Origin: Bordetella petrii
Lineage (GTDB): Bacteria; Pseudomonadota; Gammaproteobacteria; Burkholderiales; Burkholderiaceae_B
Assembly: GCA_017745595.1 (NCBI GenBank)
Contig: WMBV01000011.1
Coordinates: 62,001 to 126,000 of the forward strand
DNA length: 64,000 nucleotides
Direction of reading: 5' to 3'
Shown here: piece after piece, positions 1 through 64,000 of the stretch
Position numbering within the stretch: position 1 is the first letter of the stretch
Layout of the letters: each line of letters starts with the position of its first letter
Notes under the pieces: model-generated
The model's database searches: none
What the model was told of the DNA's origin: nothing
Seen by the model: only the letters and a program-made list of their open reading frames with translations
Made by a program: the position numbers and the translations under genes

Positions 1-55
1 TGCCGGCGGGGCCCGCGCCAATGACCGCGACGTCGCACTGCTTGAGCAAGCTCAT
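1..55 (-). CDS. FAD/NAD(P)-binding oxidoreductase, N-terminus only (HcnB/OoxA-like)
   Basis: Only the first 18 codons lie in the window. They encode a short leader followed by a beta strand and the dinucleotide-binding fingerprint GAGPAG, the start of a Rossmann FAD or NAD fold. The ATG overlaps the TGA of the upstream [2Fe-2S] gene (ATGA), so the two are translationally coupled. By position after a DAO-type flavoprotein and a small ferredoxin-like subunit it should be the pyridine-nucleotide-disulfide-oxidoreductase-like subunit of an HcnABC, opine-oxidase or D-hydroxyproline-dehydrogenase type complex. That identity is inferred from gene order, because the rest lies outside. Confidence 0.75.
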   Translation of the reverse strand, partial: MSLLKQCDVAVIGAGPAG

Positions 56-372
56 TGCGCCTCCTTCGATGCCGAAGCCAACGGCATGGCGCGTGCTTGC
101 GTACACACCGACATCCCCGGCGCCACGGCGACCAGGCAGGCCTGTTGATTGGCCGCGCCATCGATAGCGACCAGGCAATCGAAGCACACGCCCATCATGC
201 AATAGGGCGCCCTCGGCTGGCCTTGCGCCGGCGTATGGCGCACGGCTTTTATACCGTTGGCGATCAACGCCGCGGCCACGCTGTCGCCCTCCCGGGCAAC
301 CATCGCCGTGCCGTCGAAAAAGAACGCCACCGGCGCACGATGGCCGGCCTCGTCAAGCGCGCGTTTGAACAT
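52..372 (-). CDS. (2Fe-2S)-binding small subunit, HcnA/opine-oxidase gamma type
   Basis: A 106-residue protein with cysteines at 58, 63, 66 and 79 (C-x4-C-x2-C-x12-C), the spacing of the plant-ferredoxin-like [2Fe-2S] subunits of HcnA, sarcosine oxidase and D-hydroxyproline dehydrogenase. It would carry electrons between the two flavoprotein subunits encoded on either side. The chosen start (MFKRAL) overlaps the end of the upstream flavoprotein gene by 20 bases. A longer reading frame extends to 522, but its extra N-terminus is buried in the upstream gene and looks unlike the family. The substrate is unknown. Confidence 0.85.
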   Translation of the reverse strand: MFKRALDEAGHRAPVAFFFDGTAMVAREGDSVAAALIANGIKAVRHTPAQGQPRAPYCMMGVCFDCLVAIDGAANQQACLVAVAPGMSVCTQARAMPLASASKEAQ

Positions 373-1480
373 CGAATCGATCCATGAAAAAAGGCGCCAG
401 CGACTCTGGCAGAGAGCCCGCATGAATGTGCGGCGCCAGGTGCAGCGCATGGGCGGCGGCCAGGGTAACGCCGGAGTGGCATGTGGCGGCAAACGCACCC
501 GGCATGCTGCGCGACTGCGCATAAATCGGGAAACCGTCCGGACTCATGACGCGCAGCGCCCCCCACGTGCGCACCACGCGGGCATTTGCCAGCGCCGGAA
601 AAATCCGCACCGCGCGGTCCGCCAGCGTCGCCAGGATCTCCGAGCCCACGCGGTCGTCGCGCCCCACTTCCTCGAGCGAATCGCCGATCAGCACCGTGCC
701 CTCATCCGTCTGGCGCAAGGTCACGATGGGATGCGACATGAACCGCGGCATACGTTCCATGACGATGATCTGCCCTCGCTGAGGACGGACCGGGACCTGC
801 ATGTCCATGAGCGGCGCCAGCCGGGCGTTGTCGATACCCGCCGCAAGCACCGTTTTGCCGGCGCGAAAAACGCCCGCCGGCGTGTGCAGCGCGAATTGTC
901 CGCCGCCCTGCTCGATGCGCGACACCGGCGTATTGGGTACGTAGCGGGCGCCGTAATGCTGCGCCGCGACCAGCAAGGCGCGGAACAGCCGCAAGGCATT
1001 GACATGCCCGTCCAGGCCGGACCAGGATCCGCCAACCACGTCAGGCCCCAGGCCCGGGAAAGTCTGGCGCAACTCGTCCGCCCCGCAGATCCGGTAATCG
1101 TAGCGGTCTATTCCCGGCTGTGCCATCAATGTCGCCATCTGGTCGACCTTTGCCTGCATCTCCGCGTCCGACAGGCAAACCTGAAAGCCGCCCGGCTGTT
1201 CGAGCGATACATCGATGCCGGCCGTCTCGCGCAGCATGGCCGCGAGCTGCGGCCAGTCGCGCGCGGAGCGCTGCGTCCAGTTACTGTACGCGCTCTTGCC
1301 GACCCCTTTGCCTTGCACCCACACCAAGCCAAAGTTGCCGCGCGATGCGCGGTACGCCACGTCGCCCTCATCCAAGATGACGACGCGGTTACCGAGACGG
1401 CCCAGTCCGTAGGCCAGCGCCAGGCCTACCAGGCCGCCGCCGATGACGGCCACGTCGAACGTTTCTCTGCTCATGCTCAT
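353..1480 (-). CDS. FAD-dependent amino-acid oxidase-like subunit (DAO family, HcnC/OoxB type)
   Basis: A 375-residue flavoprotein of the D-amino-acid oxidase/glycine oxidase fold. The N-terminal GGGLVG fingerprint near residues 14-19 binds FAD, and the C-terminal part (WGALRVMSPDGFPIY, then HSGVTLA) is the family's FAD-closing segment. Such proteins oxidise an amine carbon of amino acids, opines or hydroxyproline. With the [2Fe-2S] and FAD/NAD subunits downstream it forms the catalytic beta subunit of a heteromeric dehydrogenase. Its ATG overlaps the stop of the zinc-ribbon gene (ATGA). A second in-frame ATG lies two codons later. Substrate specificity cannot be read from the sequence. Confidence 0.88.
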   Translation of the reverse strand: MSMSRETFDVAVIGGGLVGLALAYGLGRLGNRVVILDEGDVAYRASRGNFGLVWVQGKGVGKSAYSNWTQRSARDWPQLAAMLRETAGIDVSLEQPGGFQVCLSDAEMQAKVDQMATLMAQPGIDRYDYRICGADELRQTFPGLGPDVVGGSWSGLDGHVNALRLFRALLVAAQHYGARYVPNTPVSRIEQGGGQFALHTPAGVFRAGKTVLAAGIDNARLAPLMDMQVPVRPQRGQIIVMERMPRFMSHPIVTLRQTDEGTVLIGDSLEEVGRDDRVGSEILATLADRAVRIFPALANARVVRTWGALRVMSPDGFPIYAQSRSMPGAFAATCHSGVTLAAAHALHLAPHIHAGSLPESLAPFFMDRFDVQTRA

Positions 1481-1773
1481 TCCGCAATGCGGCTGGCGGC
1501 GGCATCCGCCATCGCCTGACTGAAGACCCCTTGCGCACAACAACTGCACGACAACCCGTGAGCGCCGGACCCGGCAGAACCGGAGCGCGCCGGGGGCGCC
1601 GACGCATCGTATTGCCGTTGCCGGGCGCTGCTGCCTGTCCAGGCCGCATGGGTCACCACCCGTGGCGAATCCGCCCCGCAGGCCGGACACGCGACATCTT
1701 GCTGATAATCGGCAAGCTTGCGCAAGGCCGAGAACCGCCCGCAAGCGGCGCACTGGTACTCATAGATCGGCAT
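1477..1773 (-). CDS. FmdB-type zinc-ribbon protein
   Basis: A 98-residue protein beginning MPIYEYQC, the hallmark of FmdB/CxxC_CXXC_SSSS regulatory zinc ribbons. Two Cys pairs (C8/C11 and C29/C32) make the ribbon. The rest is low-complexity (Ala, Ser, Gly) and ends with a further SCSCC cluster. FmdB proteins are often co-transcribed with amidase or formamidase systems, but the biochemical role is unsettled. Here it sits between the ABC transporter ATPase gene and the DAO-like gene and is translationally coupled to the latter, suggesting it serves the same operon. Confidence 0.8.
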   Translation of the reverse strand: MPIYEYQCAACGRFSALRKLADYQQDVACPACGADSPRVVTHAAWTGSSARQRQYDASAPPARSGSAGSGAHGLSCSCCAQGVFSQAMADAAASRIAE

Positions 1774-1779
1774 GGCGTC

Positions 1780-2892
1780 TCACGATTCCAGCGGCACGGG
1801 CCACCAGGGATGCCCGCCCATATCGACGGCCACACGCTCGCCATGGGCCAGCGCCAGGTCGCCATGATTGGTATGAGACGCCGTGAGCGTCCCGCCACCG
1901 TCGAGCGCGATTGAAACCTTCCAGGCCTCGCCCAGATAGGTAGTCTCGGCAACGTTCCCCCTCAGCATGCCGTCGACGGCACCGGCAGCCGCGACCACGC
2001 GCAGACGCTCGGGTCGGATCACCAGATCCATGGTGGCGCCGACGGCCAGGCCGGGCCGGGGCGCCAGCGCCACCGTCACGTCCGGCGTCAGCCGCAACTG
2101 CAGGCCTCGCGGCCCGGCCTCTACCGTGCCCCGCAGGAAATTCGACGAGCCCATGAATTCCGCAATATATCGGGAGCGTGGCCGTTCGTAGATGTCGGCG
2201 GGCGTGCCGAACTGCTCGATGCGGCCCGCGCGCATGATGGCAATGCGGTCAGAGAGGGTAATCGCCTCTTGCTGGTCGTGGGTGACCGCAATGGTGGTGA
2301 TGCCCAATTCCTTCTGCAGGCGCCGTATCTCGCGCTGCATTTCTTCGCGCAGGTTCTTGTCCAACGCGCCCAAAGGTTCGTCCAGCAAGAGGATCGACGG
2401 CTCATACACCAGTGCGCGGGCCAGGGCCACACGCTGTTGCTGGCCGCCACTGAGCTCCGACGGCTTGCGGCCGCCCAGGTCGCCCAGTTTCACCATGTCG
2501 AGCGCCCGCTGCACACGGGCCTGGATCTCGGTCTTCGGCACCTTGCGCATTTCCAGCGGAAAAGCCACATTTTTCGCGACCGTCAGGTGCGGGAAAAGCG
2601 CATAGTGCTGGAACACCAGGCCGATATCGCGCTTGTGCGGCGGCTGCCGGCTCTCGTCCTGGCCGTTGACCAGCACCTGGCCCTGCGAACTTTGCAGAAA
2701 GCCGGCCACGACCATGAGCGTGGTGGATTTTCCCGAGCCGCTGGCGCCCAGCAATGTCACGAACTCGCCTGCCTCGACATCCAGGCAGATGTCGTCGATC
2801 GCGACGACGTCGCCGAACTCGCGTCGTAGATTGACCAGCCGCAGCGCGGCCGGATGGCGCCGCACGGATGGCGCCTGCGTATCACCCTTCAT
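1780..2892 (-). CDS. ABC transporter ATP-binding protein, spermidine/putrescine (PotA) type
   Basis: A 370-residue ABC ATPase. Walker A (GASGSGKST, about residues 49-57), the LSGGQQQR signature, Walker B (LLLDEPLGALD) and the switch His (VTHDQQEA) are all present. A C-terminal TOBE region of about 120 residues is typical of the PotA/FbpC/UgpC group. It energises import with the two permeases and receptor encoded upstream on the same strand, and its start overlaps the end of the upstream permease gene. The substrate class (polyamine, opine or other cationic amine) is inferred from family and neighbours only. Confidence 0.9.
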   Translation of the reverse strand: MKGDTQAPSVRRHPAALRLVNLRREFGDVVAIDDICLDVEAGEFVTLLGASGSGKSTTLMVVAGFLQSSQGQVLVNGQDESRQPPHKRDIGLVFQHYALFPHLTVAKNVAFPLEMRKVPKTEIQARVQRALDMVKLGDLGGRKPSELSGGQQQRVALARALVYEPSILLLDEPLGALDKNLREEMQREIRRLQKELGITTIAVTHDQQEAITLSDRIAIMRAGRIEQFGTPADIYERPRSRYIAEFMGSSNFLRGTVEAGPRGLQLRLTPDVTVALAPRPGLAVGATMDLVIRPERLRVVAAAGAVDGMLRGNVAETTYLGEAWKVSIALDGGGTLTASHTNHGDLALAHGERVAVDMGGHPWWPVPLES

Positions 2893-3692
2893 GATGCTTG
2901 ATTTCCTTCCGAGCGGCGCCGAAGCAACTCCGCGAAGATCACCAGGATGGACGACAGCCCCAACAGCACCGTCGATACCGCGCCGATCACAGGTGTCAGA
3001 TCAAAACGAATGCCGTCCCACATCTGCTTCGGTATCGTCAGGGTTTGCGGCCCGGACAAGAGCAAGGCCATCACGACTTCATCGAAGGAGATAAGAAAGG
3101 CGAATACCGCCGCCACGACGATGGACGGCCGGATGATCGGCAAGGTGACGCGCCAGAGCGTCTGGAAGCCATTGGCCCCCATGCTCATGGCCGCCTGTTC
3201 CAGCCGGGTGTCGAACCGCTCCAGCGCCGCATTGATCACCACCACGCCGTAGGGGAACGTCAGCAAGGCATGCGCGCAAACCAGCGCCGTCATGGAACCT
3301 GTCATGCCCAGCAACGAGAACAGGTAGTACAACGCAACCCCCATGACGATCACCGGCACGATCAACGGCGACAGGATGATGGCCTGCAGTGCCGCCTTGC
3401 CGGGCCCCTGGTAGCGAAAAAGGCCGATCGCCGTCAGCGTGGCGAGCACCGTCGAAAGAATCGACACCGTCACGCCCAGCTGCAGGCTGGTAAGCGCGGC
3501 GCTCAGCCAGCGGCTGTCTTCGAGCAGCGCCCGATACCAACGCAGCGAGTACGACTTCGGCGGAAACATCATCAATGACGAATCGCCGAATGAAATGGGA
3601 ATGACCACAATCAGCGGCAGCAGCAAGAAGACCAGCGCCAGCACCGCCATGGTCTTGCTGAAGACGCCGGCTCCCTGTTTGTACTCAGCCAT
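2889..3692 (-). CDS. ABC transporter permease, PotC type
   Basis: A 267-residue inner-membrane permease with about six hydrophobic segments and the binding-protein-dependent EAA loop (EQAAMSMGANG, followed by PIIRPSI) that docks on the ATPase. Length and the short cytoplasmic N-terminus fit the PotC subunit. It overlaps the preceding permease gene by eight bases and the following ATPase gene by four, so the transporter is translated as a coupled block. Confidence 0.9.
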   Translation of the reverse strand: MAEYKQGAGVFSKTMAVLALVFLLLPLIVVIPISFGDSSLMMFPPKSYSLRWYRALLEDSRWLSAALTSLQLGVTVSILSTVLATLTAIGLFRYQGPGKAALQAIILSPLIVPVIVMGVALYYLFSLLGMTGSMTALVCAHALLTFPYGVVVINAALERFDTRLEQAAMSMGANGFQTLWRVTLPIIRPSIVVAAVFAFLISFDEVVMALLLSGPQTLTIPKQMWDGIRFDLTPVIGAVSTVLLGLSSILVIFAELLRRRSEGNQAS

Positions 3693-4566
3693 GGGACACT
3701 CTCCGGGCCGCCGAGCCGGCCTGGCGCTGCAGCCGGTAATACGCGTAGAGGCCCACCAGCGTCAGGGCCAGCAACACCACGGCCAAGGCCGAACCGAAGC
3801 CCCAATTGATCAGCTCGGTGAACTCATTGTTGATCAGCATGGCCATCGTCAGCTCTTGCCGCCCGCCAAGCAACGCTGGCGTGATGAAGAAACCCAGCCC
3901 CATGATGAAGATCAGCACCGTTGCAGCCCGTATGCCCGGCATCGTCAGCGGAACGAACACGCGAAAGAACGCGCGCCGCGGCGTCGCGCCCAGGCTATGC
4001 GCGGCCAGCACCAGCCGCTGGTCCACCGAACGCATGGTGCTGTCCAGGATCAGGACCGTCGGCGGCAACAGGTAATGCACCATGCCGATGACAGCGCCCG
4101 TGTAGTTGAAGACGAGCTTCAGCGGGTGGTCCAGCAGGCCCAGTTGATCCACCAGCAGCAGATTGATTGCGCCGCGCGACTGCAGCATGATGATCCAGGC
4201 ATACACCCGCACCAATATGTTGGTCCAGAATGGCAGCAGCACCAGGCCGAGCAGAACCGCCCGCAGCGTGCCTTGCGTGCGCGACAGCACATAGGCCGTG
4301 GGGTAGCCGACGGCCAGGCAGGCCAGCGTGGACACCAGGGCGATCTCTACACTGATCCACAAAACGCGCAGATAAACCGGCGAGCTGAATATCTGCACGT
4401 AGTGCTTCAGGGTCGGCTCCGGATCGAAGACGCTGCGCGACAACAGCATCAGGATCGGCCCCACGAACGCTGCCGCCAGCAGGATTCCCGCCGGCGCCAC
4501 CAGCCAGAGCGGGCCGCCCAGTCGTCTCGCGGGCGGCGCCGTTCGGGCGGTTATTGCAGCTTCCAT
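3685..4566 (-). CDS. ABC transporter permease, PotB type
   Basis: A 293-residue membrane protein with a proline/alanine-rich N-terminus, six predicted transmembrane stretches and the EAA motif (LAAHSLGATPRRAFFRVFVPLTMPG). It is the first permease of the polyamine-type importer. The start at MEAAITAR overlaps the receptor gene stop by 16 bases. A longer frame reaches 4608, but it begins deeper inside the receptor gene and is less likely. Confidence 0.88.
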   Translation of the reverse strand: MEAAITARTAPPARRLGGPLWLVAPAGILLAAAFVGPILMLLSRSVFDPEPTLKHYVQIFSSPVYLRVLWISVEIALVSTLACLAVGYPTAYVLSRTQGTLRAVLLGLVLLPFWTNILVRVYAWIIMLQSRGAINLLLVDQLGLLDHPLKLVFNYTGAVIGMVHYLLPPTVLILDSTMRSVDQRLVLAAHSLGATPRRAFFRVFVPLTMPGIRAATVLIFIMGLGFFITPALLGGRQELTMAMLINNEFTELINWGFGSALAVVLLALTLVGLYAYYRLQRQAGSAARRVSHG

Positions 4567-5603
4567 TGGTTCCAACGCTGCGTCATGGCTTGTTCGTTCT
4601 CGGCCCACCAGGCGTTGTCGAACAACACCATCTCGCCCTTCTGGTAGTGGTACGAAGCCAGTTCGGAGTTTTCTTCTTCGGTCAGGTACTGCATGGCCAG
4701 GGCATTACCCGGACCAATGCCCGTGACCTTGGCCAACTCGGCCTGGCGCTTGGGATCGTTCATCCATGCAATCAACTTCATTGCATTTTCACGATTCTTG
4801 GCGTTGCGGGGCACCGCCAGGAAATCCACGGTCATCAATGCCTGTTTCCAGGACAGGTCAACCGGTGCGCCCTCGGCCTTGCGCACCGAGTTGATGCGAG
4901 TGTTGGATGTCAAGGACATTGTCAGCTCTTGCGAAGCAAGCAGCACTGGCACCTGGGGCCATTGCTTCCACCAGACCGCGACCTGGCTTTTGATTTTATC
5001 CAGCGACTTGAAGGCCCGGTCGACATCGAGCGGATAAAGCTGATCCGGCGGCACGCCATCCGCGAGCAAAGCGACGTCGAGGGTATAGCGCGGGCCGTCG
5101 AACATGCCGCGTGCGCCCGGGTGTCCCTTGACGTCCCACATGGCATTCCAGGTGGCGGGCGGATTGCCCTTCACTGCATTGGTGTTGTAGGCCAGCACCA
5201 TGCCGTAGGTGGAGTTGCCGAGGGCATAGTCTCCTACCAGCGCCGGCGGCACCCCCTCTTTATTGATGACGCCATAATCGAGCTTTTCCCAGAGGTTCGA
5301 CTTCGCGCCTTGCGGGATCCACATGCCCAGGGCCTGGACCACGTCCCATTGCGTATTGCCGGTCTCGACCATGGCCTTCAAGGGCGCCAGCTGCACGCCC
5401 GGCACGTCAATGACCTTGATGCCGGTTTCCTTCTCGAAGGAATCAAAATAGATCTTGCGCTGGGCCTTCTGGATGCTGCCACCCCAGCCGGCGAAGACGA
5501 CGGTCTCGGATTGCGCCATCGCGGGCGCCGCGGGCACGGCGGCAAAAGCCGCGGTAAATGCCGTGGCCGTAGCCAGGCGGGCCAGATATCGATGCATATT
5601 CAT
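4551..5603 (-). CDS. Periplasmic ABC receptor, PotD-type extracellular solute-binding protein
   Basis: A 350-residue protein with a Sec signal peptide (charged MNMHRYLAR, hydrophobic core, probable cleavage after PAMAQ). The mature N-terminus (ETVVFAGWGGSIQKA) and the C-terminal tryptophan-rich end match family 1 polyamine/iron-type receptors. It should capture the substrate of the operon's importer. It is followed without a gap by the two permeases and ATPase, and preceded 57 bases upstream by the M24-hydrolase gene. The ligand is not identifiable from sequence. Confidence 0.9.
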   Translation of the reverse strand: MNMHRYLARLATATAFTAAFAAVPAAPAMAQSETVVFAGWGGSIQKAQRKIYFDSFEKETGIKVIDVPGVQLAPLKAMVETGNTQWDVVQALGMWIPQGAKSNLWEKLDYGVINKEGVPPALVGDYALGNSTYGMVLAYNTNAVKGNPPATWNAMWDVKGHPGARGMFDGPRYTLDVALLADGVPPDQLYPLDVDRAFKSLDKIKSQVAVWWKQWPQVPVLLASQELTMSLTSNTRINSVRKAEGAPVDLSWKQALMTVDFLAVPRNAKNRENAMKLIAWMNDPKRQAELAKVTGIGPGNALAMQYLTEEENSELASYHYQKGEMVLFDNAWWAENEQAMTQRWNQWKLQ

Positions 5604-5660
5604 GCTGTTTCCCCTTGATATTATGGAACTGAACGTGGGGGCAAGGACCCCGCACGGCCT

Positions 5661-6926
5661 TTAGCCCGCCGAGATAACCTTCACCTCTCTCGGGCATTCC
5701 GTCAAACGCTCGTAGCCATCGTTGGTAATCAGGTACGTGTCCTCCACGTGCACCGCGAAGCCCTGGTAATAAATGCTGGGTTCAACGGTCACGACCATTC
5801 CCGGCTGCAGAGGCGTTTTGTCGCCCGCGCCGATTTCAGGGCCTTCCACCCCTTCAAGGCCTACGCCGCGGCCGGTGCGGTGAACGAAACTGTCGGCCAG
5901 GCCCGCCTTTTCCAGGATCTCTCGGGCGATCAGGTCCGGGCCTTCCGCCGGCAGGCCCGGTTTCAGCACCTCGAGCGCCTTGTCGTAGGAGTGGTTGACG
6001 ATGTCGTACATCTCCTGCTCTTGCGCCGTGAGCCCACGCAGCGCCGCATTGCGCGAAAAGCCGATGCGGTAGCTGTAAAGCTGCGGAATCCGGCAGAAAT
6101 CCAGCAAGATGATATCGCCCTCGCTCAGCACTCGCGTAGAAGCCGGCGCGTGGACCATATCCAGCCGTTCGTTCGACGTCAAGATCTGCAGGCCGTCGTT
6201 GATCGGATGCTCGAGCGGCATGGAATTTTCATCATGCTCAATCAGGTACTGCGCGGCCAGGCGGGTGGCTTCCGCCCTGCCGCGCTGTGCAATCTCGTAT
6301 TCCCGCACGCCGGCGCGTATCGCCGCAAACTCGGCCTGCAGCTCGGCGACTGCCATGCGGCCACTGATGCGCATGATCTCGATCTCTTCAGCCGACTTGA
6401 TCATCCGTAACCGTTCGATGACGTTGGACGACTCTTCCAGTTCCAGCTGCGGAAAGCTGTCACGCAACATGCCGTGAAGCCGCGCCGAAATGAAGCCGAG
6501 CTCCAGCCCCGCACGCCCCTGCGCCAGCCCTTTTTCCTTCAGCACGACCTCGAGCAGCGAGAGCCCTCCGAACACTTCGCTGGGCGAAGGCGACCATTCG
6601 ACATGGTGGCGCACGTCGCGAATCCAGGTCCGCCGGCTGGCGAAGTTCAATTCGATTTTAGGAACGATGAGGGTGGGTTCCCCGCTGGCCGGGACCACCA
6701 GGGCCACCAGCCGGCGCGGGCTTGCATATTCCGGCCGTGTGGAATAGCCCCAGACGCCCGATAGATAGCGGACGTGTTCTGGCTTGATGACGATCATGCT
6801 ACCCAGTCCTCGGCGGGCAAGTTCTGCTTGCACGTCCGCGATACGGGTTCTGTACAGCGTTGGATTCAATGCGGCCTCACTGGTGGACTGGGATGAATTG
6901 GGGAAATCATCGGTCCGTTCTGGCAT
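5661..6926 (-). CDS. M24 (Xaa-Pro aminopeptidase/creatinase-fold) hydrolase, probably non-metal
   Basis: A 421-residue two-domain protein with a creatinase-like N-domain and a C-terminal pita-bread domain. The late motifs survive: HRTGRGVGLEG, VTVEPSIYY and HVEDTYLI. The first two metal aspartates are not both kept. The segment reads LLDFCRIPQLYSYRIGFSR, with Arg where the second Asp belongs. This resembles ectoine hydrolase (DoeA/EutD) and creatinase, M24 folds that cleave amide or ring C-N bonds without metal. It is the first gene of the minus-strand operon and may open an imported N-substituted amino acid before oxidation downstream. Confidence 0.82.
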   Translation of the reverse strand: MPERTDDFPNSSQSTSEAALNPTLYRTRIADVQAELARRGLGSMIVIKPEHVRYLSGVWGYSTRPEYASPRRLVALVVPASGEPTLIVPKIELNFASRRTWIRDVRHHVEWSPSPSEVFGGLSLLEVVLKEKGLAQGRAGLELGFISARLHGMLRDSFPQLELEESSNVIERLRMIKSAEEIEIMRISGRMAVAELQAEFAAIRAGVREYEIAQRGRAEATRLAAQYLIEHDENSMPLEHPINDGLQILTSNERLDMVHAPASTRVLSEGDIILLDFCRIPQLYSYRIGFSRNAALRGLTAQEQEMYDIVNHSYDKALEVLKPGLPAEGPDLIAREILEKAGLADSFVHRTGRGVGLEGVEGPEIGAGDKTPLQPGMVVTVEPSIYYQGFAVHVEDTYLITNDGYERLTECPREVKVISAG

Positions 6927-7006
6927 TACGTCTAATCAGATTTTCTTTGATCGCTATTCGTGGATGTTATACGCTTAACGAAGCTCTATTTGGCGCATCC
7001 CATCAC
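6927..7006. promoter_or_regulatory. Divergent promoter region between the M24-hydrolase operon and its LysR gene
   Basis: An 80-base AT-richer gap separates the start of the minus-strand operon from the plus-strand LysR start. Divergent LysR regulators usually bind such a gap at T-N11-A sites. I do not see one clearly better than the others, so no exact operator is called. Confidence 0.5.
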
Positions 7007-7963
7007 ATGCCTGCTCCCACGCCCTCACGCCGCCGCATTTCACTGCGGCAAGTCGAAGCCTTTCGCACCGTTGCCCTGTCGGGATCGGTATCGAGTGCCG
7101 CACAGCGCCTGTATATCTCGCAACCCGCCGTCAGCCGCCTGATAGCCGACCTGGAAGAAGTCGTCGGATTCGCGCTGTTTGATCGGGCACGCCGGTTTCA
7201 ACTGACTGCCGAAGGGCGGCTGCTGTTCCGGGATGTCCAGCACGCGTTTTCGGGGCTGGAGTGGATCGCCAAGCGTGCCGAAGAAATCGCAACCTTCCAG
7301 GTCGGCCAGTTGCGGATCGCCTCATCGCCCGCCCTGGCCCTGGGCCTGCTGCCGCCCCTCATCCGCGAATTCCAGCAACAGCACACGGGCGTCAATCTGG
7401 CCTCGCATGTGCGCAGTTCTCCGGACGTCGCGCAGTGGGTCGCCAGCGGGCAAATCGACGTGGGGTTCGCCGCGCTTCCCGTCAATCAGGCGGGCGTACG
7501 CGTGCACGTATTCCCGCCGCTGCCGGCCATCTGCATGGTGCCGCGCAGCCACCCGCTGTCCAAGGAACCCTTCGTGACACCCGAGATGCTGGCGTCCGAC
7601 TCCATTATCTCGCTGGGTTCCGACAGCATGCTGCGCACCTTGGTGGACGAGGCGTTCGAGCAAGCCAACGTGTCGGTCGTATCTTCCGTCGAAACCAGCA
7701 TGTCGGCGCAGGCTGCCATGCTGGTGCACGAGGGCATGGGCATCGCCATTATCGACCCCTTGACCGCCATGGCCTTCCAGCATCCCGGCCTGGTACTGCG
7801 CCCGCTGCAACCCTTCGTGGCGTATGACTATGCAATGCTGACGCCCGAAAATACCGAGCCATCCCTGCTCGCGCAGGCGTTCATCAAGGCAACGCGGCGC
7901 CGGGCCCGCCAGCTCCAGCGGATGACCGATGCGATATATCGCCGCATTCCCGCAACCTCGTGA
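7007..7963 (+). CDS. LysR-family transcriptional regulator
   Basis: A 318-residue LysR protein. The winged helix-turn-helix is at about residues 10-70 (FRTVALSGSVSSAAQRLYISQPAVSRLIADLE), followed by a linker helix and a periplasmic-binding-protein-like effector domain. The start at MPAPTPSRRR was preferred over a frame opening at 6860, which would add 49 unrelated residues. It is divergent from the M24/ABC/dehydrogenase operon and is its likely co-inducer-dependent activator. Confidence 0.88.
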   Translation: MPAPTPSRRRISLRQVEAFRTVALSGSVSSAAQRLYISQPAVSRLIADLEEVVGFALFDRARRFQLTAEGRLLFRDVQHAFSGLEWIAKRAEEIATFQVGQLRIASSPALALGLLPPLIREFQQQHTGVNLASHVRSSPDVAQWVASGQIDVGFAALPVNQAGVRVHVFPPLPAICMVPRSHPLSKEPFVTPEMLASDSIISLGSDSMLRTLVDEAFEQANVSVVSSVETSMSAQAAMLVHEGMGIAIIDPLTAMAFQHPGLVLRPLQPFVAYDYAMLTPENTEPSLLAQAFIKATRRRARQLQRMTDAIYRRIPATS

Positions 7964-8083
7964 AAGGGCCGCGGCATGCGCGGCGAGTATAAGGCGGCCG
8001 CATAGCGCACGCATCATTTCTTATTGGACTCGCGCACGCCGGCCCGGCACACTGGGCGCTTTCAAGCTCTTGCCCGCGCAGCC

Positions 8084-8869
8084 ATGGAATGCCTCATCGT
8101 CGACACGTTTACCGCAGGTCCCGGCAGCGGCAACCCCGCGGCAGTATGCCCCTTGACGGCATGGCCGGATGACGAAGCCATGCTGCGCGTCGCCGCACAG
8201 ATGGGCTATTCGGAAACGGCCTTTTTCGTGCCTGACGGCAGCGCGTTCGACATCCGCTGGTTCACGCCGACGCGCGAAATCGACATGATCGGCCACGCGA
8301 CGCTGGCCGCGGGCTATGTTGTCCTGCAGCGCATCGCCCCGCACCTTGCTCAGGTGACTTTCCGCTCTCGCGGCAACGATTTCACCGTATCCCGTGGCGA
8401 GAGCGCGGACTATGCACTAGAAATGCCATCGTTGCCGCCCTCGCCGCTGGCAATCGAGTCGCCCGAGGGACAGCGGCTGGCAAGCGCGCTCGGCGCCGGT
8501 CCCGCCGAAGTATTGGCCGCCAAACACTATCTCTGTGTGTACGACGACGCGGCAACCGTGCGCAACCTGTCGCCAGACCTCGCCGAGCTAAGTACGCTGG
8601 CGTTGCCCGCGGTCATTGCAACGGCGCCCGGCGCGGACGGCGCCGACTTCGTGTCCCGGTTCTTCGCACCGGCCAATGGCGTACCGGAAGACCCGGTCTC
8701 GGGCGTTGCGCACCTGTGCCTGGCGCCCTATTGGGCAAACAGGCTCGGCAAACAGGCCATGGTGGGCCGCGCCCTGTCCTCGCGAGGCGGCATCGTGCGG
8801 GTGGACCATCGTGGTTCGACCGTGGTGCTCAAAGGCCAAGCGGCCATCGCCACCCAGAGCGCCCCATAG
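8084..8869 (+). CDS. PhzF-family isomerase/epimerase-like protein
   Basis: A 261-residue protein of the PhzF/diaminopimelate-epimerase fold. The conserved acid Glu44 lies in MGYSETAFF, the DMIGHATLAAG motif follows, and EDPVSGVAHLCLAPYW is present in the second half. PhzF itself isomerises an intermediate of phenazine synthesis, but most homologues have no assigned substrate and no phenazine genes are nearby. The start at MECLIVDTF gives the usual PhzF N-terminus. It converges on a LysR gene with a hairpin between. Confidence 0.85.
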   Translation: MECLIVDTFTAGPGSGNPAAVCPLTAWPDDEAMLRVAAQMGYSETAFFVPDGSAFDIRWFTPTREIDMIGHATLAAGYVVLQRIAPHLAQVTFRSRGNDFTVSRGESADYALEMPSLPPSPLAIESPEGQRLASALGAGPAEVLAAKHYLCVYDDAATVRNLSPDLAELSTLALPAVIATAPGADGADFVSRFFAPANGVPEDPVSGVAHLCLAPYWANRLGKQAMVGRALSSRGGIVRVDHRGSTVVLKGQAAIATQSAP

Positions 8870-8877
8870 CGCTACGC

Positions 8878-8898
8878 CGGGGGCAACGGCTGCCCCCG
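8878..8898. terminator. Bidirectional hairpin between convergent phzF-like and lysR genes
   Basis: A perfect inverted repeat, CGGGGGCA-N5-TGCCCCCG, lies between the convergent stops. No long T-run follows on either side, so it could be a weak intrinsic terminator or only an mRNA-end stabiliser. Confidence 0.6.
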
Positions 8899-9789
8899 TC
8901 AGGCGGACAGCAGCATCGGACGCTCGGATTCGACGGCGTGGCGGATGAACTCCCAGGTCGCGCGCATCCGCGGCAGCTGTCGTACCTCTTCCGGCATGGA
9001 CATCCAGAATGTCCGCACTATCTTGATTTCGTCCTGGAGCACCGGCCGAAGGCGACTCTCGCCATCTGCAAGGAACGCGGGCAAGATTGCCAGGCCGCCC
9101 CCTGCCGCCGCCGCATGTACTTGGGCCGTGACGCTCGTGCTGCGCAAAGAAAACCGTCGCGGGGCTTTCACTTCGCGAAAGAAATTCAGCTGGTCGCTGT
9201 AGAGAAGATCGTCCATATACCCGATAAGGGTGTGCTCTTTTAGTGTGTCGATACTGTCGATGGGCGGACGCGACGCCAGATATGAGTCAGACCCATATAG
9301 GCGAAGTACGTAATCGCACAGCCTTGTGACGACAAAGGGGCCCCGGACAGGCCGTTCAAGAGAGATCACGATATCCGCCTCTCTTCGGGAAAGATTCACG
9401 ACCGCGGAGACCGCCACGACGTCTATGGTGATCCGCGGATGAGCCATGGCAAAGGTGCCGAGATGTGGCGCCAGTACCCTGGCGCCGAACCCTTCCGTTG
9501 CGCCGACACGGACCACTCCCACCAGTTCGTTCGAATGCGCCGATGTCCGGCCGGCAATGCGGGCCGCGGCCAATTCCATGGACTCGGCATGCATCACGAG
9601 TTCCCGCGCCGCCTCCGTCATTACCATGCCTTTTGGAGTCCGGCTGAAAAGAGAAACTCCCAAAGACTTCTCTAGTGCCTGAATGCGCCGGGAAATCGTC
9701 GCCTGATCGACTCCCAGGCGCCGCGCGGCCAGCGTAAGACGCCCAGTGCGCGCCAGTTCCAGAAAATAACGAAGACTGTCCCAATCCAT
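8899..9789 (-). CDS. LysR-family transcriptional regulator
   Basis: A 296-residue LysR protein starting MDWDSLRYFLELARTG, with the helix-turn-helix LTLAARRLGVDQATISRRIQALE and an effector-binding C-terminal domain. An upstream ATG at 9822 is rejected because family members begin at this MDW position. It is divergent from the crotonase gene across 148 bases containing a perfect 12-base palindrome, so it probably controls the crotonase/hydroxyisobutyrate dehydrogenase operon. Confidence 0.88.
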   Translation of the reverse strand: MDWDSLRYFLELARTGRLTLAARRLGVDQATISRRIQALEKSLGVSLFSRTPKGMVMTEAARELVMHAESMELAAARIAGRTSAHSNELVGVVRVGATEGFGARVLAPHLGTFAMAHPRITIDVVAVSAVVNLSRREADIVISLERPVRGPFVVTRLCDYVLRLYGSDSYLASRPPIDSIDTLKEHTLIGYMDDLLYSDQLNFFREVKAPRRFSLRSTSVTAQVHAAAAGGGLAILPAFLADGESRLRPVLQDEIKIVRTFWMSMPEEVRQLPRMRATWEFIRHAVESERPMLLSA

Positions 9790-9809
9790 TTGGCGCCATC
9801 CCTGGGGGC

Positions 9810-9821
9810 TGCAAATTTGCA
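9810..9821. promoter_or_regulatory. Perfect 12-base palindrome, candidate LysR operator
   Basis: TGCAAATTTGCA is a perfect palindrome 20 bases upstream of the lysR start, in the divergent gap with the crotonase gene. Its place suggests autoregulation and activation of the crotonase operon by the LysR protein. No binding evidence is available. Confidence 0.45.
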
Positions 9822-9937
9822 AACGTCATTGCACATCTGTCTATTGTGCCTTCATTATTGCAAGCCTACGATGCGCGCATACCCTTAATCCCAACGAGGC
9901 TGGGATCGCTTATCGATGCTCGCAACAGGAGGAACGC

Positions 9938-10714
9938 GTGCAGTACCAGAATCTCAAGTTGAAGCAAACCGGCAGGGTCGCTGTAATTACCCTTGATCGC
10001 CCGCAGGCGATGAATGCGCTGTCGCCCGACTTAACACGCGAATTGGCCGAAGTCATCGATCTTCTGGAGCAAGACGATGGCGTCGCGGTGCTCGTGCTGA
10101 CAGGCAGCGAAAAGGCGTTCGCCGCGGGAGCGGACATCAAGGCGATGAAGCAATGGACATACATGGATGTCTACAAATCCGACTTCATCACTACCCATTG
10201 GGAGCGCATTTCCACTTGCCGCAAGCCCACGATCGCCGCCGTTGCCGGATACGCCTTGGGGGGCGGCTGCGAGCTCGCGATGATGTGCGACGTCATTCTT
10301 GCGGCCGATACCGCGAAGTTTGGCCAGCCGGAAATCACTATCGGGACCATTCCCGGAGCGGGAGGCACTCAACGCCTGACTCGTCTGGTGGGCAAGCCCA
10401 AGGCGATGGAAATGATTTTGTCGGGGCGCACGATGGACGCCCACGAGGCGGAAAGCAGCGGCTTGGTATCGCGCGTGGTTCCGGCGGCTTCCTTGATGGA
10501 CGAGACCATGAAGCTTGCCGAGCGTGTCGCGGAATTTTCTTTGCCCGTTGTCATGATGGCCAAAGACGCCGTCAATCGCGCCTATGAAACCACGCTGGCC
10601 GAAGGGGTGCATTTCGAACGGCGGCTCTTTCACTCCACCTTCGCGCTTGACGACCAGAAAGAAGGAATGGCGGCTTTCGCAGAAAAGCGCAAGCCAGCTT
10701 TCCGCGATCGTTGA
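9938..10714 (+). CDS. Enoyl-CoA hydratase (crotonase family)
   Basis: A 258-residue crotonase. Both hydratase glutamates are present: E112 in GGGCELAMMCD and E132 in FGQPEITIGTIPGAGG. The oxyanion-hole segment AFAAGADIKAM fits a true 2-enoyl-CoA hydratase. The start is GTG (GTGCAGTACCAG) behind a good AGGAGG at 9926-9933; no suitable ATG lies nearby. It heads an operon with a 3-hydroxyisobutyrate dehydrogenase and a decayed 3-hydroxyisobutyryl-CoA hydrolase, which suggests valine/isobutyrate catabolism (methacrylyl-CoA hydration). Confidence 0.9.
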   Translation: MQYQNLKLKQTGRVAVITLDRPQAMNALSPDLTRELAEVIDLLEQDDGVAVLVLTGSEKAFAAGADIKAMKQWTYMDVYKSDFITTHWERISTCRKPTIAAVAGYALGGGCELAMMCDVILAADTAKFGQPEITIGTIPGAGGTQRLTRLVGKPKAMEMILSGRTMDAHEAESSGLVSRVVPAASLMDETMKLAERVAEFSLPVVMMAKDAVNRAYETTLAEGVHFERRLFHSTFALDDQKEGMAAFAEKRKPAFRDR

Positions 10715-10746
10715 CGCGTTCCAGGCAATGCAAGGAGACTGACAAC

Positions 10747-11643
10747 ATGAATATTGGCTTTATCGGGTTGGGCAATATGGGCGCGCCGATGGTGGTGAAC
10801 CTGTTGAAAGCACGGCACCAGGTCACTGTGTTCGATCTGGTTCACGCCGCGGTCGAGCGCGCTTCTTCCGCCGGAGCCCGGGCTGCCACGTCGGTGCCGC
10901 AACTCGCCTCGCTGGATCTGGACCTGATCATCACCATGCTGCCGGGGCCGGCACAGGTGCGCGGGGTGTACCTGGGAGAAGAAGGATTGCTCGCCCAGGC
11001 CAAGCCCGGCAGTCGCTTTGTGGATTGCTCAACCATCGATCCTCAGACATCCCGGGAAGTGGCAAAAATTGCCGCGTCGTTCGACCACGTGATACTCGAT
11101 GCGCCCGTGTCCGGCGGCACGGGAGGCGCCGAGGCTGGCACCTTGACGATCATGGTAGGCGGAGAGCCAGAGGACTTTGCGGTGGTTCGGCCTGTGCTGG
11201 CCGTATTGGGCAAGAATATCGTGCATTGCGGCGGCGTGGGCAATGGCCAGGTCGCCAAGATCGCGAACAATATGCTGCTGGGAATTTCGATGATCGGCGC
11301 GGCCGAGGCAATGTCGCTCGGTGTCGCACTCGGCATGGACCCCAAGACGCTGGCCGGTGTCATCAATACGTCCAGCGGCCGGTGCTGGAGCACGGATACC
11401 TACAACCCTTATCCGGGCGTCATCGATAAGGCGCCAGCCAGCAAAGGCTATGCAGGGGGATTCGGCTCGAACCTGATGCTTAAAGACCTGGGCCTTGCGG
11501 TAGAAGCGGCAAAATACGTGGGGCAGCCCGTCGTGCTGGGCGCGGTGGCGCAACAGATTTACCAGGGTTTCAACATGCGGGGTGGCGGACAACTGGACTT
11601 CTCTGCCGTTATCAAAACCTATAGCAAGGAAACCCGCGAATGA
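10747..11643 (+). CDS. mmsB: 3-hydroxyisobutyrate dehydrogenase
   Basis: A 298-residue beta-hydroxyacid dehydrogenase. It has an NAD-binding GLGNMG at 8-12, the substrate loop DAPVSGGTGGAEAGTL near 118-133, and the catalytic lysine K171 in GQVAKIANN. It oxidises 3-hydroxyisobutyrate to methylmalonate semialdehyde in valine degradation. The start at MNIGFIGLG is 33 bases after the crotonase stop, behind AAGGAGA. Its last codon overlaps the ATG of the hydrolase pseudogene (ATGA). Family assignment is firm; exact substrate rests on context. Confidence 0.88.
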   Translation: MNIGFIGLGNMGAPMVVNLLKARHQVTVFDLVHAAVERASSAGARAATSVPQLASLDLDLIITMLPGPAQVRGVYLGEEGLLAQAKPGSRFVDCSTIDPQTSREVAKIAASFDHVILDAPVSGGTGGAEAGTLTIMVGGEPEDFAVVRPVLAVLGKNIVHCGGVGNGQVAKIANNMLLGISMIGAAEAMSLGVALGMDPKTLAGVINTSSGRCWSTDTYNPYPGVIDKAPASKGYAGGFGSNLMLKDLGLAVEAAKYVGQPVVLGAVAQQIYQGFNMRGGGQLDFSAVIKTYSKETRE

Positions 11644-12412
11644 CAGAGGGAGAATCGACGGCAGCGGTTCTCTCGTGGGTAGATGGCCGCGCCGCCCACC
11701 TGTGCTTGAACAGGCCCGCGGCCCTGAATGCCCTGAATCTGGCCATGGTACGAAGCCTGGCCGGGGATTTCGAACGCTGGGCCACAGACCCCGGCATTGA
11801 TGCCATCGTGCTGCAAGGCTCTGGCGAGAAGGCCTTCTGTGCCGGAGGAGACATCCGCGCCATCTACGACTCGTACCTGGCGCAGGACCAGCTCTATTTG
11901 ACGTTCTTCTCCGAAGAGTACAAGTTGGTACATGCCATTCATCGGTACCCGAAGCCGACGATTGCACTCATGACGGGGTACGTAATGGGAGGCGGCATGG
12001 GGCTTGCGCAGGGCTGTCAGCTGCCATGCGAACGATGATCGCCGAGCATTTCTCGCACAACAGCGTGCCCGAAATCATGCAGGCGCTGCGGCAAGAGCGC
12101 AGGCCGGAATTCGTGTCCTGGGCCGAAGAAGCCTGCAACACCCTGGCCACGCGTTCGCCGCTTGCCCTGTCGGCCACATTCGAACTGCTGAAGCGCGGAA
12201 AAGAGATGACACTGGCCCAGTGCCTGGATATGGAATTCCGGCTGGACCAGGAATGGCTACGGCACGGGGACCTGATCGAGGGGATTCGGGCACTGATTGT
12301 CGACAAGGATAAACAGCCGAAATGGGAGCACGCCGATATTGGCGACGTGACCGCGGGCGGGATTCTTAATCTGTTCGACAAAAAGCCGGATCAGGTCGCG
12401 CTTGCCTTATAA
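11640..12412 (+). pseudogene. 3-hydroxyisobutyryl-CoA hydrolase, internally deleted and frameshifted
   Basis: The first frame (11640-12038) gives the N-terminal crotonase half of a 3-hydroxyisobutyryl-CoA hydrolase (LNRPAALNALN, FCAGGDIRAIYD, YVMGGGMGLAQG) and then stops. A different frame resumes at about 12026 with the family's C-terminal part (MIAEHFSHNSVPEIMQAL to the end). Together they code about 255 residues against the usual 350-380, so roughly 110 residues around the catalytic Glu/Asp are gone. One internal deletion near 12015-12035 explains both the loss and the frame change. Neither half should be active. Confidence 0.85.
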
Positions 12413-12417
12413 ATAGC

Positions 12418-12446
12418 GGCTGGTGCCATCCCGCATGGCACCAGCC
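12418..12446. terminator. Strong 12-base-pair hairpin after the hydrolase pseudogene
   Basis: GGCTGGTGCCAT-N5-ATGGCACCAGCC is a perfect inverted repeat starting five bases after the pseudogene stop. There is no clear T-run on the plus strand. It separates this operon from the iclR remnant, which reads toward it from the right, so it may act in both directions. Confidence 0.6.
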
Positions 12447-12449
12447 CTT

Positions 12450-12650
12450 GGCCGCTATCGCGCCCCGTTGCGCGGCCGCCTCGAATCCCAAGGTACGCGA
12501 TATTTCGGCGGCAGCCTCGATCAGCAGCGGGGCCTGCTTGCGCACATCGGACGACTTCAAGCACGCGGCGGGCGCGGAAATTCCGAGACCCGCCACCACC
12601 TCGCCGTCTGCCTTGAACACGGGTGCGGCCAGGGGCTGGCCGATCATCCG
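12450..12650 (-). pseudogene. IclR regulator remnant, C-terminal end only
   Basis: The minus strand encodes the distal part of an IclR effector domain: PLAAPVFKADGEVVAGLGIS, then a helix ending EAAAEISRTLG. The helix-turn-helix and most of the effector domain, which should lie above 12650, are missing. There the sequence changes abruptly to a plus-strand caiB fragment. The reading frame runs past the expected C-terminus into the downstream hairpin, so the 3' end may also be altered. No functional regulator can be made. Confidence 0.7.
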
Positions 12651-12924
12651 CGCGAGACTCGAAGCGGCATTTCGCGGCCGCACGCGCGATGAATGGGCCG
12701 CCATGCTCGAATCCACGGACGCCTGCGTCACGCCAGTGCTTTCCATGACCGAAGCTCCGCGCCACCCCCATAATGTTTGGCGGAACGGATTTTCGAGCTG
12801 GGAAGGTACGCCGGTGCCCGCGCCGGCCCCGCGCTATACGTCGCCGTCGCTATCGGGTTTGGCGCGCTCTCTGGCGGAAGACCCGCGAGCGCTCGAGCGG
12901 GTATGGGCCGAAAGGCCGGAATAG
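12643..12924 (+). pseudogene. CaiB/alpha-methylacyl-CoA racemase-family remnant, C-terminal end only
   Basis: About 90 codons give the C-terminus of an AMACR-like class III CoA transferase (RTRDEWAAMLESTDACVTPVL, then APRHPHNVW and PAPAPRY). The catalytic-Asp domain is absent because the frame begins abruptly at the scar shared with the iclR remnant. A typical intrinsic terminator still follows the stop. Originally iclR and caiB were divergent; loss of the segment between them removed the 5' ends of both. Confidence 0.75.
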
Positions 12925-12946
12925 GCCGCAGGCCACCCGGCGTTCA

Positions 12947-12978
12947 ATGCCCAGCCAGTGCAGGCTGGGCATTTTCTT
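12947..12978 (+). terminator. Intrinsic terminator of the lost caiB gene
   Basis: An 11-base stem, AATGCCCAGCC and GGCTGGGCATT around a six-base loop, is followed by TTCTTT. This is a textbook rho-independent terminator on the plus strand and has outlived its gene. It also lies just past the stop of the convergent dioxygenase gene. Confidence 0.8.
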
Positions 12979-12984
12979 TGGCCC

Positions 12985-13593
12985 CTACGCCAACCCTTTG
13001 CGCGTCTCGGCCGAGCGGTCCCAGAGGTTCGGCACGCTGGCGCCGCTGTAGCCCGACACAAAAGGCTTCGCCGCGCCCGTGGCCGGATCGAATACATGGC
13101 GTGCGATGGCTCCGATGTTGCCGCCATACAGGTGCACGCTAATAGATACCGCGTCGTCGTAGGCGTTCCAGACGCGATGGATGTCGCCTTCGGCGGGCGA
13201 CAGCACTTCGATCTGGCCCGGCTGCAGCGCGGCCGGCGGCCCGACCGGCACGCAGCCCGACGGTGTCGATCGGTAGCGCTGGCTTAGCTCGCTGCCGCGC
13301 AGCATGGCCACATAGCCCCAGACGGTGTGGTCGTGCACGGGCGTGGCCTGGCCCGGCCCCCATACGAAGCTCACCAGGCTGAAGCGCTCCAGCGGGTCGC
13401 AGTGCAGCAGGTGTTGCTGGTAATACTCGGGATGCGGCGTCGCGCAGGCATCTGGCAGCCAATCGTCGTGCGCCACCAGGTCGGCCAGCGCCGCCTGCAG
13501 CGCCGGTCCGGCCATGCCGGCGGCGCCATGCCTGTCTGCCAGGCGCGTTGCCTCGATCACGAAGCGGCGTAAGCGTTCAAGATTGTCGGACAT
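12985..13593 (-). CDS. Thiol dioxygenase (cysteine or 3-mercaptopropionate dioxygenase family, cupin)
   Basis: A 202-residue cupin. The iron ligands are H87 and H89 (VHDHTVWG) and H139 (DIHRVWN). The Ser-His-Tyr relay of thiol dioxygenases is present as S152-x-H154-x-Y156 (SVHLY). Spacing is close to bacterial 3-mercaptopropionate dioxygenases, which oxidise the thiol to a sulfinate. Cysteine dioxygenase cannot be excluded. It stands beside an AhpD-like gene and, further on, a CaiB-type CoA transferase, which would fit sulfinate activation. A rhodanese partner is not seen. Confidence 0.82.
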   Translation of the reverse strand: MSDNLERLRRFVIEATRLADRHGAAGMAGPALQAALADLVAHDDWLPDACATPHPEYYQQHLLHCDPLERFSLVSFVWGPGQATPVHDHTVWGYVAMLRGSELSQRYRSTPSGCVPVGPPAALQPGQIEVLSPAEGDIHRVWNAYDDAVSISVHLYGGNIGAIARHVFDPATGAAKPFVSGYSGASVPNLWDRSAETRKGLA

Positions 13594-13662
13594 CAGGACT
13601 CCTTCACCCGGCCGGAAAAGCCATACTTGCCTGCGTAATATTGCGCCGGACGCGCGGCCCGC

Positions 13663-14004
13663 TTAGCGCTGGAACTGGCCGAAGGCTTCCAGGGCACGCG
13701 CCGAATACACGTAGGCCGCGCCGGCGTTCAGCGCGATGGCCGTGCCCAGCGCCTCGGCCACTTCTTCGGTGGTGGCGCCGGCCTGCTGCGCGGCGGCGGC
13801 ATGCGACGAGATGCAGCCGTCGCAGCGCGTGGTAACCGCCACCGCCAGCGCGATCAGCTCACGGGTCTTGGCGTCCAGCGCCTGGCCTTTGCCCAGGGCT
13901 TCGTTCAGGCCGCGGTACGCGGCCGCCACCGGCGGGTTATGGGTGGCGAGCGCGCCGGCGGCCTTGCGCAGGTTGGTCAACGTGTCGGTCCAGTTGTTCA
14001 TCAT
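13663..14004 (-). CDS. Carboxymuconolactone decarboxylase/AhpD-like protein
   Basis: A 113-residue alkylhydroperoxidase-like protein with the CMD motif: E49, then C61-DG-C64 and H68 (TTRCDGCISSHAAAA), the residues of the AhpD proton relay. Such small helical proteins act as disulfide reductants or peroxidases; a decarboxylase role is unlikely with this CxxC. Two adjacent ATG codons begin the frame behind AGGAGAA, and the longer frame from 14061 is rejected. A 17-base inverted repeat upstream may be a target of the neighbouring IclR. Confidence 0.85.
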   Translation of the reverse strand: MMNNWTDTLTNLRKAAGALATHNPPVAAAYRGLNEALGKGQALDAKTRELIALAVAVTTRCDGCISSHAAAAQQAGATTEEVAEALGTAIALNAGAAYVYSARALEAFGQFQR

Positions 14005-14075
14005 GCGGTTTCTCCTTTCAGTGTGGAAGCCGATAATACGCGGATAATTTCCACCGTTCAATATTTGAATATTAA

Positions 14076-14092
14076 ATCCTATTATTTAGGAT
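14076..14092. promoter_or_regulatory. Inverted repeat, candidate IclR operator (site 1)
   Basis: ATCCTA-N5-TAGGAT lies in an AT-rich gap 72 bases upstream of the ahpD-like start and just after the iclR stop. Its 17-base geometry matches the inverted repeat at 14914-14934 on the other flank of the same iclR gene. Confidence 0.5.
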
Positions 14093-14109
14093 GAAATAAA
14101 AGGCGGCCG

Positions 14110-14883
14110 TCAGGACGCGGGGGTGGGAACGTAGGGGCCGGTGTAGCCAAGCTGGCGCGAAATGGCCTCGGCACCCTCGAGGATCAGCGGCACGTACTCG
14201 CCCATCTTCACCGAGGTCAGGCGGTCCAGCGGGCCGGAAATACCCAGCGCCGCCACCGGCCGCTCAAGGCCGCCGAAAATGGGCGCAGCCACCCCGCCGA
14301 TGCCGTCGCGCCATTCGCCGCGGTTGATGGCGTAGCCAAGGCGGGCGACCTCGGCCAGTTCCTGGCGCAGCACGGCCTCGGTGGCGCGCGTGGTCTGGGT
14401 GTGCGAGTGCAGCTGGCTCTTGTAGTGCGAGATGTAGTCGAGCTGCTGGAACGCCAGCAGCGCTTTGCCGGTGGCCACGGCATAAGCCGGCGCCCGTCCG
14501 CCGATGGCGGAATAGGCCCGGATGGGCTGCGGGCTGTCGATCTTGTCGATGTACACCACATCCAGGCCGTCCAGCACCGACAGGTGCACGGTTTCACCGG
14601 TCTGCATCGCCAGGGTGCGCATCAGGGCGGGCGCATAGGCGCGCACATCCATGTTCGACAGCTGGCGGGCGCCCAATTCGAACATCTTGAGCGTGCTGCG
14701 GTAGCGGCCCGTGTCCTGGTCGCGCACCACATAGCCGGCATGCGCCAAGGTCTGCAGGGTGCGATGGGTATTGCTGCGCGACAGGCCGCACACTTGCGCG
14801 ATCTCGTCGAGCGTGCGGTCGCGGCCGTCGAGCTCGCTGACGGTTTCGAGCACCATCAATCCCTTGAGTAGCGTTTTGTCCAT
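14110..14883 (-). CDS. IclR-family transcriptional regulator
   Basis: A 257-residue IclR protein. The winged HTH is at about 5-70 (TLDEIAQVCGLSRSNTHRTLQTLAHAGYV), followed by a GAF-like effector domain (LDGLDVVYIDKI, AYAVATGKALLA, GGVAAPIFGG). It is divergent from a caiB/crotonase pair and sits ahead of the ahpD-like and dioxygenase genes. Paired inverted repeats on both flanks suggest that it controls both sides and itself. Confidence 0.9.
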   Translation of the reverse strand: MDKTLLKGLMVLETVSELDGRDRTLDEIAQVCGLSRSNTHRTLQTLAHAGYVVRDQDTGRYRSTLKMFELGARQLSNMDVRAYAPALMRTLAMQTGETVHLSVLDGLDVVYIDKIDSPQPIRAYSAIGGRAPAYAVATGKALLAFQQLDYISHYKSQLHSHTQTTRATEAVLRQELAEVARLGYAINRGEWRDGIGGVAAPIFGGLERPVAALGISGPLDRLTSVKMGEYVPLILEGAEAISRQLGYTGPYVPTPAS

Positions 14884-14913
14884 GGACGTTCACCGGGTTG
14901 CAATGAGGCCAGT

Positions 14914-14934
14914 ATATCCCAAATTATGGGATAT
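14914..14934. promoter_or_regulatory. Inverted repeat, candidate IclR operator (site 2)
   Basis: ATATCCCA-N5-TGGGATAT is a perfect inverted repeat in the divergent gap between iclR and the caiB gene. The core ATCC(C/T)A-N5-T(G/A)GGAT is shared with the site at 14076-14092. Position and symmetry fit an operator controlling iclR and caiB. Confidence 0.6.
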
Positions 14935-15022
14935 TAATTCTATAATTTGATTTATCATAAAGTCCCCTATAAGATTTCGGTGGTCAATGGAATTCGGCCG
15001 GCATCCCGGCCCAGGAGCACTC

Positions 15023-16183
15023 ATGAAGCAGGAATCCACCCTGGCGGGCGTGCGGGTCATCGAAATCTGCAACGTGGCGGCCGGCCCGTTCTGCGGCCTG
15101 CTGCTGGCCGATATGGGCGCCGATGTCGTCAAGATCGAACCCCCCGGCAGCGGCGACACTTTGCGCAGTTGGGCGCCCATCACCGACGGCTACAGTGAGA
15201 ATTTCGCCTCGCTGAACCGCAACAAGCGCTCGGTGGCCCTGAACCTGAAAGACCCGGCCGACCGCGAGATCGCGGCCGAGCTAATCGCCCGCGCCGACGT
15301 GCTGATCGAAAACAACCGCCCGGGCGTCATGGAGCGTCTCGGGCTGGGCTACGCGGCCATGTCCGGACGCAATCCGAAGCTGGTGTACTGCTCGATCTCG
15401 GCCTACGGCCAGAGCGGCCCGCGCAGCCAGGAAGGCGGCTTCGACCTGACCCTGCAGGCCATGAGCGGCCTCATGAGCGTCACCGGCGAGCCCGACGGCG
15501 CCCCGGTCAAGTGCGGCGTCCCGGTATGCGATTTCACCGCCGGGCTGTACGGCGCCTTCTCGGTCGCCGCCGCGCTGCGCGCCGTCCAGGCCGGGCAGCC
15601 GGGCACGCACATCGACGTCTCGATGCTGGGCGCCACGCTGGGCATCGCGGCGCTGCAGACCTCGCAGTACTTCGGCACCGGCGCAGACCCGGTCAAGCTG
15701 GGCTCGGCACACCCGCGCAACGCGCCCTACCAGGTGTTCCGCTGCCAGGGCGGCTATTTCGGCATGGCGGCCGGCAACGATTCGCTGTGGAAATCGGTGT
15801 GCGGCGTGGTCGGCCGCGCCGACCTGTTCGACGACGCGCGCTACGCCAGCACCACCGCGCGCGCGGCCAACCAGGACAGCCTGCGCGAGATACTGGAAGG
15901 CATTTTCGCCGGCGCCGATGCCGATACCTGGCTGGCGCGCTTTCGCGACGCCGGCGTGCCGTGCGCGCCCATCAACCGTTATTCCGACGTGCTGGACGAC
16001 CCGCAGGTCGACCACATGGAATGGGTGCAGGACCTGGCGCTGCCCAACGGCGCGCAAACCCGCACCTTCGTCTCGCCGATCCGCTTCGATGCGCGCACCG
16101 CCGGCGTGGCGCGCCGCCCGCCCGGCCTGGGCGAGCACAACGCGGAAATCCTGGCCGAGCTGCAGGCCCGCGCGCAACCGTGA
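15023..16183 (+). CDS. CaiB/BaiF-type (class III) CoA transferase
   Basis: A 386-residue class III CoA transferase. The nucleotide part begins GVRVIEICNVAAGPFCG and continues ADMGADVVKIEPPGSGD. The probable catalytic aspartate is D170 (VCDFTAGLYG), matching Asp169 of formyl-CoA transferase. It would move CoA between carboxylates such as a succinyl-CoA donor and an unknown acceptor. The start follows CAGGAGCAC. It overlaps or nearly abuts the crotonase gene downstream and is divergent from iclR. Candidate acceptors include 3-sulfinopropionate, given the thiol dioxygenase nearby, but this is inference. Confidence 0.9.
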   Translation: MKQESTLAGVRVIEICNVAAGPFCGLLLADMGADVVKIEPPGSGDTLRSWAPITDGYSENFASLNRNKRSVALNLKDPADREIAAELIARADVLIENNRPGVMERLGLGYAAMSGRNPKLVYCSISAYGQSGPRSQEGGFDLTLQAMSGLMSVTGEPDGAPVKCGVPVCDFTAGLYGAFSVAAALRAVQAGQPGTHIDVSMLGATLGIAALQTSQYFGTGADPVKLGSAHPRNAPYQVFRCQGGYFGMAAGNDSLWKSVCGVVGRADLFDDARYASTTARAANQDSLREILEGIFAGADADTWLARFRDAGVPCAPINRYSDVLDDPQVDHMEWVQDLALPNGAQTRTFVSPIRFDARTAGVARRPPGLGEHNAEILAELQARAQP

Positions 16184-16191
16184 AGCCCGCC

Positions 16192-16911
16192 ATGTCCGAC
16201 ACCGTACTCATCGACAAGACTCCGCAGGCCTGGATCTACACCCTGAACCGCCCCGGCAAGCGCAATGCGCTGTCGGCCGAACTGGTCGAAGCGCTGATCG
16301 AAGGCGTGCAGGCGGCGCATGCGCAGCAGGTTCCGCTGCTGGTGTTTCGCGGCGCCGGCAAGAACTTCAGCGCCGGCTTCGATTTCACCGGCTACGAAAC
16401 CCAGAGCGAAGGCGACCTGCTGCTGCGCATGGTGCGCATCGAGACGCTGCTGCAATCGGTGGCGGCCTCGCCCAGCCTGACCCTGGCGCTGGCCCACGGC
16501 AGGAACTTCGGCGCGGGCGTGGACCTGTTCGCGGCCTGCAAGCTGCGCCACTGCACCCCGGACGCCAGCTTCCGCATGCCGGGCCTGAAGTTCGGGCTGG
16601 TGCTGGGCTCGCGGCGGCTGCGCAACCTGGTCGGCGCGGACCGCGCGCTGTCCATCCTGGGCGACGCGCGCACCTTCGACGCCGACGAGGCCCGGCGCAT
16701 CGGTTTCGTGCAGCAGGTGGCGCCCGAGCACGACTGGCCGGCGCAGCAGCGGCAAGCCGAACAGACCGCCGCCGCGCTGGATGCCGCCACGCGCGCCAGC
16801 CTGTATGCGGCACTGGACGCCAACACCCACGATGCCGACATGGCGGCGCTGGTGCGCTCGGCCGCGCGGCCGGGCATCAAGACGCGCATCCAGCAATACC
16901 TGGCCGGCTGA
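16192..16911 (+). CDS. Enoyl-CoA hydratase/isomerase-family protein
   Basis: A 239-residue crotonase-fold protein. NRPGKRNALS and FSAGFDFTGY form the CoA-binding and oxyanion-hole parts. The usual hydratase glutamates are not at their normal places: the first region reads GAGVDLFAACKLR and the second MPGLKFGLVLGSRR. The reaction may therefore differ from hydration. The ATG lies nine bases after the caiB stop; a GTG at 16180 overlapping that stop is an alternative. It forms a two-gene operon with the CoA transferase. Confidence 0.82.
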   Translation: MSDTVLIDKTPQAWIYTLNRPGKRNALSAELVEALIEGVQAAHAQQVPLLVFRGAGKNFSAGFDFTGYETQSEGDLLLRMVRIETLLQSVAASPSLTLALAHGRNFGAGVDLFAACKLRHCTPDASFRMPGLKFGLVLGSRRLRNLVGADRALSILGDARTFDADEARRIGFVQQVAPEHDWPAQQRQAEQTAAALDAATRASLYAALDANTHDADMAALVRSAARPGIKTRIQQYLAG

Positions 16912-16974
16912 CAGGCCGATGCGGCATGCCGCCGCGCGCAATCGTTGACGCCAGGGCGCCTTTAGTAAACTGTC

Positions 16975-16995
16975 TCGAAGTACATAATTCTTCGA
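16975..16995. promoter_or_regulatory. Inverted repeat upstream of second iclR gene
   Basis: TCGAAG-N9-CTTCGA lies 21 bases ahead of the iclR start at 17016. It could be an autoregulatory operator. Its sequence differs from the sites flanking the first iclR gene. Confidence 0.4.
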
Positions 16996-17015
16996 ATCGG
17001 TAACTGGGGGTCGCA

Positions 17016-17777
17016 ATGGATACGACGTTGATTAAGGGCTTGCGGCTGCTAGAGACGCTTGTTGCAAGCGAAGACCCGCGCGGCATCACAGAGCTGGCGA
17101 AAGAGCTGGGCCTGATGAAGAGCAACGTGCATCGGCTGATGAAAACGCTTGAGCACATGGGCTATGTCAGGCAAGAAGACATCACCGGCCGCTACCAGTG
17201 CTCGCCCAAGCTATGGGAATTGGGATCGCGCGTGTCGTCGCGCCTGGAGCTGGTCCCGATCGCCCGGCCCGTCATGAAAGCGCTGGTGCAGCACACCCAA
17301 GAAACGGTGTTCCTGGCGATCCTGGACAACCACGAAGTGCTGTACATCAGCAAGGAAGACTGCCCCCAGCCCGTACGGACCTACGCCCAGATCGGCGGAC
17401 GGGCGCCGCTGCATGCCGTGGCGACGGGCAAGTGCATGCTTGCCTACCTGGACCCGGATGCCCTCGAGCAGGTCATGGCGCGGCTGGAGTCCACGTCGCC
17501 CAACACCATCACCGATCGCGCGCGGCTGGAACGCGAGCTCCAGGCCGTGCGCGACCAGGGCTACGCCACCAACCAGGGCGAATGGCGGGAAGGCGTCGGC
17601 AGCCTCGCCGCGCCGATATTCGATGCATCGCAACACATCTATGCCTCGATCGGCGTGTCCGGGCCGGCCCATAGAATGACGCCGGCCCTGGCCAAGAAAT
17701 TCGCCCCGGCGGTCATCAGCGCCGCCCGGGACATCTCGCACGCCTTTGGCTTCAGCGGCAAAATCCCCGCGGCCTGA
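17016..17777 (+). CDS. IclR-family transcriptional regulator
   Basis: A 253-residue IclR protein. The HTH is at about 5-68 (GITELAKELGLMKSNVHRLMKTLEHMGYV) and the effector domain holds LDNHEVLYISKE, PLHAVATGKCMLAYL and GSLAAPIFDAS. It closely resembles the IclR at 14110 in layout. It converges on the flavin reductase gene, six bases apart, and is the closest regulator of the monooxygenase/receptor operon reading toward it. Confidence 0.9.
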   Translation: MDTTLIKGLRLLETLVASEDPRGITELAKELGLMKSNVHRLMKTLEHMGYVRQEDITGRYQCSPKLWELGSRVSSRLELVPIARPVMKALVQHTQETVFLAILDNHEVLYISKEDCPQPVRTYAQIGGRAPLHAVATGKCMLAYLDPDALEQVMARLESTSPNTITDRARLERELQAVRDQGYATNQGEWREGVGSLAAPIFDASQHIYASIGVSGPAHRMTPALAKKFAPAVISAARDISHAFGFSGKIPAA

Positions 17778-17783
17778 AGCCGT

Positions 17784-18287
17784 TCAGCGGGCGGGCGCCG
17801 CCGTCCGGCTGATGTTCCGGTACGCCCGGCGGTAGTAGATCAGCGCGTCTTCGTCGGTGTCCGGGATGTAGCAATCTTCGACTTCACCCAGGAAAATGGT
17901 GTGGCTCTCGGATTTGATCTCTTCCACGACCCGGCAGTCCAGGCTGGCCGCGGCCCGCACCAGTATCGGCGCGCCGGTGGCCAGCGTGGTCCAGGTGCCG
18001 GCATTGAAGCGCTCTTCCATGTCGACTTTCTTGGCGAACAGCTCCGACAGGTGCCGGTCGCCCGCGGTCAGGACATTGACGCAATAGACCCGGTTGCGCA
18101 CCATGATGTCGTGCAGGCGGGTCGTCTTGTTCACGCATATCAGCACCGTGGGCGGGGTTTCGCTGACGCTGCATACCGCGCTGGCGGTGATACCCGCGCG
18201 ACCGGCCGCGCCATCGGTGGTGATGATATTGACCGAGGCGGCCAGGTTGGCCATCGAGTCGCGAAAGTCTTGCTTGGAAATATTCAT
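17784..18287 (-). CDS. NAD(P)H:flavin reductase, short-chain (HpaC/NtaB-like)
   Basis: A 167-residue flavin reductase-like protein with the split-barrel FMN fold: an N-terminal FRDSMANLAASVNIITTDG, then ASAVCSVSETPPTVLICVN, and a C-terminal FLGEVEDCYI. Such enzymes supply reduced FMN or FAD to a partner monooxygenase. The partner is almost certainly the luciferase-like enzyme at 19412, in the same operon with the Bug receptor between them. The start at MNISKQDF was chosen over an upstream ATG at 18323. Confidence 0.88.
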   Translation of the reverse strand: MNISKQDFRDSMANLAASVNIITTDGAAGRAGITASAVCSVSETPPTVLICVNKTTRLHDIMVRNRVYCVNVLTAGDRHLSELFAKKVDMEERFNAGTWTTLATGAPILVRAAASLDCRVVEEIKSESHTIFLGEVEDCYIPDTDEDALIYYRRAYRNISRTAAPAR

Positions 18288-18377
18288 CGCTAGATCCTGT
18301 TCTTGATCGCGCCGCCGGAGCATCCGACGGGCCCGCCGCGTCTTCGCGCCCGGCCGTCTTCTGCCAATCAGACCATA

Positions 18378-19364
18378 TCAGCGCGCCTGTTCCTGGGTGC
18401 TCTTGTCCACCAGCTTGGCGGCCGCGGCCCAGTTCTTCAGTTCGCTGTCCATATAGGCCTGCACGGCGGCGGCGTCGCGCGGCGCGCCGATGACCAGCCC
18501 GTCAGGCTCGAAGGCGGCCTGGAAGGACTGCTCTTGCATGACCTTGTTGGTCGCCGCCCGCAGTTTCTCTTCGACCGCGGCGGGAATCCCCTTGGGCGCG
18601 GCCAGCGCCCACCAGCCCGTGCCGTTGAAGCCCGTGAATCCGCTTTCCTGGACGGTCGGCACATCGGGAAGCAGCGCCAGGCGCTCCTTCGAGCCGATTA
18701 CCAGGGCGCGCACCTGGCCCGACTGGATCTGGCTGACCGCGCCGGAGACGACTTCGCTCATTACCGGAACATCGCCGCGCAGCAGCGCCAGCATGGCGGG
18801 GGCGCTGCCCTGGTACGGCACGTGCTTCAGGCTGATGTCCGCGCCCGCGGCAAAGCTCTCCATATTGGTGTGCAGCGAGGTCCCCGTGCCCGCCGACGAA
18901 TACATGAGCTGGCCCGGATTGGCCCGCGCGTATTCGACCAGATCGGCGATGGTGCGGTACGGGCTGCTTTTGTTGGCAAGAATGATAGGCGGCGTCTCGG
19001 CGACGATCGAGATCATCTTGAAATCGCGCGCCGGATCGTAAGGCAGGTCGGTGCGCGTCAGCGGGTTGAGCACGAAGGTGGTGGTGGTGCCGAACAGCAC
19101 CGTGTAGCCATCGGGCGCGGCGTTGGCAACGGCCTGGGCGCCGATCGCGGTCGAAGCGCCGGGACGGTTTTCCACGACGACCGGGAATCCCAGGTCTTTG
19201 GTCAGGCGTTCGGCCAGCACCCGCGCCAGTTTGTCGTTGGTGCCGCCGGGCGGGTTGGGCACCACCATGCGGATAGCGTGGTCCGGGTAGTCGGCCGCCG
19301 CCGCGCCCGCACCGCACAGTCCAACGGTGTAAACCAGGGCAGCCATCATCTTGAATGCTTTCAT
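18378..19364 (-). CDS. Bug/TctC-family periplasmic solute-binding protein
   Basis: A 328-residue receptor with a Sec signal peptide (MKAFKMMAALVYTVGLCGAG, cleavage near AAA). The mature start DYPDHAIRMVVPNPPGGTND is the classic Bug signature, and the interior has GASTAIGAQAVANAAPDGYT. Bug proteins are strongly expanded in Bordetella-like genomes and bind small carboxylates or related compounds. No TctA/TctB membrane partners are nearby. It probably feeds or senses the substrate of the co-transcribed monooxygenase. Confidence 0.92.
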   Translation of the reverse strand: MKAFKMMAALVYTVGLCGAGAAAADYPDHAIRMVVPNPPGGTNDKLARVLAERLTKDLGFPVVVENRPGASTAIGAQAVANAAPDGYTVLFGTTTTFVLNPLTRTDLPYDPARDFKMISIVAETPPIILANKSSPYRTIADLVEYARANPGQLMYSSAGTGTSLHTNMESFAAGADISLKHVPYQGSAPAMLALLRGDVPVMSEVVSGAVSQIQSGQVRALVIGSKERLALLPDVPTVQESGFTGFNGTGWWALAAPKGIPAAVEEKLRAATNKVMQEQSFQAAFEPDGLVIGAPRDAAAVQAYMDSELKNWAAAAKLVDKSTQEQAR

Positions 19365-19411
19365 GTTGTCTCCTCTTACGGGTACTCGTTCGTTGGTATT
19401 TGTTGACGGGC

Positions 19412-20497
19412 TCAGCGGTTCGCTGGTGCCGCCGCGCGCTCTTTATCGATGGCCGCCGCGCCCTCCTTCAGCAGCGGTATGAGCTCTTTGCCGAACTCGG
19501 TGGTGTCGGGCAGCGGGTCGAACCCCCGTATCAGGAAGGAATCGATGCCCAGGCGGTAATACTTCAGCATGGCCTGCGCAACCTGTTCGGGCGTACCGAC
19601 CAGGCACGAACTGTTGCCCTTCGCGCCGCTGACCCGGGCCACGCCCATCCACAAGCGCTCGTCATGGACGTCGCCGCGCGAGGCGATGTCCAGCATGCGC
19701 GCGGCCGACTGGTCCTGGGCGGTCTTGGCCAGGTTGGCGTCTTTCATGTCCTGCAGGATTTTCTCGGCCTTCGCCCAGGCTTCGCCCTCGGTCGGGGCGA
19801 TGATCGGGCGGAACGAAATATTGAATTGCGGCGTACGGCCATACACCGCCGCCCGGCGGCGAAAGTCGTCGATGCGTTCCTCGGCTTCTTTCAGCGGCTC
19901 GCCGAACAACGCATAGGCGTCGCAGCGGGGGGCCCCCATTTCCAGCGCGGCCTCGGACGAGCCGCCGAAATACAGCGGCACGTGCGGCTGCTGCACGGGC
20001 TTGACCGCGCTGAACGCCGCCTTGAAGTTGTAGAACTCTCCCTGGTGGTCGAAAGGCTCACCTGCCGTCCAGACCTTGCGCATCACATCCAGGTATTCGC
20101 CCGCCCGCCGGTAGCGGGCCTCTTTGGGCAGGAAGTCTCCCTCGCTTTGCTGCTCGGCATCGGACAGGCCCGAGATGATGTGCAGCGTCAGCCGGCCGTT
20201 CGAGAAGTGGTCGAACGTGGCCGCCGTGCGGGCCGCCAGCGTGGGCGTGACCGCCCCCGGCCGGTGTGCCACCAGGTAGCGCAGCTTTTCGGTGTGCGCG
20301 GCGGCGTAGGACGCCACATTGAAGCCCTCGGCCGACGACGAGTAATACCCCACCAGCACCATGTCGAACCCCGCGTCCTCATGCGCCTGCGAGAACGACT
20401 TGACGAATGGGGCCGACACGCCGCCGCCCCCGATGACGTGCAGGGTGGACCCCGCTGGCGGCTGCACGCCGATCATCCCCACGACCTGTATTGCCAT
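19412..20497 (-). CDS. Flavin-dependent monooxygenase, luciferase-like (SsuD-type LLM family)
   Basis: A 361-residue bacterial-luciferase-like (beta/alpha)8 enzyme. Recognisable parts are FDMVLVGYYSSSAEGFNVASYAA, LRYLVAHRPGAVTP, FDHFSNGRLTLHIISG and VPLYFGGSSEAA. Overall similarity is to alkanesulfonate monooxygenase SsuD and relatives, which use reduced FMN and O2 to cleave C-S or oxidise C-N bonds. The ATG is behind AGGAGG. It shares an operon with a Bug receptor and flavin reductase and is divergent from an aldehyde dehydrogenase, which could oxidise the aldehyde product. Confidence 0.9.
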   Translation of the reverse strand: MAIQVVGMIGVQPPAGSTLHVIGGGGVSAPFVKSFSQAHEDAGFDMVLVGYYSSSAEGFNVASYAAAHTEKLRYLVAHRPGAVTPTLAARTAATFDHFSNGRLTLHIISGLSDAEQQSEGDFLPKEARYRRAGEYLDVMRKVWTAGEPFDHQGEFYNFKAAFSAVKPVQQPHVPLYFGGSSEAALEMGAPRCDAYALFGEPLKEAEERIDDFRRRAAVYGRTPQFNISFRPIIAPTEGEAWAKAEKILQDMKDANLAKTAQDQSAARMLDIASRGDVHDERLWMGVARVSGAKGNSSCLVGTPEQVAQAMLKYYRLGIDSFLIRGFDPLPDTTEFGKELIPLLKEGAAAIDKERAAAPANR

Positions 20498-20517
20498 AAT
20501 GACTCCTCCTTTTAAAT

Positions 20518-20534
20518 GTTCCAATATTTGGAAC
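20518..20534. promoter_or_regulatory. Perfect inverted repeat in the monooxygenase/aldehyde dehydrogenase divergent region
   Basis: GTTCCAA-TAT-TTGGAAC lies 21 bases upstream of the monooxygenase start, in a 231-base divergent region otherwise lacking recognisable content. Its size and symmetry fit a repressor operator, possibly for the IclR encoded at the end of the operon. Confidence 0.55.
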
Positions 20535-20728
20535 AGCGTTTCATATAAAATAATTATAGGGAGCAACTTCAGGCAGCACAAGACATCGTTTGGCTGCTGA
20601 AGATTTCCGCACGCAACATGTTTTCGATGGGCGCGTGCCGCGCCCGAGGCCGCCCGGGGCTGGCCGCAAGTGCTTCGGCACAGTCCTGGGCGGCGGCATC
20701 CGCCGATCAACACCAAGGAGGAGGAACG

Positions 20729-22165
20729 ATGGCGAAGATGATTGTCGACGGCCAACAGGTCGATGCATTAGATGGGGCCACGCTGGACGTGGATTCGCCC
20801 GTGGATGGCAAGGTGTTCGCCACCATCCCGCGCGGCCGCGAGGCCGATGTGGACCGTGCGGTCGGCGCCGCCCGCCGGGCGCTGAGCGGGCCATGGGGCC
20901 GGCTTTCGGCCTTCGAGCGCGGCAGGCTCATGCTGGCATTCAGCCGCTGCATACTCGATCACATCGACGAGCTGACCGCCCTGGAATCGCGCGATACCGG
21001 CAAGTCGCTGTCCACCGCGCGGGCGGACGTCGCTGTCCTGGCGCGATACTTCGAGTTCTACGGGGGCGGCGCGGACAAGGTCCATGGACAGACCCTGCCC
21101 TTCCTGAACGATTACTCCGTGCAGGTCGTGCGCGAGCCGTTGGGCGTTACCGCGCACATCATTCCCTGGAACTACCCCGTCCAGATGCTGGGGCGCAGTG
21201 CCGCGCCGGCGCTGGCGATGGGCAACGCGGTCGTCGTCAAGCCGGCCGAAGACGCGTGCCTGGCGGTGCTGCGCGTGGCCGAGCTGGCGCTGGAAACGGG
21301 CTTTCCGCCCGGCGCGCTGAACGTCGTGACGGGCCTGGGCGAAGAGGCGGGCGCCGCGCTGTCGCGCCACCCCGACATCAATTTCATTTCATTCACCGGG
21401 TCGAACGAAGTGGGCGTCCTGATCCAGCAGGCCGCCGCGCTGAACGCGGTGAAATGCACGCTGGAACTCGGCGGCAAGTCCGCGCACATCGTGTTCGACG
21501 ACGCCAACATCGCGCGCGCGGTGCCCGCCATCACCAAGGGCATTGTCTACAACACTGGACAGACCTGCACGGCGGGCAGCCGCCTGCTGGTGCAACGGTC
21601 GATCTTCGACCCATTCATGGCGGCACTGGCCGAAGCGTTTTCCAAGACCACCGCCGGCACCCCGGAAATGGACCTGATGTGCGGCCCGTTGATCAACAAG
21701 TCGCAATACGAGCGCGTGCACCGGTACCTGCGGCAAGGCCGCGCCGACGGCCTGCGCGTCGTCGCGCAGGGGACTATCGCCGAGGGCGTGCCCGCCGGCG
21801 GCTACTACGTCACGCCCACGCTTTTCCAGGCGCCGGATCATTCCAGCTGCCTGCTGGCCGAAGAAATCTTCGGCCCGGTGCTGGTCGCCGTGCCGTTCGA
21901 GGACGAGGCCGAAGCCATCCGCCTGTCCAACGCCACCCGCTACGGCCTGATGGGGGCCGTCTGGTCCGAGAACGGCAGCCGCCAGCAGCGGGTGGCGCGC
22001 GGCATGCAGGCCGGCCAGGTCTACATAAACGGCTTCGGCGCCGGCGGCGGCGTCGAACTGCCGTTCGGTGGCGTCAAGCGCAGCGGCCATGGCCGCGAGA
22101 AGGGCTTCGTGGCGATGGAGGAAATGAGCGTCACGAAAACCATCATCCATTTCTACGGCGAGTAG
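20729..22165 (+). CDS. NAD(P)-dependent aldehyde dehydrogenase
   Basis: A 478-residue aldehyde dehydrogenase. Key residues are N148 (PWNYP), the cofactor loop FTGSNEVG, general base E246 (LELGGKS) and the nucleophile C280 (NTGQTCTAGSR). The start follows AAGGAGGAGGAA. An extension to 20618 reads through this ribosome-binding site and is rejected. It is divergent from the luciferase-like monooxygenase operon and likely oxidises an aldehyde released by that enzyme. The exact substrate is unknown. Confidence 0.92.
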   Translation: MAKMIVDGQQVDALDGATLDVDSPVDGKVFATIPRGREADVDRAVGAARRALSGPWGRLSAFERGRLMLAFSRCILDHIDELTALESRDTGKSLSTARADVAVLARYFEFYGGGADKVHGQTLPFLNDYSVQVVREPLGVTAHIIPWNYPVQMLGRSAAPALAMGNAVVVKPAEDACLAVLRVAELALETGFPPGALNVVTGLGEEAGAALSRHPDINFISFTGSNEVGVLIQQAAALNAVKCTLELGGKSAHIVFDDANIARAVPAITKGIVYNTGQTCTAGSRLLVQRSIFDPFMAALAEAFSKTTAGTPEMDLMCGPLINKSQYERVHRYLRQGRADGLRVVAQGTIAEGVPAGGYYVTPTLFQAPDHSSCLLAEEIFGPVLVAVPFEDEAEAIRLSNATRYGLMGAVWSENGSRQQRVARGMQAGQVYINGFGAGGGVELPFGGVKRSGHGREKGFVAMEEMSVTKTIIHFYGE

Positions 22166-22172
22166 GCGCCGG

Positions 22173-22199
22173 CCGGCCCGCGGCGGCGCGGGCCGGTTT
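22173..22199 (+). terminator. Terminator after aldehyde dehydrogenase
   Basis: CCGGCCCGCG-N4-CGCGGGCCGG is a perfect 10-base stem followed by TTTA, seven bases after the stop codon. Confidence 0.7.
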
Positions 22200-22212
22200 A
22201 TGACTGCCTGGG

Positions 22213-22256
22213 TTGACGATGTTCCAAACCCCCTTTAATGTACGTACAAACGCACA
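22213..22256 (+). promoter_or_regulatory. Promoter and GntR-type operator copy 1
   Basis: TTGACG (22213) and TAATGT (22236) are spaced by 17 bases. The last three bases of the -10 begin an 18-base element, TGTACGTACAAACGCACA (22239-22256), a degenerate dyad. The same layout and nearly the same element (17 of 18 identical) recur at 25347-25390. The element ends just before the AGGAGG of the CoA transferase gene, so a bound regulator would block RNA polymerase. Confidence 0.7.
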
Positions 22257-22273
22257 TTATTCAGGAGGCGAAC

Positions 22274-23491
22274 ATGGCTGTTTCCCCCCAGGCCGGGCCG
22301 CAGGGCGCGCTGGCTGGCGTAAAGGTGCTTGACCTGTCGAATTTCCTGGCGGCGCCCATGAGCACGATGTTCCTGGCCGACTTCGGCGCCGACGTGATCA
22401 AGGTCGAGCGGCCGGGCAGCGGCGATGAGGTGCGCTACTGGGGGGAAAGCAAGGAAGGGGTGGGCCTGTATTTCAAGGTGCTGAACCGCGGCAAGCGCGC
22501 CATCACCCTGGACCTGCGCACGCCGTTCGGCCAGGACGCGGTCAAGCGCCTGGTGGCCGACATGGACATCGTGGTCGAGAACTACCGCAGCGGCACCCTG
22601 GAAAAATGGGGGCTGGGCTATGAGGCGCTGAAAAGCATCAACCCCGGCCTGGTGATGATGCGCGTGACCGGCTTCGGGCAAACGGGCCCGTATCGCGAGC
22701 GCCCCGGCTTCGGCACCCTGGCCGAGGCCTATGCCGGCTATGCGCAGATTTCCGGCTACCCCGACCAGCCGCCGCTGCTGCCCGGCTTCGGCTTGGCCGA
22801 TTCCACCACGGGGCTGATGGCCGCCTTCCTGGCCATGGTGGCCCTGCAGCACAAGCAGCGAACCGGCGAAGGACAGTATGTGGACCTGGCCATCTACGAA
22901 ACCCTGCTGACCCTGATCGGGCCGCACGTCATCAACTACGACCAGTTGGGCCTGGTACAGCAGCGCAGCGGCAGCCGGCTGCCCTTCACCGCGCCGCGCA
23001 ATACCTTCCAGACCCGCGACGGCAAGTGGCTGGCGATCGCCGGCAGCGCGCAATCGGCCTTCGTGCGGATCTGCCAGGTGCTGGACATGCCGGAGCTGGT
23101 CGACGATCCGCGTTTCGCCGACAACCGCCAGCGCCTGAAGCACGTGCGCGAGCTGGACGAGGCCCTGCAGCAGGCGGTGGGCCGCTACGACCTGGACGAC
23201 TTGCTGGCGCGCTCGGCCGACCTGCAATCGACCATGGCGCCGGTCAACGACGTGGCGCAGATCCTGGCCGACCCGCAGGTGCGGGCGCGCGAGAACATCG
23301 CCACGGTGCACGACGACGAACTGGGCGCGCCGCTGCGCATGCAGAACGTGGTGGGCAAGCTGTCGGCATCGCCCGGCGGCATCCGCGCGCCGGGTCCGGC
23401 GCTGGGCCGGCACAACCGCGAAATTCTGGTCGAGCGCCTGGGCTATTCCGAGGCCGAGCTGCAACGCGCCGGCATCGAACTGGCCGGCTGA
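22274..23491 (+). CDS. CaiB/BaiF-type (class III) CoA transferase
   Basis: A 405-residue class III CoA transferase: GVKVLDLSNFLAAPMST, ADFGADVIKVERPGSGD, VENYRSGTLEKWGLGYE, with probable catalytic D176 (GLADSTTGLM). It is the first gene behind operator copy 1 and is followed 26 bases later by an HMG-CoA-lyase-like gene. It likely activates an imported carboxylic acid to its CoA ester for the lyases of this island. Which acid is not shown by the sequence. Confidence 0.9.
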   Translation: MAVSPQAGPQGALAGVKVLDLSNFLAAPMSTMFLADFGADVIKVERPGSGDEVRYWGESKEGVGLYFKVLNRGKRAITLDLRTPFGQDAVKRLVADMDIVVENYRSGTLEKWGLGYEALKSINPGLVMMRVTGFGQTGPYRERPGFGTLAEAYAGYAQISGYPDQPPLLPGFGLADSTTGLMAAFLAMVALQHKQRTGEGQYVDLAIYETLLTLIGPHVINYDQLGLVQQRSGSRLPFTAPRNTFQTRDGKWLAIAGSAQSAFVRICQVLDMPELVDDPRFADNRQRLKHVRELDEALQQAVGRYDLDDLLARSADLQSTMAPVNDVAQILADPQVRARENIATVHDDELGAPLRMQNVVGKLSASPGGIRAPGPALGRHNREILVERLGYSEAELQRAGIELAG

Positions 23492-23517
23492 AGCCCGCTG
23501 AACTAAAGGAGCCAGCC

Positions 23518-24477
23518 ATGCCCATGCATTTCCCGGCGAGTGTCCAAGTGGCCGAGGTCGGCCCGCGCGATGGCCTGCAGAGTTTTCCGGCCTGGGTCTC
23601 TACCGACGACAAGGTGCGCATCATCGACCGGCTGTCGGCGGCGGGTTTCCCCGTGGTCGAAGTGACCGGCTTCGCGCATCCGCGCGTCATTCCGAACCTC
23701 AAGGACGCCGAAGAAGTCTGCGCGCGCATCCAGCGCCGCGCGGGCACCGTATACCGGGGGCTGGCGCCGAACGCGCGCGGGGCCGAGCGCGCCGTGCGGG
23801 CCAAGGTCGACGAGGTCGTCGGCCTGACGATCGGCAGCGCCGCCTACCTGAAGAAGAACCAGAACATGGATCCGGAGCAGGCCAACGCGCAGGCCATCGA
23901 AGCCTTTCGCATTGCCGATGCGGCGGGCCTGCGCTATGTGCTGGCGCTGGGCATGTCATTCTGGTGTCCGTATGAAGGCCTGATTCCCGAGGACCGCATC
24001 CTGGCGATGGTGGGCGAGTTCCGCAACGCGGGCATACGCCGCCTGTACCTGGCGGGCTCGGTGGGCATGGAAGACCCGCGCCACGTCAACCGCCTGTTCG
24101 CGCGGCTGGGCGACCGCTATCCCGACGTAGAGTTGGGCTTTCATATTCACAATTTGTCGGGCATGGCCACCGCCAACATCGCGGCGGCGCTGGACGGCGG
24201 CGCGGCGTGGCTGGAAGGCGCGATATGCGGCATTGGCGGCGGCATCGCCATGCCGCAGACGCTGGGCGCGGTGGGCAATTTTCCCACCGAAGACCTGGTG
24301 CGCATGCTGGGCCTGATGGGCATCGAGACCGGCCTGGATGCCGACGAAGTGCTGGCGGCGGCGCGCGACGTGGCGCAGGTGCTGGACATCGAAGCGCGCA
24401 GCCATGCCGCGCATGGCGCCACGCGCGAGGCCGTGGCCCAATGGGGCCGCGACCATCCGCACGAGCACCCCGCGTGA
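23518..24477 (+). CDS. HMG-CoA lyase-like protein (DRE-TIM family) lacking the catalytic Cys
   Basis: A 319-residue DRE-TIM barrel protein. EVGPRDGLQ supplies the Arg/Asp pair and GFHIHNLSG the H-x-H metal ligands. Where HMG-CoA lyases have GGCPYA with the catalytic cysteine, this protein reads GGGIAMP, so the usual acid/base Cys is glycine. The following GNFPTEDLVRML is conserved. It may cleave another acyl-CoA or condense one. It lies between a CoA transferase and the gntR gene, end to end with the latter. Confidence 0.85.
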   Translation: MPMHFPASVQVAEVGPRDGLQSFPAWVSTDDKVRIIDRLSAAGFPVVEVTGFAHPRVIPNLKDAEEVCARIQRRAGTVYRGLAPNARGAERAVRAKVDEVVGLTIGSAAYLKKNQNMDPEQANAQAIEAFRIADAAGLRYVLALGMSFWCPYEGLIPEDRILAMVGEFRNAGIRRLYLAGSVGMEDPRHVNRLFARLGDRYPDVELGFHIHNLSGMATANIAAALDGGAAWLEGAICGIGGGIAMPQTLGAVGNFPTEDLVRMLGLMGIETGLDADEVLAAARDVAQVLDIEARSHAAHGATREAVAQWGRDHPHEHPA

Positions 24478-24479
24478 GC

Positions 24480-25262
24480 CTATTCGTCGGTATTGTGGGC
24501 CCGGAAACGCGAGCTTTGCGTGTAGCGTCCGCTGGGATAATGGCCCAGGCCCACTTGCACCAGCTGGCCGGCGCGGTCCAGGTAGTACCGGGTGATCTTC
24601 AGCGCCGCCTGGCCTTCGGCGGCCTTCAGGGCGCGCGCCATCTGGCGGTCGAGGTTGGCCGCGGTGATTTCCTGCTGCACTTCGACGATGCGCACGCCGT
24701 AGCGCGCTTCCACCAGCGAATAGATGGGCTTGCGCAACACCTTGAGCGTGGTCAGCACGTCGGCGAATTCGGGCCGCAGGTAGACCTGCAGGTAGCTCAG
24801 GGGCGTGGTGCTGCCGACGATGGTGCGCACGATGTTGGTCTCGGCCCAGGCCTGCCCGGGCTGGCAATGCAGCTGGGCGGCCCAGGTTTCGTCGGCCACG
24901 ATCTCGCGGCGCGACTGCACGTGCATTTCGGTGGCATCCACGAATTGCAGCAGGTCGGATACCGAATTGATGCCGCTGAAAAAACGCAAACCTTGCGGAC
25001 GCGACCGCACCCGGGTACCCACGCCGGGGCGCGACCAGATGATGCCTTCGTCTTTCAGTTCGCGCAGGGCCTGTCTGACCGTGTGGCGGCTGACGTTGTA
25101 GCGCAGCGCCAGTTCGCCTTCGGTGGGCAGGGTACTGCCCACCGGATAGCGGTCATTTTCGATGTCTTGCTTCAGGGTGCGGGCCAGCGCCGCGTACAGC
25201 GGCTGCCGCCCACCCGAAAACGCATCGAAGGCAACAGGCGGGGACGACGGGGTAGTTGCCAT
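24480..25262 (-). CDS. GntR-family (HutC type) transcriptional regulator
   Basis: A 260-residue GntR protein. The winged HTH is at about 20-85 (STLPTEGELALRYNVSRHTVRQALRELKDEGII), followed by a UTRA-like ligand domain (about 110-250). It is divergent from the CitE-like gene at 25508 and convergent with the HMG-CoA-lyase-like gene, so it sits between the two arms it probably controls. Two near-identical operator elements, ahead of both arms, support this. The ligand is presumably an acid or acyl-CoA of the island. Confidence 0.9.
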   Translation of the reverse strand: MATTPSSPPVAFDAFSGGRQPLYAALARTLKQDIENDRYPVGSTLPTEGELALRYNVSRHTVRQALRELKDEGIIWSRPGVGTRVRSRPQGLRFFSGINSVSDLLQFVDATEMHVQSRREIVADETWAAQLHCQPGQAWAETNIVRTIVGSTTPLSYLQVYLRPEFADVLTTLKVLRKPIYSLVEARYGVRIVEVQQEITAANLDRQMARALKAAEGQAALKITRYYLDRAGQLVQVGLGHYPSGRYTQSSRFRAHNTDE

Positions 25263-25346
25263 GCGGTGACCAACGTTGGGATTGGGACGGATTGTAATAG
25301 AGCACCCGCTTCGGGCGCGGCCGGCGCAGGCCGCGTTAACCCGATA

Positions 25347-25390
25347 TTGACAGTGCCGATTTTGCCCTATATTGTACGTACATACGCACA
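25347..25390 (+). promoter_or_regulatory. Promoter and GntR-type operator copy 2
   Basis: TTGACA (25347) and TATTGT (25370) are spaced by 17 bases. The 18-base element TGTACGTACATACGCACA (25373-25390) begins inside the -10 and is an imperfect palindrome (14 of 18 positions agree with its reverse complement). It lies in the gntR/citE divergent region, about 110 bases from either start. The layout is the same as copy 1. Confidence 0.75.
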
Positions 25391-25507
25391 AATAGAAAGC
25401 CGGCTGTACCTGAGACACCTCGATCGACCCTGGCCGCTTGCGGCCTTGTGACGAACCGGCAAGGCGGCCCCGCCGCCGGTTCGCCCACTTGTCAGTGGAG
25501 AATTTCG

Positions 25508-26386
25508 ATGCCTGTGCTGCGGTCCTTCCTGTTTGCCCCCGCCAATCACCCCCGGCGGGTCGAGAAAGCATTCACCCTGGCCGCCGATGCGGTGATCCTG
25601 GACCTGGAAGACGCGTGCGCGGTGTCGGAAAAGGCCGCCAGCCGGCCGAAGGTCGTGCAGGCCATGCAGGCGCCGCGCGCATGCCTGGGCTATGTGCGGG
25701 TCAATCCCCTGCCCACCCCGTTTGCCTATGGCGACCTGACCGAGACCGTACGCCCCGGGCTCGACGGCGTGTTGCTGCCCAAGGTGGAATCGGCCGCCGA
25801 CCTGCAGACTGCCGACTGGCTGATCGGCCAGCTGGAACGCGAGCACGGCATGGTGGCCGGCAGCGTGGACTTGATCGGCCTGATAGAGACCGCGCAGGGC
25901 ATGGCCCGGCTGCCCGAAATACTGCGCGCCAGTCCGCGCGTCAAGCGGGTGGCCTTCGGGGCGGGCGACTACACGCTGGACCTGGACCTGACCTGGACGC
26001 GCGACGAGGCCGAACTGGCTGCCTATCGCAGCGAAATCGTGCTGCAGTCGCGCGCGGCCGGCCTGGAGCCGCCGCTGGATACGGTGTGGGTAAACCTGAA
26101 AGACCCCGAAGGGTTTGCTTTGTCGGCGCAGCGCGCGCGCGGCCTCGGCTTCCAGGGCAAGCTGTGCATCTATCCCGACCAGGTGCCCGTGGCGAATGCG
26201 GCGTTCAGCCCCAGCGATGCGCAGGTCGCGCATGCGCGGCGGGTCATGGACGCCTTCGCGCAGGCCGAAGCCCAAGGTTCGTCGGCCATCCAGCTCGACG
26301 GCCAGTTCATCGACTACCCGATTGTTTATGCGGCCCAGCGGGTGCTGGATGCCGCGCAACGGATCGCCGCCGCACAGACGGCATGA
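25508..26386 (+). CDS. CitE/HpcH-family acyl-CoA lyase (paralogue 1)
   Basis: A 292-residue TIM-barrel CitE-like protein. Conserved parts are the CoA/substrate Arg (R64, YVRVNP), the metal ligands E127 (LIETAQG) and D154 (FGAGDYT), and the start SFLFAPANHP. Family members cleave or make malyl-, citramalyl- or citryl-CoA type thioesters. It is the first gene of the large plus-strand arm behind operator copy 2. The start at MPVLRSF follows GGAG; a longer frame from 25448 is not needed. Confidence 0.88.
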   Translation: MPVLRSFLFAPANHPRRVEKAFTLAADAVILDLEDACAVSEKAASRPKVVQAMQAPRACLGYVRVNPLPTPFAYGDLTETVRPGLDGVLLPKVESAADLQTADWLIGQLEREHGMVAGSVDLIGLIETAQGMARLPEILRASPRVKRVAFGAGDYTLDLDLTWTRDEAELAAYRSEIVLQSRAAGLEPPLDTVWVNLKDPEGFALSAQRARGLGFQGKLCIYPDQVPVANAAFSPSDAQVAHARRVMDAFAQAEAQGSSAIQLDGQFIDYPIVYAAQRVLDAAQRIAAAQTA

Positions 26387-26456
26387 ACCGGCGGGCGCAT
26401 GGCCCGCGCATGCGGCCACGCGTCCGCCGCCGCAGTGCAATACCGAGGAGACAGGC

Positions 26457-27668
26457 ATGCAAGACAAGGCAGCAGGGGTACGGCCGCTGGATGGCTTGAA
26501 GATCATCGATGTATCGAGCTTCCTGGCCGGGCCGTTTTGCTCGACGCAATTGGCCGAGTTCGGGGCCGACGTCATCAAGCTGGAATTGCCGAAGATAGGC
26601 GACGCGTTGCGCCGGTTCGGCAGCATCACGCCCAGCGGCGATTCGCTGCCCTGGCTGTCGGAGTGCCGCAACAAGAAATCGGCCACGCTGGATTTGCGCA
26701 AGCCGGAAGGCGCCGAACTGTTGAAGGCGCTGGTGGCGCAATCGGATGTGCTGGTCGAGAATTTCCAGCCGGGCACCCTGGAAAAATGGGGGCTGGGATG
26801 GGACGTGCTGCGCGAGGTCAATCCGCGCCTGATCATGGTGCGCATCTCGGGTTACGGCCAGACCGGGCCCTATAGCGGCCGCCCGGGGTTCGGCCGCATC
26901 GGCAATGCGTTCGGCGGGCTGTCGTACCTGGCGGGTTATCCCGACCGCCCGCCGGTCACGCCCGGCTCGGCCACCATTCCCGACTACATGGCGGGCCTGT
27001 ACGGCGCCCTGGGCGTGCTGCTGGCCATGCAGGCGCTGGCCAAGACCGGCCGCGGCCAGGTCATCGACATCGGCCTGTACGAACCGATCTTCCGCATCCT
27101 GGACGAACTGGCGCCCAGCTATCACATGAAGGGCTATGTGCGCGAGCGCATGGGCCCCGGCACGGTGAACGTGGTGCCGCACAGCCACTATCCCACCTCG
27201 GACGGGCGCTGGATCGCCATTGCCTGCACCAGCGACAAGATCTTCGAGCGGCTGGCCCAGGCGATGGGCGTGCCGGAATTCGGCGGCGCGGGCAAGTGGG
27301 GCACCATCGTGCAGCGCGAGGCCGAGCGGGCCCAGGTCGACGAATACGTGGGCGCCTGGACGGCGCGCTTCACGCGCGACGAAGTGCTGGGCATCTGCGA
27401 ACAGTTCCAGGTGCCGTGCGGGCCGGTATACGCGGTGGACGAGATCTTCGAAGACCCCCAGTACCGGGCCCGCGGCAACATCGTCTACGTAAAGGACGAG
27501 CGCGGCGAATATGCCCTGCCCAACGTCGTGCCGCGCCTGACCGACACCCCGGGCGGCATCGATCACATGGGCCCCACGCTGGGCCAGCACAACGACGAAG
27601 TGTTCCGCGAACGGCTGGGCCTGTCGGAAGCGCGCATCGCCGAACTGACCCGCGCCGGCGTCATCTGA
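26457..27668 (+). CDS. CaiB/BaiF-type (class III) CoA transferase
   Basis: A 403-residue class III CoA transferase: GLKIIDVSSFLAGPFCS, AEFGADVIKLELPKIGD, VENFQPGTLEKWGLGW, with probable catalytic D176 (TIPDYMAGLYG). It resembles the transferase at 22274 in motif order but is not a recent duplicate. It follows a CitE-like gene and precedes the importer. Two CoA transferases in one regulon could act on different acids, or form a transfer pair. Confidence 0.9.
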   Translation: MQDKAAGVRPLDGLKIIDVSSFLAGPFCSTQLAEFGADVIKLELPKIGDALRRFGSITPSGDSLPWLSECRNKKSATLDLRKPEGAELLKALVAQSDVLVENFQPGTLEKWGLGWDVLREVNPRLIMVRISGYGQTGPYSGRPGFGRIGNAFGGLSYLAGYPDRPPVTPGSATIPDYMAGLYGALGVLLAMQALAKTGRGQVIDIGLYEPIFRILDELAPSYHMKGYVRERMGPGTVNVVPHSHYPTSDGRWIAIACTSDKIFERLAQAMGVPEFGGAGKWGTIVQREAERAQVDEYVGAWTARFTRDEVLGICEQFQVPCGPVYAVDEIFEDPQYRARGNIVYVKDERGEYALPNVVPRLTDTPGGIDHMGPTLGQHNDEVFRERLGLSEARIAELTRAGVI

Positions 27669-27706
27669 CGACGGCATCCGCCGACACTCACGGAGGAAGA
27701 CCCATC

Positions 27707-28570
27707 GTGCCTGTCTTCGAACTACTGGTCGCCGGGATACTGCTGGGCGGGTTGTACGCGCTGATGGCGTGCGGCCTGAACCTGGTATTCGGCGTCATGC
27801 GCGTGATCAACTTCGCCCACGGCGACCTGCTGGCCGTGGGCGCGCTGACGGCCGTATCGCTGGTGGCCGGCATGCACATGCCCTACCTGGCGGCGCTGAT
27901 CCTGGTGCCGCTGATGACCGCGGCCATCGGCCTGCTGATGCAATACGCGGTGATACGCCACATCATCGACGGCCCGCCCATCATGTCGCTGCTGGCCACC
28001 TTTGCGCTGTCGACCATCGTGGTGAACATCTCGCTGCTGATCTGGGGCGGCGGTTTCCATGGGCTGTCGACGGTGCTGGGCGGGTCGATCCCGCTGCTGG
28101 GCATGGACGTGCCGCTGGCGCGGCTGGTGTCGTTCCTGGTGGCGATGGCCGCCACGCTGGGCGTGTGGTGGTTCCTGCGCAGCACGCGCTTCGGCAAGGC
28201 GATCCGGTCCGTTTCGCAGGCGCCCGAGCTGGCGGTGATCTCGGGCATTTCCATCAACCAGGTGCGCAACGTCACTTTCGCCCTGGGCGCGGCCATGGCC
28301 GGCCTCGCCGGCGTGCTGCTCGCGCCCACTTTCGCCTCGGACGCGCAGCTGGGCGCGCGCTTCGGCATCAAGGCCTTCGCCGTGATCATCGTGGGCGGCA
28401 TGGGCAGCTATCCCGGCGCCATGGCGGCCGCATTGCTGATGGGGGTACTGGAAGTGTTCGCCGGCTACCTGTACGGCCAGGTGCTGGGCGCAGCGACGGT
28501 GTTCCTGGCCATGCTGGTGGTGCTGGTCGTGCGGCCCCGCGGCTTGTTCGGCATAGGAGCGCGCGCATGA
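27707..28570 (+). CDS. ABC transporter permease, branched-chain amino acid type (LivH)
   Basis: A 287-residue inner-membrane permease with about eight hydrophobic segments. The N-terminus ELLVAGILLGGLYALMACGLNL and GVMRVINFAHGD are diagnostic of LivH. The start is GTG behind GGAGGA (27692-27697), because no in-frame ATG precedes the first membrane span. LIV-type systems import hydrophobic amino acids, but also many aromatic and aliphatic carboxylates; the surrounding lyases suggest a carboxylate here. Confidence 0.9.
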   Translation: MPVFELLVAGILLGGLYALMACGLNLVFGVMRVINFAHGDLLAVGALTAVSLVAGMHMPYLAALILVPLMTAAIGLLMQYAVIRHIIDGPPIMSLLATFALSTIVVNISLLIWGGGFHGLSTVLGGSIPLLGMDVPLARLVSFLVAMAATLGVWWFLRSTRFGKAIRSVSQAPELAVISGISINQVRNVTFALGAAMAGLAGVLLAPTFASDAQLGARFGIKAFAVIIVGGMGSYPGAMAAALLMGVLEVFAGYLYGQVLGAATVFLAMLVVLVVRPRGLFGIGARA

Positions 28571-29523
28571 GATTCCTGCCCCTTTCCATCCTGTGCGTCG
28601 CGGCCCTGGCCGTCCTGCCTTTCGTGGCGGGATCGTACGGCATGTCGTTCATGATCCAGACGCTCATTTTCATCGCGCTGGCGTATTCGTGGAACCTGAT
28701 AGGCGGCTATGCCGGCTACACCCACTTCGGCCAGGTGGCCTTTTTCGGCCTGGGCGCCTACGTGGGGTCGCTGGCCGTTCTGGATGGCACCCACTGGCTG
28801 GTGGCCTCGCTGTACGCCGGGGTGGCGGCCTCGTTGCTGGCGGCGGTGCTGGGCGGTGTCATGCTGCGCCTGAAGGGGCCGTACTTCGCCATCGGCATGT
28901 TCGGCATTGCGCGCGTCTGTGAATCGCTGGCGCTGGGGTTGGACAACATCACCCAGGGCGGCACGGGCCTGTATCTGGTGGTCGTCGAACAACTGCACCT
29001 GTACTACGCAGTGGGCGCGATCGCCTTGCTGATGGTGCTGGCGACCTGGCGGCTGGACAGCTCGCGGCTGGGCCTGCAACTGCTGTCGATCCGCGAGGAC
29101 GAGACCGCCGCCAACGCGCTGGGGGTACGCACCACCCGCCTGAAGATCGGCACGTTCGTGGCGTCGGCCTTCGTGCCCGGCGTCTGCGGCTGCCTGTACG
29201 CCTGCTACCTGGGTTACATCGACCCGGCCACGGCGTTCGCGCCCATGACCGAACTGACGGTGATCGCCATGGTGCTGCTGGGCGGCATGGGCACGGTGCT
29301 GGGCCCGCTGGTGGGGGCGGCGCTGATGTCGGTGGTGAATGAAGTACTGTGGGCGCGCCTGCCCGAAATCTACCTGGCGCTGGTCGGCGTCATCATCCTG
29401 ATCGCCGTGCTGTACATGCCGCGCGGCATTGTCAACTACGCGCAGCGGCGCGCCTGGCGCTGGGTGCCGGTGGCGCGCGGCCACTTGCGCCGCATGGCGC
29501 AGCGCAAGAAGGAGGCCGCTTGA
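28567..29523 (+). CDS. ABC transporter permease, branched-chain amino acid type (LivM)
   Basis: A 318-residue permease with about nine hydrophobic stretches. YSWNLIGGYAGYTHFGQVAFFGLGAY and the EAA-like stretch SIREDETAANALGVRTTRLK are typical of LivM. Its ATG overlaps the livH-like stop (ATGA), so the two permeases are coupled. The lysine/arginine-rich C-terminus (RMAQRKKEAA) is cytoplasmic. Confidence 0.9.
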   Translation: MRFLPLSILCVAALAVLPFVAGSYGMSFMIQTLIFIALAYSWNLIGGYAGYTHFGQVAFFGLGAYVGSLAVLDGTHWLVASLYAGVAASLLAAVLGGVMLRLKGPYFAIGMFGIARVCESLALGLDNITQGGTGLYLVVVEQLHLYYAVGAIALLMVLATWRLDSSRLGLQLLSIREDETAANALGVRTTRLKIGTFVASAFVPGVCGCLYACYLGYIDPATAFAPMTELTVIAMVLLGGMGTVLGPLVGAALMSVVNEVLWARLPEIYLALVGVIILIAVLYMPRGIVNYAQRRAWRWVPVARGHLRRMAQRKKEAA

Positions 29524-29525
29524 AC

Positions 29526-30239
29526 ATGAGTGCCACACCCTCGCCCATGCTGTCCGTCGAGAACGTCAGCAAGCGCTTCGCCGGCCGCGTCGCGCTGGAC
29601 GGCGCCAGCCTGGAGATCGCGCCGGGCTCGATCACCGGCGTGATCGGCCCGAACGGGTCCGGCAAATCGACTCTGTTCAACATCATCGCTGGCGCCATCC
29701 CTGCCGACGGCGGCCGGGTGGTATTGCAGGGCCAGGACGTCACCCGCGCCACGCCGGCCGACATCTGCCGGCGCGGAGTGGGACGCACCTTCCAGATATC
29801 GCGCCTGTTCAACGAATTGACGGTGCTGGAAAACCTGGTGGCGATCGCCCACGGCCTGTCCGATGCGGCGGCCGTGGAACGGGCCCTGTCGCTGCTGGAC
29901 TTCCTGGAAATCTCGGCCCTGCGCGACAAGTGGGGAGCCGAGTTGTCGTACGGCCAGCGCAAGCTGGTAGAGATTGCGCGCGCCTTGATGCTGCAGCCCT
30001 CGATGATGTTGCTGGACGAGCCGTTTGCCGGTATCAACCCGCGCCTGCAGAACCGCATCGTCGATCACCTGCAGGCGTTGCGCGCGCAAGGCATGACGTT
30101 GTTTTTCATCGACCATGAAATGCGCATCGTGCTCGAGATCTGCGATGACCTGTACGTGCTGGCCGAAGGACGCGTGATCGCGCATGGCGATGCCGACGCG
30201 ATCCGCGGCGATGCGCGCGTCAAGGATGCTTACTTCTAG
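29526..30239 (+). CDS. ABC transporter ATP-binding protein (LivG)
   Basis: A 237-residue ATPase with Walker A GPNGSGKST, signature LSYGQRKLVEIARAL and Walker B MLLDEPFAGINP, followed by the switch IDHEMRIV. The LSYGQ signature and the late EGRVIAHGDADAI are characteristic of LivG. It begins three bases after the LivM stop. It works with the LivF-like ATPase encoded at 31496. Confidence 0.9.
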   Translation: MSATPSPMLSVENVSKRFAGRVALDGASLEIAPGSITGVIGPNGSGKSTLFNIIAGAIPADGGRVVLQGQDVTRATPADICRRGVGRTFQISRLFNELTVLENLVAIAHGLSDAAAVERALSLLDFLEISALRDKWGAELSYGQRKLVEIARALMLQPSMMLLDEPFAGINPRLQNRIVDHLQALRAQGMTLFFIDHEMRIVLEICDDLYVLAEGRVIAHGDADAIRGDARVKDAYF

Positions 30240-30293
30240 CGTTCCTGACCAAAACGTCCTGCGGGACACATAACTGGAGACAAGGAGCAGCCC

Positions 30294-31475
30294 ATGAATC
30301 GACATATCGCGAAACTGGTGCTGGCGGCCGCCGGCACGTTGGCTACGCTGGGGGCGGCACAGGCAGCCGAAAACAAGCCCATCCGCGTAGGCGTTGCCCT
30401 ATCGCAGTCGGGCAACCTGGCCGACAGCGCCAAGCATTATTTCCAGGGCGTAGAACTATGGCGCGACCAGGTCAACGAGCGCGGCGGCCTGCTGGGCCGC
30501 CAGGTCGAGCTGGTGGTGTACGACGACCGCAGCGATCCCGCCACGGCGGCCCGCCTGTACGAAAAGCTGATCAGCGACGACAACGTCGACCTGCTGTTCG
30601 GCCCCTGGGGGTCGGCTTCGGCCGCAACGGCCGCGGCGGTGGCCAACAAGCACAAGCGCGTGTTCCTGAATTCGGGCGGGGCGTCCGAGCAGATCCAGGA
30701 GCGCGGCTTCAAGTATGTGTTCCAGACGGCCGCGCCCATCAGCGCCTATGTGGCCAGCATCGGCCCCCTGGCCGAACAGCACCAGCTCAAGAGCATCGCC
30801 TTCTTCGGCCGGGACTACGCCGCGGCGCGCGACATGGCCAAGAGCATCAAGAAAATCGCCGAAGACCGCAAGCTGGACCTGAAGACCACCGAGTTCTTTC
30901 CCGCCGGCACGACGGACTTTTCGTCGATGATCGCCCAAGCGCGGCAAATGCAGCCCGATATCTGGGTATCGGTGGGCTACCCGAACGAGGCGATCGAGAT
31001 GGTGCGCCAGATGAAAGCGTCGAACTACCTGCCCAAGGTGTTCATCCACAACGGCGCCTCGATCGAAGACTTCCTGAAGAGCACGGGCAAGGATTCGGAG
31101 TACGTGTTCGCCATGTCGCTCTACGAACCGTCGCTCAAGACCCAGGGCAATGCCGAGTTCGTCAAGGCGTACAAGGAACGCTACAAGACCGAACCGGGCT
31201 ATTACTCGGCGTTCTCGTATGCGGGCGCCACGGTGCTCGAGGCCGCCGTCAAGCAGGCCGGATCGGTCGACCAGGAAAAACTGCGCGAGACGCTGACCAC
31301 GCTGGAGCTGGATACCGTGATGGGGCACCACAAGGTCGATCCGAAGACGGGCAAGCAGGTGGGGGTGACCGGGCTGCTGGCCCAGGTACGCGACGGCAAG
31401 CGCGAGATCGTGATGCCGCTGGAGGTGAAGACGATGGACGCGGTGATTCCCATGCCCGCCTGGGACAAACGCTGA
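30294..31475 (+). CDS. Periplasmic ABC receptor, branched-chain amino acid type (LivJ-like)
   Basis: A 393-residue family 5 receptor with a clear signal peptide (MNRHIAKLVLAAAGTLATLG, cleavage near AQA-AENK). The mature part starts IRVGVALSQSGNLADSA and includes the hinge motif VELVVYDDRSDP. It determines what the importer takes up. The receptor gene lies between the two ATPase genes. Its length and QVNERGGLLGRQ motif resemble receptors for organic acids as well as amino acids; no ligand is assigned. Confidence 0.9.
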   Translation: MNRHIAKLVLAAAGTLATLGAAQAAENKPIRVGVALSQSGNLADSAKHYFQGVELWRDQVNERGGLLGRQVELVVYDDRSDPATAARLYEKLISDDNVDLLFGPWGSASAATAAAVANKHKRVFLNSGGASEQIQERGFKYVFQTAAPISAYVASIGPLAEQHQLKSIAFFGRDYAAARDMAKSIKKIAEDRKLDLKTTEFFPAGTTDFSSMIAQARQMQPDIWVSVGYPNEAIEMVRQMKASNYLPKVFIHNGASIEDFLKSTGKDSEYVFAMSLYEPSLKTQGNAEFVKAYKERYKTEPGYYSAFSYAGATVLEAAVKQAGSVDQEKLRETLTTLELDTVMGHHKVDPKTGKQVGVTGLLAQVRDGKREIVMPLEVKTMDAVIPMPAWDKR

Positions 31476-31495
31476 CGGCCTGCCGGGAGATCGCC

Positions 31496-32290
31496 ATGCA
31501 ACAGCAAACGGACGCCGCGCGCTTCCTGGAGTTGCGCGCCGTAACGACGGGCTACGGCGACGTGCCCGTGGTGCGCAACGCCAACATGGCGTTCGTGCGC
31601 GGCGCTATCACGGCGGTGATCGGCTCCAACGGCGCCGGCAAGTCGACGGCCATCAAGGCGGCCGCCGGCCTGCTGCCGGTATGGAAAGGGCAGGTGCTGA
31701 TCGACGGCGCCGACGTCACGGCCGAGGCGCCGCACAAGCGCCTGGCGCGCGGCGTGGCATTCGTGCCCCAGGGCCGCATCGTGCTGCCGGACATGACCGT
31801 GCGCGAAAACCTGGACATCGGCGCCTACATCCTGGGCGGCGACCGCGCTCGCATCGACGCCGCGCTGGACCGCATGGTGCGCGTCTTCCCGGTGATCGGC
31901 CAGCGCATGAACCAACTGGCCGGCACCATGAGCGGCGGCGAACAGCAGATGCTGGCCATCGCCCGCGCCCTGATGACCGATCCCACCGCCATCATCCTGG
32001 ACGAGCCTTCGCTGGGGCTCTCGCCCAAGCTGGTGGACCAGGTCTTCGAGAAACTGACGGCCCTGGCCGGCGACGGCCTGACCGTGATCATGGTCGAGCA
32101 GAAGGCCTCGCGCGCGCTGGCGGTGGCCGACAGCGGGTATGTGATGCACACCGGGCAGGTCGTCTATTCGGGGCCGGCGCGGCAATTGCTGGACAACCCC
32201 AATGTGCAGCGCCTGTTCCTGGGCGAAGTGCCCGAGGAAATCGACCGCCTGCTGGCGGCGGTGGAAGACGGGGAGCCCACCCATGCCTGA
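31496..32290 (+). CDS. ABC transporter ATP-binding protein (LivF)
   Basis: A 264-residue ATPase with Walker A GSNGAGKST, LivF-type FVPQGRIVLPDMTVRENLDIGAY, signature MSGGEQQMLAIARALM and Walker B IILDEPSLGLSP. The C-terminus is slightly longer than usual (about 20 residues, ending EDGEPTHA). It overlaps the start of the next CitE-like gene by eight bases, linking importer and enzyme translation. Confidence 0.9.
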   Translation: MQQQTDAARFLELRAVTTGYGDVPVVRNANMAFVRGAITAVIGSNGAGKSTAIKAAAGLLPVWKGQVLIDGADVTAEAPHKRLARGVAFVPQGRIVLPDMTVRENLDIGAYILGGDRARIDAALDRMVRVFPVIGQRMNQLAGTMSGGEQQMLAIARALMTDPTAIILDEPSLGLSPKLVDQVFEKLTALAGDGLTVIMVEQKASRALAVADSGYVMHTGQVVYSGPARQLLDNPNVQRLFLGEVPEEIDRLLAAVEDGEPTHA

Positions 32291-33176
32291 GCCGCGCCTG
32301 CGCCGCAGCCTGCTGATGACGCCGGGAAACCGGCCCGAACGGCTGGCCCGGGCGGCCGGCTGCGGCGCCGACGTGCTGGTGTTCGACCTGGAAGACAGCG
32401 TGCCGCCCGAGCACAAGGCGCGGGCCCGCGACTGCGTGGCGCAGGCCTTGCGGGCGTTGCCTGCGGGCGGCCCCGAGCGCTGCGTGCGCATCAACGGCCT
32501 GGATACCCCGCATGCCGCGCTCGACCTGGCGGCGCTGCCGCTGGCACATCTGGATTCCATCATGGTGCCGAAAGTCGAATCGCCCGACACGCTGCGCGCC
32601 CTGGATGCGCGGCTGGCCGAACAGGAAACCGCGCAGAAACGGACACGGGCGCTCGAGCTGATCGTAATGCTGGAGACGCCGCGCGGCATCCTGCGCGCCT
32701 TGCCGATCGCCGATGCCTGCCATCGCACCACCGCGCTGTTCTTCGGCTCGGGCGATTACACCTCGGCCCTGGGCGCCGAGGTGGACGACACGACGCTGCT
32801 GTACCCGCGCTCGGTGGTGGCCGCGGCGGCGGCCGCCGCCGGCCTGGCCGCGATCGACGCCGCGTATTTCCAGGACGTGAAGGATGCCGCCGCCGCGCGC
32901 CGCGATGCCGACACGGCGCGGCGGCTGGGCTTCGACGGCAAGGTGGTATTCCATCCCAACCAGGTCGAGCCGGTCAATGCCGTATTCACGCCCGATGCCG
33001 CGGCGCTCGAACGGGCGCGCCGCATCGTGGCCGCCTATGAGGCGGGCCTGCGCGATGGGCGCGGCACGACCGTGGTGGATGGCGTGTTCGTGGCGGTCGA
33101 CCTGGTGCCCCCCGCGCGCCGCCTGCTGGCGCGGGCCGCCGCCATCGCGGCCCTGTCCGGCGCAACCGGGCCCTAG
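32283..33176 (+). CDS. CitE/HpcH-family acyl-CoA lyase (paralogue 2)
   Basis: A 297-residue CitE-like protein starting RRSLLMTPGNRPERLARA, with R69 (CVRINGLD), E131 (MLETPRG) and D158 (FGSGDYTSALG). Metal and CoA residues are complete, so it should be active. The closest known roles are citryl-, malyl- or citramalyl-CoA lyase. Its start overlaps the LivF-like gene. It differs clearly from paralogues 1 and 3, which argues for separate substrates. Confidence 0.88.
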   Translation: MPEPRLRRSLLMTPGNRPERLARAAGCGADVLVFDLEDSVPPEHKARARDCVAQALRALPAGGPERCVRINGLDTPHAALDLAALPLAHLDSIMVPKVESPDTLRALDARLAEQETAQKRTRALELIVMLETPRGILRALPIADACHRTTALFFGSGDYTSALGAEVDDTTLLYPRSVVAAAAAAAGLAAIDAAYFQDVKDAAAARRDADTARRLGFDGKVVFHPNQVEPVNAVFTPDAAALERARRIVAAYEAGLRDGRGTTVVDGVFVAVDLVPPARRLLARAAAIAALSGATGP

Positions 33177-33218
33177 AGTTCGCCGCTGTTTCATCGCCGA
33201 TTTTCCGGAGCTTCATCC

Positions 33219-34196
33219 ATGACATGCACAGTTATCCCGCGCCTGCAGCGTTCAGAGCTGGCGGTGCCGGCCAGCCGCCCGCAGTTCTTCGCCAAGGCGG
33301 CGGCCAGCGCCGCCGATGTGGTCTTCCTGGACCTGGAGGATGCCGTGGCGCCGCAGCTGAAAGACCAGGCGCGCAGCCAGGCGGTCGAGGCGCTGAACGA
33401 TATCGACTGGGGGGCCAAGACGCTGGCGGTACGGGTCAATGGCCTGGACACCCCCTGGGCGTTGCAGGATATCGTCGAGGTGGCGCGCCAGGCGCCGCGG
33501 CTGGACATGATCTTGCTGCCCAAGGCGGGCTCGGCCTTCGACGTGCAATTCGTGGACCAGATACTGACCTTGGTCGAACGCGAGACCGGCCGCGCCAAGC
33601 GTACCGGCATCGAGGTGCTGATCGAGACCGCGCGCGGCGTGGCCAATGCGGAGGCCATTGCCGCCAGTTCCGAACGCCTGGAAGCCATGATTTTCGGCGT
33701 GGGCGACTATACGGTGGACATGCGCACCTATGACCCGGTGTTCGGCACGCCCAGCCCGCGCTATGCCGTGCTGACGCACGGGCAGGGCCCCGCGCGCGAA
33801 CGCCACTGGAACGATCAGTGGCATTTCGCCATGGCGCGCATCGCCAATGCCTGCCGCGCCAACGGCCTGCGGCCCATCGACGGCCCGTTTACCGACTACG
33901 GCGATACCGAAGGGTTCCAGGCGTGCGCGCAGCGCGCGGCCGCGCTGGGTTTCGAGGGCAAGTGGGCCATCCATCCCACCCAGGTCGAGTTGGCCAACAA
34001 CGCTTTTTCGCCAACAGAAGAACAGCTGGCCTGGGCCACCCGCATTCGCGCGATGATCGACGCCTCGAACCGGCAGGGGCAAGGCGCGGTGGGCGATGGC
34101 GGCGTGCTGGTCGACATGGCGCATTTGAAGCAGGCCAATGCGCTTGCCGAACGGCAGGCGCTGATCGAGCGGCAAGCCGGCCGCCCCACGCCATGA
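33219..34196 (+). CDS. CitE/malyl-CoA lyase-type protein (paralogue 3)
   Basis: A 325-residue lyase with R72 (VRVNGLD), E136 (LIETARG) and D163 (GVGDYTVDMRT). It is longer than the other two and carries an insert (DPVFGTPSPRYAVLTHGQG, HWNDQWHFAMAR) and a C-terminal tail seen in L-malyl-CoA/beta-methylmalyl-CoA lyases. These split malyl- or methylmalyl-CoA into glyoxylate and acetyl- or propionyl-CoA. The ATG of the DehI-like gene overlaps its stop. Confidence 0.88.
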   Translation: MTCTVIPRLQRSELAVPASRPQFFAKAAASAADVVFLDLEDAVAPQLKDQARSQAVEALNDIDWGAKTLAVRVNGLDTPWALQDIVEVARQAPRLDMILLPKAGSAFDVQFVDQILTLVERETGRAKRTGIEVLIETARGVANAEAIAASSERLEAMIFGVGDYTVDMRTYDPVFGTPSPRYAVLTHGQGPARERHWNDQWHFAMARIANACRANGLRPIDGPFTDYGDTEGFQACAQRAAALGFEGKWAIHPTQVELANNAFSPTEEQLAWATRIRAMIDASNRQGQGAVGDGGVLVDMAHLKQANALAERQALIERQAGRPTP

Positions 34197-35071
34197 ACGC
34201 CGCCGATCCGGTGCCCGCCATTGCCGAGGCGGATGCCACGGGGGAATTGGCGGCGCTGTACGACGATATCCGCAAGACCTTGAACGTGCCGTTCGTGAAC
34301 CTGGTCTGGCGGCACCTGGCCACCCTGCCGGGCGCGCTGCCATGGACCTGGGCCACGGTGCGGCCGCTGTATGCCTTGCCGGCCTTCGACCAAGCCGCCG
34401 ACAGCCTGGCGCGCGTGCCGGTACGGGATGCGGGGATCGAGCCGTGTCTGCCCGAGGCGCTGCAGCTGGTCGGGGTGGGCGGGACCGAATGCCGGGCGGT
34501 CGGCGCGCTGCTGGCCGACTACGGCCACGCCAATGCGCGCGCCCTGCTGGCGTTGCTGGCGGCGCAGGCATGCCTGGCCGACCCGGACGACAAGGCGCGG
34601 CCTGTACCGCCACAGCCGCCGCCAGCCGCGGCGGACCAGATGCCCGCGCATGCGCGCGTGCCGGGCGCCGCGCTGGCCCTGCCCGGCCTGGATACGCTGT
34701 CGCCGGCCCTGCTGGGCGTCATTCAAGCCTTGAACAGCTATGGCCGCATTGCCGACACGGCCATCGTCGGCAGCCTGTACCGCCACCTGGCGCATTGGCC
34801 CGGCTTTCTGGCGCTGGCCTGCGCCACGCTGGCCCGGCCGCAGCGCGATGGCGTGCTGGCGGCCCAGGTGCGCCGCACCCTGGCCGATGCGCAAGAGGCG
34901 GCGCGGTATTTGCCTGTCGCCGCGCCGGCGCCGCTGCCGGCGGCCGCGCGCACCGCCGCCGCGGCGTCCATCGACGCTTTCACCGGGCAGGCCATCAGCC
35001 GCATGGTGGTCATGGGAGCGGCCATGCAAGGCCTGCTGCCCCTGGCCGAAGCCACGGCACCGGAAATTTGA
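34193..35071 (+). CDS. DehI-type 2-haloacid dehalogenase-like protein
   Basis: A 292-residue protein with two similar helical halves, each having a YRHLA/WRHLA-type core (NLVWRHLATLPGALPWTWA and GSLYRHLAHWPGFLALA). This pseudo-twofold repeat and the length match DehI, a group I dehalogenase that hydrolyses both D- and L-2-haloacids. Asp188 (RIADTAIVG) is where the catalytic Asp189 of DehI would be expected, though I placed it by eye only. It is the last gene of the island and coupled to the malyl-CoA-lyase-type gene. Confidence 0.7.
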   Translation: MNAADPVPAIAEADATGELAALYDDIRKTLNVPFVNLVWRHLATLPGALPWTWATVRPLYALPAFDQAADSLARVPVRDAGIEPCLPEALQLVGVGGTECRAVGALLADYGHANARALLALLAAQACLADPDDKARPVPPQPPPAAADQMPAHARVPGAALALPGLDTLSPALLGVIQALNSYGRIADTAIVGSLYRHLAHWPGFLALACATLARPQRDGVLAAQVRRTLADAQEAARYLPVAAPAPLPAAARTAAAASIDAFTGQAISRMVVMGAAMQGLLPLAEATAPEI

Positions 35072-35138
35072 CGCAGAACCTTTTAAGGTAAATAGTTGGA
35101 TACGGCTTCGCCGGTCCGCCAGCGTCGCCCTCTTCATA

Positions 35139-35229
35139 GGTGTCTGATTCCCGCAGGGTGTCAGACACCGAAGCTTGACCGAGGTTTTCCGCACACGGCG
35201 GTGTCAGGCACCTACGGAGCCTGACACCC
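35139..35229. repeat. Paired-hairpin intergenic repeat, copy A
   Basis: Two inverted repeats built on GGTGTC(T/A)G...C(A/T)GACACC lie about 30 bases apart, the second nearly the reverse complement of the first. The first hairpin spans 35139-35169 and the second 35200-35228. The same structure recurs at 38806 and 45938. It has the REPIN-like form of dispersed bacterial elements and fills most of the gap before the PQQ dehydrogenase gene. Confidence 0.85.
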
Positions 35230-35336
35230 CGGCAATGAAACGGATGCGGCGGGTGGGACGTTCACTCTCCAGGCCTCCGGATTGCTGATCCGTCGTTCCT
35301 ATCAAAGGAAACCGAAGGCAAAGAAGGATCACTACC

Positions 35337-37742
35337 ATGAACTCCAACCGCCCATCCAGAAGCATCCCCCAAACCATCGGCTGGGTAGTTTTGCTGCTTA
35401 TTGCGGTCTATTCCCTACTGGGCGGCGCCTGGCTGGCGGCGCTGGGCGGCTCTTGGTATTACGCCGTGCTGGGCATCGTGCTGCTGGCAAGCGTGGGATT
35501 CCTATGGCGGCGCCGCGAGACGGGGCTATGGCTTTACGCGCTGGTCCTGGCCGCCACGCTGGCCTGGGGGGTATGGGAAGCCGGCGCCGATTTCTGGGCG
35601 CTGGCGCCGCGCTACGGGCTGCTTTTCCTGCTCGGGCTGTGGCTGTTGCTGCCGCCGGCCACGCGTGGCTTCGCCGCGCCGCGCCCCGCCAAAGCCGCCA
35701 TCGGTACCGCCATGGTGGGCATGCTGGCGGTACTGGGCTACGGCATATTCAACGACCCGCAGGAAATCGACGGCACGCTGAGCCGCGCGCAGCCGGCCCA
35801 GGCGCGGCCCGTGCCCGGCGTGGCCGCGGAAGACTGGCCGTCGTACGGGCGCACCGAAGGCGGCGTGCGCTACTCGCCGCTGGCGCAGATCAACGACAAG
35901 AACGTCAAAGACCTGCAAGTGGCATGGACCTATCGCACGGGCGACTTTCGTACCGACAACGATTCCGGCGAGACCACCAACGAGGTCACGCCCATCAAGA
36001 TCGGCGACAAGCTGTTCCTGTGCACGCCGCACCAGTTCCTGGACGCGCTCGACCCTGCCACCGGCAAGCGCCTGTGGCGCTACGACCCGAAGCTGAAATC
36101 CGACAAGACCTTCCAGCACCTGACCTGCCGCGGCGTGGCCTACCACGATGCCGGCAATACCGAACGGTTTCCGGCCAGCCTGGCCAAGGCCGGCGGCGCC
36201 GCGCCTTCTACGTGCCCGCGCAAGGTACTGCTGCCCGCCAACGATGGCCGGCTGATCGCAATAAATGCCGACAACGGCCAGAAATGCAGCGACTTTGGCG
36301 ACGACGGCGAAATCGACCTGCAGAAAAGCATGCCGCACGCCTATCCCGGCGGCTACAACCCGACTTCGCCGCCGGTGGTCACGGCGACGACCATCGTCAT
36401 CGGCGGCTCGGTGACGGACAATTTCTCAAACAAAGAGCCGTCTGGCGTGATTCGCGGCTACGACGTGCGTACCGGCGAACTGAAGTGGGTGTTCGACACC
36501 GGCGCGGAAGACCCGAACGCCATGCCGGGCGTAGACACTCGGTTCGTCCACAATTCGCCCAACGCCTGGGCGCCGCTGGCCTACGACGCGCAGGCCGACG
36601 TGGTCTACGTCCCGACCGGCGTGGGCACCCCCGACATCTGGGGTGGCGACCGCGACCCGCTGAAAGAGCGTTACGCCAATGCCATCCTGGCGCTGGACGC
36701 CACCACCGGCCGCCTGATCTGGCATTTCCAGACCACGCACCACGACCTGTGGGACATGGACGTGCCGGCGCAGCCCTCGCTCATGGACGTGACGCTGGCA
36801 AACGGCCAGACCGTGCCGGCGATCTATGTGCTCACCAAGACCGGCAACGTATTCGTGCTCGATCGCCGCAACGGCCAGCCCATCGTGCCGGTAACGGACA
36901 AGGCCGTGCCGCAAAGCGTGGCGCGCGGCCCGCAAACCCGCGATGAGCATTACGCGCCGACGCAGCCGTTCTCGGACCTGAACCTGGCGCCGCAGGACAA
37001 GCTCACCGACCGGGACATGTGGGGCGCCACGATGCTCGACCAGTTGATGTGCCGCGTGATCTTCAAGCGCCTGAACTACGACGGCATCTACACGCCGCCC
37101 TCCGAGAACGGCACGCTGGTGTTCCCGGGCAATCTGGGCGTGTTCGAGTGGGGCGGCATGTCGGTGAACCCGGATCGCCAGGTGGCACTGACGAACCCGA
37201 TCGGCCTGCCCTTCGTGTCCAGGCTAGTCCCCGAAGACGCGAACCGCCCCATGAAAGAAAAGGGAGCGGGCACCGAAAGCGGCGTGCAACCCATGTACGG
37301 CGCGCCGTACGGCGTGGAACTGAATCCTTTCCTGTCGCCGCTGGGCCTGCCGTGCAAGGCGCCCGCCTGGGGCTATGTCGCGGGCGTGGACCTGCAGAGC
37401 AACAGGGTGGTGTGGAAAAAACGCATCGGCACCATACGCGACAGCCTGCCGCAACTGTTCCAGTTGCCGCCGCTGAAGATCGGCGTGCCGGGCCTGGGCG
37501 GCCCCATCTCGACCGCCGGCAACCTGATGTTCGTGGCGGCCACGCAAGACAACTACCTGCGCGCTTTCGGCGTCAGCAACGGCGAGCTGCTGTGGGAAGG
37601 CCGCCTGCCCGCCGGCGGCCAGGCCACGCCGATGACCTATGCGATCGACGGCAAGCAGTACGTGGTGATCATGGCCGGCGGCCACGGCTCGTTCGGCACC
37701 AAGATGGGAGATTATCTGGTGGCCTATGCCTTGCCGGATTGA
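35337..37742 (+). CDS. Membrane-bound PQQ-dependent dehydrogenase, glucose/quinate/shikimate family
   Basis: An 801-residue quinoprotein. The first about 145 residues hold five membrane spans, and the rest is an eight-bladed PQQ propeller starting near DWPSYGRTEGGVRYSPLAQIN. Further family marks are QTTHHDLWDMDVPAQPS, TPPSENGTLVFPG and GGPISTAGNLMFVAATQDNYLRAF. It oxidises a sugar or quinate on the periplasmic side and passes electrons to ubiquinone. Length fits both Gcd and QuiA. No pqq biosynthesis genes are in the window. Confidence 0.92.
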   Translation: MNSNRPSRSIPQTIGWVVLLLIAVYSLLGGAWLAALGGSWYYAVLGIVLLASVGFLWRRRETGLWLYALVLAATLAWGVWEAGADFWALAPRYGLLFLLGLWLLLPPATRGFAAPRPAKAAIGTAMVGMLAVLGYGIFNDPQEIDGTLSRAQPAQARPVPGVAAEDWPSYGRTEGGVRYSPLAQINDKNVKDLQVAWTYRTGDFRTDNDSGETTNEVTPIKIGDKLFLCTPHQFLDALDPATGKRLWRYDPKLKSDKTFQHLTCRGVAYHDAGNTERFPASLAKAGGAAPSTCPRKVLLPANDGRLIAINADNGQKCSDFGDDGEIDLQKSMPHAYPGGYNPTSPPVVTATTIVIGGSVTDNFSNKEPSGVIRGYDVRTGELKWVFDTGAEDPNAMPGVDTRFVHNSPNAWAPLAYDAQADVVYVPTGVGTPDIWGGDRDPLKERYANAILALDATTGRLIWHFQTTHHDLWDMDVPAQPSLMDVTLANGQTVPAIYVLTKTGNVFVLDRRNGQPIVPVTDKAVPQSVARGPQTRDEHYAPTQPFSDLNLAPQDKLTDRDMWGATMLDQLMCRVIFKRLNYDGIYTPPSENGTLVFPGNLGVFEWGGMSVNPDRQVALTNPIGLPFVSRLVPEDANRPMKEKGAGTESGVQPMYGAPYGVELNPFLSPLGLPCKAPAWGYVAGVDLQSNRVVWKKRIGTIRDSLPQLFQLPPLKIGVPGLGGPISTAGNLMFVAATQDNYLRAFGVSNGELLWEGRLPAGGQATPMTYAIDGKQYVVIMAGGHGSFGTKMGDYLVAYALPD

Positions 37743-37814
37743 AGGCCGGCGCGGCGGGGGCCTATATACTTCGGCCACAATTCCGACACTCGCCGATTTC
37801 ATAAAGGGACAATC

Positions 37815-38792
37815 ATGAACTTGGGGTGCGCATCCGCCATCCTCGACCACGTGCTTCGAGGACTCGCGCTGAACCGTCACCCAGGTTGGAACTTCCCGGG
37901 CAACTTCCTGCAGCTCTCGTTTGACGAGATCGAGCCGGGCCGCTCCACCTTGTCTCTGGCGACCGGGCCGCATACTTCTACAAGCGAAGACAGCCTCGAA
38001 CTGGCCGCGATCGCCGTGCTGGCCGACACGGGCATGGCGGCGGCATTAAGAAAGCAGATGGGCCGGGCGGCACGCATGGCCACGGTGCAGATGTCGCTTT
38101 CGTTCACCGACGCCCCCGTCACAGGCCTGGTGGAAGCCTTCTCCACGGCCGAGGGCCTCATTTCGGGGACAGCCGCCCCCCAGCTCTACACCCGCACCTC
38201 TATCCAAAGCGGTGGGCAGGTCTGCTGCACAGGAAGCGCCTCTTTTCTTTTCCTGGGCGAAAAGCCGGACCTGGCGGCGATGCGCATGGCGCGGCGCGGC
38301 GCACCCGGGTTCGATGCCCCGCCTCTGGCGGCAGCCGAGCTGGACCCCTCAGAAGCCGCGGTCCTGGAACGGGCCCGGCAAACGCTCGCAGCGGGGCCAG
38401 AAGACTTTCTGGCGCGTTTCTGGGGCATGGTCCCGCAAGCCGGCGCACACGCGGCTTCTTGCGAGCTGCAGAATGGCCTGCATGTCGGCAATCGCGTGGG
38501 CCACACCCAGGGCGGGATCGTGCTGGCCCTGGCGGCGCACACCTGCCGGGCGGCGGCAGGAGAAGAATGGGCCCTCGCGAGCATCAGCGGGTGGTATCTG
38601 GCGCCAGGCCGCGGGCCGGCGCTACGGGCGACCGCGGCGGTGATCCACCGTGGCAGCTCCACGGCGGCGTGCACGTGCGAGATCCGGGATGAAGAGGGAC
38701 GGCTGATCATGCATGCGGCCAGCAGCCATGTCCGTCGCGCCCAGGCTCGGACGACGAACGCGCAGCGTCCCAGCCATGTAGCGTCGGCATAG
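37815..38792 (+). CDS. Acyl-CoA thioesterase-like protein with two hotdog-type halves
   Basis: A 325-residue protein. Each half contains a hotdog-like segment: LELAAIAVLADTGMAAALR in the first, and QNGLHVGNRVGHTQGGIVLALAAHTCRAA with SGWYLAPGRGPALRATAAVIHRGSSTA in the second. Such proteins usually hydrolyse acyl-CoA thioesters. The exact subfamily is uncertain, and the C-terminal tail is basic and low-complexity. It stands alone between the PQQ dehydrogenase gene and a repeat copy. Confidence 0.75.
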   Translation: MNLGCASAILDHVLRGLALNRHPGWNFPGNFLQLSFDEIEPGRSTLSLATGPHTSTSEDSLELAAIAVLADTGMAAALRKQMGRAARMATVQMSLSFTDAPVTGLVEAFSTAEGLISGTAAPQLYTRTSIQSGGQVCCTGSASFLFLGEKPDLAAMRMARRGAPGFDAPPLAAAELDPSEAAVLERARQTLAAGPEDFLARFWGMVPQAGAHAASCELQNGLHVGNRVGHTQGGIVLALAAHTCRAAAGEEWALASISGWYLAPGRGPALRATAAVIHRGSSTAACTCEIRDEEGRLIMHAASSHVRRAQARTTNAQRPSHVASA

Positions 38793-38805
38793 GCGGGCGT
38801 AATCA

Positions 38806-38893
38806 GGTGTCTGACTCCCGCTGGGTGTCAGACACCTCCGCCCACACCGTCTGCGCACAGCGGTGTCTGGCACCCTGACGGGAGCCAGACACC
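38806..38893. repeat. Paired-hairpin intergenic repeat, copy B
   Basis: The first hairpin is at 38806-38836 and the second, inverted, at 38862-38893, both with GGTGTCTG...CAGACACC arms. It lies between convergent genes (thioesterase-like and pyridoxamine-oxidase-like), where it could also act as a bidirectional transcript end. Confidence 0.85.
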
Positions 38894-38901
38894 TGCCGAG
38901 A

Positions 38902-39906
38902 TCAATACATATTGCGCTTGTAATCCTGCTGCAATCCCTTGCGCATGAGCCCCGGAATGGACACCATGCCCCGGGCGATCGCCGCGCCCAGCCCGCGCGT
39001 CTTGTTCAGGCGCACGTGCGCGGCGAAGATTTCGGCGGGGTCGATGTCGGCCGGCGGCTCGGCCGCCTGCCAGGGCCGGGCGCGCGCCAGCGCGGCGCTG
39101 TCGCGCAGCTCGATGGCCGGCGCGGCCAGGCTGGTGACCAGTTTCGGGGTCTTGTCCCGCACCGCGAAGGCCTGCCGCAGCGCGGGGTCGGCGCTGATGT
39201 GCGCGCTGCCCCGCGCCACCGCGATGCGCGTGCAGCCCGGCACGATCAGCAGGGCCGCCGCGCAGGGGCGCTGCAGGATGTTGCGCAGGCTGTCGGCGCG
39301 GCGGTTGCCCGGCCGGTCGGCGTAGCGGATGCCGCCCTCATAGGCCCGCGCCAGCCCGCCGGCGGGATCGCCCTTGGGGCTCAGGTCGGTGCGCAAGGCG
39401 GTGTCGGCCGTGGCCAGGGCCATGAAGCGGCTGGCGGCCAGGAAGGCGGCCGGGTCGTCGGGCGGGGCGGCGCCGTCGGGCCGCCAGAAGTCAGAGCGCA
39501 GCAGGGCCTTGGCGCAATGGGCATAGCATTCCTGCACGCCGACGACGACCTCGCCGCCCTGCTCGTCCAGCACCATGCCGTTGATGCGCAAGGTTTCGCC
39601 CAGGCCGGGAATCAGGAATAGAAAGCCCGCGCCGCGCCCGGCTTGCGCCTGCCGCGGGTCGTCGAACGCCGCGCGCGGCACCCGCAACTGGTCGGGCCGG
39701 GACGCCGACGCGAAGCCGGGCGTGCCGCCCCCCACCGTCGCGTCCACCTGCCGCGCGTCGCTGAAGCCGGCGAACGCCAGCGGCGACGCGGCCAGCCAGC
39801 GCAGCGCATGCGCGTCCAGGTGATCGATGACCTTCAGGTCGACCGCGGCCGGACGCGCGCCGGTCTGGGCCTCGAGGGCCTCGACGGTATCGATTGCGCC
39901 ATCCAT
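38902..39906 (-). CDS. Pyridoxamine 5'-phosphate oxidase-like FMN-binding protein
   Basis: A 334-residue protein with two split-barrel parts. LRVPRAAFDDPRQAQAGRGAGFLFLIPGLGETLRINGMV is the usual flavin/stress-protein motif, followed by EVVVGVQECYAHCAKALLRSDFW. In the C-terminal half, FMALATADTALRTDLSPKGDPAG repeats the fold start. Function is not settled; similar proteins are FMN- or haem-handling oxidoreductases. The upstream region carries a Fur-box-like sequence, pointing to iron-responsive expression. Confidence 0.78.
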   Translation of the reverse strand: MDGAIDTVEALEAQTGARPAAVDLKVIDHLDAHALRWLAASPLAFAGFSDARQVDATVGGGTPGFASASRPDQLRVPRAAFDDPRQAQAGRGAGFLFLIPGLGETLRINGMVLDEQGGEVVVGVQECYAHCAKALLRSDFWRPDGAAPPDDPAAFLAASRFMALATADTALRTDLSPKGDPAGGLARAYEGGIRYADRPGNRRADSLRNILQRPCAAALLIVPGCTRIAVARGSAHISADPALRQAFAVRDKTPKLVTSLAAPAIELRDSAALARARPWQAAEPPADIDPAEIFAAHVRLNKTRGLGAAIARGMVSIPGLMRKGLQQDYKRNMY

Positions 39907-39937
39907 GCATGCCTCCGGGTCCAGGTCCGGCCTATTT

Positions 39938-39958
39938 TATAAATGATTCTCATTAATG
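39938..39958. promoter_or_regulatory. Fur-box-like sequence
   Basis: AAATGATTCTCATTAAT within this AT-rich tract reads, on the minus strand, ATTAATGAGAATCATTT, close to known Fur boxes such as AATGATAATCATT. It lies 32 bases upstream of the pyridoxamine-oxidase-like gene and about 110 bases before the amidohydrolase. Assigned by eye only. Confidence 0.5.
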
Positions 39959-40071
39959 TACATACCTGGATGCCCAAAAGTTCAATACATGAAATTCCCG
40001 CGCCGCGAAGCCTTCCCTGCACGGGCATCGCAACACTATCGTGCCCTGACCTTGTCCTGCAAAGCACCCTG

Positions 40072-40953
40072 ATGAACAGCACACCTTCGACATTGGCCCT
40101 GCCGCCGGGCTCTTGCGACAGCCATACCCATGTGTTTCTCGATCCGCGCGAGTATCCCTGGTCGCCGGCGCGCCGCTACACGCCGCCGCCGGCCTCGATC
40201 GACGCGCTGTGCCAGTGGCACGACGCGCTGGGCATCGAACGCGTGGTGATCGTGCAGCCCAGCGTCTACGCGGCCGACAACGCGGCCACGCTGCAGGCCT
40301 TGCGGGTGTTGGGCCGGCGGCGCGCGCGGGGCGTCGCGGTCATCGACGACGGCATGGCCGAGGCCGGACTGGACGCCATGCACGAACTGGGCGTGCGCGG
40401 CGTGCGCGTGAACCTGGAGATCGACCAGGCCAGCGATGCCGGCGCGGCCACGGCGCAGTTGCGCCGCACCGCCGCGCGGGTGGCGCGCCTGGGCTGGCAC
40501 GTGCAGGTCTATGCCAACCTGCCCCTGCTGGCGGCCTGCGCCGACGTGCTGGCCGCCCTGCCCGTGCCCGTCGTGCTGGACCACTATGCCGGCGCGCACG
40601 CCGCCGGCGGCGTGCGGCAGCCCGGCTTGCAGGCGGTGCTGGCGCTGGTGAAGGGCGGCAATGCCTACGTGAAATTGTCGGCCCCTTATCGGCTGTCGCG
40701 GGCGCAGGATTTCAGCGACATGGAACCGCTGGCGCGCCTGTTCATGGACACGCGGGCAGACCGCATGGTGTGGGGCAGCGACTGGCCGCATCCGCAGCCC
40801 GGCACACGCCCCGACCCGCACGAGATCAGCCCGCCTTTCGAAGTGGATTCGGGGCGCGTGCTCGATGCGCTGCGCGCGTGGGCGCCCGACGACGCGGTAT
40901 TTCGCCGCATTCTGGTGGACAACCCGGCGCGTCTGTACGACTTCGACGGTTGA
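40072..40953 (+). CDS. Amidohydrolase-family metal-dependent hydrolase (LigI/COG3618-like)
   Basis: A 293-residue TIM-barrel hydrolase. DSHTHVF supplies the first metal histidines (H18 and H20), VLDHYAGAH the middle site, and WGSDWPHP the catalytic Asp. This pattern is that of 2-pyrone-4,6-dicarboxylate lactonase (LigI) and related lactonases. It stands directly ahead of a TRAP transporter, so it may open an imported lactone or cyclic carboxylate. The start at MNSTPST avoids the overlong frame from 39943. Confidence 0.85.
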   Translation: MNSTPSTLALPPGSCDSHTHVFLDPREYPWSPARRYTPPPASIDALCQWHDALGIERVVIVQPSVYAADNAATLQALRVLGRRRARGVAVIDDGMAEAGLDAMHELGVRGVRVNLEIDQASDAGAATAQLRRTAARVARLGWHVQVYANLPLLAACADVLAALPVPVVLDHYAGAHAAGGVRQPGLQAVLALVKGGNAYVKLSAPYRLSRAQDFSDMEPLARLFMDTRADRMVWGSDWPHPQPGTRPDPHEISPPFEVDSGRVLDALRAWAPDDAVFRRILVDNPARLYDFDG

Positions 40954-40996
40954 GGCCAGGCCCGCCATCCAGACAAAACACAAAAAGGAGACAAGC

Positions 40997-41995
40997 ATGA
41001 ACAAGAGACACTTCATTTCGGCCGCCGCGCTGGCCCTGGCCTGCGCCGCTTTCGGCGGCGCGCAGGCGCAGCCCACGACGATCAAGCTCGGCTGGCCCAC
41101 TTCGGACAGCGCCACGGACCCGCTGGCCATGGGCGCGCGCGCGTTCAAGCAAGCCCTGGAGCGGCAGTCCAACGGAGCCATGCAGGTCCAGTTGTATCCG
41201 AACCGCCAGTTGGGCGACGATAAGCAGCTGGTAGAGGGCGTGCGCTTCGGCACGGTGGACGCGGCCGTGGTCACCAACGCGGTCACGGCGCAGACCGAGC
41301 CCGCCTTCGGCGTGCTGGACCTGCCCTTCCTGTTCGAAAGCGACGTCCATGTCCAGAAGGTGCTGGACGGGGCCGTGGGCGCCGAACTGGCCAAGCGCAT
41401 GGCGGCCAAGGGCGTCGTGGTGCTGGGCTATTTCGAGGGCGGCTTCCGCAGCCTGATCAACAACAAGCACCCGGTGGCGCAGCCGGCCGACATGAGCGGC
41501 ATCAAGGTGCGCGTGATGCAGAATCCGATCTACATCGACCTGGTCAATGACCTGGGCGGCGCGGCGGTGCCCATGGCCTGGGGCGAGACGATCACGGCGC
41601 TCCAGCAGGGCACGATCGAAGGGCTGGAATTGCCGATTGCGCTGATCGAGCCGCTTAAAGTCAGCGAATTCGCCAAGTACCTGTCGCTGACCAACCATAC
41701 CTTCACGGCGTACGAACTGTTGATGGGCAAGCGCCTGCTGGACAGGTTGACGGAACAGCAGCAGGCCTGGGTGCGGGCCGCCGCCAAAGAGGCGGTGCTG
41801 GAGCAGCGCCAGGGCATGGCCGGCCAGACGCCGCGGGCGCTGGCCAGCCTGGAAAAGACCGAAATGAAGGTCAACCCCATCGCCGATGTCGCCGCGTTCC
41901 GCAAGGCCGTCGAGCCGATCTACGAAAAGGCCCGCAAGGCGGGACAGGGCGACTTGATCGACGCCGTGCAAGCCGCCGCGCCCGCCGCGAAATGA
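40997..41995 (+). CDS. TRAP transporter periplasmic receptor (DctP family)
   Basis: A 332-residue receptor with a signal peptide (MNKRHFISAAALALACAAFGG, cleavage near AQA). The mature part includes LGWPTSDSATDPLAMGARAF and the ligand-Arg region GIKVRVMQNPIYIDLVNDLGG, typical of C4-dicarboxylate-type DctP proteins that grip a carboxylate. The start follows AAAAGGAGA. It is four bases from overlap with the small permease gene, forming dctP-Q-M order. Confidence 0.92.
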   Translation: MNKRHFISAAALALACAAFGGAQAQPTTIKLGWPTSDSATDPLAMGARAFKQALERQSNGAMQVQLYPNRQLGDDKQLVEGVRFGTVDAAVVTNAVTAQTEPAFGVLDLPFLFESDVHVQKVLDGAVGAELAKRMAAKGVVVLGYFEGGFRSLINNKHPVAQPADMSGIKVRVMQNPIYIDLVNDLGGAAVPMAWGETITALQQGTIEGLELPIALIEPLKVSEFAKYLSLTNHTFTAYELLMGKRLLDRLTEQQQAWVRAAAKEAVLEQRQGMAGQTPRALASLEKTEMKVNPIADVAAFRKAVEPIYEKARKAGQGDLIDAVQAAAPAAK

Positions 41996-42483
41996 GGGCG
42001 GCCATGGAGGGGGTGGCGACGGCCACCCGGTGGGCCGTGCGCGCGCTCACCGTACTGATGCTGGCGTCGCTGGCGGTGCAGGTATTCATGCGGTCGGCGC
42101 TGAACGCCCCGCCGTCCTGGACCGAGGAAGTGGCGCTGCTGGCCTTCAGCTGGACCGCGTTGCTGGGCCTGGCCTACGGCGTGCGCGAGGGCATCCACGT
42201 GCGCATGGATATCCTGCTGGATGCGCTGCCGCCGATGCCGCGCCGCTGGGCCGAACGGCTGGTGCTGGGCATCATCGCCTTCATCGGCCTGTACCTGGCC
42301 GTGGCGGGCTGGCACTACACCGAAAGCGCCATCGGCATCACTTCCGCCGCCACCGGCTATCCCATGCCATTGCTGTATGCCAGCTGCGTGGTCAGCGGGG
42401 CCCTGGTCGCCCTGTTCGCCCTCGAGCGCCTGGCGCTGGGCGCGCGGGCCGGCATCGATCCCGATCCCACCGAGGCCGCGTAA
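41992..42483 (+). CDS. TRAP transporter small permease (DctQ family)
   Basis: A 163-residue four-helix membrane protein with the DctQ marks PPSWTEEVALLAFSW and REGIHVRMD. The start ATG overlaps the receptor stop (ATGA); a second ATG five codons later is also possible. It links the receptor to the large permease. Confidence 0.9.
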   Translation: MRAAMEGVATATRWAVRALTVLMLASLAVQVFMRSALNAPPSWTEEVALLAFSWTALLGLAYGVREGIHVRMDILLDALPPMPRRWAERLVLGIIAFIGLYLAVAGWHYTESAIGITSAATGYPMPLLYASCVVSGALVALFALERLALGARAGIDPDPTEAA

Positions 42484-43754
42484 TGAGCGCCGTCGCGGGA
42501 ATTCTGTCGCTGGGTTTCGCGGCATTGGTGCTGATGGGCGTGCCCTTCGCGTTCGCACTGGCGCTGTGCGTGATCGCGGCCATCACCGTGACCGGCATGG
42601 ACCCGATGCTGCTGCCGCAGACGCTGATGGCGGGCACGCAGAGCTTCAGCCTGCTGGCGATTCCGTTCTTCATGCTGGCGGGCGAGATCATGTCGGCCGG
42701 CGGGCTGTCGCGCCGGCTCGTCAATGTCGCCGACGTGTTCGTGCGCCACCTGCCGGGCGGACTGGGGCTGGTCGCGATCCTGGCCGCGGTGGTCTTCGCG
42801 GCCATCAGCGGCTCGGCGCCGGCCACCACGGCGGCCATCGGCGCGGTCATGATCCCGGCCATGGCCGAGCGCGGCTATTCCCGGGCCTATGCCACCGCCC
42901 TGTGCGTGTCGGCCGGCGTGCTGGCGCCGCTGATCCCGCCATCCATCGCCTTCGTCATCTGGGGCGTGATCGCCGAACAGTCGATCGTCAAGCTGTTCTT
43001 GTCCGGCGTACTGCCCGGCCTGCTGATGGCCGGCGGCATGGCGGCCCTGGTGCTGCTGCATGCGCGGCGCGCCGGCATCGCGTGCAGCCCGCGCGCCAGC
43101 GGCCGCGAGATTCTTACCGCCCTGCGCGAAGGCGTGTGGGTGCTGCTGGCGCCGGTCATCGTGCTGGGCGGCATCTACCTGGGCATGTTCACACCGACCG
43201 AGGCGGCGGTGGTCGCCTGCCTGTACGCGCTGCCCGTCGCGCTGTTCGTCGAACGGTCGCTGAAAATCTCGCAACTGGGCGGCATCATCACGCGCGCGAT
43301 TTCCACCACGGCCCTGGTGCTGGCCATCGTCGGCTTCTCGCAGGGTTTCGGCGTGCTGGTGGCGCAAGAGCAGCTGGCGCCCGCCCTGACGTCCTGGCTG
43401 GCCGACCACATCCACACCAAATGGCTGATGCTGGCCGTGCTGAATGTGGGCTTCTTCCTGCTGGCGGCGGTGATGGACGAGGTGGCCATCATGGTGATCC
43501 TGGGCCCCATGCTGATCGCCATCGCGCACCAGTACGGGGTCGATCCGATCCATTTCGGCAGCATGATCGTGACCAATGTGGCAATAGGCATGGCCGCCCC
43601 GCCTATCGGCTACTGCCTGTTCATCGGCATGGCGATCAGCAAGCTGAAGCTGTGGGATGTGGGACGCGCGATCATGCCCTTCGTGCTGATGATGGTTGTC
43701 GTGCTGTTCCTGGTGACCTACGTGCCGGCGTTCTCCCTGGCCCTGGTGCGATGA
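42483..43754 (+). CDS. TRAP transporter large permease (DctM family)
   Basis: A 423-residue Na+-driven permease with about 12 helices. SFSLLAIPFFMLAGEIMSAGGLSRR, AAISGSAPATTAAIGAVMIPAM and GVLAPLIPPSIAFVIWGVIAEQS are hallmarks of DctM. It drives uptake of the acid captured by the receptor. It begins at the last base of the small permease gene and ends before a GC-rich hairpin. Confidence 0.92.
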   Translation: MSAVAGILSLGFAALVLMGVPFAFALALCVIAAITVTGMDPMLLPQTLMAGTQSFSLLAIPFFMLAGEIMSAGGLSRRLVNVADVFVRHLPGGLGLVAILAAVVFAAISGSAPATTAAIGAVMIPAMAERGYSRAYATALCVSAGVLAPLIPPSIAFVIWGVIAEQSIVKLFLSGVLPGLLMAGGMAALVLLHARRAGIACSPRASGREILTALREGVWVLLAPVIVLGGIYLGMFTPTEAAVVACLYALPVALFVERSLKISQLGGIITRAISTTALVLAIVGFSQGFGVLVAQEQLAPALTSWLADHIHTKWLMLAVLNVGFFLLAAVMDEVAIMVILGPMLIAIAHQYGVDPIHFGSMIVTNVAIGMAAPPIGYCLFIGMAISKLKLWDVGRAIMPFVLMMVVVLFLVTYVPAFSLALVR

Positions 43755-43760
43755 CGCGGC

Positions 43761-43780
43761 GGCGCGGCGCTTGCCGCGCC
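43761..43780 (+). terminator. Hairpin after TRAP operon
   Basis: GGCGCGGC-N4-GCCGCGCC lies seven bases after the stop and can extend by further G-C pairs. No T-run follows, so intrinsic termination would be weak. Confidence 0.45.
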
Positions 43781-43864
43781 CGCCGATATTGAGTACGGTC
43801 GTGTTCAGCGCCGCCGCAGCCGCACGGCGCCCCTCGCCGTCCGTACCGCTCCGGAGCCCGCGCC

Positions 43865-44692
43865 ATGACCTCATCCCCCGCCGCCGCCTGCGCGGCCTTT
43901 CGCGCCCTGCACGAACAAGGCTGCTTCATCCTGCCCAATCCCTGGGACGTGGGCAGCGCGCGCTATCTGCATAGCCTGGGGTTCAAGGCGCTGGCCACCA
44001 CCAGCTCGGGCATGGCCTGGTCGCAGGGGCAGCCCGACGGCGGGGCCGGCCTGGAAGCGGTGCTGGCGCACCTGCGCACCATGGCGGCCGCCACGCCCCT
44101 GCCGCTGAACGCCGATTTCGAGAACGGCTACGCGGCCGACGCCGACGGCGTGGCGCGCAATGTGCGCCGGGCGGTGGATACCGGCGTGGCGGGCCTGTCG
44201 ATCGAAGACTCCACCGGCAATCCGGCCGATCCGCTGTTTCCCATCGAGGTCGCCGTAGACCGCCTGCGCGCCGCGCGCCGCGCCATCGACGGGGCGGGCA
44301 GCGGCACCCTGCTGGTGGGCCGCGCCGAAAACTTCTTTGCCGGCCGCCCCGACCTGGACGACGCGATCGCCCGCCTGCGGGCCTATGCCGATGCCGGTGC
44401 CGACTGCCTGTATGCGCCCGGCATCCGCACCCGCGAACAGATCGCCGCGGTGGTGGCGGCCGTGGCGCCCAAGCCGGTGAACCTGCTGGTCGGCGCGACT
44501 AGCGAACTTGGCCTGGACGACATCGCCGCGCTGGGCGTGCGCCGCATCAGCGTGGGCGGCGCGCTGGCGCGCTCGGCCTGGGGCGGCTTCATGCAGGCCG
44601 CGCAAGCGCTGGCGCAGGGCCGCCTGGACACCGCGTTCGCCGGCGCGGCCGCGGGCAATCAACTGAACGCGCTATTTGCGCCGCGCCCCTGA
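43865..44692 (+). CDS. Isocitrate lyase/PEP-mutase-family protein
   Basis: A 275-residue TIM-barrel protein of the ICL/PEPM superfamily. Signature parts are ILPNPWDVGSARYLHSLGFKALATTSSG, the metal-site PLNADFENGYA and GVAGLSIEDSTG. Homologues include 2-methylisocitrate lyase, oxaloacetate decarboxylase and carboxyvinyl-carboxyphosphonate phosphorylmutase. The isocitrate-lyase active-site KKCGH is not present. It stands alone 110 bases after the TRAP operon; substrate unknown. Confidence 0.88.
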   Translation: MTSSPAAACAAFRALHEQGCFILPNPWDVGSARYLHSLGFKALATTSSGMAWSQGQPDGGAGLEAVLAHLRTMAAATPLPLNADFENGYAADADGVARNVRRAVDTGVAGLSIEDSTGNPADPLFPIEVAVDRLRAARRAIDGAGSGTLLVGRAENFFAGRPDLDDAIARLRAYADAGADCLYAPGIRTREQIAAVVAAVAPKPVNLLVGATSELGLDDIAALGVRRISVGGALARSAWGGFMQAAQALAQGRLDTAFAGAAAGNQLNALFAPRP

Positions 44693-44798
44693 TTGCGGCG
44701 GCGGAAATCAGCGGCAAGAATGCGAGTGCCGGCGGACGCGGCGATGGCTAGACTGGGATCACTGCGCCACACGCGCCCGCACTCCAAGGAACCCGACC

Positions 44799-45296
44799 AT
44801 GTCATACGCATACAAAACCATTGCCTCGCCCGTGGGCCTATTGACGCTGGTGGCCAGGCAATCCCGGCTGGCCGCCATTTTGTGGGAAAACGACAAGCCC
44901 GGCCGCGTGCGCCTGGGGCCCCTGCATGAAGACCCGCGGCACCCCGTGCTGCGGGAAGCCGAGAGCCAGCTGGAAGAGTACTTCGCCGGCCGCCGCAGCC
45001 AGTTCGACCTGCCGCTGGATTTCCAGGGCACCGAATTCCAGAAACAGGTCTGGAATGCGCTGCTGACGATTCCCTACGGCCAGACGCGCAGCTATCGCGA
45101 CATTGCGATGCAGATCGGCCGCGACAAGGCCGTGCGCGCGGTGGGCGCCGCCAACGGGCGCAATCCGCTTTCCATCGTGGCGCCCTGCCATCGCGTGGTG
45201 GGCGCCTCGGGCAACCTGACCGGCTTTGCCGGCGGGCTGCGCGCCAAGGCCTTGCTGCTGGCGCTGGAAAACGGCCAGGCCGGGCGGGCCGCATGA
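44799..45296 (+). CDS. ogt: Methylated-DNA-[protein]-cysteine S-methyltransferase
   Basis: A 165-residue suicidal DNA repair protein. The alkyl-accepting cysteine is C130 in the invariant PCHRVVG, preceded by the DNA-binding helix (TRSYRDIAMQIGRDKAVRAVGAANGRNP). It removes O6-alkylguanine and O4-alkylthymine. The short N-domain lacks the Ada metal cysteines, so it is Ogt-type. It overlaps the tag-like gene by four bases (ATGA), forming a two-gene alkylation-repair unit. Confidence 0.93.
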   Translation: MSYAYKTIASPVGLLTLVARQSRLAAILWENDKPGRVRLGPLHEDPRHPVLREAESQLEEYFAGRRSQFDLPLDFQGTEFQKQVWNALLTIPYGQTRSYRDIAMQIGRDKAVRAVGAANGRNPLSIVAPCHRVVGASGNLTGFAGGLRAKALLLALENGQAGRAA

Positions 45297-45898
45297 GCCC
45301 CGCCAGCAGTGTCATCATCGGCGCCGACGGCCTGGCGCGGCCGCCCTGGGCCGCGACCGACCCCTTGCTGCGCGATTACTACGATACCGAATGGGGCATG
45401 CCGGTGCGCGATGAACACGGCATGTACGAACGGCTGAGCCTGGAATGCTTTCAGTCGGGGCTGTCGTGGGCCACCATCCTGCGCAAGCGCGAGGCTTTCC
45501 GGGCGGCGTTCCGCCAGTTCGATCCGGACGCCGTGGCGGCGTTCTCGGCGGCCGACGTCGAGCGCCTGCTGGCCGACAGCGGCATCGTGCGCAACCGCGC
45601 CAAGATCCTGGCCACCATTAATAACGCGGCGGCCACCATCGCGCTGCGGCGCGACGGCGGGCTGGTGGATTTCATCTGGTCTTTCCAGCCCGCGGCCACG
45701 CCCGCGCCGCGCACCCTGGCAGAAATTCCCACGGTGTCCGACGCGTCCACGGCCCTGAGCAAGGCCCTGCGCCAGCGCGGCTTTTCTTTCGTGGGCCCGA
45801 CCACCATGCACGCCCTGATGGAAGCCACCGGCATCATCGACACCCATCTGGTCGACAGCCACCGGCGCGGCAGCTCGGGAGTCTGGCCGCGGCGCTGA
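45293..45898 (+). CDS. tag: DNA-3-methyladenine glycosylase I (TAG family), zinc ligands missing
   Basis: A 201-residue helix-hairpin-helix glycosylase. DTEWGMPV, the catalytic E51 region LECFQSGLSWATILRKREAF and the late RGFSFVGPTTMHALMEATGI match TAG. The E. coli enzyme's zinc ligands (Cys4, His17, His175, Cys179) are mostly absent: the N-terminus reads ARPPW for RCGW, YYD for YHD, and DTHLVDSH near the end keeps only one His. It should excise 3-methyladenine, but without the zinc snap. Coupled to ogt. Confidence 0.9.
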   Translation: MSPASSVIIGADGLARPPWAATDPLLRDYYDTEWGMPVRDEHGMYERLSLECFQSGLSWATILRKREAFRAAFRQFDPDAVAAFSAADVERLLADSGIVRNRAKILATINNAAATIALRRDGGLVDFIWSFQPAATPAPRTLAEIPTVSDASTALSKALRQRGFSFVGPTTMHALMEATGIIDTHLVDSHRRGSSGVWPRR

Positions 45899-45937
45899 CG
45901 CGGCCCGGGGTGTTTCAAGTAGTGTTCCAGGTTTCCA

Positions 45938-46029
45938 GGTGTCTGACTCCCGCAGGGTGTCAGACACCGCTGATCGGCCGCCAATCTCAGCACGGTCGGT
46001 GTCTGACACCCTGGCGGGAGTCAGACACC
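45938..46029. repeat. Paired-hairpin intergenic repeat, copy C
   Basis: The best-preserved copy. The first hairpin is at 45938-45968 and the second, inverted, at 45998-46029, with GGTGTCTGAC/GTCAGACACC arms around CCC...GGG loops. It lies between the tag stop and the lipoprotein gene. The remaining bases of this 239-base gap show no other feature. Confidence 0.88.
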
Positions 46030-46137
46030 TGGCAAGGCCTGCCAAGAACACCCCCAAACGCCGCCGGCGGCCCATCCAACGCGTATTCGCGCCATAATCG
46101 GGTGTCGGCCCTCCAGGCCTTATCGCGGAGCACGACC

Positions 46138-46986
46138 ATGAAACACCTGATCGCCCGATTCTTCCTGGCCAGCGCCCTGGGGTTGCTGGCAGCCTGCGCC
46201 ATGAACAACGACCGCAATTCCTCGACAGCCAGCCCGGCCTCTTCCAGCTCGTCGCGCGCCAGCTCGCCGGCCGACGGCCCCGCCTCTGCCGCCACGCTGG
46301 CCGCCTACCACTGGGACCTGACCCAGGCGCGCGATGCGAGCGGCGCCGCGCAATCGGACTGGGTGCCGCCCACCACGCGGCAGGGCGCACCGCTGCGCCT
46401 GACCTTCGCCGACGGCCGCCTGGCGGTGTCCGGACTATGCAACCGCCTGGGCGCCAGCTACAGCGCCCAGGGCGAACAGCTGCGCATATCGCAGGTGGTC
46501 GGCACCATGATGGCCTGCCCCGAGCCGGGCCTGATGCAATATGAACAGGCGTTTTCCCAGCGCCTGCCGCAAGCCTCTACCTGGCGCATCGACGCCGGCC
46601 AAGACGCCCCCACGCTGACGCTGGGCTTCAGCGACGGCGCGCAATGGACGCTGGCGGGCACGCCCACCGACCAGACGCGGTTCGGCTCGGCCGGCCAGAT
46701 CATGTTCCTGGAAGTGGCGGCGCAGCGCGTGCCCTGCTCGCACCCGCTGATCCCCGGCAAGCAATGCCTGAACGTGCGCGAGGTCCACTACGACGCCCAG
46801 GGCCTGAAAACCGGCCACGGCGACTGGCAGGCGTTCTACAGCGACATCGAAGGCTATACGCACCAGCCGGGCGTGCGCAATGTGCTGCGCATCCGGCGCT
46901 ACGAGCGCCAGCAGGTGCCGGCCGACGCTTCGCGCTACGCCTACGTGCTGGACATGGTGGTGGAAAGCGCCCAGGAAGGCAAATAA
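46138..46986 (+). CDS. META and DUF4377 domain lipoprotein
   Basis: A 282-residue lipoprotein. The lipobox LLAAC sets lipidation at about Cys20, followed by a Ser/Ala-rich linker. A META/HslJ domain (about 52-155, LAAYHWDLTQARDASG, SGLCNRLGASY, GTMMACPEPGLMQYEQAF) precedes DUF4377 (about 185-275, VPCSHPLIPGKQCLNVREVHYD, YERQQVPADASRYAYVLD). HslJ-type proteins are outer-membrane stress proteins. The start at the MKHLIARFF signal is clear. Confidence 0.88.
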   Translation: MKHLIARFFLASALGLLAACAMNNDRNSSTASPASSSSSRASSPADGPASAATLAAYHWDLTQARDASGAAQSDWVPPTTRQGAPLRLTFADGRLAVSGLCNRLGASYSAQGEQLRISQVVGTMMACPEPGLMQYEQAFSQRLPQASTWRIDAGQDAPTLTLGFSDGAQWTLAGTPTDQTRFGSAGQIMFLEVAAQRVPCSHPLIPGKQCLNVREVHYDAQGLKTGHGDWQAFYSDIEGYTHQPGVRNVLRIRRYERQQVPADASRYAYVLDMVVESAQEGK

Positions 46987-47120
46987 AGCCGGCGGGCGCG
47001 CGCCGCCCCACCGGCGGCCGGCGCCGGCCCGGGCGGCGCGCGAGTTGATTCGCGTCATGGGCCCGGCCGGCGAACCGGGGCGAATATCGGCATAAACCTA
47101 CTTACCCGCTCGTGCCCGCC

Positions 47121-47561
47121 ATGGCCTATCCCCTGTTGCTGATCCTGCATTTATTCGCCGCGGTGGCGTTCGCCGGCACGGTGTTTTTCGAAGTCGTCAT
47201 GCTCGAGGGGGTGCGCAAGCACGTGCCGCGCGACGCCATGCGCATCATCGAGACCGCCATCGGGGCGCGGGTGCGCCGCGTGGTGCCCTGGATACTGCTG
47301 GCGCTCTATGGCGCCGGCCTGGGCCTGGCCTGGCAGCATCGCGCCGCCCTGGCACAACCGCTGGCCAGCAGTTTCGGGCTGCTGCTCAGCCTGAAAATCG
47401 TCCTGGCCGCCAGCGTGTTCGGCCATTTTCTCGTGGCCATGGCCCTGCAGCGCCGCGGCCGGCTGAACGGCCGCAATTCGCGCCGCATCCACATCAGCGT
47501 GTTCTGCCATGTGGTGTTGATCCTGCTGCTGGCCAAGGCCATGTTCTACCTGCACTGGTAG
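47121..47561 (+). CDS. CopD-like small integral membrane protein
   Basis: A 146-residue protein with four hydrophobic helices. The first, LLLILHLFAAVAFAGTVFFEV, has the His of CopD-like copper/heme-related membrane proteins. Other histidines lie in the last two helices (GHFLVAMAL, HISVFCHVVLILLLAK). A GTG at 47112 could add three residues, but the ATG at MAYPLLL fits better. The exact role is unproven. It converges on tupA with a hairpin between. Confidence 0.72.
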   Translation: MAYPLLLILHLFAAVAFAGTVFFEVVMLEGVRKHVPRDAMRIIETAIGARVRRVVPWILLALYGAGLGLAWQHRAALAQPLASSFGLLLSLKIVLAASVFGHFLVAMALQRRGRLNGRNSRRIHISVFCHVVLILLLAKAMFYLHW

Positions 47562-47567
47562 CGGCGG

Positions 47568-47598
47568 GCGCGGCCGGTGGCGCGCGCCCGGGCCGCGC
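47568..47598. terminator. Hairpin between convergent copD-like and tupA genes
   Basis: GCGCGGCC (47568) and GGCCGCGC (47591) form an eight-base stem around a 15-base, itself GC-rich, loop. It lies between two convergent genes and may terminate both. Confidence 0.45.
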
Positions 47599-47603
47599 CG
47601 GCA

Positions 47604-48422
47604 TTATTGGTTGGCGTTCGGGAAAAACAATTGCTGGCCATTGACCTTATAGCTGGCAATGGTGTCTTGGCCGGCCGGGGACGTGACCCAATCGACGAAC
47701 TGCTGCGCTTCCTTGGCCTTCACGTGCGGGAACTTGGCCGGGTTCACCACCATCACGCCGTACTGGTTGAACAGGCGCTTGTCGCCCTCCACCAGCACTT
47801 TCAGATCGCCGGGGTTCTTGAAGCTGAGCCAGGTGCCGCGGTCGGACAGCACATAGGCATTCATCGACGACGCCATGTTCAGCGCCGGCCCCATGCCGCA
47901 ACCACAGGCCTTGTAGCCCTTGCCCTGGTCTTCGACGTGCGCGGCCTTCCAGAAGCGCAGCTCGGCCGCGTGGGTGCCGCTCTTGTCGCCGCGCGACACG
48001 AAGGGCGCGTTTTCGTGGGCCAGCCTGGCCAGCGCCTTGACGATGTCATCGCCCTTCACGCCTGCCGGGTCGGCGGCCGGGCCGATCAGCACGAAGTCGT
48101 TGTACATGACCGGATAGCGCTTGGTGGCATAGCCTTCGGCCACGAATTTCTCTTCGGCCACCTGGTCATGCACGAACAGCACATCGGCGTCGCCGCGGCG
48201 GGCCATGTCCAGTGCCTGGCCGGTGCCCTGCGCCACCACCTTGATGTCGATGCCGCTGGCCTGCTTGAACGCCGGCAACAGATGCCCGAACAGGCCCGAT
48301 TGCTCGGTGGACGTGGTGGACGCCATGACAATGGTCTCGGCGCGCGCCGCCGGCGCCGCTAGCACCGCGGCGGCCAGCAGCGCCGGCGCGGCGGCATGCA
48401 GGAATAGTCTGGACAGCTTCAT
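47604..48422 (-). CDS. tupA: Tungstate ABC transporter periplasmic receptor
   Basis: A 272-residue receptor with a signal peptide (MKLSRLFLHAAAPALLAAAVL, cleavage near ARA). The mature start TIVMASTTSTEQSGLFGHLLPAF is the oxyanion-binding motif of TupA, and KACGCGMGPALNMASSM is also a TupA mark. TupA binds tungstate very tightly in preference to molybdate. The adjacent ATPase, permease, ModE-like regulator and formate dehydrogenase support this. The ATG overlaps the stop of the ATPase gene. Confidence 0.9.
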   Translation of the reverse strand: MKLSRLFLHAAAPALLAAAVLAAPAARAETIVMASTTSTEQSGLFGHLLPAFKQASGIDIKVVAQGTGQALDMARRGDADVLFVHDQVAEEKFVAEGYATKRYPVMYNDFVLIGPAADPAGVKGDDIVKALARLAHENAPFVSRGDKSGTHAAELRFWKAAHVEDQGKGYKACGCGMGPALNMASSMNAYVLSDRGTWLSFKNPGDLKVLVEGDKRLFNQYGVMVVNPAKFPHVKAKEAQQFVDWVTSPAGQDTIASYKVNGQQLFFPNANQ

Positions 48423-49189
48423 GGTATGCGTTCTCCTTTGACGAACAGGCTGGCTGCTTCGGGCAGCGGACCGTAGAAAAAATCGTCCACCGGCAGGTCG
48501 GTCACGACGCGGCCGCGTTCCAGATAAATGACGCGCCGCGCCAGGCGCTTGACTTGCCCCAGGTTGTGGCTGCTGAAAACGACCGCGGGCGCGCGGCCGG
48601 CGCCGGGCTGGGCAAAGTCGTGCATCATCTGTTCGACGTCGCGCTTGGCGTGCGGGTCCAGGCTGGCGGTGGGCTCGTCCAGCAACAGCACCTCGGGTGC
48701 CAGCGCCCAGGCGCGCACCATGGCCAGCCGCTGTTGCTGGCCGCCCGACAGGGTCTTGGCGTTGCGCGCCGCCAGCTCGGCCATGCCGGCGCGCTGCAGC
48801 GCCTGCTCGGCCTGGGCGCGGGCCGCGCGCCAGCGCATGCCGCGCAGCCACAAGCCCAGGGTCACGTTGTTCAAGGCCGACGTGCGCAACATGTAAGGGT
48901 GCTGGAACAGCATCGCCTGGCGCCGGCGCGCCACGCAGTGCGCGTGGCCGCGGGTGGGCTGGACCAGGCAATGCAGCACGCGCAGCAGCGTGCTCTTGCC
49001 GCTGCCGTTGGCCCCCACCAATGCCACGCTTTCGCCGGCGTGAATGGCCAGCGACACGCCGCGCAGCGCCCGCACCGCGCCATAATCGACGTCGACATCG
49101 CACAGCTCGAACAACGGCGCCCGCGCGGCGGCGCGGCGTTCGGTGGCGCCCGCCCCGCCGGGCCCGGGTTCGCAGCCGGGGCCCTTCAT
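48419..49189 (-). CDS. tupC: Tungstate ABC transporter ATP-binding protein
   Basis: A 256-residue ATPase with Walker A GANGSGKST, signature LSGGQQQRLAMVRA, Walker B LLLDEPTASLDP and the switch SSHNLGQVK. A 25-residue Gly/Ala/Arg-rich extension precedes the domain. The start overlaps the tupB stop and the end overlaps the tupA start, as in an operon tupB-tupC-tupA on the minus strand. Confidence 0.9.
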   Translation of the reverse strand: MKGPGCEPGPGGAGATERRAAARAPLFELCDVDVDYGAVRALRGVSLAIHAGESVALVGANGSGKSTLLRVLHCLVQPTRGHAHCVARRRQAMLFQHPYMLRTSALNNVTLGLWLRGMRWRAARAQAEQALQRAGMAELAARNAKTLSGGQQQRLAMVRAWALAPEVLLLDEPTASLDPHAKRDVEQMMHDFAQPGAGRAPAVVFSSHNLGQVKRLARRVIYLERGRVVTDLPVDDFFYGPLPEAASLFVKGERIP

Positions 49190-49929
49190 GGCAGGGCTCC
49201 GGCATGGCCGAACAGGCCCGCCAGTCCGGCGTCGCGCCGCTCGCGCCAGCGCCGCACCAGCGCCGCCAGCACGTTCAACACCAGCACCACCAGCAACAGC
49301 AACAGGCCCAGCGCCAGGGCCAGGGGCAAGTCGCCCTTGCTGGTTTCCAGCGCGATGGCGGTCGTCATGACGCGCGTATAGCCCTCGATATTGCCGCCCA
49401 CCACCATGACCGCGCCGACCTCGGAAATGGCCCGGCCGAATCCGGTAATGACGATGGTAAGCAGGGTGAAGCGTTCGTCCCACACCAGCAGCAGGCTGCG
49501 CACCAGCGTGCGCGCGCGCAGCGAACGCAACTGCTCGCCATGATGGCGCTCGGCGTCTTCGACGGTCTGGCGCACCAGCGCGGTGACCACCGGGCACACC
49601 AGCATCGCCTGGGCCAGCACCATGGCCTTGAACGAAAACAGCCAGCCCAGGAACCCCAGCGGGCCGGAATGCGACAACAGCAGGTAAACCACCAGGCCCA
49701 CCACCACCGACGGCAACGCCAGCGAAGTATTCAACAGGGTCAGCACGATGCCGCGCCCGCGAAAGCGCGCCACCGCCAGCCAGGCTCCGGCCACCATGCC
49801 CACGCCACAGGCCAGCAGACAAGCAACGGCACTGACCGCGAGCGAGCGCGCCACGATGGAAAGCAGCACCGGATCGGCGGAGGCGATCAACTGCAATGCA
49901 GTCAGGACGCTTTCGGACAGAGTATTCAT
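49186..49929 (-). CDS. tupB: Tungstate ABC transporter permease
   Basis: A 247-residue permease with five to six membrane spans. The motif ALPSVVVGLVVYLLLSHSGPLG and the EAA loop (LRSLRARTLVRSLLLVWDERF, then TLLTIVITGFGRAISEVGAVMVVGGN) are diagnostic of TupB/WtpB proteins. It is the promoter-proximal gene, divergent from the ModE-like regulator gene across 121 bases. Confidence 0.9.
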   Translation of the reverse strand: MNTLSESVLTALQLIASADPVLLSIVARSLAVSAVACLLACGVGMVAGAWLAVARFRGRGIVLTLLNTSLALPSVVVGLVVYLLLSHSGPLGFLGWLFSFKAMVLAQAMLVCPVVTALVRQTVEDAERHHGEQLRSLRARTLVRSLLLVWDERFTLLTIVITGFGRAISEVGAVMVVGGNIEGYTRVMTTAIALETSKGDLPLALALGLLLLLVVLVLNVLAALVRRWRERRDAGLAGLFGHAGALP

Positions 49930-49969
49930 TATTGGCGCACCCCAGGACTGAAAGGAGGGTAGCGCAGCG

Positions 49970-50003
49970 CTATGATGCGGACCATATGAACTACATTACA
50001 TAG
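49970..50003. promoter_or_regulatory. Candidate ModE-like operator in tupB/regulator divergent region
   Basis: CTATG at 49970 and CATAG at 49999 form widely spaced dyad ends around an AT-richer stretch (CATATGAACTACATTACATAG), reminiscent of ModE sites. It is about 40 bases from the tupB start and 47 bases from the regulator start. Weak evidence, by eye. Confidence 0.4.
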
Positions 50004-50050
50004 GATGCCCGGCCGGCCCCGCCCGGGTATTTGGTGCATACTCGCGGACG

Positions 50051-51184
50051 ATGCATCGTATCGACCTTACCTACCAGCTGGGCGGCGCCGACGCCGCCCC
50101 CGCCACCATCGGCAATGCGCTGATGGACTTGCTGTTCGCGGTGCGCGAGCACGGCTCGATCTCGGCCGCGGCCAAGGCGCTGGGGCTGTCATACCGGCAC
50201 GTCTGGGGCGAACTGAAACGCTGGGAACAAACCCTGGGCCGCACCCTGATCGTATGGGACAAGGGCCAGCCGGCGCGCCTGAACGAATTCGGCGAAAAAC
50301 TGCTGTGGGCCGAACGCCAGGCCCAGGCGCGGCTGGCTCCGCAGATCAACGCCCTGCGCGCCGACCTGGAACGCGCCTTCGCCATGGCCTTCGACGACGC
50401 CGCCCACGTGGTGCCGCTGTATGCCAGCCACGACGACGCGCTGGCGGCCCTGCGCGACCACGCCGTGGCCAGCGCCAAGCTGTACCTCGATATCCGCTAT
50501 ACCGGCAGCGTGGATGCCATCCGCGGGCTGAACGAAGGACGCTGCGTCATCGCCGGCTTTCATACGCGCCAGGATCCGGTGCCCGGCTCGCTGACCGAAC
50601 GCATCTACAAGCCGCTGCTCAAGCCCGGCCTGCACAAGATCATCGGCTTCGCGCGGCGCAGCCAGGGCCTGATCGTGGCGCGCGGCAACCCCCTGCGCCT
50701 GCGCGCCATATCCGACCTGCGCCAGCCCGGCCTGCGCTATGTGAACCGGGCGCTGGGCACCGGCACGCGCGTGCTGTTCGACGAACTGCTCGAGCAGGCC
50801 GGGGTGCCCGCCGCGGCCGTCGCCGGCTATGCGCGCACCGAACCGTCGCACGCGGCCGTGGCCCATGCCATTGCGGCGGGCAGCGCCGACGCGGGCCTGG
50901 GCATCGAGACCGCGGCGCGCCAGCACCACCTGGATTTCGTGCCCCTGGTGCAAGAAGACTATTTCCTGGTGTGCCTGAAATCGACGCTGGACCTGCCCTC
51001 GACCCAGGCCTTGCTGGCCATCTTGCGCGGCTCGCCCTGGCAAGAGGCCCTGTCGCGCATGCCGGGGTATGCGCCCGTCCAGTGCGGACAGGTGCTGTCG
51101 ATGCGGCGGGTGCTGCCGTGGTGGAGTTTTCCCGCCAAGAAGCGGCGCGGCCCCGCCGCGCCGGCGGCGGGCCGCAAGCGCTAG
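50051..51184 (+). CDS. ModE-like HTH plus periplasmic-binding-fold transcriptional regulator
   Basis: A 377-residue protein. The N-terminal ModE/LysR-type HTH (about 20-75: FAVREHGSISAAAKALGLSYRHVWGELKRWEQ) is fused to a TupA/ModA-like ligand domain (about 95-345: YASHDDALAALRD, GFHTRQDPVPGS, GIETAARQHHLDF). Fusion of a ModE HTH to an oxyanion-receptor fold points to a tungstate- or molybdate-sensing regulator. It is divergent from tupBCA and convergent with fdhD, their stop codons overlapping. Confidence 0.85.
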   Translation: MHRIDLTYQLGGADAAPATIGNALMDLLFAVREHGSISAAAKALGLSYRHVWGELKRWEQTLGRTLIVWDKGQPARLNEFGEKLLWAERQAQARLAPQINALRADLERAFAMAFDDAAHVVPLYASHDDALAALRDHAVASAKLYLDIRYTGSVDAIRGLNEGRCVIAGFHTRQDPVPGSLTERIYKPLLKPGLHKIIGFARRSQGLIVARGNPLRLRAISDLRQPGLRYVNRALGTGTRVLFDELLEQAGVPAAAVAGYARTEPSHAAVAHAIAAGSADAGLGIETAARQHHLDFVPLVQEDYFLVCLKSTLDLPSTQALLAILRGSPWQEALSRMPGYAPVQCGQVLSMRRVLPWWSFPAKKRRGPAAPAAGRKR

Positions 51185-52038
51185 GGCGCCACGCGCGTCG
51201 CCGCCAGTTCGGGTTGCAGCAGCAGCCGTTCGGGCGCGGTGTAGCACACGAAATGCCGGTTCACGGCGCGGCCGATGGCGCACAGCCCCAGGCCGCGGGC
51301 GATTTCGTAGCCCATCTGGGTCATGCCGCTGCGCGACACCACAATGGGTACGCCCATCTGGGCCGACTTCATGATCATTTCGCTGGTCAGCCGGCCGGTC
51401 GTGTAGAAGACCTTGTCGGCCCCGCCCTGGTCGGCCTGCGGCTGCAGCCACATCCAGCCCGCCAGGGTGTCGATGGCGTTGTGGCGCCCGACGTCTTCCA
51501 CGAACATCAGCATGGTTTCGCCGCGGAACAGGGCACAGCCATGCACCGACCCGGCCGACTTGTAGGTGGTTTCTTGTAGCCGGATGGCATTGAGCAGGCC
51601 ATACAGCTGCGCCTGGCTCAATCGGGCTTGGGGATCGAGGCGGATGTGGTCCAGTTCTTCCATCAGCCCGCCGAACACGCTGCCCTGGCCGCAGCCGGTG
51701 GTCACCACGCGCTGGGCCGTGCGCGATTCGATATCGGCGATGCCGTCGCGGGTCACGACCGAGGCCGCGTTGACTTCCCAGTCGACCATGATGGACAGCA
51801 CGTCGCTCACGTCGCGGATCAGGCGCTGATTGCGCAGGTAGCCCAGCACCAGCAGTTCCGGCATGGCGCCCAGCGTCATCAGCGTGACCAGTTCGCGCCG
51901 GTCGACGTACAGGGTAAGGGGCCGCTCGGCGGGAATGGATACGGTTTCGGCCGCGCCGTGTTCATTGACGACGGTGACTTCGCGCGTCAGGGGGGCGCGG
52001 GCCTGGGTCAGGCTCGGCAAAGACAGGCTGGCGCTCAC
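51181..52038 (-). CDS. fdhD: Formate dehydrogenase accessory sulfurtransferase FdhD
   Basis: A 285-residue FdhD protein that moves sulfur from IscS to the Mo/W-bis-MGD cofactor of formate dehydrogenase. Family parts are ERPLTLYVDRRELVTLMTLG, the sulfur-carrying Cys in TGCGQGSVFG, MLMFVEDVGRHNAIDTLAGW and TTGRLTSEMIMKSAQMGVP. Where E. coli has two cysteines only one is here. The start is GTG, overlapping the TGA of the preceding small-protein gene (GTGA). It is the last gene of the formate dehydrogenase operon. Confidence 0.92.
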   Translation of the reverse strand: MSASLSLPSLTQARAPLTREVTVVNEHGAAETVSIPAERPLTLYVDRRELVTLMTLGAMPELLVLGYLRNQRLIRDVSDVLSIMVDWEVNAASVVTRDGIADIESRTAQRVVTTGCGQGSVFGGLMEELDHIRLDPQARLSQAQLYGLLNAIRLQETTYKSAGSVHGCALFRGETMLMFVEDVGRHNAIDTLAGWMWLQPQADQGGADKVFYTTGRLTSEMIMKSAQMGVPIVVSRSGMTQMGYEIARGLGLCAIGRAVNRHFVCYTAPERLLLQPELAATRVAP

Positions 52039-52418
52039 TTGGCGGGCTTGCCCTCGGCTTCGGGCTGCGGCGAGCTGGGCGGCTGCACGGCGGTTTCGGC
52101 GGGCGAATGCGCGCCCGAGCCCTCGCGGGGCTGCACCGCTGCCGGCACGTACGCGAACGGACCGGGGTCTACGCACGCGGGGGTGGGAACGGGCGGCGCC
52201 GGGGTACGGCCTTCGGCCTTGGCTCTTTCGAAAAAGCCCGCGGCCACTCTGGTCTGGGCCTCGCACAGCTGGAAGGCAGCGACCTTCGTGCTCCAGGCCG
52301 CCTTGGCCTTGGCTTCGGCGGCCTTGGCCTGGGCCTCGGCGCTGGGCGCAGGCGTGGGCAGGGCCGCCTGCGCACCGGCGGCCAACAGGGCAAACAGCAA
52401 TACGGCAAGCTTCTTCAT
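52035..52418 (-). CDS. Small exported protein of the formate dehydrogenase operon
   Basis: A 127-residue protein with a signal peptide (MKKLAVLLFALLAAGAQA). The mature part is Ala/Lys-rich at first (AEAQAKAAEAKAKAAWSTKVAAFQLCEAQTR), then Pro-rich, ending low-complexity. One region, QLCEAQTRVAAGFFERAKAEG, looks structured and holds a Cys. I do not recognise a defined family. Its place between the cytochrome b subunit and fdhD, with overlap to fdhD, suggests a periplasmic accessory role in this operon. Confidence 0.7.
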   Translation of the reverse strand: MKKLAVLLFALLAAGAQAALPTPAPSAEAQAKAAEAKAKAAWSTKVAAFQLCEAQTRVAAGFFERAKAEGRTPAPPVPTPACVDPGPFAYVPAAVQPREGSGAHSPAETAVQPPSSPQPEAEGKPAK

Positions 52419-52428
52419 GGCGTGCTCC

Positions 52429-53589
52429 TCAGGCGCCGGCCGGACGCGTGCCGCGCCCTTTTGCGGTTTTAGCGGACGTGCGCTGGGCGGGAATCTTGCC
52501 CGACTTGATGTCGTCGTACCATGCATCGTGATGTTCGCGCGCCCAGGCCTCGTCGACGTAGCCGGTTTTCATGGCCTTGTAGGCGCCCTTCATGCCGATG
52601 GTGCCCAGGTAGATGTGGCCCATCAGCATGCACATCATCAAGATGACCGACACGGCGTGGATCATGTGGGCGATCTGCATGTTGCCCCGCGTGTAGATCA
52701 TGACGCCCGGGAACACCCGGTCGAGGAACAGGCCCGACGCCACGGCGACCAGGCCCAGCACCAGCATGCCGACCCAGAACATGATTTTCTCGCCGGCATT
52801 GAAACGGCCCGCCGGCACGTGCCGGGCGCGCAGCAATCCGCCGCCCCGGCGCAGCCAGGTCAGGTCGTAGCGGCGGAACAGGTTGTCTTTGGCGAAGGTG
52901 ATCAGCACGACGATCAGCGATACGGCGAAGACCGGGCCGACGAAATTGTGAATGGTTTTCAGCACCCAGGTCAGCCAGCCGAAGACGGCGCTGCCCATCC
53001 AGGGCAGCAAGAAGAACTTGCCGAAGGCCATCACGATGCCCGACAAGGCCAGGATGACGAACGCGGTGGCGTTGACCCAGTGCGCCGCGCGTTCGAAATA
53101 TGTGAAGCGTTCGATCTTGCGGCCGGTTTCGGCCTCGTGCGTCTTGATGGAACCCTTGGCCAGGTAGAACAGCAAGATCGCCACCAGCACGATCAGCAAC
53201 AGGGCGCCGCCATAAGGAACGAGCCATTGGTTGCGCACCTGGCGCCAGGCCTCGCCGGCGGTGGTGAATTGCGAGCCGGGATACTGCACGAAGCGCTGGA
53301 TCAGCACGCCGGCCTCGGGCGCCTGGCTGAGCGGCAGGCTGCTGAAGCCGGGTTCGCCGGAATTGACCAGGCGCCACATGGGCGCGTTGTTGCCGGGCTG
53401 CACCTGGGCGCGCTGCGCGTTGGTTTGCTCGGCATAGCCGGGCAGCGCGTCGGCGTCGGGCCGGACTTCGAAGATGTTGGCGTTCTTGATGCCGCCCAGG
53501 CCGCCGTCGGCCGGCGCGGCATTCTGCGCCGCCGCCGGCGCCAGCAGCGCCGCGCCGATCATGAGTGCCGCGAAGAATGACCGTACCAT
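52429..53589 (-). CDS. Formate dehydrogenase gamma subunit, cytochrome b556
   Basis: A 386-residue membrane subunit. A signal-like N-terminus and a 110-residue periplasmic part precede about four membrane spans. The first, LVPYGGALLLIVLVAILLFYLAKG, is followed by FTYFERAAHWVNATAFVILALSG and WVLKTIHNFVGPVFAVSLIVVLITF. Conserved histidines in spans (AHW, IHNF, IHAVSV, GHIYLG) bind haem b. It takes electrons from the beta subunit and reduces quinone. The C-terminus ends in a basic tail (AKTAKGRGTRPAGA). Confidence 0.92.
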   Translation of the reverse strand: MVRSFFAALMIGAALLAPAAAQNAAPADGGLGGIKNANIFEVRPDADALPGYAEQTNAQRAQVQPGNNAPMWRLVNSGEPGFSSLPLSQAPEAGVLIQRFVQYPGSQFTTAGEAWRQVRNQWLVPYGGALLLIVLVAILLFYLAKGSIKTHEAETGRKIERFTYFERAAHWVNATAFVILALSGIVMAFGKFFLLPWMGSAVFGWLTWVLKTIHNFVGPVFAVSLIVVLITFAKDNLFRRYDLTWLRRGGGLLRARHVPAGRFNAGEKIMFWVGMLVLGLVAVASGLFLDRVFPGVMIYTRGNMQIAHMIHAVSVILMMCMLMGHIYLGTIGMKGAYKAMKTGYVDEAWAREHHDAWYDDIKSGKIPAQRTSAKTAKGRGTRPAGA

Positions 53590-53601
53590 GGCAGCCTCGG
53601 G

Positions 53602-53829
53602 TCAGTGGATTCGGTTGAACTCGTTCTGGCCGCGCTGGGTGCGCACCGTGAGTTGGCGCTGCCAGCTGGCTCGATCGCCGGGCGTCCAGCCCGGCGCCAT
53701 GAAGTTGCTGCCGGTGCCCATATACGCCGGCACGCCGGTATTCTGGCCGACATGCAGTTCCTGCGAAGGCTCGGAACAGCCCGCCAGCCCCAGCACGAGC
53801 AGCCCCAGGAAAGCAAGGCGCGCGCTCAT
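53602..53829 (-). CDS. Small lipoprotein of the formate dehydrogenase operon
   Basis: A 75-residue lipoprotein with signal MSARLAFLGLLVLGLAGC; the lipobox LAGC gives Cys18. The mature part (SEPSQELHVGQNTGVPAYMG, WTPGDRASWQRQLTVRTQ) has no family I can name. It is coupled by overlap to the iron-sulfur subunit gene and precedes the cytochrome b gene by 12 bases, so it probably attaches to or assembles with the enzyme at the periplasmic side. Confidence 0.75.
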   Translation of the reverse strand: MSARLAFLGLLVLGLAGCSEPSQELHVGQNTGVPAYMGTGSNFMAPGWTPGDRASWQRQLTVRTQRGQNEFNRIH

Positions 53830-54452
53830 GGCTTTTCCTTGGCGCCGGCGGGCGGCTGCCCGGCCTGCTGCGACCCGTAGGCCGTGCCCCAGCCCCATAC
53901 TTCGGCGCCCTTGCCCCGGTTCACCACGCGCGTGCGGAAGATGTCGGCCACCACGTCGCCATCGCCGCCCAGCAGCGCCTTGGTGGAACACATTTCGGCG
54001 CAGGCGGGCAGCTTGCCCTCGGCCAGGCGGTTGCGCCCGTATTTTTCGAATTCGGCCGCGCTGCCGTGTTCTTCGGGGCCGCCGGCGCAGAACGTGCATT
54101 TGTCCATTTTGCCGCGCACACCGAAGGCCCCGTTGGACGGGAACTGCGGCGCGCCGAACGGACAGGCATAAGAGCAATAGCCGCAGCCGATACAGGTGTC
54201 TTTGTTGTGCAGCACCACGCCTTCATCGGTGCGATAAAAGCAGTTGACCGGACAGACCGCCATGCAGGGCGCGTCGCTGCAATGCATGCACGCCACCGAA
54301 ATGGATTTTTCCCCCGGCACGCCGTCGTTCAGCGTGACCACGCGGCGGCGGTTCACGCCCCAGGGGATTTCGTGCTCGTTCTTGCACGCGGTGACGCAGC
54401 TATTGCATTCGATACAACGCTCTGCATCACAAATGAATTTCATTCTAGCCAT
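53826..54452 (-). CDS. Formate dehydrogenase beta subunit, iron-sulfur protein
   Basis: A 208-residue ferredoxin-like subunit with four [4Fe-4S] motifs: C13/C16/C19/C23, C55/C58/C63/C67, C87/C90/C93/C97 and C119/C122 with later cysteines. It wires the catalytic subunit to the cytochrome b. No membrane anchor is seen. The start at MARMKFICD follows GGAG; the frame opening at 54476 is rejected. It is 10 bases after the alpha subunit stop. Confidence 0.93.
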   Translation of the reverse strand: MARMKFICDAERCIECNSCVTACKNEHEIPWGVNRRRVVTLNDGVPGEKSISVACMHCSDAPCMAVCPVNCFYRTDEGVVLHNKDTCIGCGYCSYACPFGAPQFPSNGAFGVRGKMDKCTFCAGGPEEHGSAAEFEKYGRNRLAEGKLPACAEMCSTKALLGGDGDVVADIFRTRVVNRGKGAEVWGWGTAYGSQQAGQPPAGAKEKP

Positions 54453-54462
54453 GGCGGTCTCC

Positions 54463-57426
54463 TCAGGCCTTCGCAATGTTGCAGATCGTGGTCTTGGTTT
54501 CCTGCATCATCGTGACGGAATCGTAGCCGTAGGTGGTGCCGGTATTCACCGCCTCGCCACGCACGATGGGGGCCGCGCCTTCGGGGTAGCTGGACTTCAG
54601 GTCGGCGCCCTGCCAGTGCCCGGCGAAGTGGAACGGAATGAACGCCGTGTCGGGCCCGACGCGCTCGGTGACCAGCGCCTGCACGTTCAGGCGCGCGCCC
54701 GTGGGCGTGGATACCCATACCCGGTCGCCGTTGCGGATGCCGCGGTCGGCCGCCGCCTTGGGATTGATTTCGACGAAGCACTCTTGCTGCAGTTCGGCCA
54801 GCCACGGGTTGGAACGGGTTTCGTCGCCGCCCCCTTCGTATTCGACCAGCCGCCCCGAGGTAAGAATGATGGGGAATTTCTCGTACAGCCTGTCGGCCAC
54901 GTTGCGCTGCTGCAGCGACGTATACAGCGTGGGCAGGCGCCAGAAGTTCTTCAGGTCGTCGTGCGTCGGATACTTGGCGACCAGGTCGGGACGCGTGCCG
55001 TAGATGGGCTCGCGGTGTTGGGGGATGGGGTCGGGGAAGTTCCAGACCAGTGCCCGCGCCTTGGCGTTGCCGAACGGATAACACCCGTATTTCTGCATGA
55101 CCACCCGGATGATGCCGCCCGACGGGTCGGTTTTCCAGTTCTTGCCCTCGGCCGCGGTTCGTTCGGCGTCGGTAAGATCGTGCCACCAGCCCAGTTTCTT
55201 GAGCAGGATGTGGTCGAACTCGGGATAGCCGGTGGTAAGGGCCGCGCCCTTGGAATGCGAGCCGTCTTCGGCCAGCAGGTTGACGCCGTCGCGCTCGACC
55301 CCGAAGTTGGCGCGGAAATTGCCGCCGCCGTCCATGACGTGCAGGCTGGTGTCGTACAGGTTGGCCGTGCCCGGGTGCTTGAGTTCGGGGTTGCCCCAGC
55401 AGGGCCAGGGCAGGCCGAAATAATCGCCGGTCAGGTCGTAGCCGGTCTCGGCGTCTTTGCCGCCCTTGGCGCGCAAGGTCCTGACGTCGAACACATGCAT
55501 GTTGCGCATGTGGGCCTTCAGGCGTTCGGGGCTTTGGCCGGTGTAGCCGATGGTCCAGCAGCAGCGGTTGATTTCACGTAGCACGTCTTCGATGACGGGC
55601 TCGTCCATGCCCTTGACCTTCTGCATCTTGTAGTTCTTGACGAACTCTTTGCCGAAACCGAGCTTTTCGGCCAGCTGATACATGATCATGTGGTCGGTGC
55701 GGCATTCCCACAGCGGCTCGATGACGCGCTCGCGCCATTGCAGCGAGCGGTTCGAGGCCGTACAGGACCCGCTGGTCTCGAACTGGCTGGCGGCCGGCAG
55801 CAGATACACCGCCCGATTGGGGTTCAGGTCTTCAGGCTTGCCCGGCATGGCGGCCATGGCGGCCGTGGCGGATGGATACGGATCGACCACCACCAGCAGG
55901 TCGAGCTTGTCCATGGCGCGCTTCATTTCCAGGCCGCGCGTCTGCGAGTTGGGCGCATGGCCCCAGTAGATGACCGCGCGCAGATTGGTGGGCTGGTCGA
56001 TGACGGCGGGGTCTTCCAGCACGCCATCGATCCAGCGCGACACCGTGATGCCGGGCTTGGCCATCAATTCGGGCGAGGCGTAGCGGCTTTTGATCCATTC
56101 GTAGTCGACGCCCCAGGCATTGGCGAAGTGCTTCCAGGAGCCCTCGGTCAGGCCGTAGTAGCCGGGCAGCGAATCGGGGTTGGGGCCGATGTCGGTGGCG
56201 CCCTGCACGTTGTCGTGGCCGCGGAAAATATTTGCCCCGCCGCCCGATTTGCCGACGTTGCCCAGCGCCAGCTGCACGATGCAGGACGCGCGCACCATGG
56301 CGTTGCCGATGGAGTGCTGCGTCTGGCCCATGCACCACACCAGGGTGCCGGGGCGGTTTTCGTGCAGGGTCTTGGCCACCTGGTACATGGTGGCTTCGTC
56401 GACGCCGCAGGCGTCGTGCACCTTGTCGGGCGTCCACTTGGCCAGCACGTCGGCCTTGACCTTGTCCATGCCGAACACGCGCGCATCGATGAAGGCCTGG
56501 TCTTCCCAGCCGTTCTTGAAGATGTGATACAGCAGGCCGAACAGGAACGGGATGTCGGTGCCCGAGCGGATACGGACGTATTGGTCGGCCTTGGCGGCGG
56601 TGCGGGTGAAGCGCGGGTCGACCACGATCATCTTGCAGCCGCTTTCCTTGGCGTGCAGCATGTGCAGCATCGAGACCGGGTGGGCCTCGGCGGCGTTGGA
56701 CCCGATGTACAAGGCGACCTTGGCGTTCTGCATGTCGTTGTACGAGTTGGTCATGGCGCCGTAGCCCCACGTGTTGGCCACACCGGCCACCGTGGTGGAA
56801 TGGCAGATGCGCGCCTGGTGGTCGCAGTTGTTGCTGCCCCAGTAGCTGACGAACTTGCGCATCAGGTAAGACTGTTCGTTGCCGTGCTTGGACGAGCCGA
56901 TCCAGTAGACGGAGTCGGGCCCGCTTTCCTTGCGCAGTTCCATCAGGCGGGCGCTGATTTCGGTAAGGGCGGTGTCCCAGCTGATGCGCTGGTACTTGCC
57001 GTCGATCAGCTTCATGGGATAGCGCAGGCGGTGTTCGCCGTGCCCGTGTTCGCGCACCGCGGCGCCCTTGGCGCAATGCGCGCCCAGGTTGATGGGCGAA
57101 TCGAAGACCGGCTCTTGGCGCACCCACACGCCGTTTTCGACCACGGCGTCGATGGCGCAGCCCACCGAGCAGTGCGTACAGACGGTGCGGTGCACGGTGG
57201 TTTTGGTGTTGCCGATGGCCACCTGGCGTTCGTCGGCGGCCTGCGCTTGCCGGACCAGCGCCAGCGGCGCGGCCGCCAGGCCGGCCCCCACCCCGATGCC
57301 GGAACGGCGCAGGAAGGCGCGGCGGTCCATGGTGGGCAGGGCCTGCGACATGCCGCGGCGCAGGCTGTGCATGAAGCTCGATTCGGCCGCGGTATCGCGC
57401 GCGGCGGTTTTTTTGGTCAGCAGCAT
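54463..57426 (-). CDS. Formate dehydrogenase alpha subunit, Mo/W-bis-MGD, Cys type
   Basis: A 987-residue catalytic subunit. A Tat signal (DRRAFLRRSG, residues 34-43) directs export. A [4Fe-4S] cluster is set by C83, C86, C90 and C118. The metal ligand, selenocysteine in E. coli FdnG, is here C208 with H209 in ARICHSTTVAG, encoded by TGC at 56803-56805. The C-terminal pterin-binding barrel ends VRGEAVNTGTTYGYD. It oxidises formate to CO2 in the periplasm. The tungstate importer nearby suggests tungsten rather than molybdenum. Confidence 0.95.
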   Translation of the reverse strand: MLLTKKTAARDTAAESSFMHSLRRGMSQALPTMDRRAFLRRSGIGVGAGLAAAPLALVRQAQAADERQVAIGNTKTTVHRTVCTHCSVGCAIDAVVENGVWVRQEPVFDSPINLGAHCAKGAAVREHGHGEHRLRYPMKLIDGKYQRISWDTALTEISARLMELRKESGPDSVYWIGSSKHGNEQSYLMRKFVSYWGSNNCDHQARICHSTTVAGVANTWGYGAMTNSYNDMQNAKVALYIGSNAAEAHPVSMLHMLHAKESGCKMIVVDPRFTRTAAKADQYVRIRSGTDIPFLFGLLYHIFKNGWEDQAFIDARVFGMDKVKADVLAKWTPDKVHDACGVDEATMYQVAKTLHENRPGTLVWCMGQTQHSIGNAMVRASCIVQLALGNVGKSGGGANIFRGHDNVQGATDIGPNPDSLPGYYGLTEGSWKHFANAWGVDYEWIKSRYASPELMAKPGITVSRWIDGVLEDPAVIDQPTNLRAVIYWGHAPNSQTRGLEMKRAMDKLDLLVVVDPYPSATAAMAAMPGKPEDLNPNRAVYLLPAASQFETSGSCTASNRSLQWRERVIEPLWECRTDHMIMYQLAEKLGFGKEFVKNYKMQKVKGMDEPVIEDVLREINRCCWTIGYTGQSPERLKAHMRNMHVFDVRTLRAKGGKDAETGYDLTGDYFGLPWPCWGNPELKHPGTANLYDTSLHVMDGGGNFRANFGVERDGVNLLAEDGSHSKGAALTTGYPEFDHILLKKLGWWHDLTDAERTAAEGKNWKTDPSGGIIRVVMQKYGCYPFGNAKARALVWNFPDPIPQHREPIYGTRPDLVAKYPTHDDLKNFWRLPTLYTSLQQRNVADRLYEKFPIILTSGRLVEYEGGGDETRSNPWLAELQQECFVEINPKAAADRGIRNGDRVWVSTPTGARLNVQALVTERVGPDTAFIPFHFAGHWQGADLKSSYPEGAAPIVRGEAVNTGTTYGYDSVTMMQETKTTICNIAKA

Positions 57427-57437
57427 GCCGGGCTCCG

Positions 57438-57644
57438 TCAGACGAGAGTGGTCTTGTAGTAACGCTTGACGTGTTCGCTCAGGCGGTAGCCGCCGCCGCG
57501 TTCGGGCTTGGCGGGCGCGCTGGCGGTGGATTGCGGCTGGGCGGCCGCCCCCGGCAAGGCCGCCGCGCCGGCCGCCGCGGCGCCCGCGGTCGCCGCGCCA
57601 GCCAGAAACGCCCGGCGTGAAAGTCGAGGGGGGGTCTGGGACAT
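57438..57644 (-). CDS. Formate dehydrogenase region twin-arginine small protein
   Basis: A 68-residue protein of the formate-dehydrogenase-region Tat-target type. Its signal has SRRAFLAGAATAGAAAAG, and the short mature end reads YRLSEHVKRYYKTTLV. Such proteins always lie just upstream of fdhA and probably help its export or maturation. The start MSQTPPRL follows GGAG. Confidence 0.8.
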   Translation of the reverse strand: MSQTPPRLSRRAFLAGAATAGAAAAGAAALPGAAAQPQSTASAPAKPERGGGYRLSEHVKRYYKTTLV

Positions 57645-57756
57645 GTCTGTCTCCTCAGGGCCAGCCAGATATGAAATGCTTTGCATACTGTACCCCTACA
57701 CTCGGCTTGGGGCAATGTCCCCGAAAAGCGTACGGGCTTGAAGCAACGGGACGGAG

Positions 57757-58380
57757 CTAGGGCAGCATGTCGAAACCCTGGGCCTCGACCTGCGCGAAAT
57801 CGCGCGTGAAATCGGCCGCGCGGGCATAGAACCGCGCCGCGGGGTGGGCCGTTATTGCGTCGCACAAATCACCCACCCAGGGTCGCAGATGAGCGGCGAA
57901 GAAGGCGTTTTGCCGCGCCAGGTTGGCCACGGCGGCATCCTGGCCGGTGATCAGCAGCCGCATCACTTCGCACAAATAAGCGATGTGGTCTTCGGTTTCG
58001 GACATGGCCGGATCGCGCGCCAGCCCCAGTTCGGCCAGGTCGTCGCGCAGCCGCACCAGCGGCGTTTCGTTCAGGAACCCCGCCAGGTAATACGAGCCGT
58101 ACAAGTAGATTTCGGGCTTGCCCACGCCGCCGTACAGGGCATCGTATTCGGCCTGCACGGCCGCCGTGTCGAGCTCGCGCGCGCTGGCCGCCAGCGCGTT
58201 CCAGGACGCTTCGAGCAGGCTGCCGGGCGCGGCCGGCGGGGCGTCGCGCAGGCGCGCCAGCAATTCGGGCGCCGGCGGGGCGTAGAACAGGTGGGCCAGC
58301 AGGCCGTAGAGGTCGGCGCGCGCGGCGTCTTCGTCGAGGCCCGCGGCGGCGATGGCGGCGGGCGGAACAGTGGCGTTCAT
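57757..58380 (-). CDS. TorD/DmsD-family molybdoenzyme chaperone
   Basis: A 207-residue all-helical protein. ARADLYGLLAHLFYAPPAPELLARL, EYDALYGGVGKPEIYLYGSYYLAG, MSETEDHIAYLCEVMRLLI and FFAAHLRPWVGDLCDAI mark the TorD/DmsD group. It would hold the formate dehydrogenase alpha subunit until cofactor insertion and Tat export. The ATG overlaps the stop of the upstream iron-sulfur gene. A gap of 112 bases follows before the Tat small-protein gene and may hold an internal promoter. Confidence 0.9.
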   Translation of the reverse strand: MNATVPPAAIAAAGLDEDAARADLYGLLAHLFYAPPAPELLARLRDAPPAAPGSLLEASWNALAASARELDTAAVQAEYDALYGGVGKPEIYLYGSYYLAGFLNETPLVRLRDDLAELGLARDPAMSETEDHIAYLCEVMRLLITGQDAAVANLARQNAFFAAHLRPWVGDLCDAITAHPAARFYARAADFTRDFAQVEAQGFDMLP

Positions 58381-60473
58381 AGGTCGGTGATCCGGGCTTC
58401 GTCGGGCGAGGAATACAGGTCGATGACGCGGCAATCGCCGCACATTTTCAGGCGTTCAAGGGCCGCGCCCTGGAACATGGCGTGGCCCGCCAGCCGCTGC
58501 AGCATGGCGTCGACGCCCTTGTGGGTGCCGAAGGCCTTGCCGCAGCGCACGCAATGGAAGGGCTGGGTCTCGTTGAGCACCACGGCCTCTTTGCGCTGCT
58601 CGGACAGCAGCAGGCGCGGCACCAGCTGGATGGCGTTCTCGGGGCAGGTTTTTTCGCACAGGCCGCACTGCACGCAGTTTTTTTCGATGAACCGCAGTTG
58701 CGGCAGTTGCGGGTTGTCTTGCAAGGCGTGGGCCGGGCAGGCGCTGACACAGCTCATGCACAAGGTGCACGCCTGCGTGTCGACGGCCACGGCGCCGAAG
58801 GGCGCCCCGGTGCCGGGCACGCCCTTCGGCAGCGCAATGGCGGGCGGCAGCGGCCCGGGCGCCTGCGCCAGCAGGTGGTCGAGCGCCAGGGCCAGGGTGG
58901 CGCGCTTTTCGGGCGCCGCCGCGAAGCGCGCCGGCTGGGCCGGCACGCCGGGCCGGCTTGCCGCGATGGACTGCAGCTGCGCATCGAGGGCATCGGCCGT
59001 GTCGGCCCGCAGCAGGTGGAGATGCTGGCCCCGATAGCCCAGGCCGTTCAGGATGGCCTGCGCGCTGGCCATTTGCGCTTGCAGCGCGTCGAGGTACTGC
59101 GGGGCCTCTTCGCCGGTGACCAGCACGGCCACCTGGGCGGCGCCGAAGGCCACCCCCGCCAGCCACAAGTCGGCCCCCAGGCTGGCGGTGTGCCACAAGG
59201 CTACCGGAATCACATTGGCGGGCACGCCGTGCGCCAGCTTGAGTTGCGCGGCGCGGCCCAGGGTTTCGACCAGTTGCTGGCCGCCCTGCTGGCTGTGCAG
59301 CAGCAGCACCGCGTCGCGCCCGCCGGCCTGGGCGTAGGTCGACAGCAGCGTGCGCAGCTTGCGGCCCTGGTCGGGGTTGCGCGGATAGCTGTAAGCCATG
59401 GCCCCCGACGGACATACGGTGGTACAGGCCCCGCACCCCGCGCACAGGTGCGGATCGACCACGATCTGCTGGTGGTGCTTGTCGCTGCGGATGGCCTCGG
59501 CCGAACAGACGTCGACGCAGGCATTGCAGCCGACGGTTTCGTTGCGGCTGTGCGCGCACAGCGACTGCTTATAGTCGAAGAACTTGGGCTTTTCGAATTC
59601 GCCCACCATGTCGCGCAGCTTGAACAGCGTGGCGGGATCGCGGCCGTCCCAGGTGAAGTAGCCCTGCGGCGGTTCGTGGCGGCGCAACTGCGGCGTGGCG
59701 CCCAGGTCGAGCACCAGGTCGTATTGGTCGGTGAACTGGCGCGGCGGGCGCTGGAAATCGATGGCGCCCGCCACCGTACAGGCCGCCACGCAATCGCGAT
59801 GCGCGGTGCATCGCGCCGGATCGACCTGGTAGTCGAAGCCGATGGCGCCTTCGGGACAAGCGGCCAGGCAGGCATTGCAGCGCGTGCACAGGTCGAGGTC
59901 GATGGGGTTGTCTTGCGACCAGGCCAGTTCGAACGCCCCCAGGCGGCCCCGCAGGCTTTCCAGCCGGCCGGCCAGCACCGGATAGCGGCGCGCCTGGGCG
60001 CCGCCGTCGCGCCCCTGCCCTTGCACGAACAGGGTGACCTGCAGGACGTCGTCGAGCAGCGCCGCTGCCTGTTCGGCGCGGTCGAGCGGCCCGATGATCA
60101 GCAGCCGCCCGGCGCTGTGATAGGTGACGGTGGCCACCGGGTCGGGCTCGGGCAGGTGCGCGGCGGCCAGCAGCGCGGCCAGCTTGGGCATGGCCTGGGC
60201 GGCATCGCGGCTCCAGCCGCCGGTTTCGCGGATGTTGACGAAGCGCACCGGGGCCACCGCGCCTTCGGTGGCCTGGCCCAGCTCGCCGAACAGGCGCTGT
60301 TCTTGCGTACAGGCCACCACCACGGGTTCGGACCCGCGGATGGCTTGCTGGAAATCGCCCGCCTGGCCGCGGCACAGCAAAGAATGCGGAGCCAGCGGTT
60401 CGCCCAGCGCGCGGCCCAGTTCGTCGGGCGCCAGCGGCATGGTGCGGTTGCAGTCGCAGATCAGGGTGGTCAT
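58377..60473 (-). CDS. Multi-[4Fe-4S] ferredoxin-type accessory protein
   Basis: A 698-residue polyferredoxin-like protein with at least five Cys clusters: CTRCNACLAACPEG, CNACVDVC, CAGCGACTTVCPSG, CTLCMSCVSACPAH and CVQCGLCEKTCPEN, plus a C-terminal zinc/rubredoxin-like CVRCG...CGDC. The N-terminal about 170 residues and the stretch between the third and fourth clusters are not iron-sulfur. Similar proteins occur beside formate dehydrogenase genes, perhaps as electron carriers or assembly factors. It lies between the DUF3306 gene and the chaperone gene. Confidence 0.88.
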   Translation of the reverse strand: MTTLICDCNRTMPLAPDELGRALGEPLAPHSLLCRGQAGDFQQAIRGSEPVVVACTQEQRLFGELGQATEGAVAPVRFVNIRETGGWSRDAAQAMPKLAALLAAAHLPEPDPVATVTYHSAGRLLIIGPLDRAEQAAALLDDVLQVTLFVQGQGRDGGAQARRYPVLAGRLESLRGRLGAFELAWSQDNPIDLDLCTRCNACLAACPEGAIGFDYQVDPARCTAHRDCVAACTVAGAIDFQRPPRQFTDQYDLVLDLGATPQLRRHEPPQGYFTWDGRDPATLFKLRDMVGEFEKPKFFDYKQSLCAHSRNETVGCNACVDVCSAEAIRSDKHHQQIVVDPHLCAGCGACTTVCPSGAMAYSYPRNPDQGRKLRTLLSTYAQAGGRDAVLLLHSQQGGQQLVETLGRAAQLKLAHGVPANVIPVALWHTASLGADLWLAGVAFGAAQVAVLVTGEEAPQYLDALQAQMASAQAILNGLGYRGQHLHLLRADTADALDAQLQSIAASRPGVPAQPARFAAAPEKRATLALALDHLLAQAPGPLPPAIALPKGVPGTGAPFGAVAVDTQACTLCMSCVSACPAHALQDNPQLPQLRFIEKNCVQCGLCEKTCPENAIQLVPRLLLSEQRKEAVVLNETQPFHCVRCGKAFGTHKGVDAMLQRLAGHAMFQGAALERLKMCGDCRVIDLYSSPDEARITDL

Positions 60474-60495
60474 AGGCGCGCTTGCATGAAAGAGG

Positions 60496-61110
60496 TCAGC
60501 TCTGCCGGCCCGGCCCGGCGGGGCCGGGATCGGAGTCAGGACTGGGATCGGAATCGGAATCGGCGCCGGGATCGACGGCCGGGCCGGACCCGGCGTCGGG
60601 ACCAGGGCCGGAGCCTGAGCCGGGCGCGGAACCGGAAGCGGAATCCGGCGCGGCGGGCTCGCCGGCCGTATCGAACATGGCCAGGGCCCGCGCGCTGGCC
60701 AGGCGCCGCAGCATCGGCGCGGGCAGCGGCGTCATGTTGGAGTAGTCGTCGATATAGGTATCGAGCCCGTCCATGATGTTGTAGTGCGGATCCGAAAACA
60801 GCTTTTTCAGCGCGGCGTTCTTTACATCGGGCGCCACGTGCCGCGCCACGAAGGGCGCGAAATCGGAGTCGGACGTGAGGGCCCGCACGTCATCCAGCGT
60901 CAGGGCCGGGGGCTCGGGCGGAGTATCGGTATCGGAAGGCGCCGCGGGATCGGCGTGCGGAGCGGGCACTGCCGCGCCGGCGGGCCCGGGCGCCACGACG
61001 TCGGCCCGCGCGTCGGACACCGGCGCGCCGTCTTGCTCTGTGCCCGCGCGCGCCTGGCTTTTGCGGCGCGACCAGCGGCTGAGGAAGCCGTCGTGCTCGG
61101 GGGCGGTCAT
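60496..61110 (-). CDS. DUF3306 protein
   Basis: A 204-residue protein. The N-terminal FLSRWSRRKSQARAG and the core LTSDSDFAPFVARHVAPDVKNAALKKLFSDPHYNIMDGLDTYIDDYS are DUF3306. The last 50 residues are a repetitive Asp/Ser/Gly/Pro tail. DUF3305 and DUF3306 genes accompany formate dehydrogenase operons; their role is unknown. The start overlaps the DUF3305 stop. Confidence 0.85.
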   Translation of the reverse strand: MTAPEHDGFLSRWSRRKSQARAGTEQDGAPVSDARADVVAPGPAGAAVPAPHADPAAPSDTDTPPEPPALTLDDVRALTSDSDFAPFVARHVAPDVKNAALKKLFSDPHYNIMDGLDTYIDDYSNMTPLPAPMLRRLASARALAMFDTAGEPAAPDSASGSAPGSGSGPGPDAGSGPAVDPGADSDSDPSPDSDPGPAGPGRQS

Positions 61111-61667
61111 GGCTGGCCTTCGCCGCGGAATTTCTTGAGCGTGGACACCGAGGCCGGATTGCCGAAGCGGTCTTGCAGCGACATGAAACTGACGGGGCGC
61201 TTGCGGCGCTTGGGCTCGGGCACGTAGTGCTCGGCGATGAAGGCGTTGAGCCAGTCGACGATGACCGGCGGCGCCGGCACCTGCTCGACCATTTCTTGGG
61301 CGTCGAGCCAGCGGCCGGCATCGTGATAGCTGAGCGTGACGATCTCGGGCCGCGCGCGCGGTTCGCCGCCGTCGTCGGGCTCGTGCATGCGCCACAGCAC
61401 GAACCAGCAGGGCGCGGGCGTGGTGACGTTGAGCACGTAGCCCTCGGCGTCGTCTTTGAACAGCCGCACGGTATAGCCCGGATGCAGCCAGCGTTCTTGC
61501 GTGTCGTCTTTATAAAGCAGGCGCTCGGTGGCGCCGAAGGCGGCCTCGTGGGCGACCACGTCGTCGAGTACCCAACGCCATTCCTGCCAGCGCCGCATCG
61601 GCCCGTTGATGCGCTCTTTGCGCATCACCACCGCGACGTCCAGGCTGATGGGCAGGGTTTCGTTCAT
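61107..61667 (-). CDS. DUF3305 protein
   Basis: A 186-residue protein with the DUF3305 marks SLDVAVVMRKERINGPMRRWQEWRWVLDDV, WLHPGYTVRLFKDDAEGYVLNVTTPAPCWFVLWRM and SYHDAGRWLDAQEMVEQVP. It is partner of the DUF3306 gene and coupled to it by overlap. It follows mrp by eight bases. Function is unknown beyond the link to formate dehydrogenase. Confidence 0.85.
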   Translation of the reverse strand: MNETLPISLDVAVVMRKERINGPMRRWQEWRWVLDDVVAHEAAFGATERLLYKDDTQERWLHPGYTVRLFKDDAEGYVLNVTTPAPCWFVLWRMHEPDDGGEPRARPEIVTLSYHDAGRWLDAQEMVEQVPAPPVIVDWLNAFIAEHYVPEPKRRKRPVSFMSLQDRFGNPASVSTLKKFRGEGQP

Positions 61668-61675
61668 GGGGCGGC

Positions 61676-62764
61676 CTACTGGACCCGGCTGATGGCGATG
61701 GCGGACAGCTTCGAGGAATGGTCTTTGGCCATGGCGGCCACCGACACCGCCACCTGGCGGGCCACCGCCTTGTACAGGCCGGCGATCTCGCCGTCGGGGT
61801 CGGCGATGACGGTGGGCTGGCCGCTGTCGGCCTGCAGGCGGATGTTGATGTCGAGCGGCAGCGCGCCCAGGTACGCCAGGTTGTAGTCTGTGGCCATTTT
61901 CTTGCCTCCGCCCGCGCCGAATATGTGCTCGGCGTGGCCACACTGGCTACAGACATGCACCGCCATGTTTTCGACCACGCCCAGGATCGGTACCCCGACC
62001 TTTTCGAACATTTTGACCCCCTTTCGCGCATCCAGCAAGGCGATGTCCTGGGGCGTGGTAACAATGACCGCGCCGGTGACCGGGACTTTCTGGCTGAGCG
62101 ACAGGTGGATGTCGCCGGTGCCGGGCGGCATGTCGACGACCAGGTAATCGAGGTCTTTCCAGTTGGTCTGGCGCAGCAGTTGTTCGAGCGCCTGCACCGC
62201 CATGGGCCCGCGCCAGATCATGGCCTCGTCGGCGTCGACCAGGAAGCCGATGGACATGACCTGCACGCCGTAATTTTCGAGCGGCTCCATGGTGTTGCCG
62301 TCTTCGCTTTGCGGACGGCCGTCGATGCCCATCATGAGCGACTGGCTGGGGCCGTAGATGTCGGCATCGAGCAGGCCCACGCGCGCGCCTTCGGCGGCCA
62401 GCGCCAAGGCCAGGTTGACCGCGGTGGTGCTCTTGCCCACCCCGCCCTTGCCCGAGGCGACGGCGATGACGTTCTTGATGTTGGGCAGCAGGGCCACGCC
62501 GCGCTGCGCCGCGTGCGCCGCGATGACCGGCCGCAGGTTGACCGAGACGTTGCCCACGCCGGGCACCGCTCGGGCGGCGGCGACCAGCGCGCCGCGCAAG
62601 GCCGGGATCTGGCTTTTGGCGGGGTAGCCCAGTTCGACGTCGAACGCGACGTCGGCCCCGTCGATCTGGAGATTCTTGACCGCCTTGGGGCCGGCCAGCG
62701 GCTGGCCCGTGTTGGGATCGATGACGGCCTGCAAGGCCTGCAGCAAGGTATCGGAAGCGACCAT
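61676..62764 (-). CDS. Iron-sulfur cluster carrier ATPase Mrp/ApbC
   Basis: A 362-residue P-loop ATPase. A MIP18-like N-domain (about 1-95) precedes the deviant Walker A GKGGVGKST (105-113), DADIYGPSQSLMMG and the C-x-x-C region VCSQCGHAEHIFG. It carries [4Fe-4S] clusters to target enzymes. Its location at the head of the formate dehydrogenase operon is unusual and suggests a role in maturation of its many iron-sulfur subunits, though Mrp is also a housekeeping factor. Confidence 0.9.
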   Translation of the reverse strand: MVASDTLLQALQAVIDPNTGQPLAGPKAVKNLQIDGADVAFDVELGYPAKSQIPALRGALVAAARAVPGVGNVSVNLRPVIAAHAAQRGVALLPNIKNVIAVASGKGGVGKSTTAVNLALALAAEGARVGLLDADIYGPSQSLMMGIDGRPQSEDGNTMEPLENYGVQVMSIGFLVDADEAMIWRGPMAVQALEQLLRQTNWKDLDYLVVDMPPGTGDIHLSLSQKVPVTGAVIVTTPQDIALLDARKGVKMFEKVGVPILGVVENMAVHVCSQCGHAEHIFGAGGGKKMATDYNLAYLGALPLDINIRLQADSGQPTVIADPDGEIAGLYKAVARQVAVSVAAMAKDHSSKLSAIAISRVQ

Positions 62765-62791
62765 GGGGGCTTATGCGTAGAAGTCGAAAGG

Positions 62792-62816
62792 AAAAAAAAG
62801 GCCGCCTGTCGCGGCC
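62792..62816 (-). terminator. Minus-strand intrinsic terminator ahead of mrp
   Basis: On the minus strand GGCCGC-N5-GCGGCC is followed by eight T. This is a typical intrinsic terminator, but it lies 28 bases before the mrp start and no minus-strand gene precedes it. It may be an attenuator in the mrp leader or a relic of a lost upstream gene. Confidence 0.65.
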
Positions 62817-62948
62817 GTTCGAGCCATGTTAGCAGAGCGCTTTGCGCTGCCGCATGCGGGCCGTCATGGACGCGCGTCGGGGCCGCCGGGCTGGTCTATA
62901 CTGGCCGCCATGCCGCGACGTTGAACGCGGCCTTTTCCATCGAGTGTC

Positions 62949-63542
62949 ATGATCGACAAAACCGACATCACGGGCCTGATACTCGCGGGCGGGCGCGGCA
63001 GCCGCATGGGCGGCGTCGACAAGGGCCTGCAGAATTACCAGGGCATGCCCATGGCCATACACGCTTTGCTGCGGCTGTCGCCGCAAGTGGGCCACGCCAT
63101 GATCAACGCCAACCGCAACCTGGGCGCCTACGAAGCCATGGGCGTGCCGGTGTGGCCCGACACCCTGCCCGATTTCGCCGGCCCGCTGGCCGGGCTGGCG
63201 GTGGGCCTGGAACGCTGCGACACCCCCTACCTGGCCACCGTGCCCTGCGATTGCCCGCGCTTTCCGCTCGACCTGGTCGAACGCCTGGCCGCCGAACTCG
63301 ACCACCACGACGCCGACATCGCCATGGCCGCCACGCGCCACAACGGCCAGCTGCGTACCCAGCCGGTGTTCTGCCTGATGAAAACCGCCCTGTTGCCCAG
63401 CCTGCTGACCTTCCTGCAAGGCGGGCAACGCAAGATCGACGCCTGGACGGCCCAGCATCGCTGCGTCGAAGTCTGCTTCGACGATGCGCAGGCGTTCGCC
63501 GGCGCCAACACGCTGGCCGAACTGCAACAACTCCAGCCATGA
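62949..63542 (+). CDS. mobA: Molybdenum cofactor guanylyltransferase
   Basis: A 197-residue MobA protein. The nucleotide-binding [16 protein letters not shown] (about 12-27) and [16 protein letters not shown] with [13 protein letters not shown] (metal Asp) are diagnostic. It attaches GMP to the molybdopterin cofactor to form MGD, needed by the formate dehydrogenase next door. Divergent from mrp, and coupled to moeA by overlap (ATGA). Confidence 0.93.
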
Positions 63543-64000
63543 CCCGCCCCTTGCCTCCCAGCCTGGCGTCCATCGCCTCCTGCATCAGCGGCTACGATCC
63601 GGCCGCCCTGCCCGTGGCCCAGGCCCGCGCCTTCATCGACCAGCTCGTGCCGCGCGTGCGCGCCACCGAAATGCTGCCGCTGCGCTCGGCGCTGGGGCGC
63701 GTGCTGGCGCGCGACATCGTCTCGCACCTGAACGTGCCCGCGCACGACAATTCCGCCATGGACGGCTACGCGTTCGCGGGCCAGCAGCTGTCGGCCGACG
63801 CCGATACGGTGCTGCAGGTGGCCGGCAGCGGCCTGGCCGGCACCCCCTACACCGGCCAGGCGGGCGCCGGGCAATGCGTGCGCATCATGACCGGCGCCAT
63901 CATGCCCGCCGGCCTGGATACCGTGGTGCCGCAAGAATTCGTGCGCCAGGACGGCGACCGCATCGTCATCCCGGCCGGCGCCGTGCGCCCCGGCGACAAC
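63539..64000 (+). CDS. moeA: Molybdopterin molybdenumtransferase MoeA, N-terminal part
   Basis: The first 154 codons, running off the window. [34 protein letters not shown] and [21 protein letters not shown] are invariant MoeA motifs. MoeA inserts molybdate (or tungstate) into adenylated molybdopterin. Its ATG overlaps the mobA stop. With mobA, fdhD and tupABC it supplies the enzyme cofactor encoded here. Confidence 0.93.

Follow-up and report, generated by a model that had tools for sequence, protein, structure and literature searches.

The window, a stretch of 64,000 nucleotides from Bordetella petrii, contains a tightly packed island with the gene order CaiB1-HMGL, GntR (reverse strand), CitE1-CaiB2-LivHMGKF-CitE2-CitE3-DehI-like. 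The first arm encodes the family III CoA transferase CaiB1 (22274..23491, plus strand, 405 aa; PF02515, E 2.1e-119), whose best NCBIfam model is SucGlut at 283 of 750 bits, and an HMGL-like lyase (23518..24477, plus strand, 319 aa; PF00682) from a subfamily lacking the Cys that HMG-CoA lyase has in its loop. Between the arms lies the gene for a GntR/HutC-type regulator (24480..25262, minus strand; HutC is the best NCBIfam match, 88 of 220 bits), the presumed repressor of both. The second arm, entirely on the plus strand, opens with the CitE-like lyase CitE1 (25508..26386; PF03328) and the family III CoA transferase CaiB2 (26457..27668, 403 aa; PF02515). It continues with a five-gene LIV set of two permeases (LivH, 27707..28570; LivM, 28567..29523; both PF02653), two ATPases (LivG, 29526..30239; LivF, 31496..32290; both PF00005) and one LivK-type binding protein (30294..31475; Peripla_BP_6 family match), and closes with the CitE-fold protein CitE2 (32283..33176; PF03328), the malyl-CoA/beta-methylmalyl-CoA lyase-like CitE3 (33219..34196; PF03328) and a DehI-like protein (34193..35071), whose own ATG overlaps the CitE3 stop. 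With two matches to CoA_transf_3, one to HMGL-like and three to HpcH_HpaI, the inventory given in the initial annotation (a GntR regulator, two CaiB proteins, a lyase-like protein, three CitE-type proteins, five LIV genes and a DehI-like protein, closely spaced) is present in full. An upstream ALDH gene, considered as a further member, was rejected, having no match in the L086 stretch.

Both arms start with TTGAC(A/G)-N17-TA(A/T)TGTACGTACA, which takes the form TTGACG-N17-TAATGTACGTACAAACGCACA for the CaiB1 arm (22213..22256, plus strand; 18-base operator at 22239-22256) and TTGACA-N17-TATTGTACGTACATACGCACA for the CitE1-Liv arm (25347..25390, plus strand; 18-base operator at 25373-25390). Judged from the sequence, a single operator, overlapping the presumed -10 box, is common to both arms, and gntR lies between the two. 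The exact 18-base operator has two copies only (22239 and 25373) in the whole 6.1-Mb genome; at up to three mismatches, the window has 2 matches against 0.06 expected. Across 10 related loci totalling 226,580 bases, TGTACGTACA occurs 17 times (shuffled mean 0.01, maximum 1), and TTGAC-N17-TA(A/T)TGT is found at 12/12 operators across six loci, the window locus among them. Outside these six, the TTGAC-N17 frame is found at none of five exact operators; 12 of 21 scanned loci (one a fragment), and also L123-L125, lack the exact 10-base operator, and L096, a whole LIV-type island, has a single exact copy. A promoter scan is by itself not significant (2 found, 1.7 expected). Since the same gene order recurs elsewhere and the shared operator is enriched in the window, the island goes beyond chance; operator statistics and synteny in other genomes thus rule out chance clustering. 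The island looks like one regulon, and the idea that the arms answer to different signals, named earlier as the point on which a single unit could fail, is not borne out, the promoter-operator being the same on both.

The three CitE proteins differ at the active site. In R. sphaeroides MCL the catalytic residues are Glu44, Asp45, Arg76, Glu141, Asp168 and Asp299 (PMC3832036). CitE1 and CitE3 have all six equivalents in every aligned row; CitE2 has Ala at the position of the C-terminal catalytic Asp (FVAVD) in 10/10 aligned rows, with an Asp two residues further on. In malyl-CoA thioesterase the Asp299 position is reported as Glu (PMC3832036); CitE1 and CitE3 have Asp there, and the Ala of CitE2 in place of Glu rules out the known kind of malyl-CoA thioesterase for this protein. 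The trio, put forward as three CitE-type lyases, is therefore not one of equals, because CitE2 is without the catalytic Asp. CitE3 matches M. extorquens Mcl (5UGR) with E 8e-104 and is close to malyl/β-methylmalyl-CoA lyase; it has this similarity and the six catalytic residues in common with Mcl, but its gene belongs to a CaiB/HMGL regulon that includes a LIV importer. Against the solved (S)-citramalyl-CoA lyase 8KHL, CitE1 scores 137 bits, CitE2 80 and CitE3 73; CitE1 matches Mcl 5UGR (145.5 bits) and 1SGJ (142.3) equally well as or slightly better than 8KHL (136.8). The RipC/Ccl equivalog cut-off (375 bits) is reached by none of CitE1 (154), CitE2 (188.8) and CitE3 (188.5), by nothing else in this genome and in 0/14 control genomes; the top two matches of the genome scan are CitE2 and CitE1, with CitE3 appearing as two partial matches. 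For the CitE tree, L033_6298 (a 36% paralogue) and one paralogue from this genome were put apart as 'other'.

For the DehI-like protein, Pfam gives no hit at E 0.001 and NCBIfam none at E 1e-5; a search with a profile of four sequences ties it to the group I haloacid dehalogenase DehI (3BJX, E 3e-19). The position of Asp189, the DehI catalytic residue (located in 3BJX by manual counting), aligns to the Leu of an invariant SLYRHLA; with this Asp missing, a dehalogenase role is rejected. Comparison of the LivK-type binding protein yielded no ligand.

The island occurs whole in five genomes, as contig pieces in one, and split over two complementary loci in one (G100), where the LIV locus is without CitE1-CaiB2 and these lie at a second locus with their own GntR. 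Among plasmids, 0/101 matching records cover 80% of CitE1-CaiB2, and a search of viral contigs led nowhere. Parts also occur separately, CitE1-CaiB2 without HMGL in L016 and CaiB2-HMGL without CitE1 in L099; this, and the nearness of CitE3 to Mcl, would suit two pathways under one regulator, with one arm (CitE3, CitE2) in malyl/methylmalyl-CoA chemistry round glyoxylate and the other acting on an unrelated acid. The complementary split in G100 and the single shared operator point instead to joint use, and we consider this arrangement improbable.

No Ich hydratase is found among the identified island genes. The related loci do carry hydratases: LeuC-LeuD lies beside CaiB1-HMGL-CaiB2-CitE2 in 4/4 loci of that type, all of one genus (called by family model in L092 and by tblastn in all four), and a class I fumarase alpha follows CitE3 in L096 (396 bits, cut-off 276). 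L125 combines a RipB/Ich-like hydratase (226.6 of 340 bits) and an acyl-CoA dehydrogenase, both below equivalog cut-offs, with CitE1, CaiB2, HMGL and CaiB1, and has an MmgE-like gene below its family cut-off. This genome has a class I fumarase and LeuCD homologues outside the island, 34-40% (fumarase) and 31-45% (LeuCD) identical to those in the relatives' clusters. The island may thus be without a hydratase because the types that relatives carry in the cluster are encoded elsewhere in its own genome.

In the HMGL-type protein, R17, D18, E48, H209, H211 and N254 are invariant (alignment of 16 rows), of which R17, D18, H209, H211 and N254 presumably correspond to the metal ligands and catalytic Arg of HMG-CoA lyase. 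It shares with that enzyme the family and these residues, but differs in having no loop Cys, a three-residue insertion, and HxHN where 4/5 paralogues in this genome have HxHD. The loop position, Cys266 in the human enzyme, is without Cys in 12 aligned orthologues and Cys in 5/5 of these paralogues; a literature search on this Cys led nowhere, and in the structure model the active-site loop 238-253 has pLDDT <50. A route for 3-hydroxy-3-methylglutarate (HMG), in which a CaiB makes HMG-CoA and the HMGL and CitE proteins split the S and R enantiomers of it into acetyl-CoA and acetoacetate, would account for the HMGL-like protein barely reaching the PRK05692 subfamily score (246.2 against 246), and for both CaiBs having succinate-HMG CoA-transferases (9BR7) as closest solved relatives after 4ED9. 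We nevertheless hold this route to be quite unlikely: the loop Cys is missing, free HMG is achiral and so would not call for a pair of lyases with opposite handedness, and the LeuCD and fumarase-type hydratases do not fit. The CitE-type enzyme Rv2498c is reported to cleave (S)-citramalyl-CoA and (R)-HMG-CoA, and PA0883 to be (R)-HMG-CoA-specific, which is compatible with the HMG route, and the human-type HMG-CoA lyase family to take (S)-HMG-CoA (PMC6689899). Given this opposite handedness of the CitE and HMGL folds, one fold per enantiomer would be a natural reading.

The CaiB, HMGL-type and CitE genes co-occur with differing importers, LIV or TRAP. In L016, L028 and L054, two isochorismatase-type hydrolases and a TRAP importer lie beside CitE1; L016 and, partly, L028 also have an amidase, and L054 has CaiB1-HMGL. 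Among solved structures, one hydrolase is most closely related to 3OT4/3UAO, a 'putative isochorismatase' known as the maleamate amidohydrolase NicF of Bordetella. Loci from Novosphingobium contribute HpaB, TauD and a protein of the Asp/Glu racemase type, and in L100 a PrpB/PEP-mutase-type lyase (below cut-off) adjoins CaiB2. The nearest solved relative of the L016 HpaB is 1U8V, a dehydratase/isomerase of GABA metabolism; a 4-hydroxybutyryl-CoA dehydratase was rejected for it, at least two of the Cys ligands not being kept in an alignment by eye. Because relatives add such amidases, hydrolases, HpaB and TauD, the actual substrate may be larger or nitrogen-bearing. The module would then act on larger 2-alkyl- or 2,3-dialkyl-malates from amides, imides or N-heterocycles: amidases and maleamate-type hydrolases would open the amide, a hydratase would make the substituted malate, and transferases and lyases would yield a 2-oxo acid and an acyl-CoA. 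We regard this as unlikely, since the amidase and such hydrolases are missing from the window cluster and from the fetched stretches of other LIV-type loci, and CaiB2 may merely serve several pathways; a literature search on maleimide or methylmaleamate catabolism led nowhere.

The gene set of this Bordetella-like bacterium, under a single switch, probably imports a small branched acid, adds coenzyme A and cleaves the product by two kinds of lyase. More specifically, a regulon under GntR control for the catabolism of hydroxy-dicarboxylates with a methyl branch, of citramalate (methylmalate) type, a substrate that we infer, is plausible, if somewhat short of probable. The acid would be taken up by the LIV importer and would relieve GntR; CaiB1 and CaiB2 would load CoA from an acyl-CoA donor, e.g. 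succinyl-CoA. Of the two citramalyl-CoA enantiomers, (R)-citramalyl-CoA would then be cleaved by the HMGL-type lyase and the S form by CitE1, both to acetyl-CoA and pyruvate, and the Mcl-like CitE3 would act on the 3-methylmalyl isomer, giving propionyl-CoA and glyoxylate. Hydration of unsaturated precursors (citraconate, mesaconate) would fall to the LeuCD- or fumarase-type enzymes found in relatives' clusters and elsewhere in this genome. CitE2 may be a CitE-fold enzyme of altered chemistry, in thioester hydrolysis or a helper role; a simple citramalate route leaves no role for it or for the DehI-like protein. What the initial annotation proposed thus stands in part: the shared promoter-operator suggests one unit, apparently suited to importing a branched hydroxy-dicarboxylate and cleaving it in a CoA-dependent way; neither an equal standing of the three CitE proteins nor a dehalogenase role holds up. 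That this is an enantiocomplementary pathway of aerobic Burkholderiales, degrading both hands of a branched malate, and with them both citraconate and mesaconate, through a new Cys-less HMGL-fold (R)-hydroxyacyl-CoA lyase and a CitE-fold (S)-lyase in one operator-controlled regulon, with the Asp-less CitE2 subfamily doing a different reaction, seems to us rather doubtful.

Growth of bacteria on (S)-citramalate, mesaconate and itaconate is already explained. In Chloroflexus, a succinyl-CoA:(R)-citramalate CoA transferase acts with an (R)-citramalyl-CoA lyase of the HMGL family; the island resembles this system in pairing CaiB with an HMGL-family lyase, a likeness at the level of protein family. 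(R)-Citramalate CoA transferase and (R)-citramalyl-CoA lyase are listed as EC 2.8.3.20 and EC 4.1.3.46 (PMC8307300). The Pseudomonas aeruginosa/Cupriavidus cluster (ict, ich, ccl, mcd, mmgE) is described as using a CoA transferase and an (S)-citramalyl-CoA lyase to give acetyl-CoA and pyruvate (PMC12290011); this itaconate/methylsuccinate cluster has transferase and lyase in common with the island, and its MmgE, acyl-CoA dehydrogenase and Ich have likenesses (below family cut-offs) in the relative L125, but the window has two CaiBs, an HMGL-type lyase, an Mcl-like CitE and a LIV importer, and neither Ich nor a Ccl over cut-off. Mesaconate use in Burkholderia xenovorans is ascribed to a class I fumarase hydratase, a CoA transferase and (S)-citramalyl-CoA lyase (PMC4682846); hydration, CoA transfer and C-C cleavage may recur here, with a class I fumarase homologue inside the L096 cluster, whereas the window cluster has no hydratase gene and a second, HMGL-type arm. 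Searches of an open-access collection listed no description of this cluster. Given the Pseudomonas cluster, P. putida KT2440 reportedly did not grow on (R)-citramalate or citraconate (PMC9875883), and the regulon could provide named candidate genes for this gap left by the characterised route; upcycling of branched diacids is a possible use. The island also reveals two enzyme subfamilies whose active sites are altered, an HMGL type that lacks its Cys and CitE2 that lacks its Asp, both open to direct assay.

In its genome (6.1 Mb, 68 contigs; the window is C2:62001-126000) the island comprises the CaiB1-HMGL arm (22274-24477) and the CitE1-CaiB2-LivHMGKF-CitE2-CitE3-DehI-like arm (25508-35071), with gntR lying between them on the minus strand (24480-25262). 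All genes listed in the initial annotation are borne out by Pfam and NCBIfam except the DehI-like one, which found no such confirmation. The second arm has overlaps of a few bases at LivH/LivM, LivF/CitE2 and CitE3/DehI-like, which fit an operon, as expected. The closest match of CitE1 with an organism title is from Bordetella sp. BOR01 (98% identity). The CaiB and CitE scores of the window island all fall below the equivalog cut-offs, so that sequence alone identifies none of these proteins with a known enzyme. What appears to be another catabolic unit lies upstream (14110-20755), with an IclR regulator (14110-14883, minus), a CaiB (14987-16183, plus), a second IclR (17016-17777, plus), and, on the minus strand, a flavin reductase (17784-18323), a TctC-type binding protein (18378-19364) and a luciferase-like monooxygenase (19412-20755).

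The 18-base sequence TGTACGTACA(A/T)ACGCACA occurs at 22239, upstream of CaiB1, and at 25373, in the gntR-CitE1 gap; with up to 3 mismatches, the window contains these 2 matches against a shuffled mean of 0.06. The whole genome holds 4 at this threshold, exact only at these two positions and with 3 mismatches in each of the others; the reversed pattern, as a control, gives 7, so that inexact matches carry no meaning. Both operators share a promoter frame, TTGAC(A/G), 17 bases and TA(A/T)TGT, the last running into the operator; a promoter scan by itself was not significant (2 found against 1.7 expected). In 10 related loci, selected for carrying it, the 10-base operator core has 17 copies in 226,580 bases (shuffled mean 0.01, maximum 1). 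The frame is present at all 12 sites of six loci (the window, L086, L055, L088, L089 and L122) and at none of the 5 exact operator sites of the remaining four. Among 21 loci scanned, nine have the exact 10-base operator (L086, L088, L089, L090, L096, L098, L016, L028, L054; L090 repeats L016 and L054 repeats L098); it is absent from L087 (a fragment), L091-L095, L097, L099-L101, L040 and L048, and also from L123-L125. We infer that GntR is a repressor.

Phylogenetic placement upheld the claim of three distinct CitE-type proteins: in a tree of 35 rows, CitE1 (15), CitE2 (11) and CitE3 (7) form three separate groups, each with support of at least 99/99. That all three are lyases stood only in part: numbered after R. 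sphaeroides malyl-CoA lyase (PMC3832036, in excerpt), all six catalytic residues are kept in CitE1 and CitE3, but in CitE2 an Ala takes the place of Asp299 and an Asp follows two residues on. The single exception at Asp299 named for the superfamily in that excerpt is the Glu of the thioesterase group. CitE2 does not look decayed, since its structure model has a good fold (pLDDT 88; best match malyl-CoA/β-methylmalyl-CoA lyase, Mcl) and 10 loci retain the gene. Against M. extorquens Mcl, CitE3 gives E 8e-104. In an Enterovirga locus (L032, 11123-11998), a CitE2-group protein adjoining CitE1 has lost Asp45, the metal Asp168 and Asp299, and is a candidate non-catalytic partner.

The window HMGL-type lyase and 11 orthologues read CGIGGGIAMP where five paralogues of the same genome have GG-CP(Y/F)A, whose Cys we take to be the one known from HMG-CoA lyase; this Cys is therefore missing. 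C237 lies a few residues ahead of the usual place and is invariant in 16 rows. Remoter orthologues differ: those of L123 and L124 read GIGGGMAIP and have a Cys further along the loop, and that of L125 reads CGVGGGIAMP. The DehI-like protein is similar to DehI (3BJX, E 3e-19), with Leu at what we take to be the catalytic Asp position, counted by hand. Such proteins share six loci with the HMGL-type lyase: the window, L086, L096 (4144-5007), L099 (2302-3150), L123 (6629-7441) and L122 (866-1729).

The hydratase that the window lacks is carried in the locus by several relatives, and is of LeuCD type or class I fumarase type. LeuCD-type enzymes convert citraconate to (R)-citramalate. Class I fumarases convert mesaconate to (S)-citramalate (excerpt of PMC4682846). 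Both (S)-citramalyl-CoA and (R)-HMG-CoA are substrates of the CitE-type lyase Rv2498c, and the human-type HMG-CoA lyase family acts on (S)-HMG-CoA (excerpt of PMC6689899); the CitE and HMGL folds are therefore of opposite handedness. Use of both methylmalate enantiomers would need one lyase per fold, each adjoining a CaiB, as in the regulon, and CitE3 would suit the 3-methylmalate isomer. We infer all of these substrate assignments, which make up the likeliest mode of action, and leave room for a substrate larger than the citramalate type, in keeping with the amide- and ring-handling genes of the relatives' loci.

In four loci of one genus (L092, L093, L095, L097), LeuC and LeuD are divergent from CaiB1-HMGL-CaiB2-CitE2, followed by an amidase and GntR; by eye, L092 and L095 also have a TctC-like protein in the LeuC/LeuD arm. 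L054/L098 combine TRAP, two hydrolases, CaiB1-HMGL, GntR and CitE1-CaiB2; L096 is of LIV type with a class I fumarase alpha subunit, the beta subunit being recognised by eye; L100 has a PrpB-type lyase, CaiB2, a hydrolase, TRAP and an amidase. L125 carries CitE1, an HpaB homologue, CaiB2-HMGL-CaiB1, TauD, an MmgE-like protein, GntR, CaiB, an acyl-CoA dehydrogenase and an Ich-like hydratase, and Novosphingobium L040 and L048 an Asp/Glu racemase-type protein, GntR, CitE1, CaiB2, HpaB, TauD and a hydrolase. L099, L123 and L124 pair the HMGL-type lyase with a protein resembling nitroreductases (BluB model, below cut-off), L099 and L123 also with the DehI-like protein. Across these loci, then, the CoA transferases and lyases persist as a core that is combined in different ways, and the importers and entry enzymes around it change. 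The HpaB-family oxygenase accompanies CitE1-CaiB2 in L016 (1126-2724), L040 (12377-13906; 60% identity to the L016 copy) and L125 (6360-7898; 67%); its nearest solved relative is a dehydratase/isomerase of GABA metabolism, but by eye the oxygenase lacks some of the presumed Cys ligands.

A CaiB2 search of 268 genomes of the family, which scores the best few candidates per genome and so gives lower bounds, found at least 16 places in at least 15 genomes with identities of 69% and above; we read the 15 outside the window and one at 61% (G069). The LIV-type island is whole, DehI not counted, in G000, G101, G104, G105 and G109. In G096 it is divided between two contig fragments, L055 and L087, which end ahead of the expected CitE2 and CitE3. 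In G100 it is split: L122 has CaiB1-HMGL, GntR, Liv, CitE2, CitE3 and the DehI-like gene but not CitE1-CaiB2. That pair is at L016/L090, where a second GntR, an amidase, a TRAP importer and two isochorismatase-type hydrolases accompany it. When 399 genomes sampled from the order were searched with HMGL, 6 gave E ≤1e-90, the window's own counted. Several metagenome-assembled matches are titled Bordetella parapertussis; for L028, at 49% G+C, the name seems doubtful. In Zwartia hollandica (L023, 7628-16505) a CitE1-like gene (69%) occurs in a different context, with a TctC protein, an aldo-keto reductase, a cyanophycin synthase-like protein and malate synthase G.
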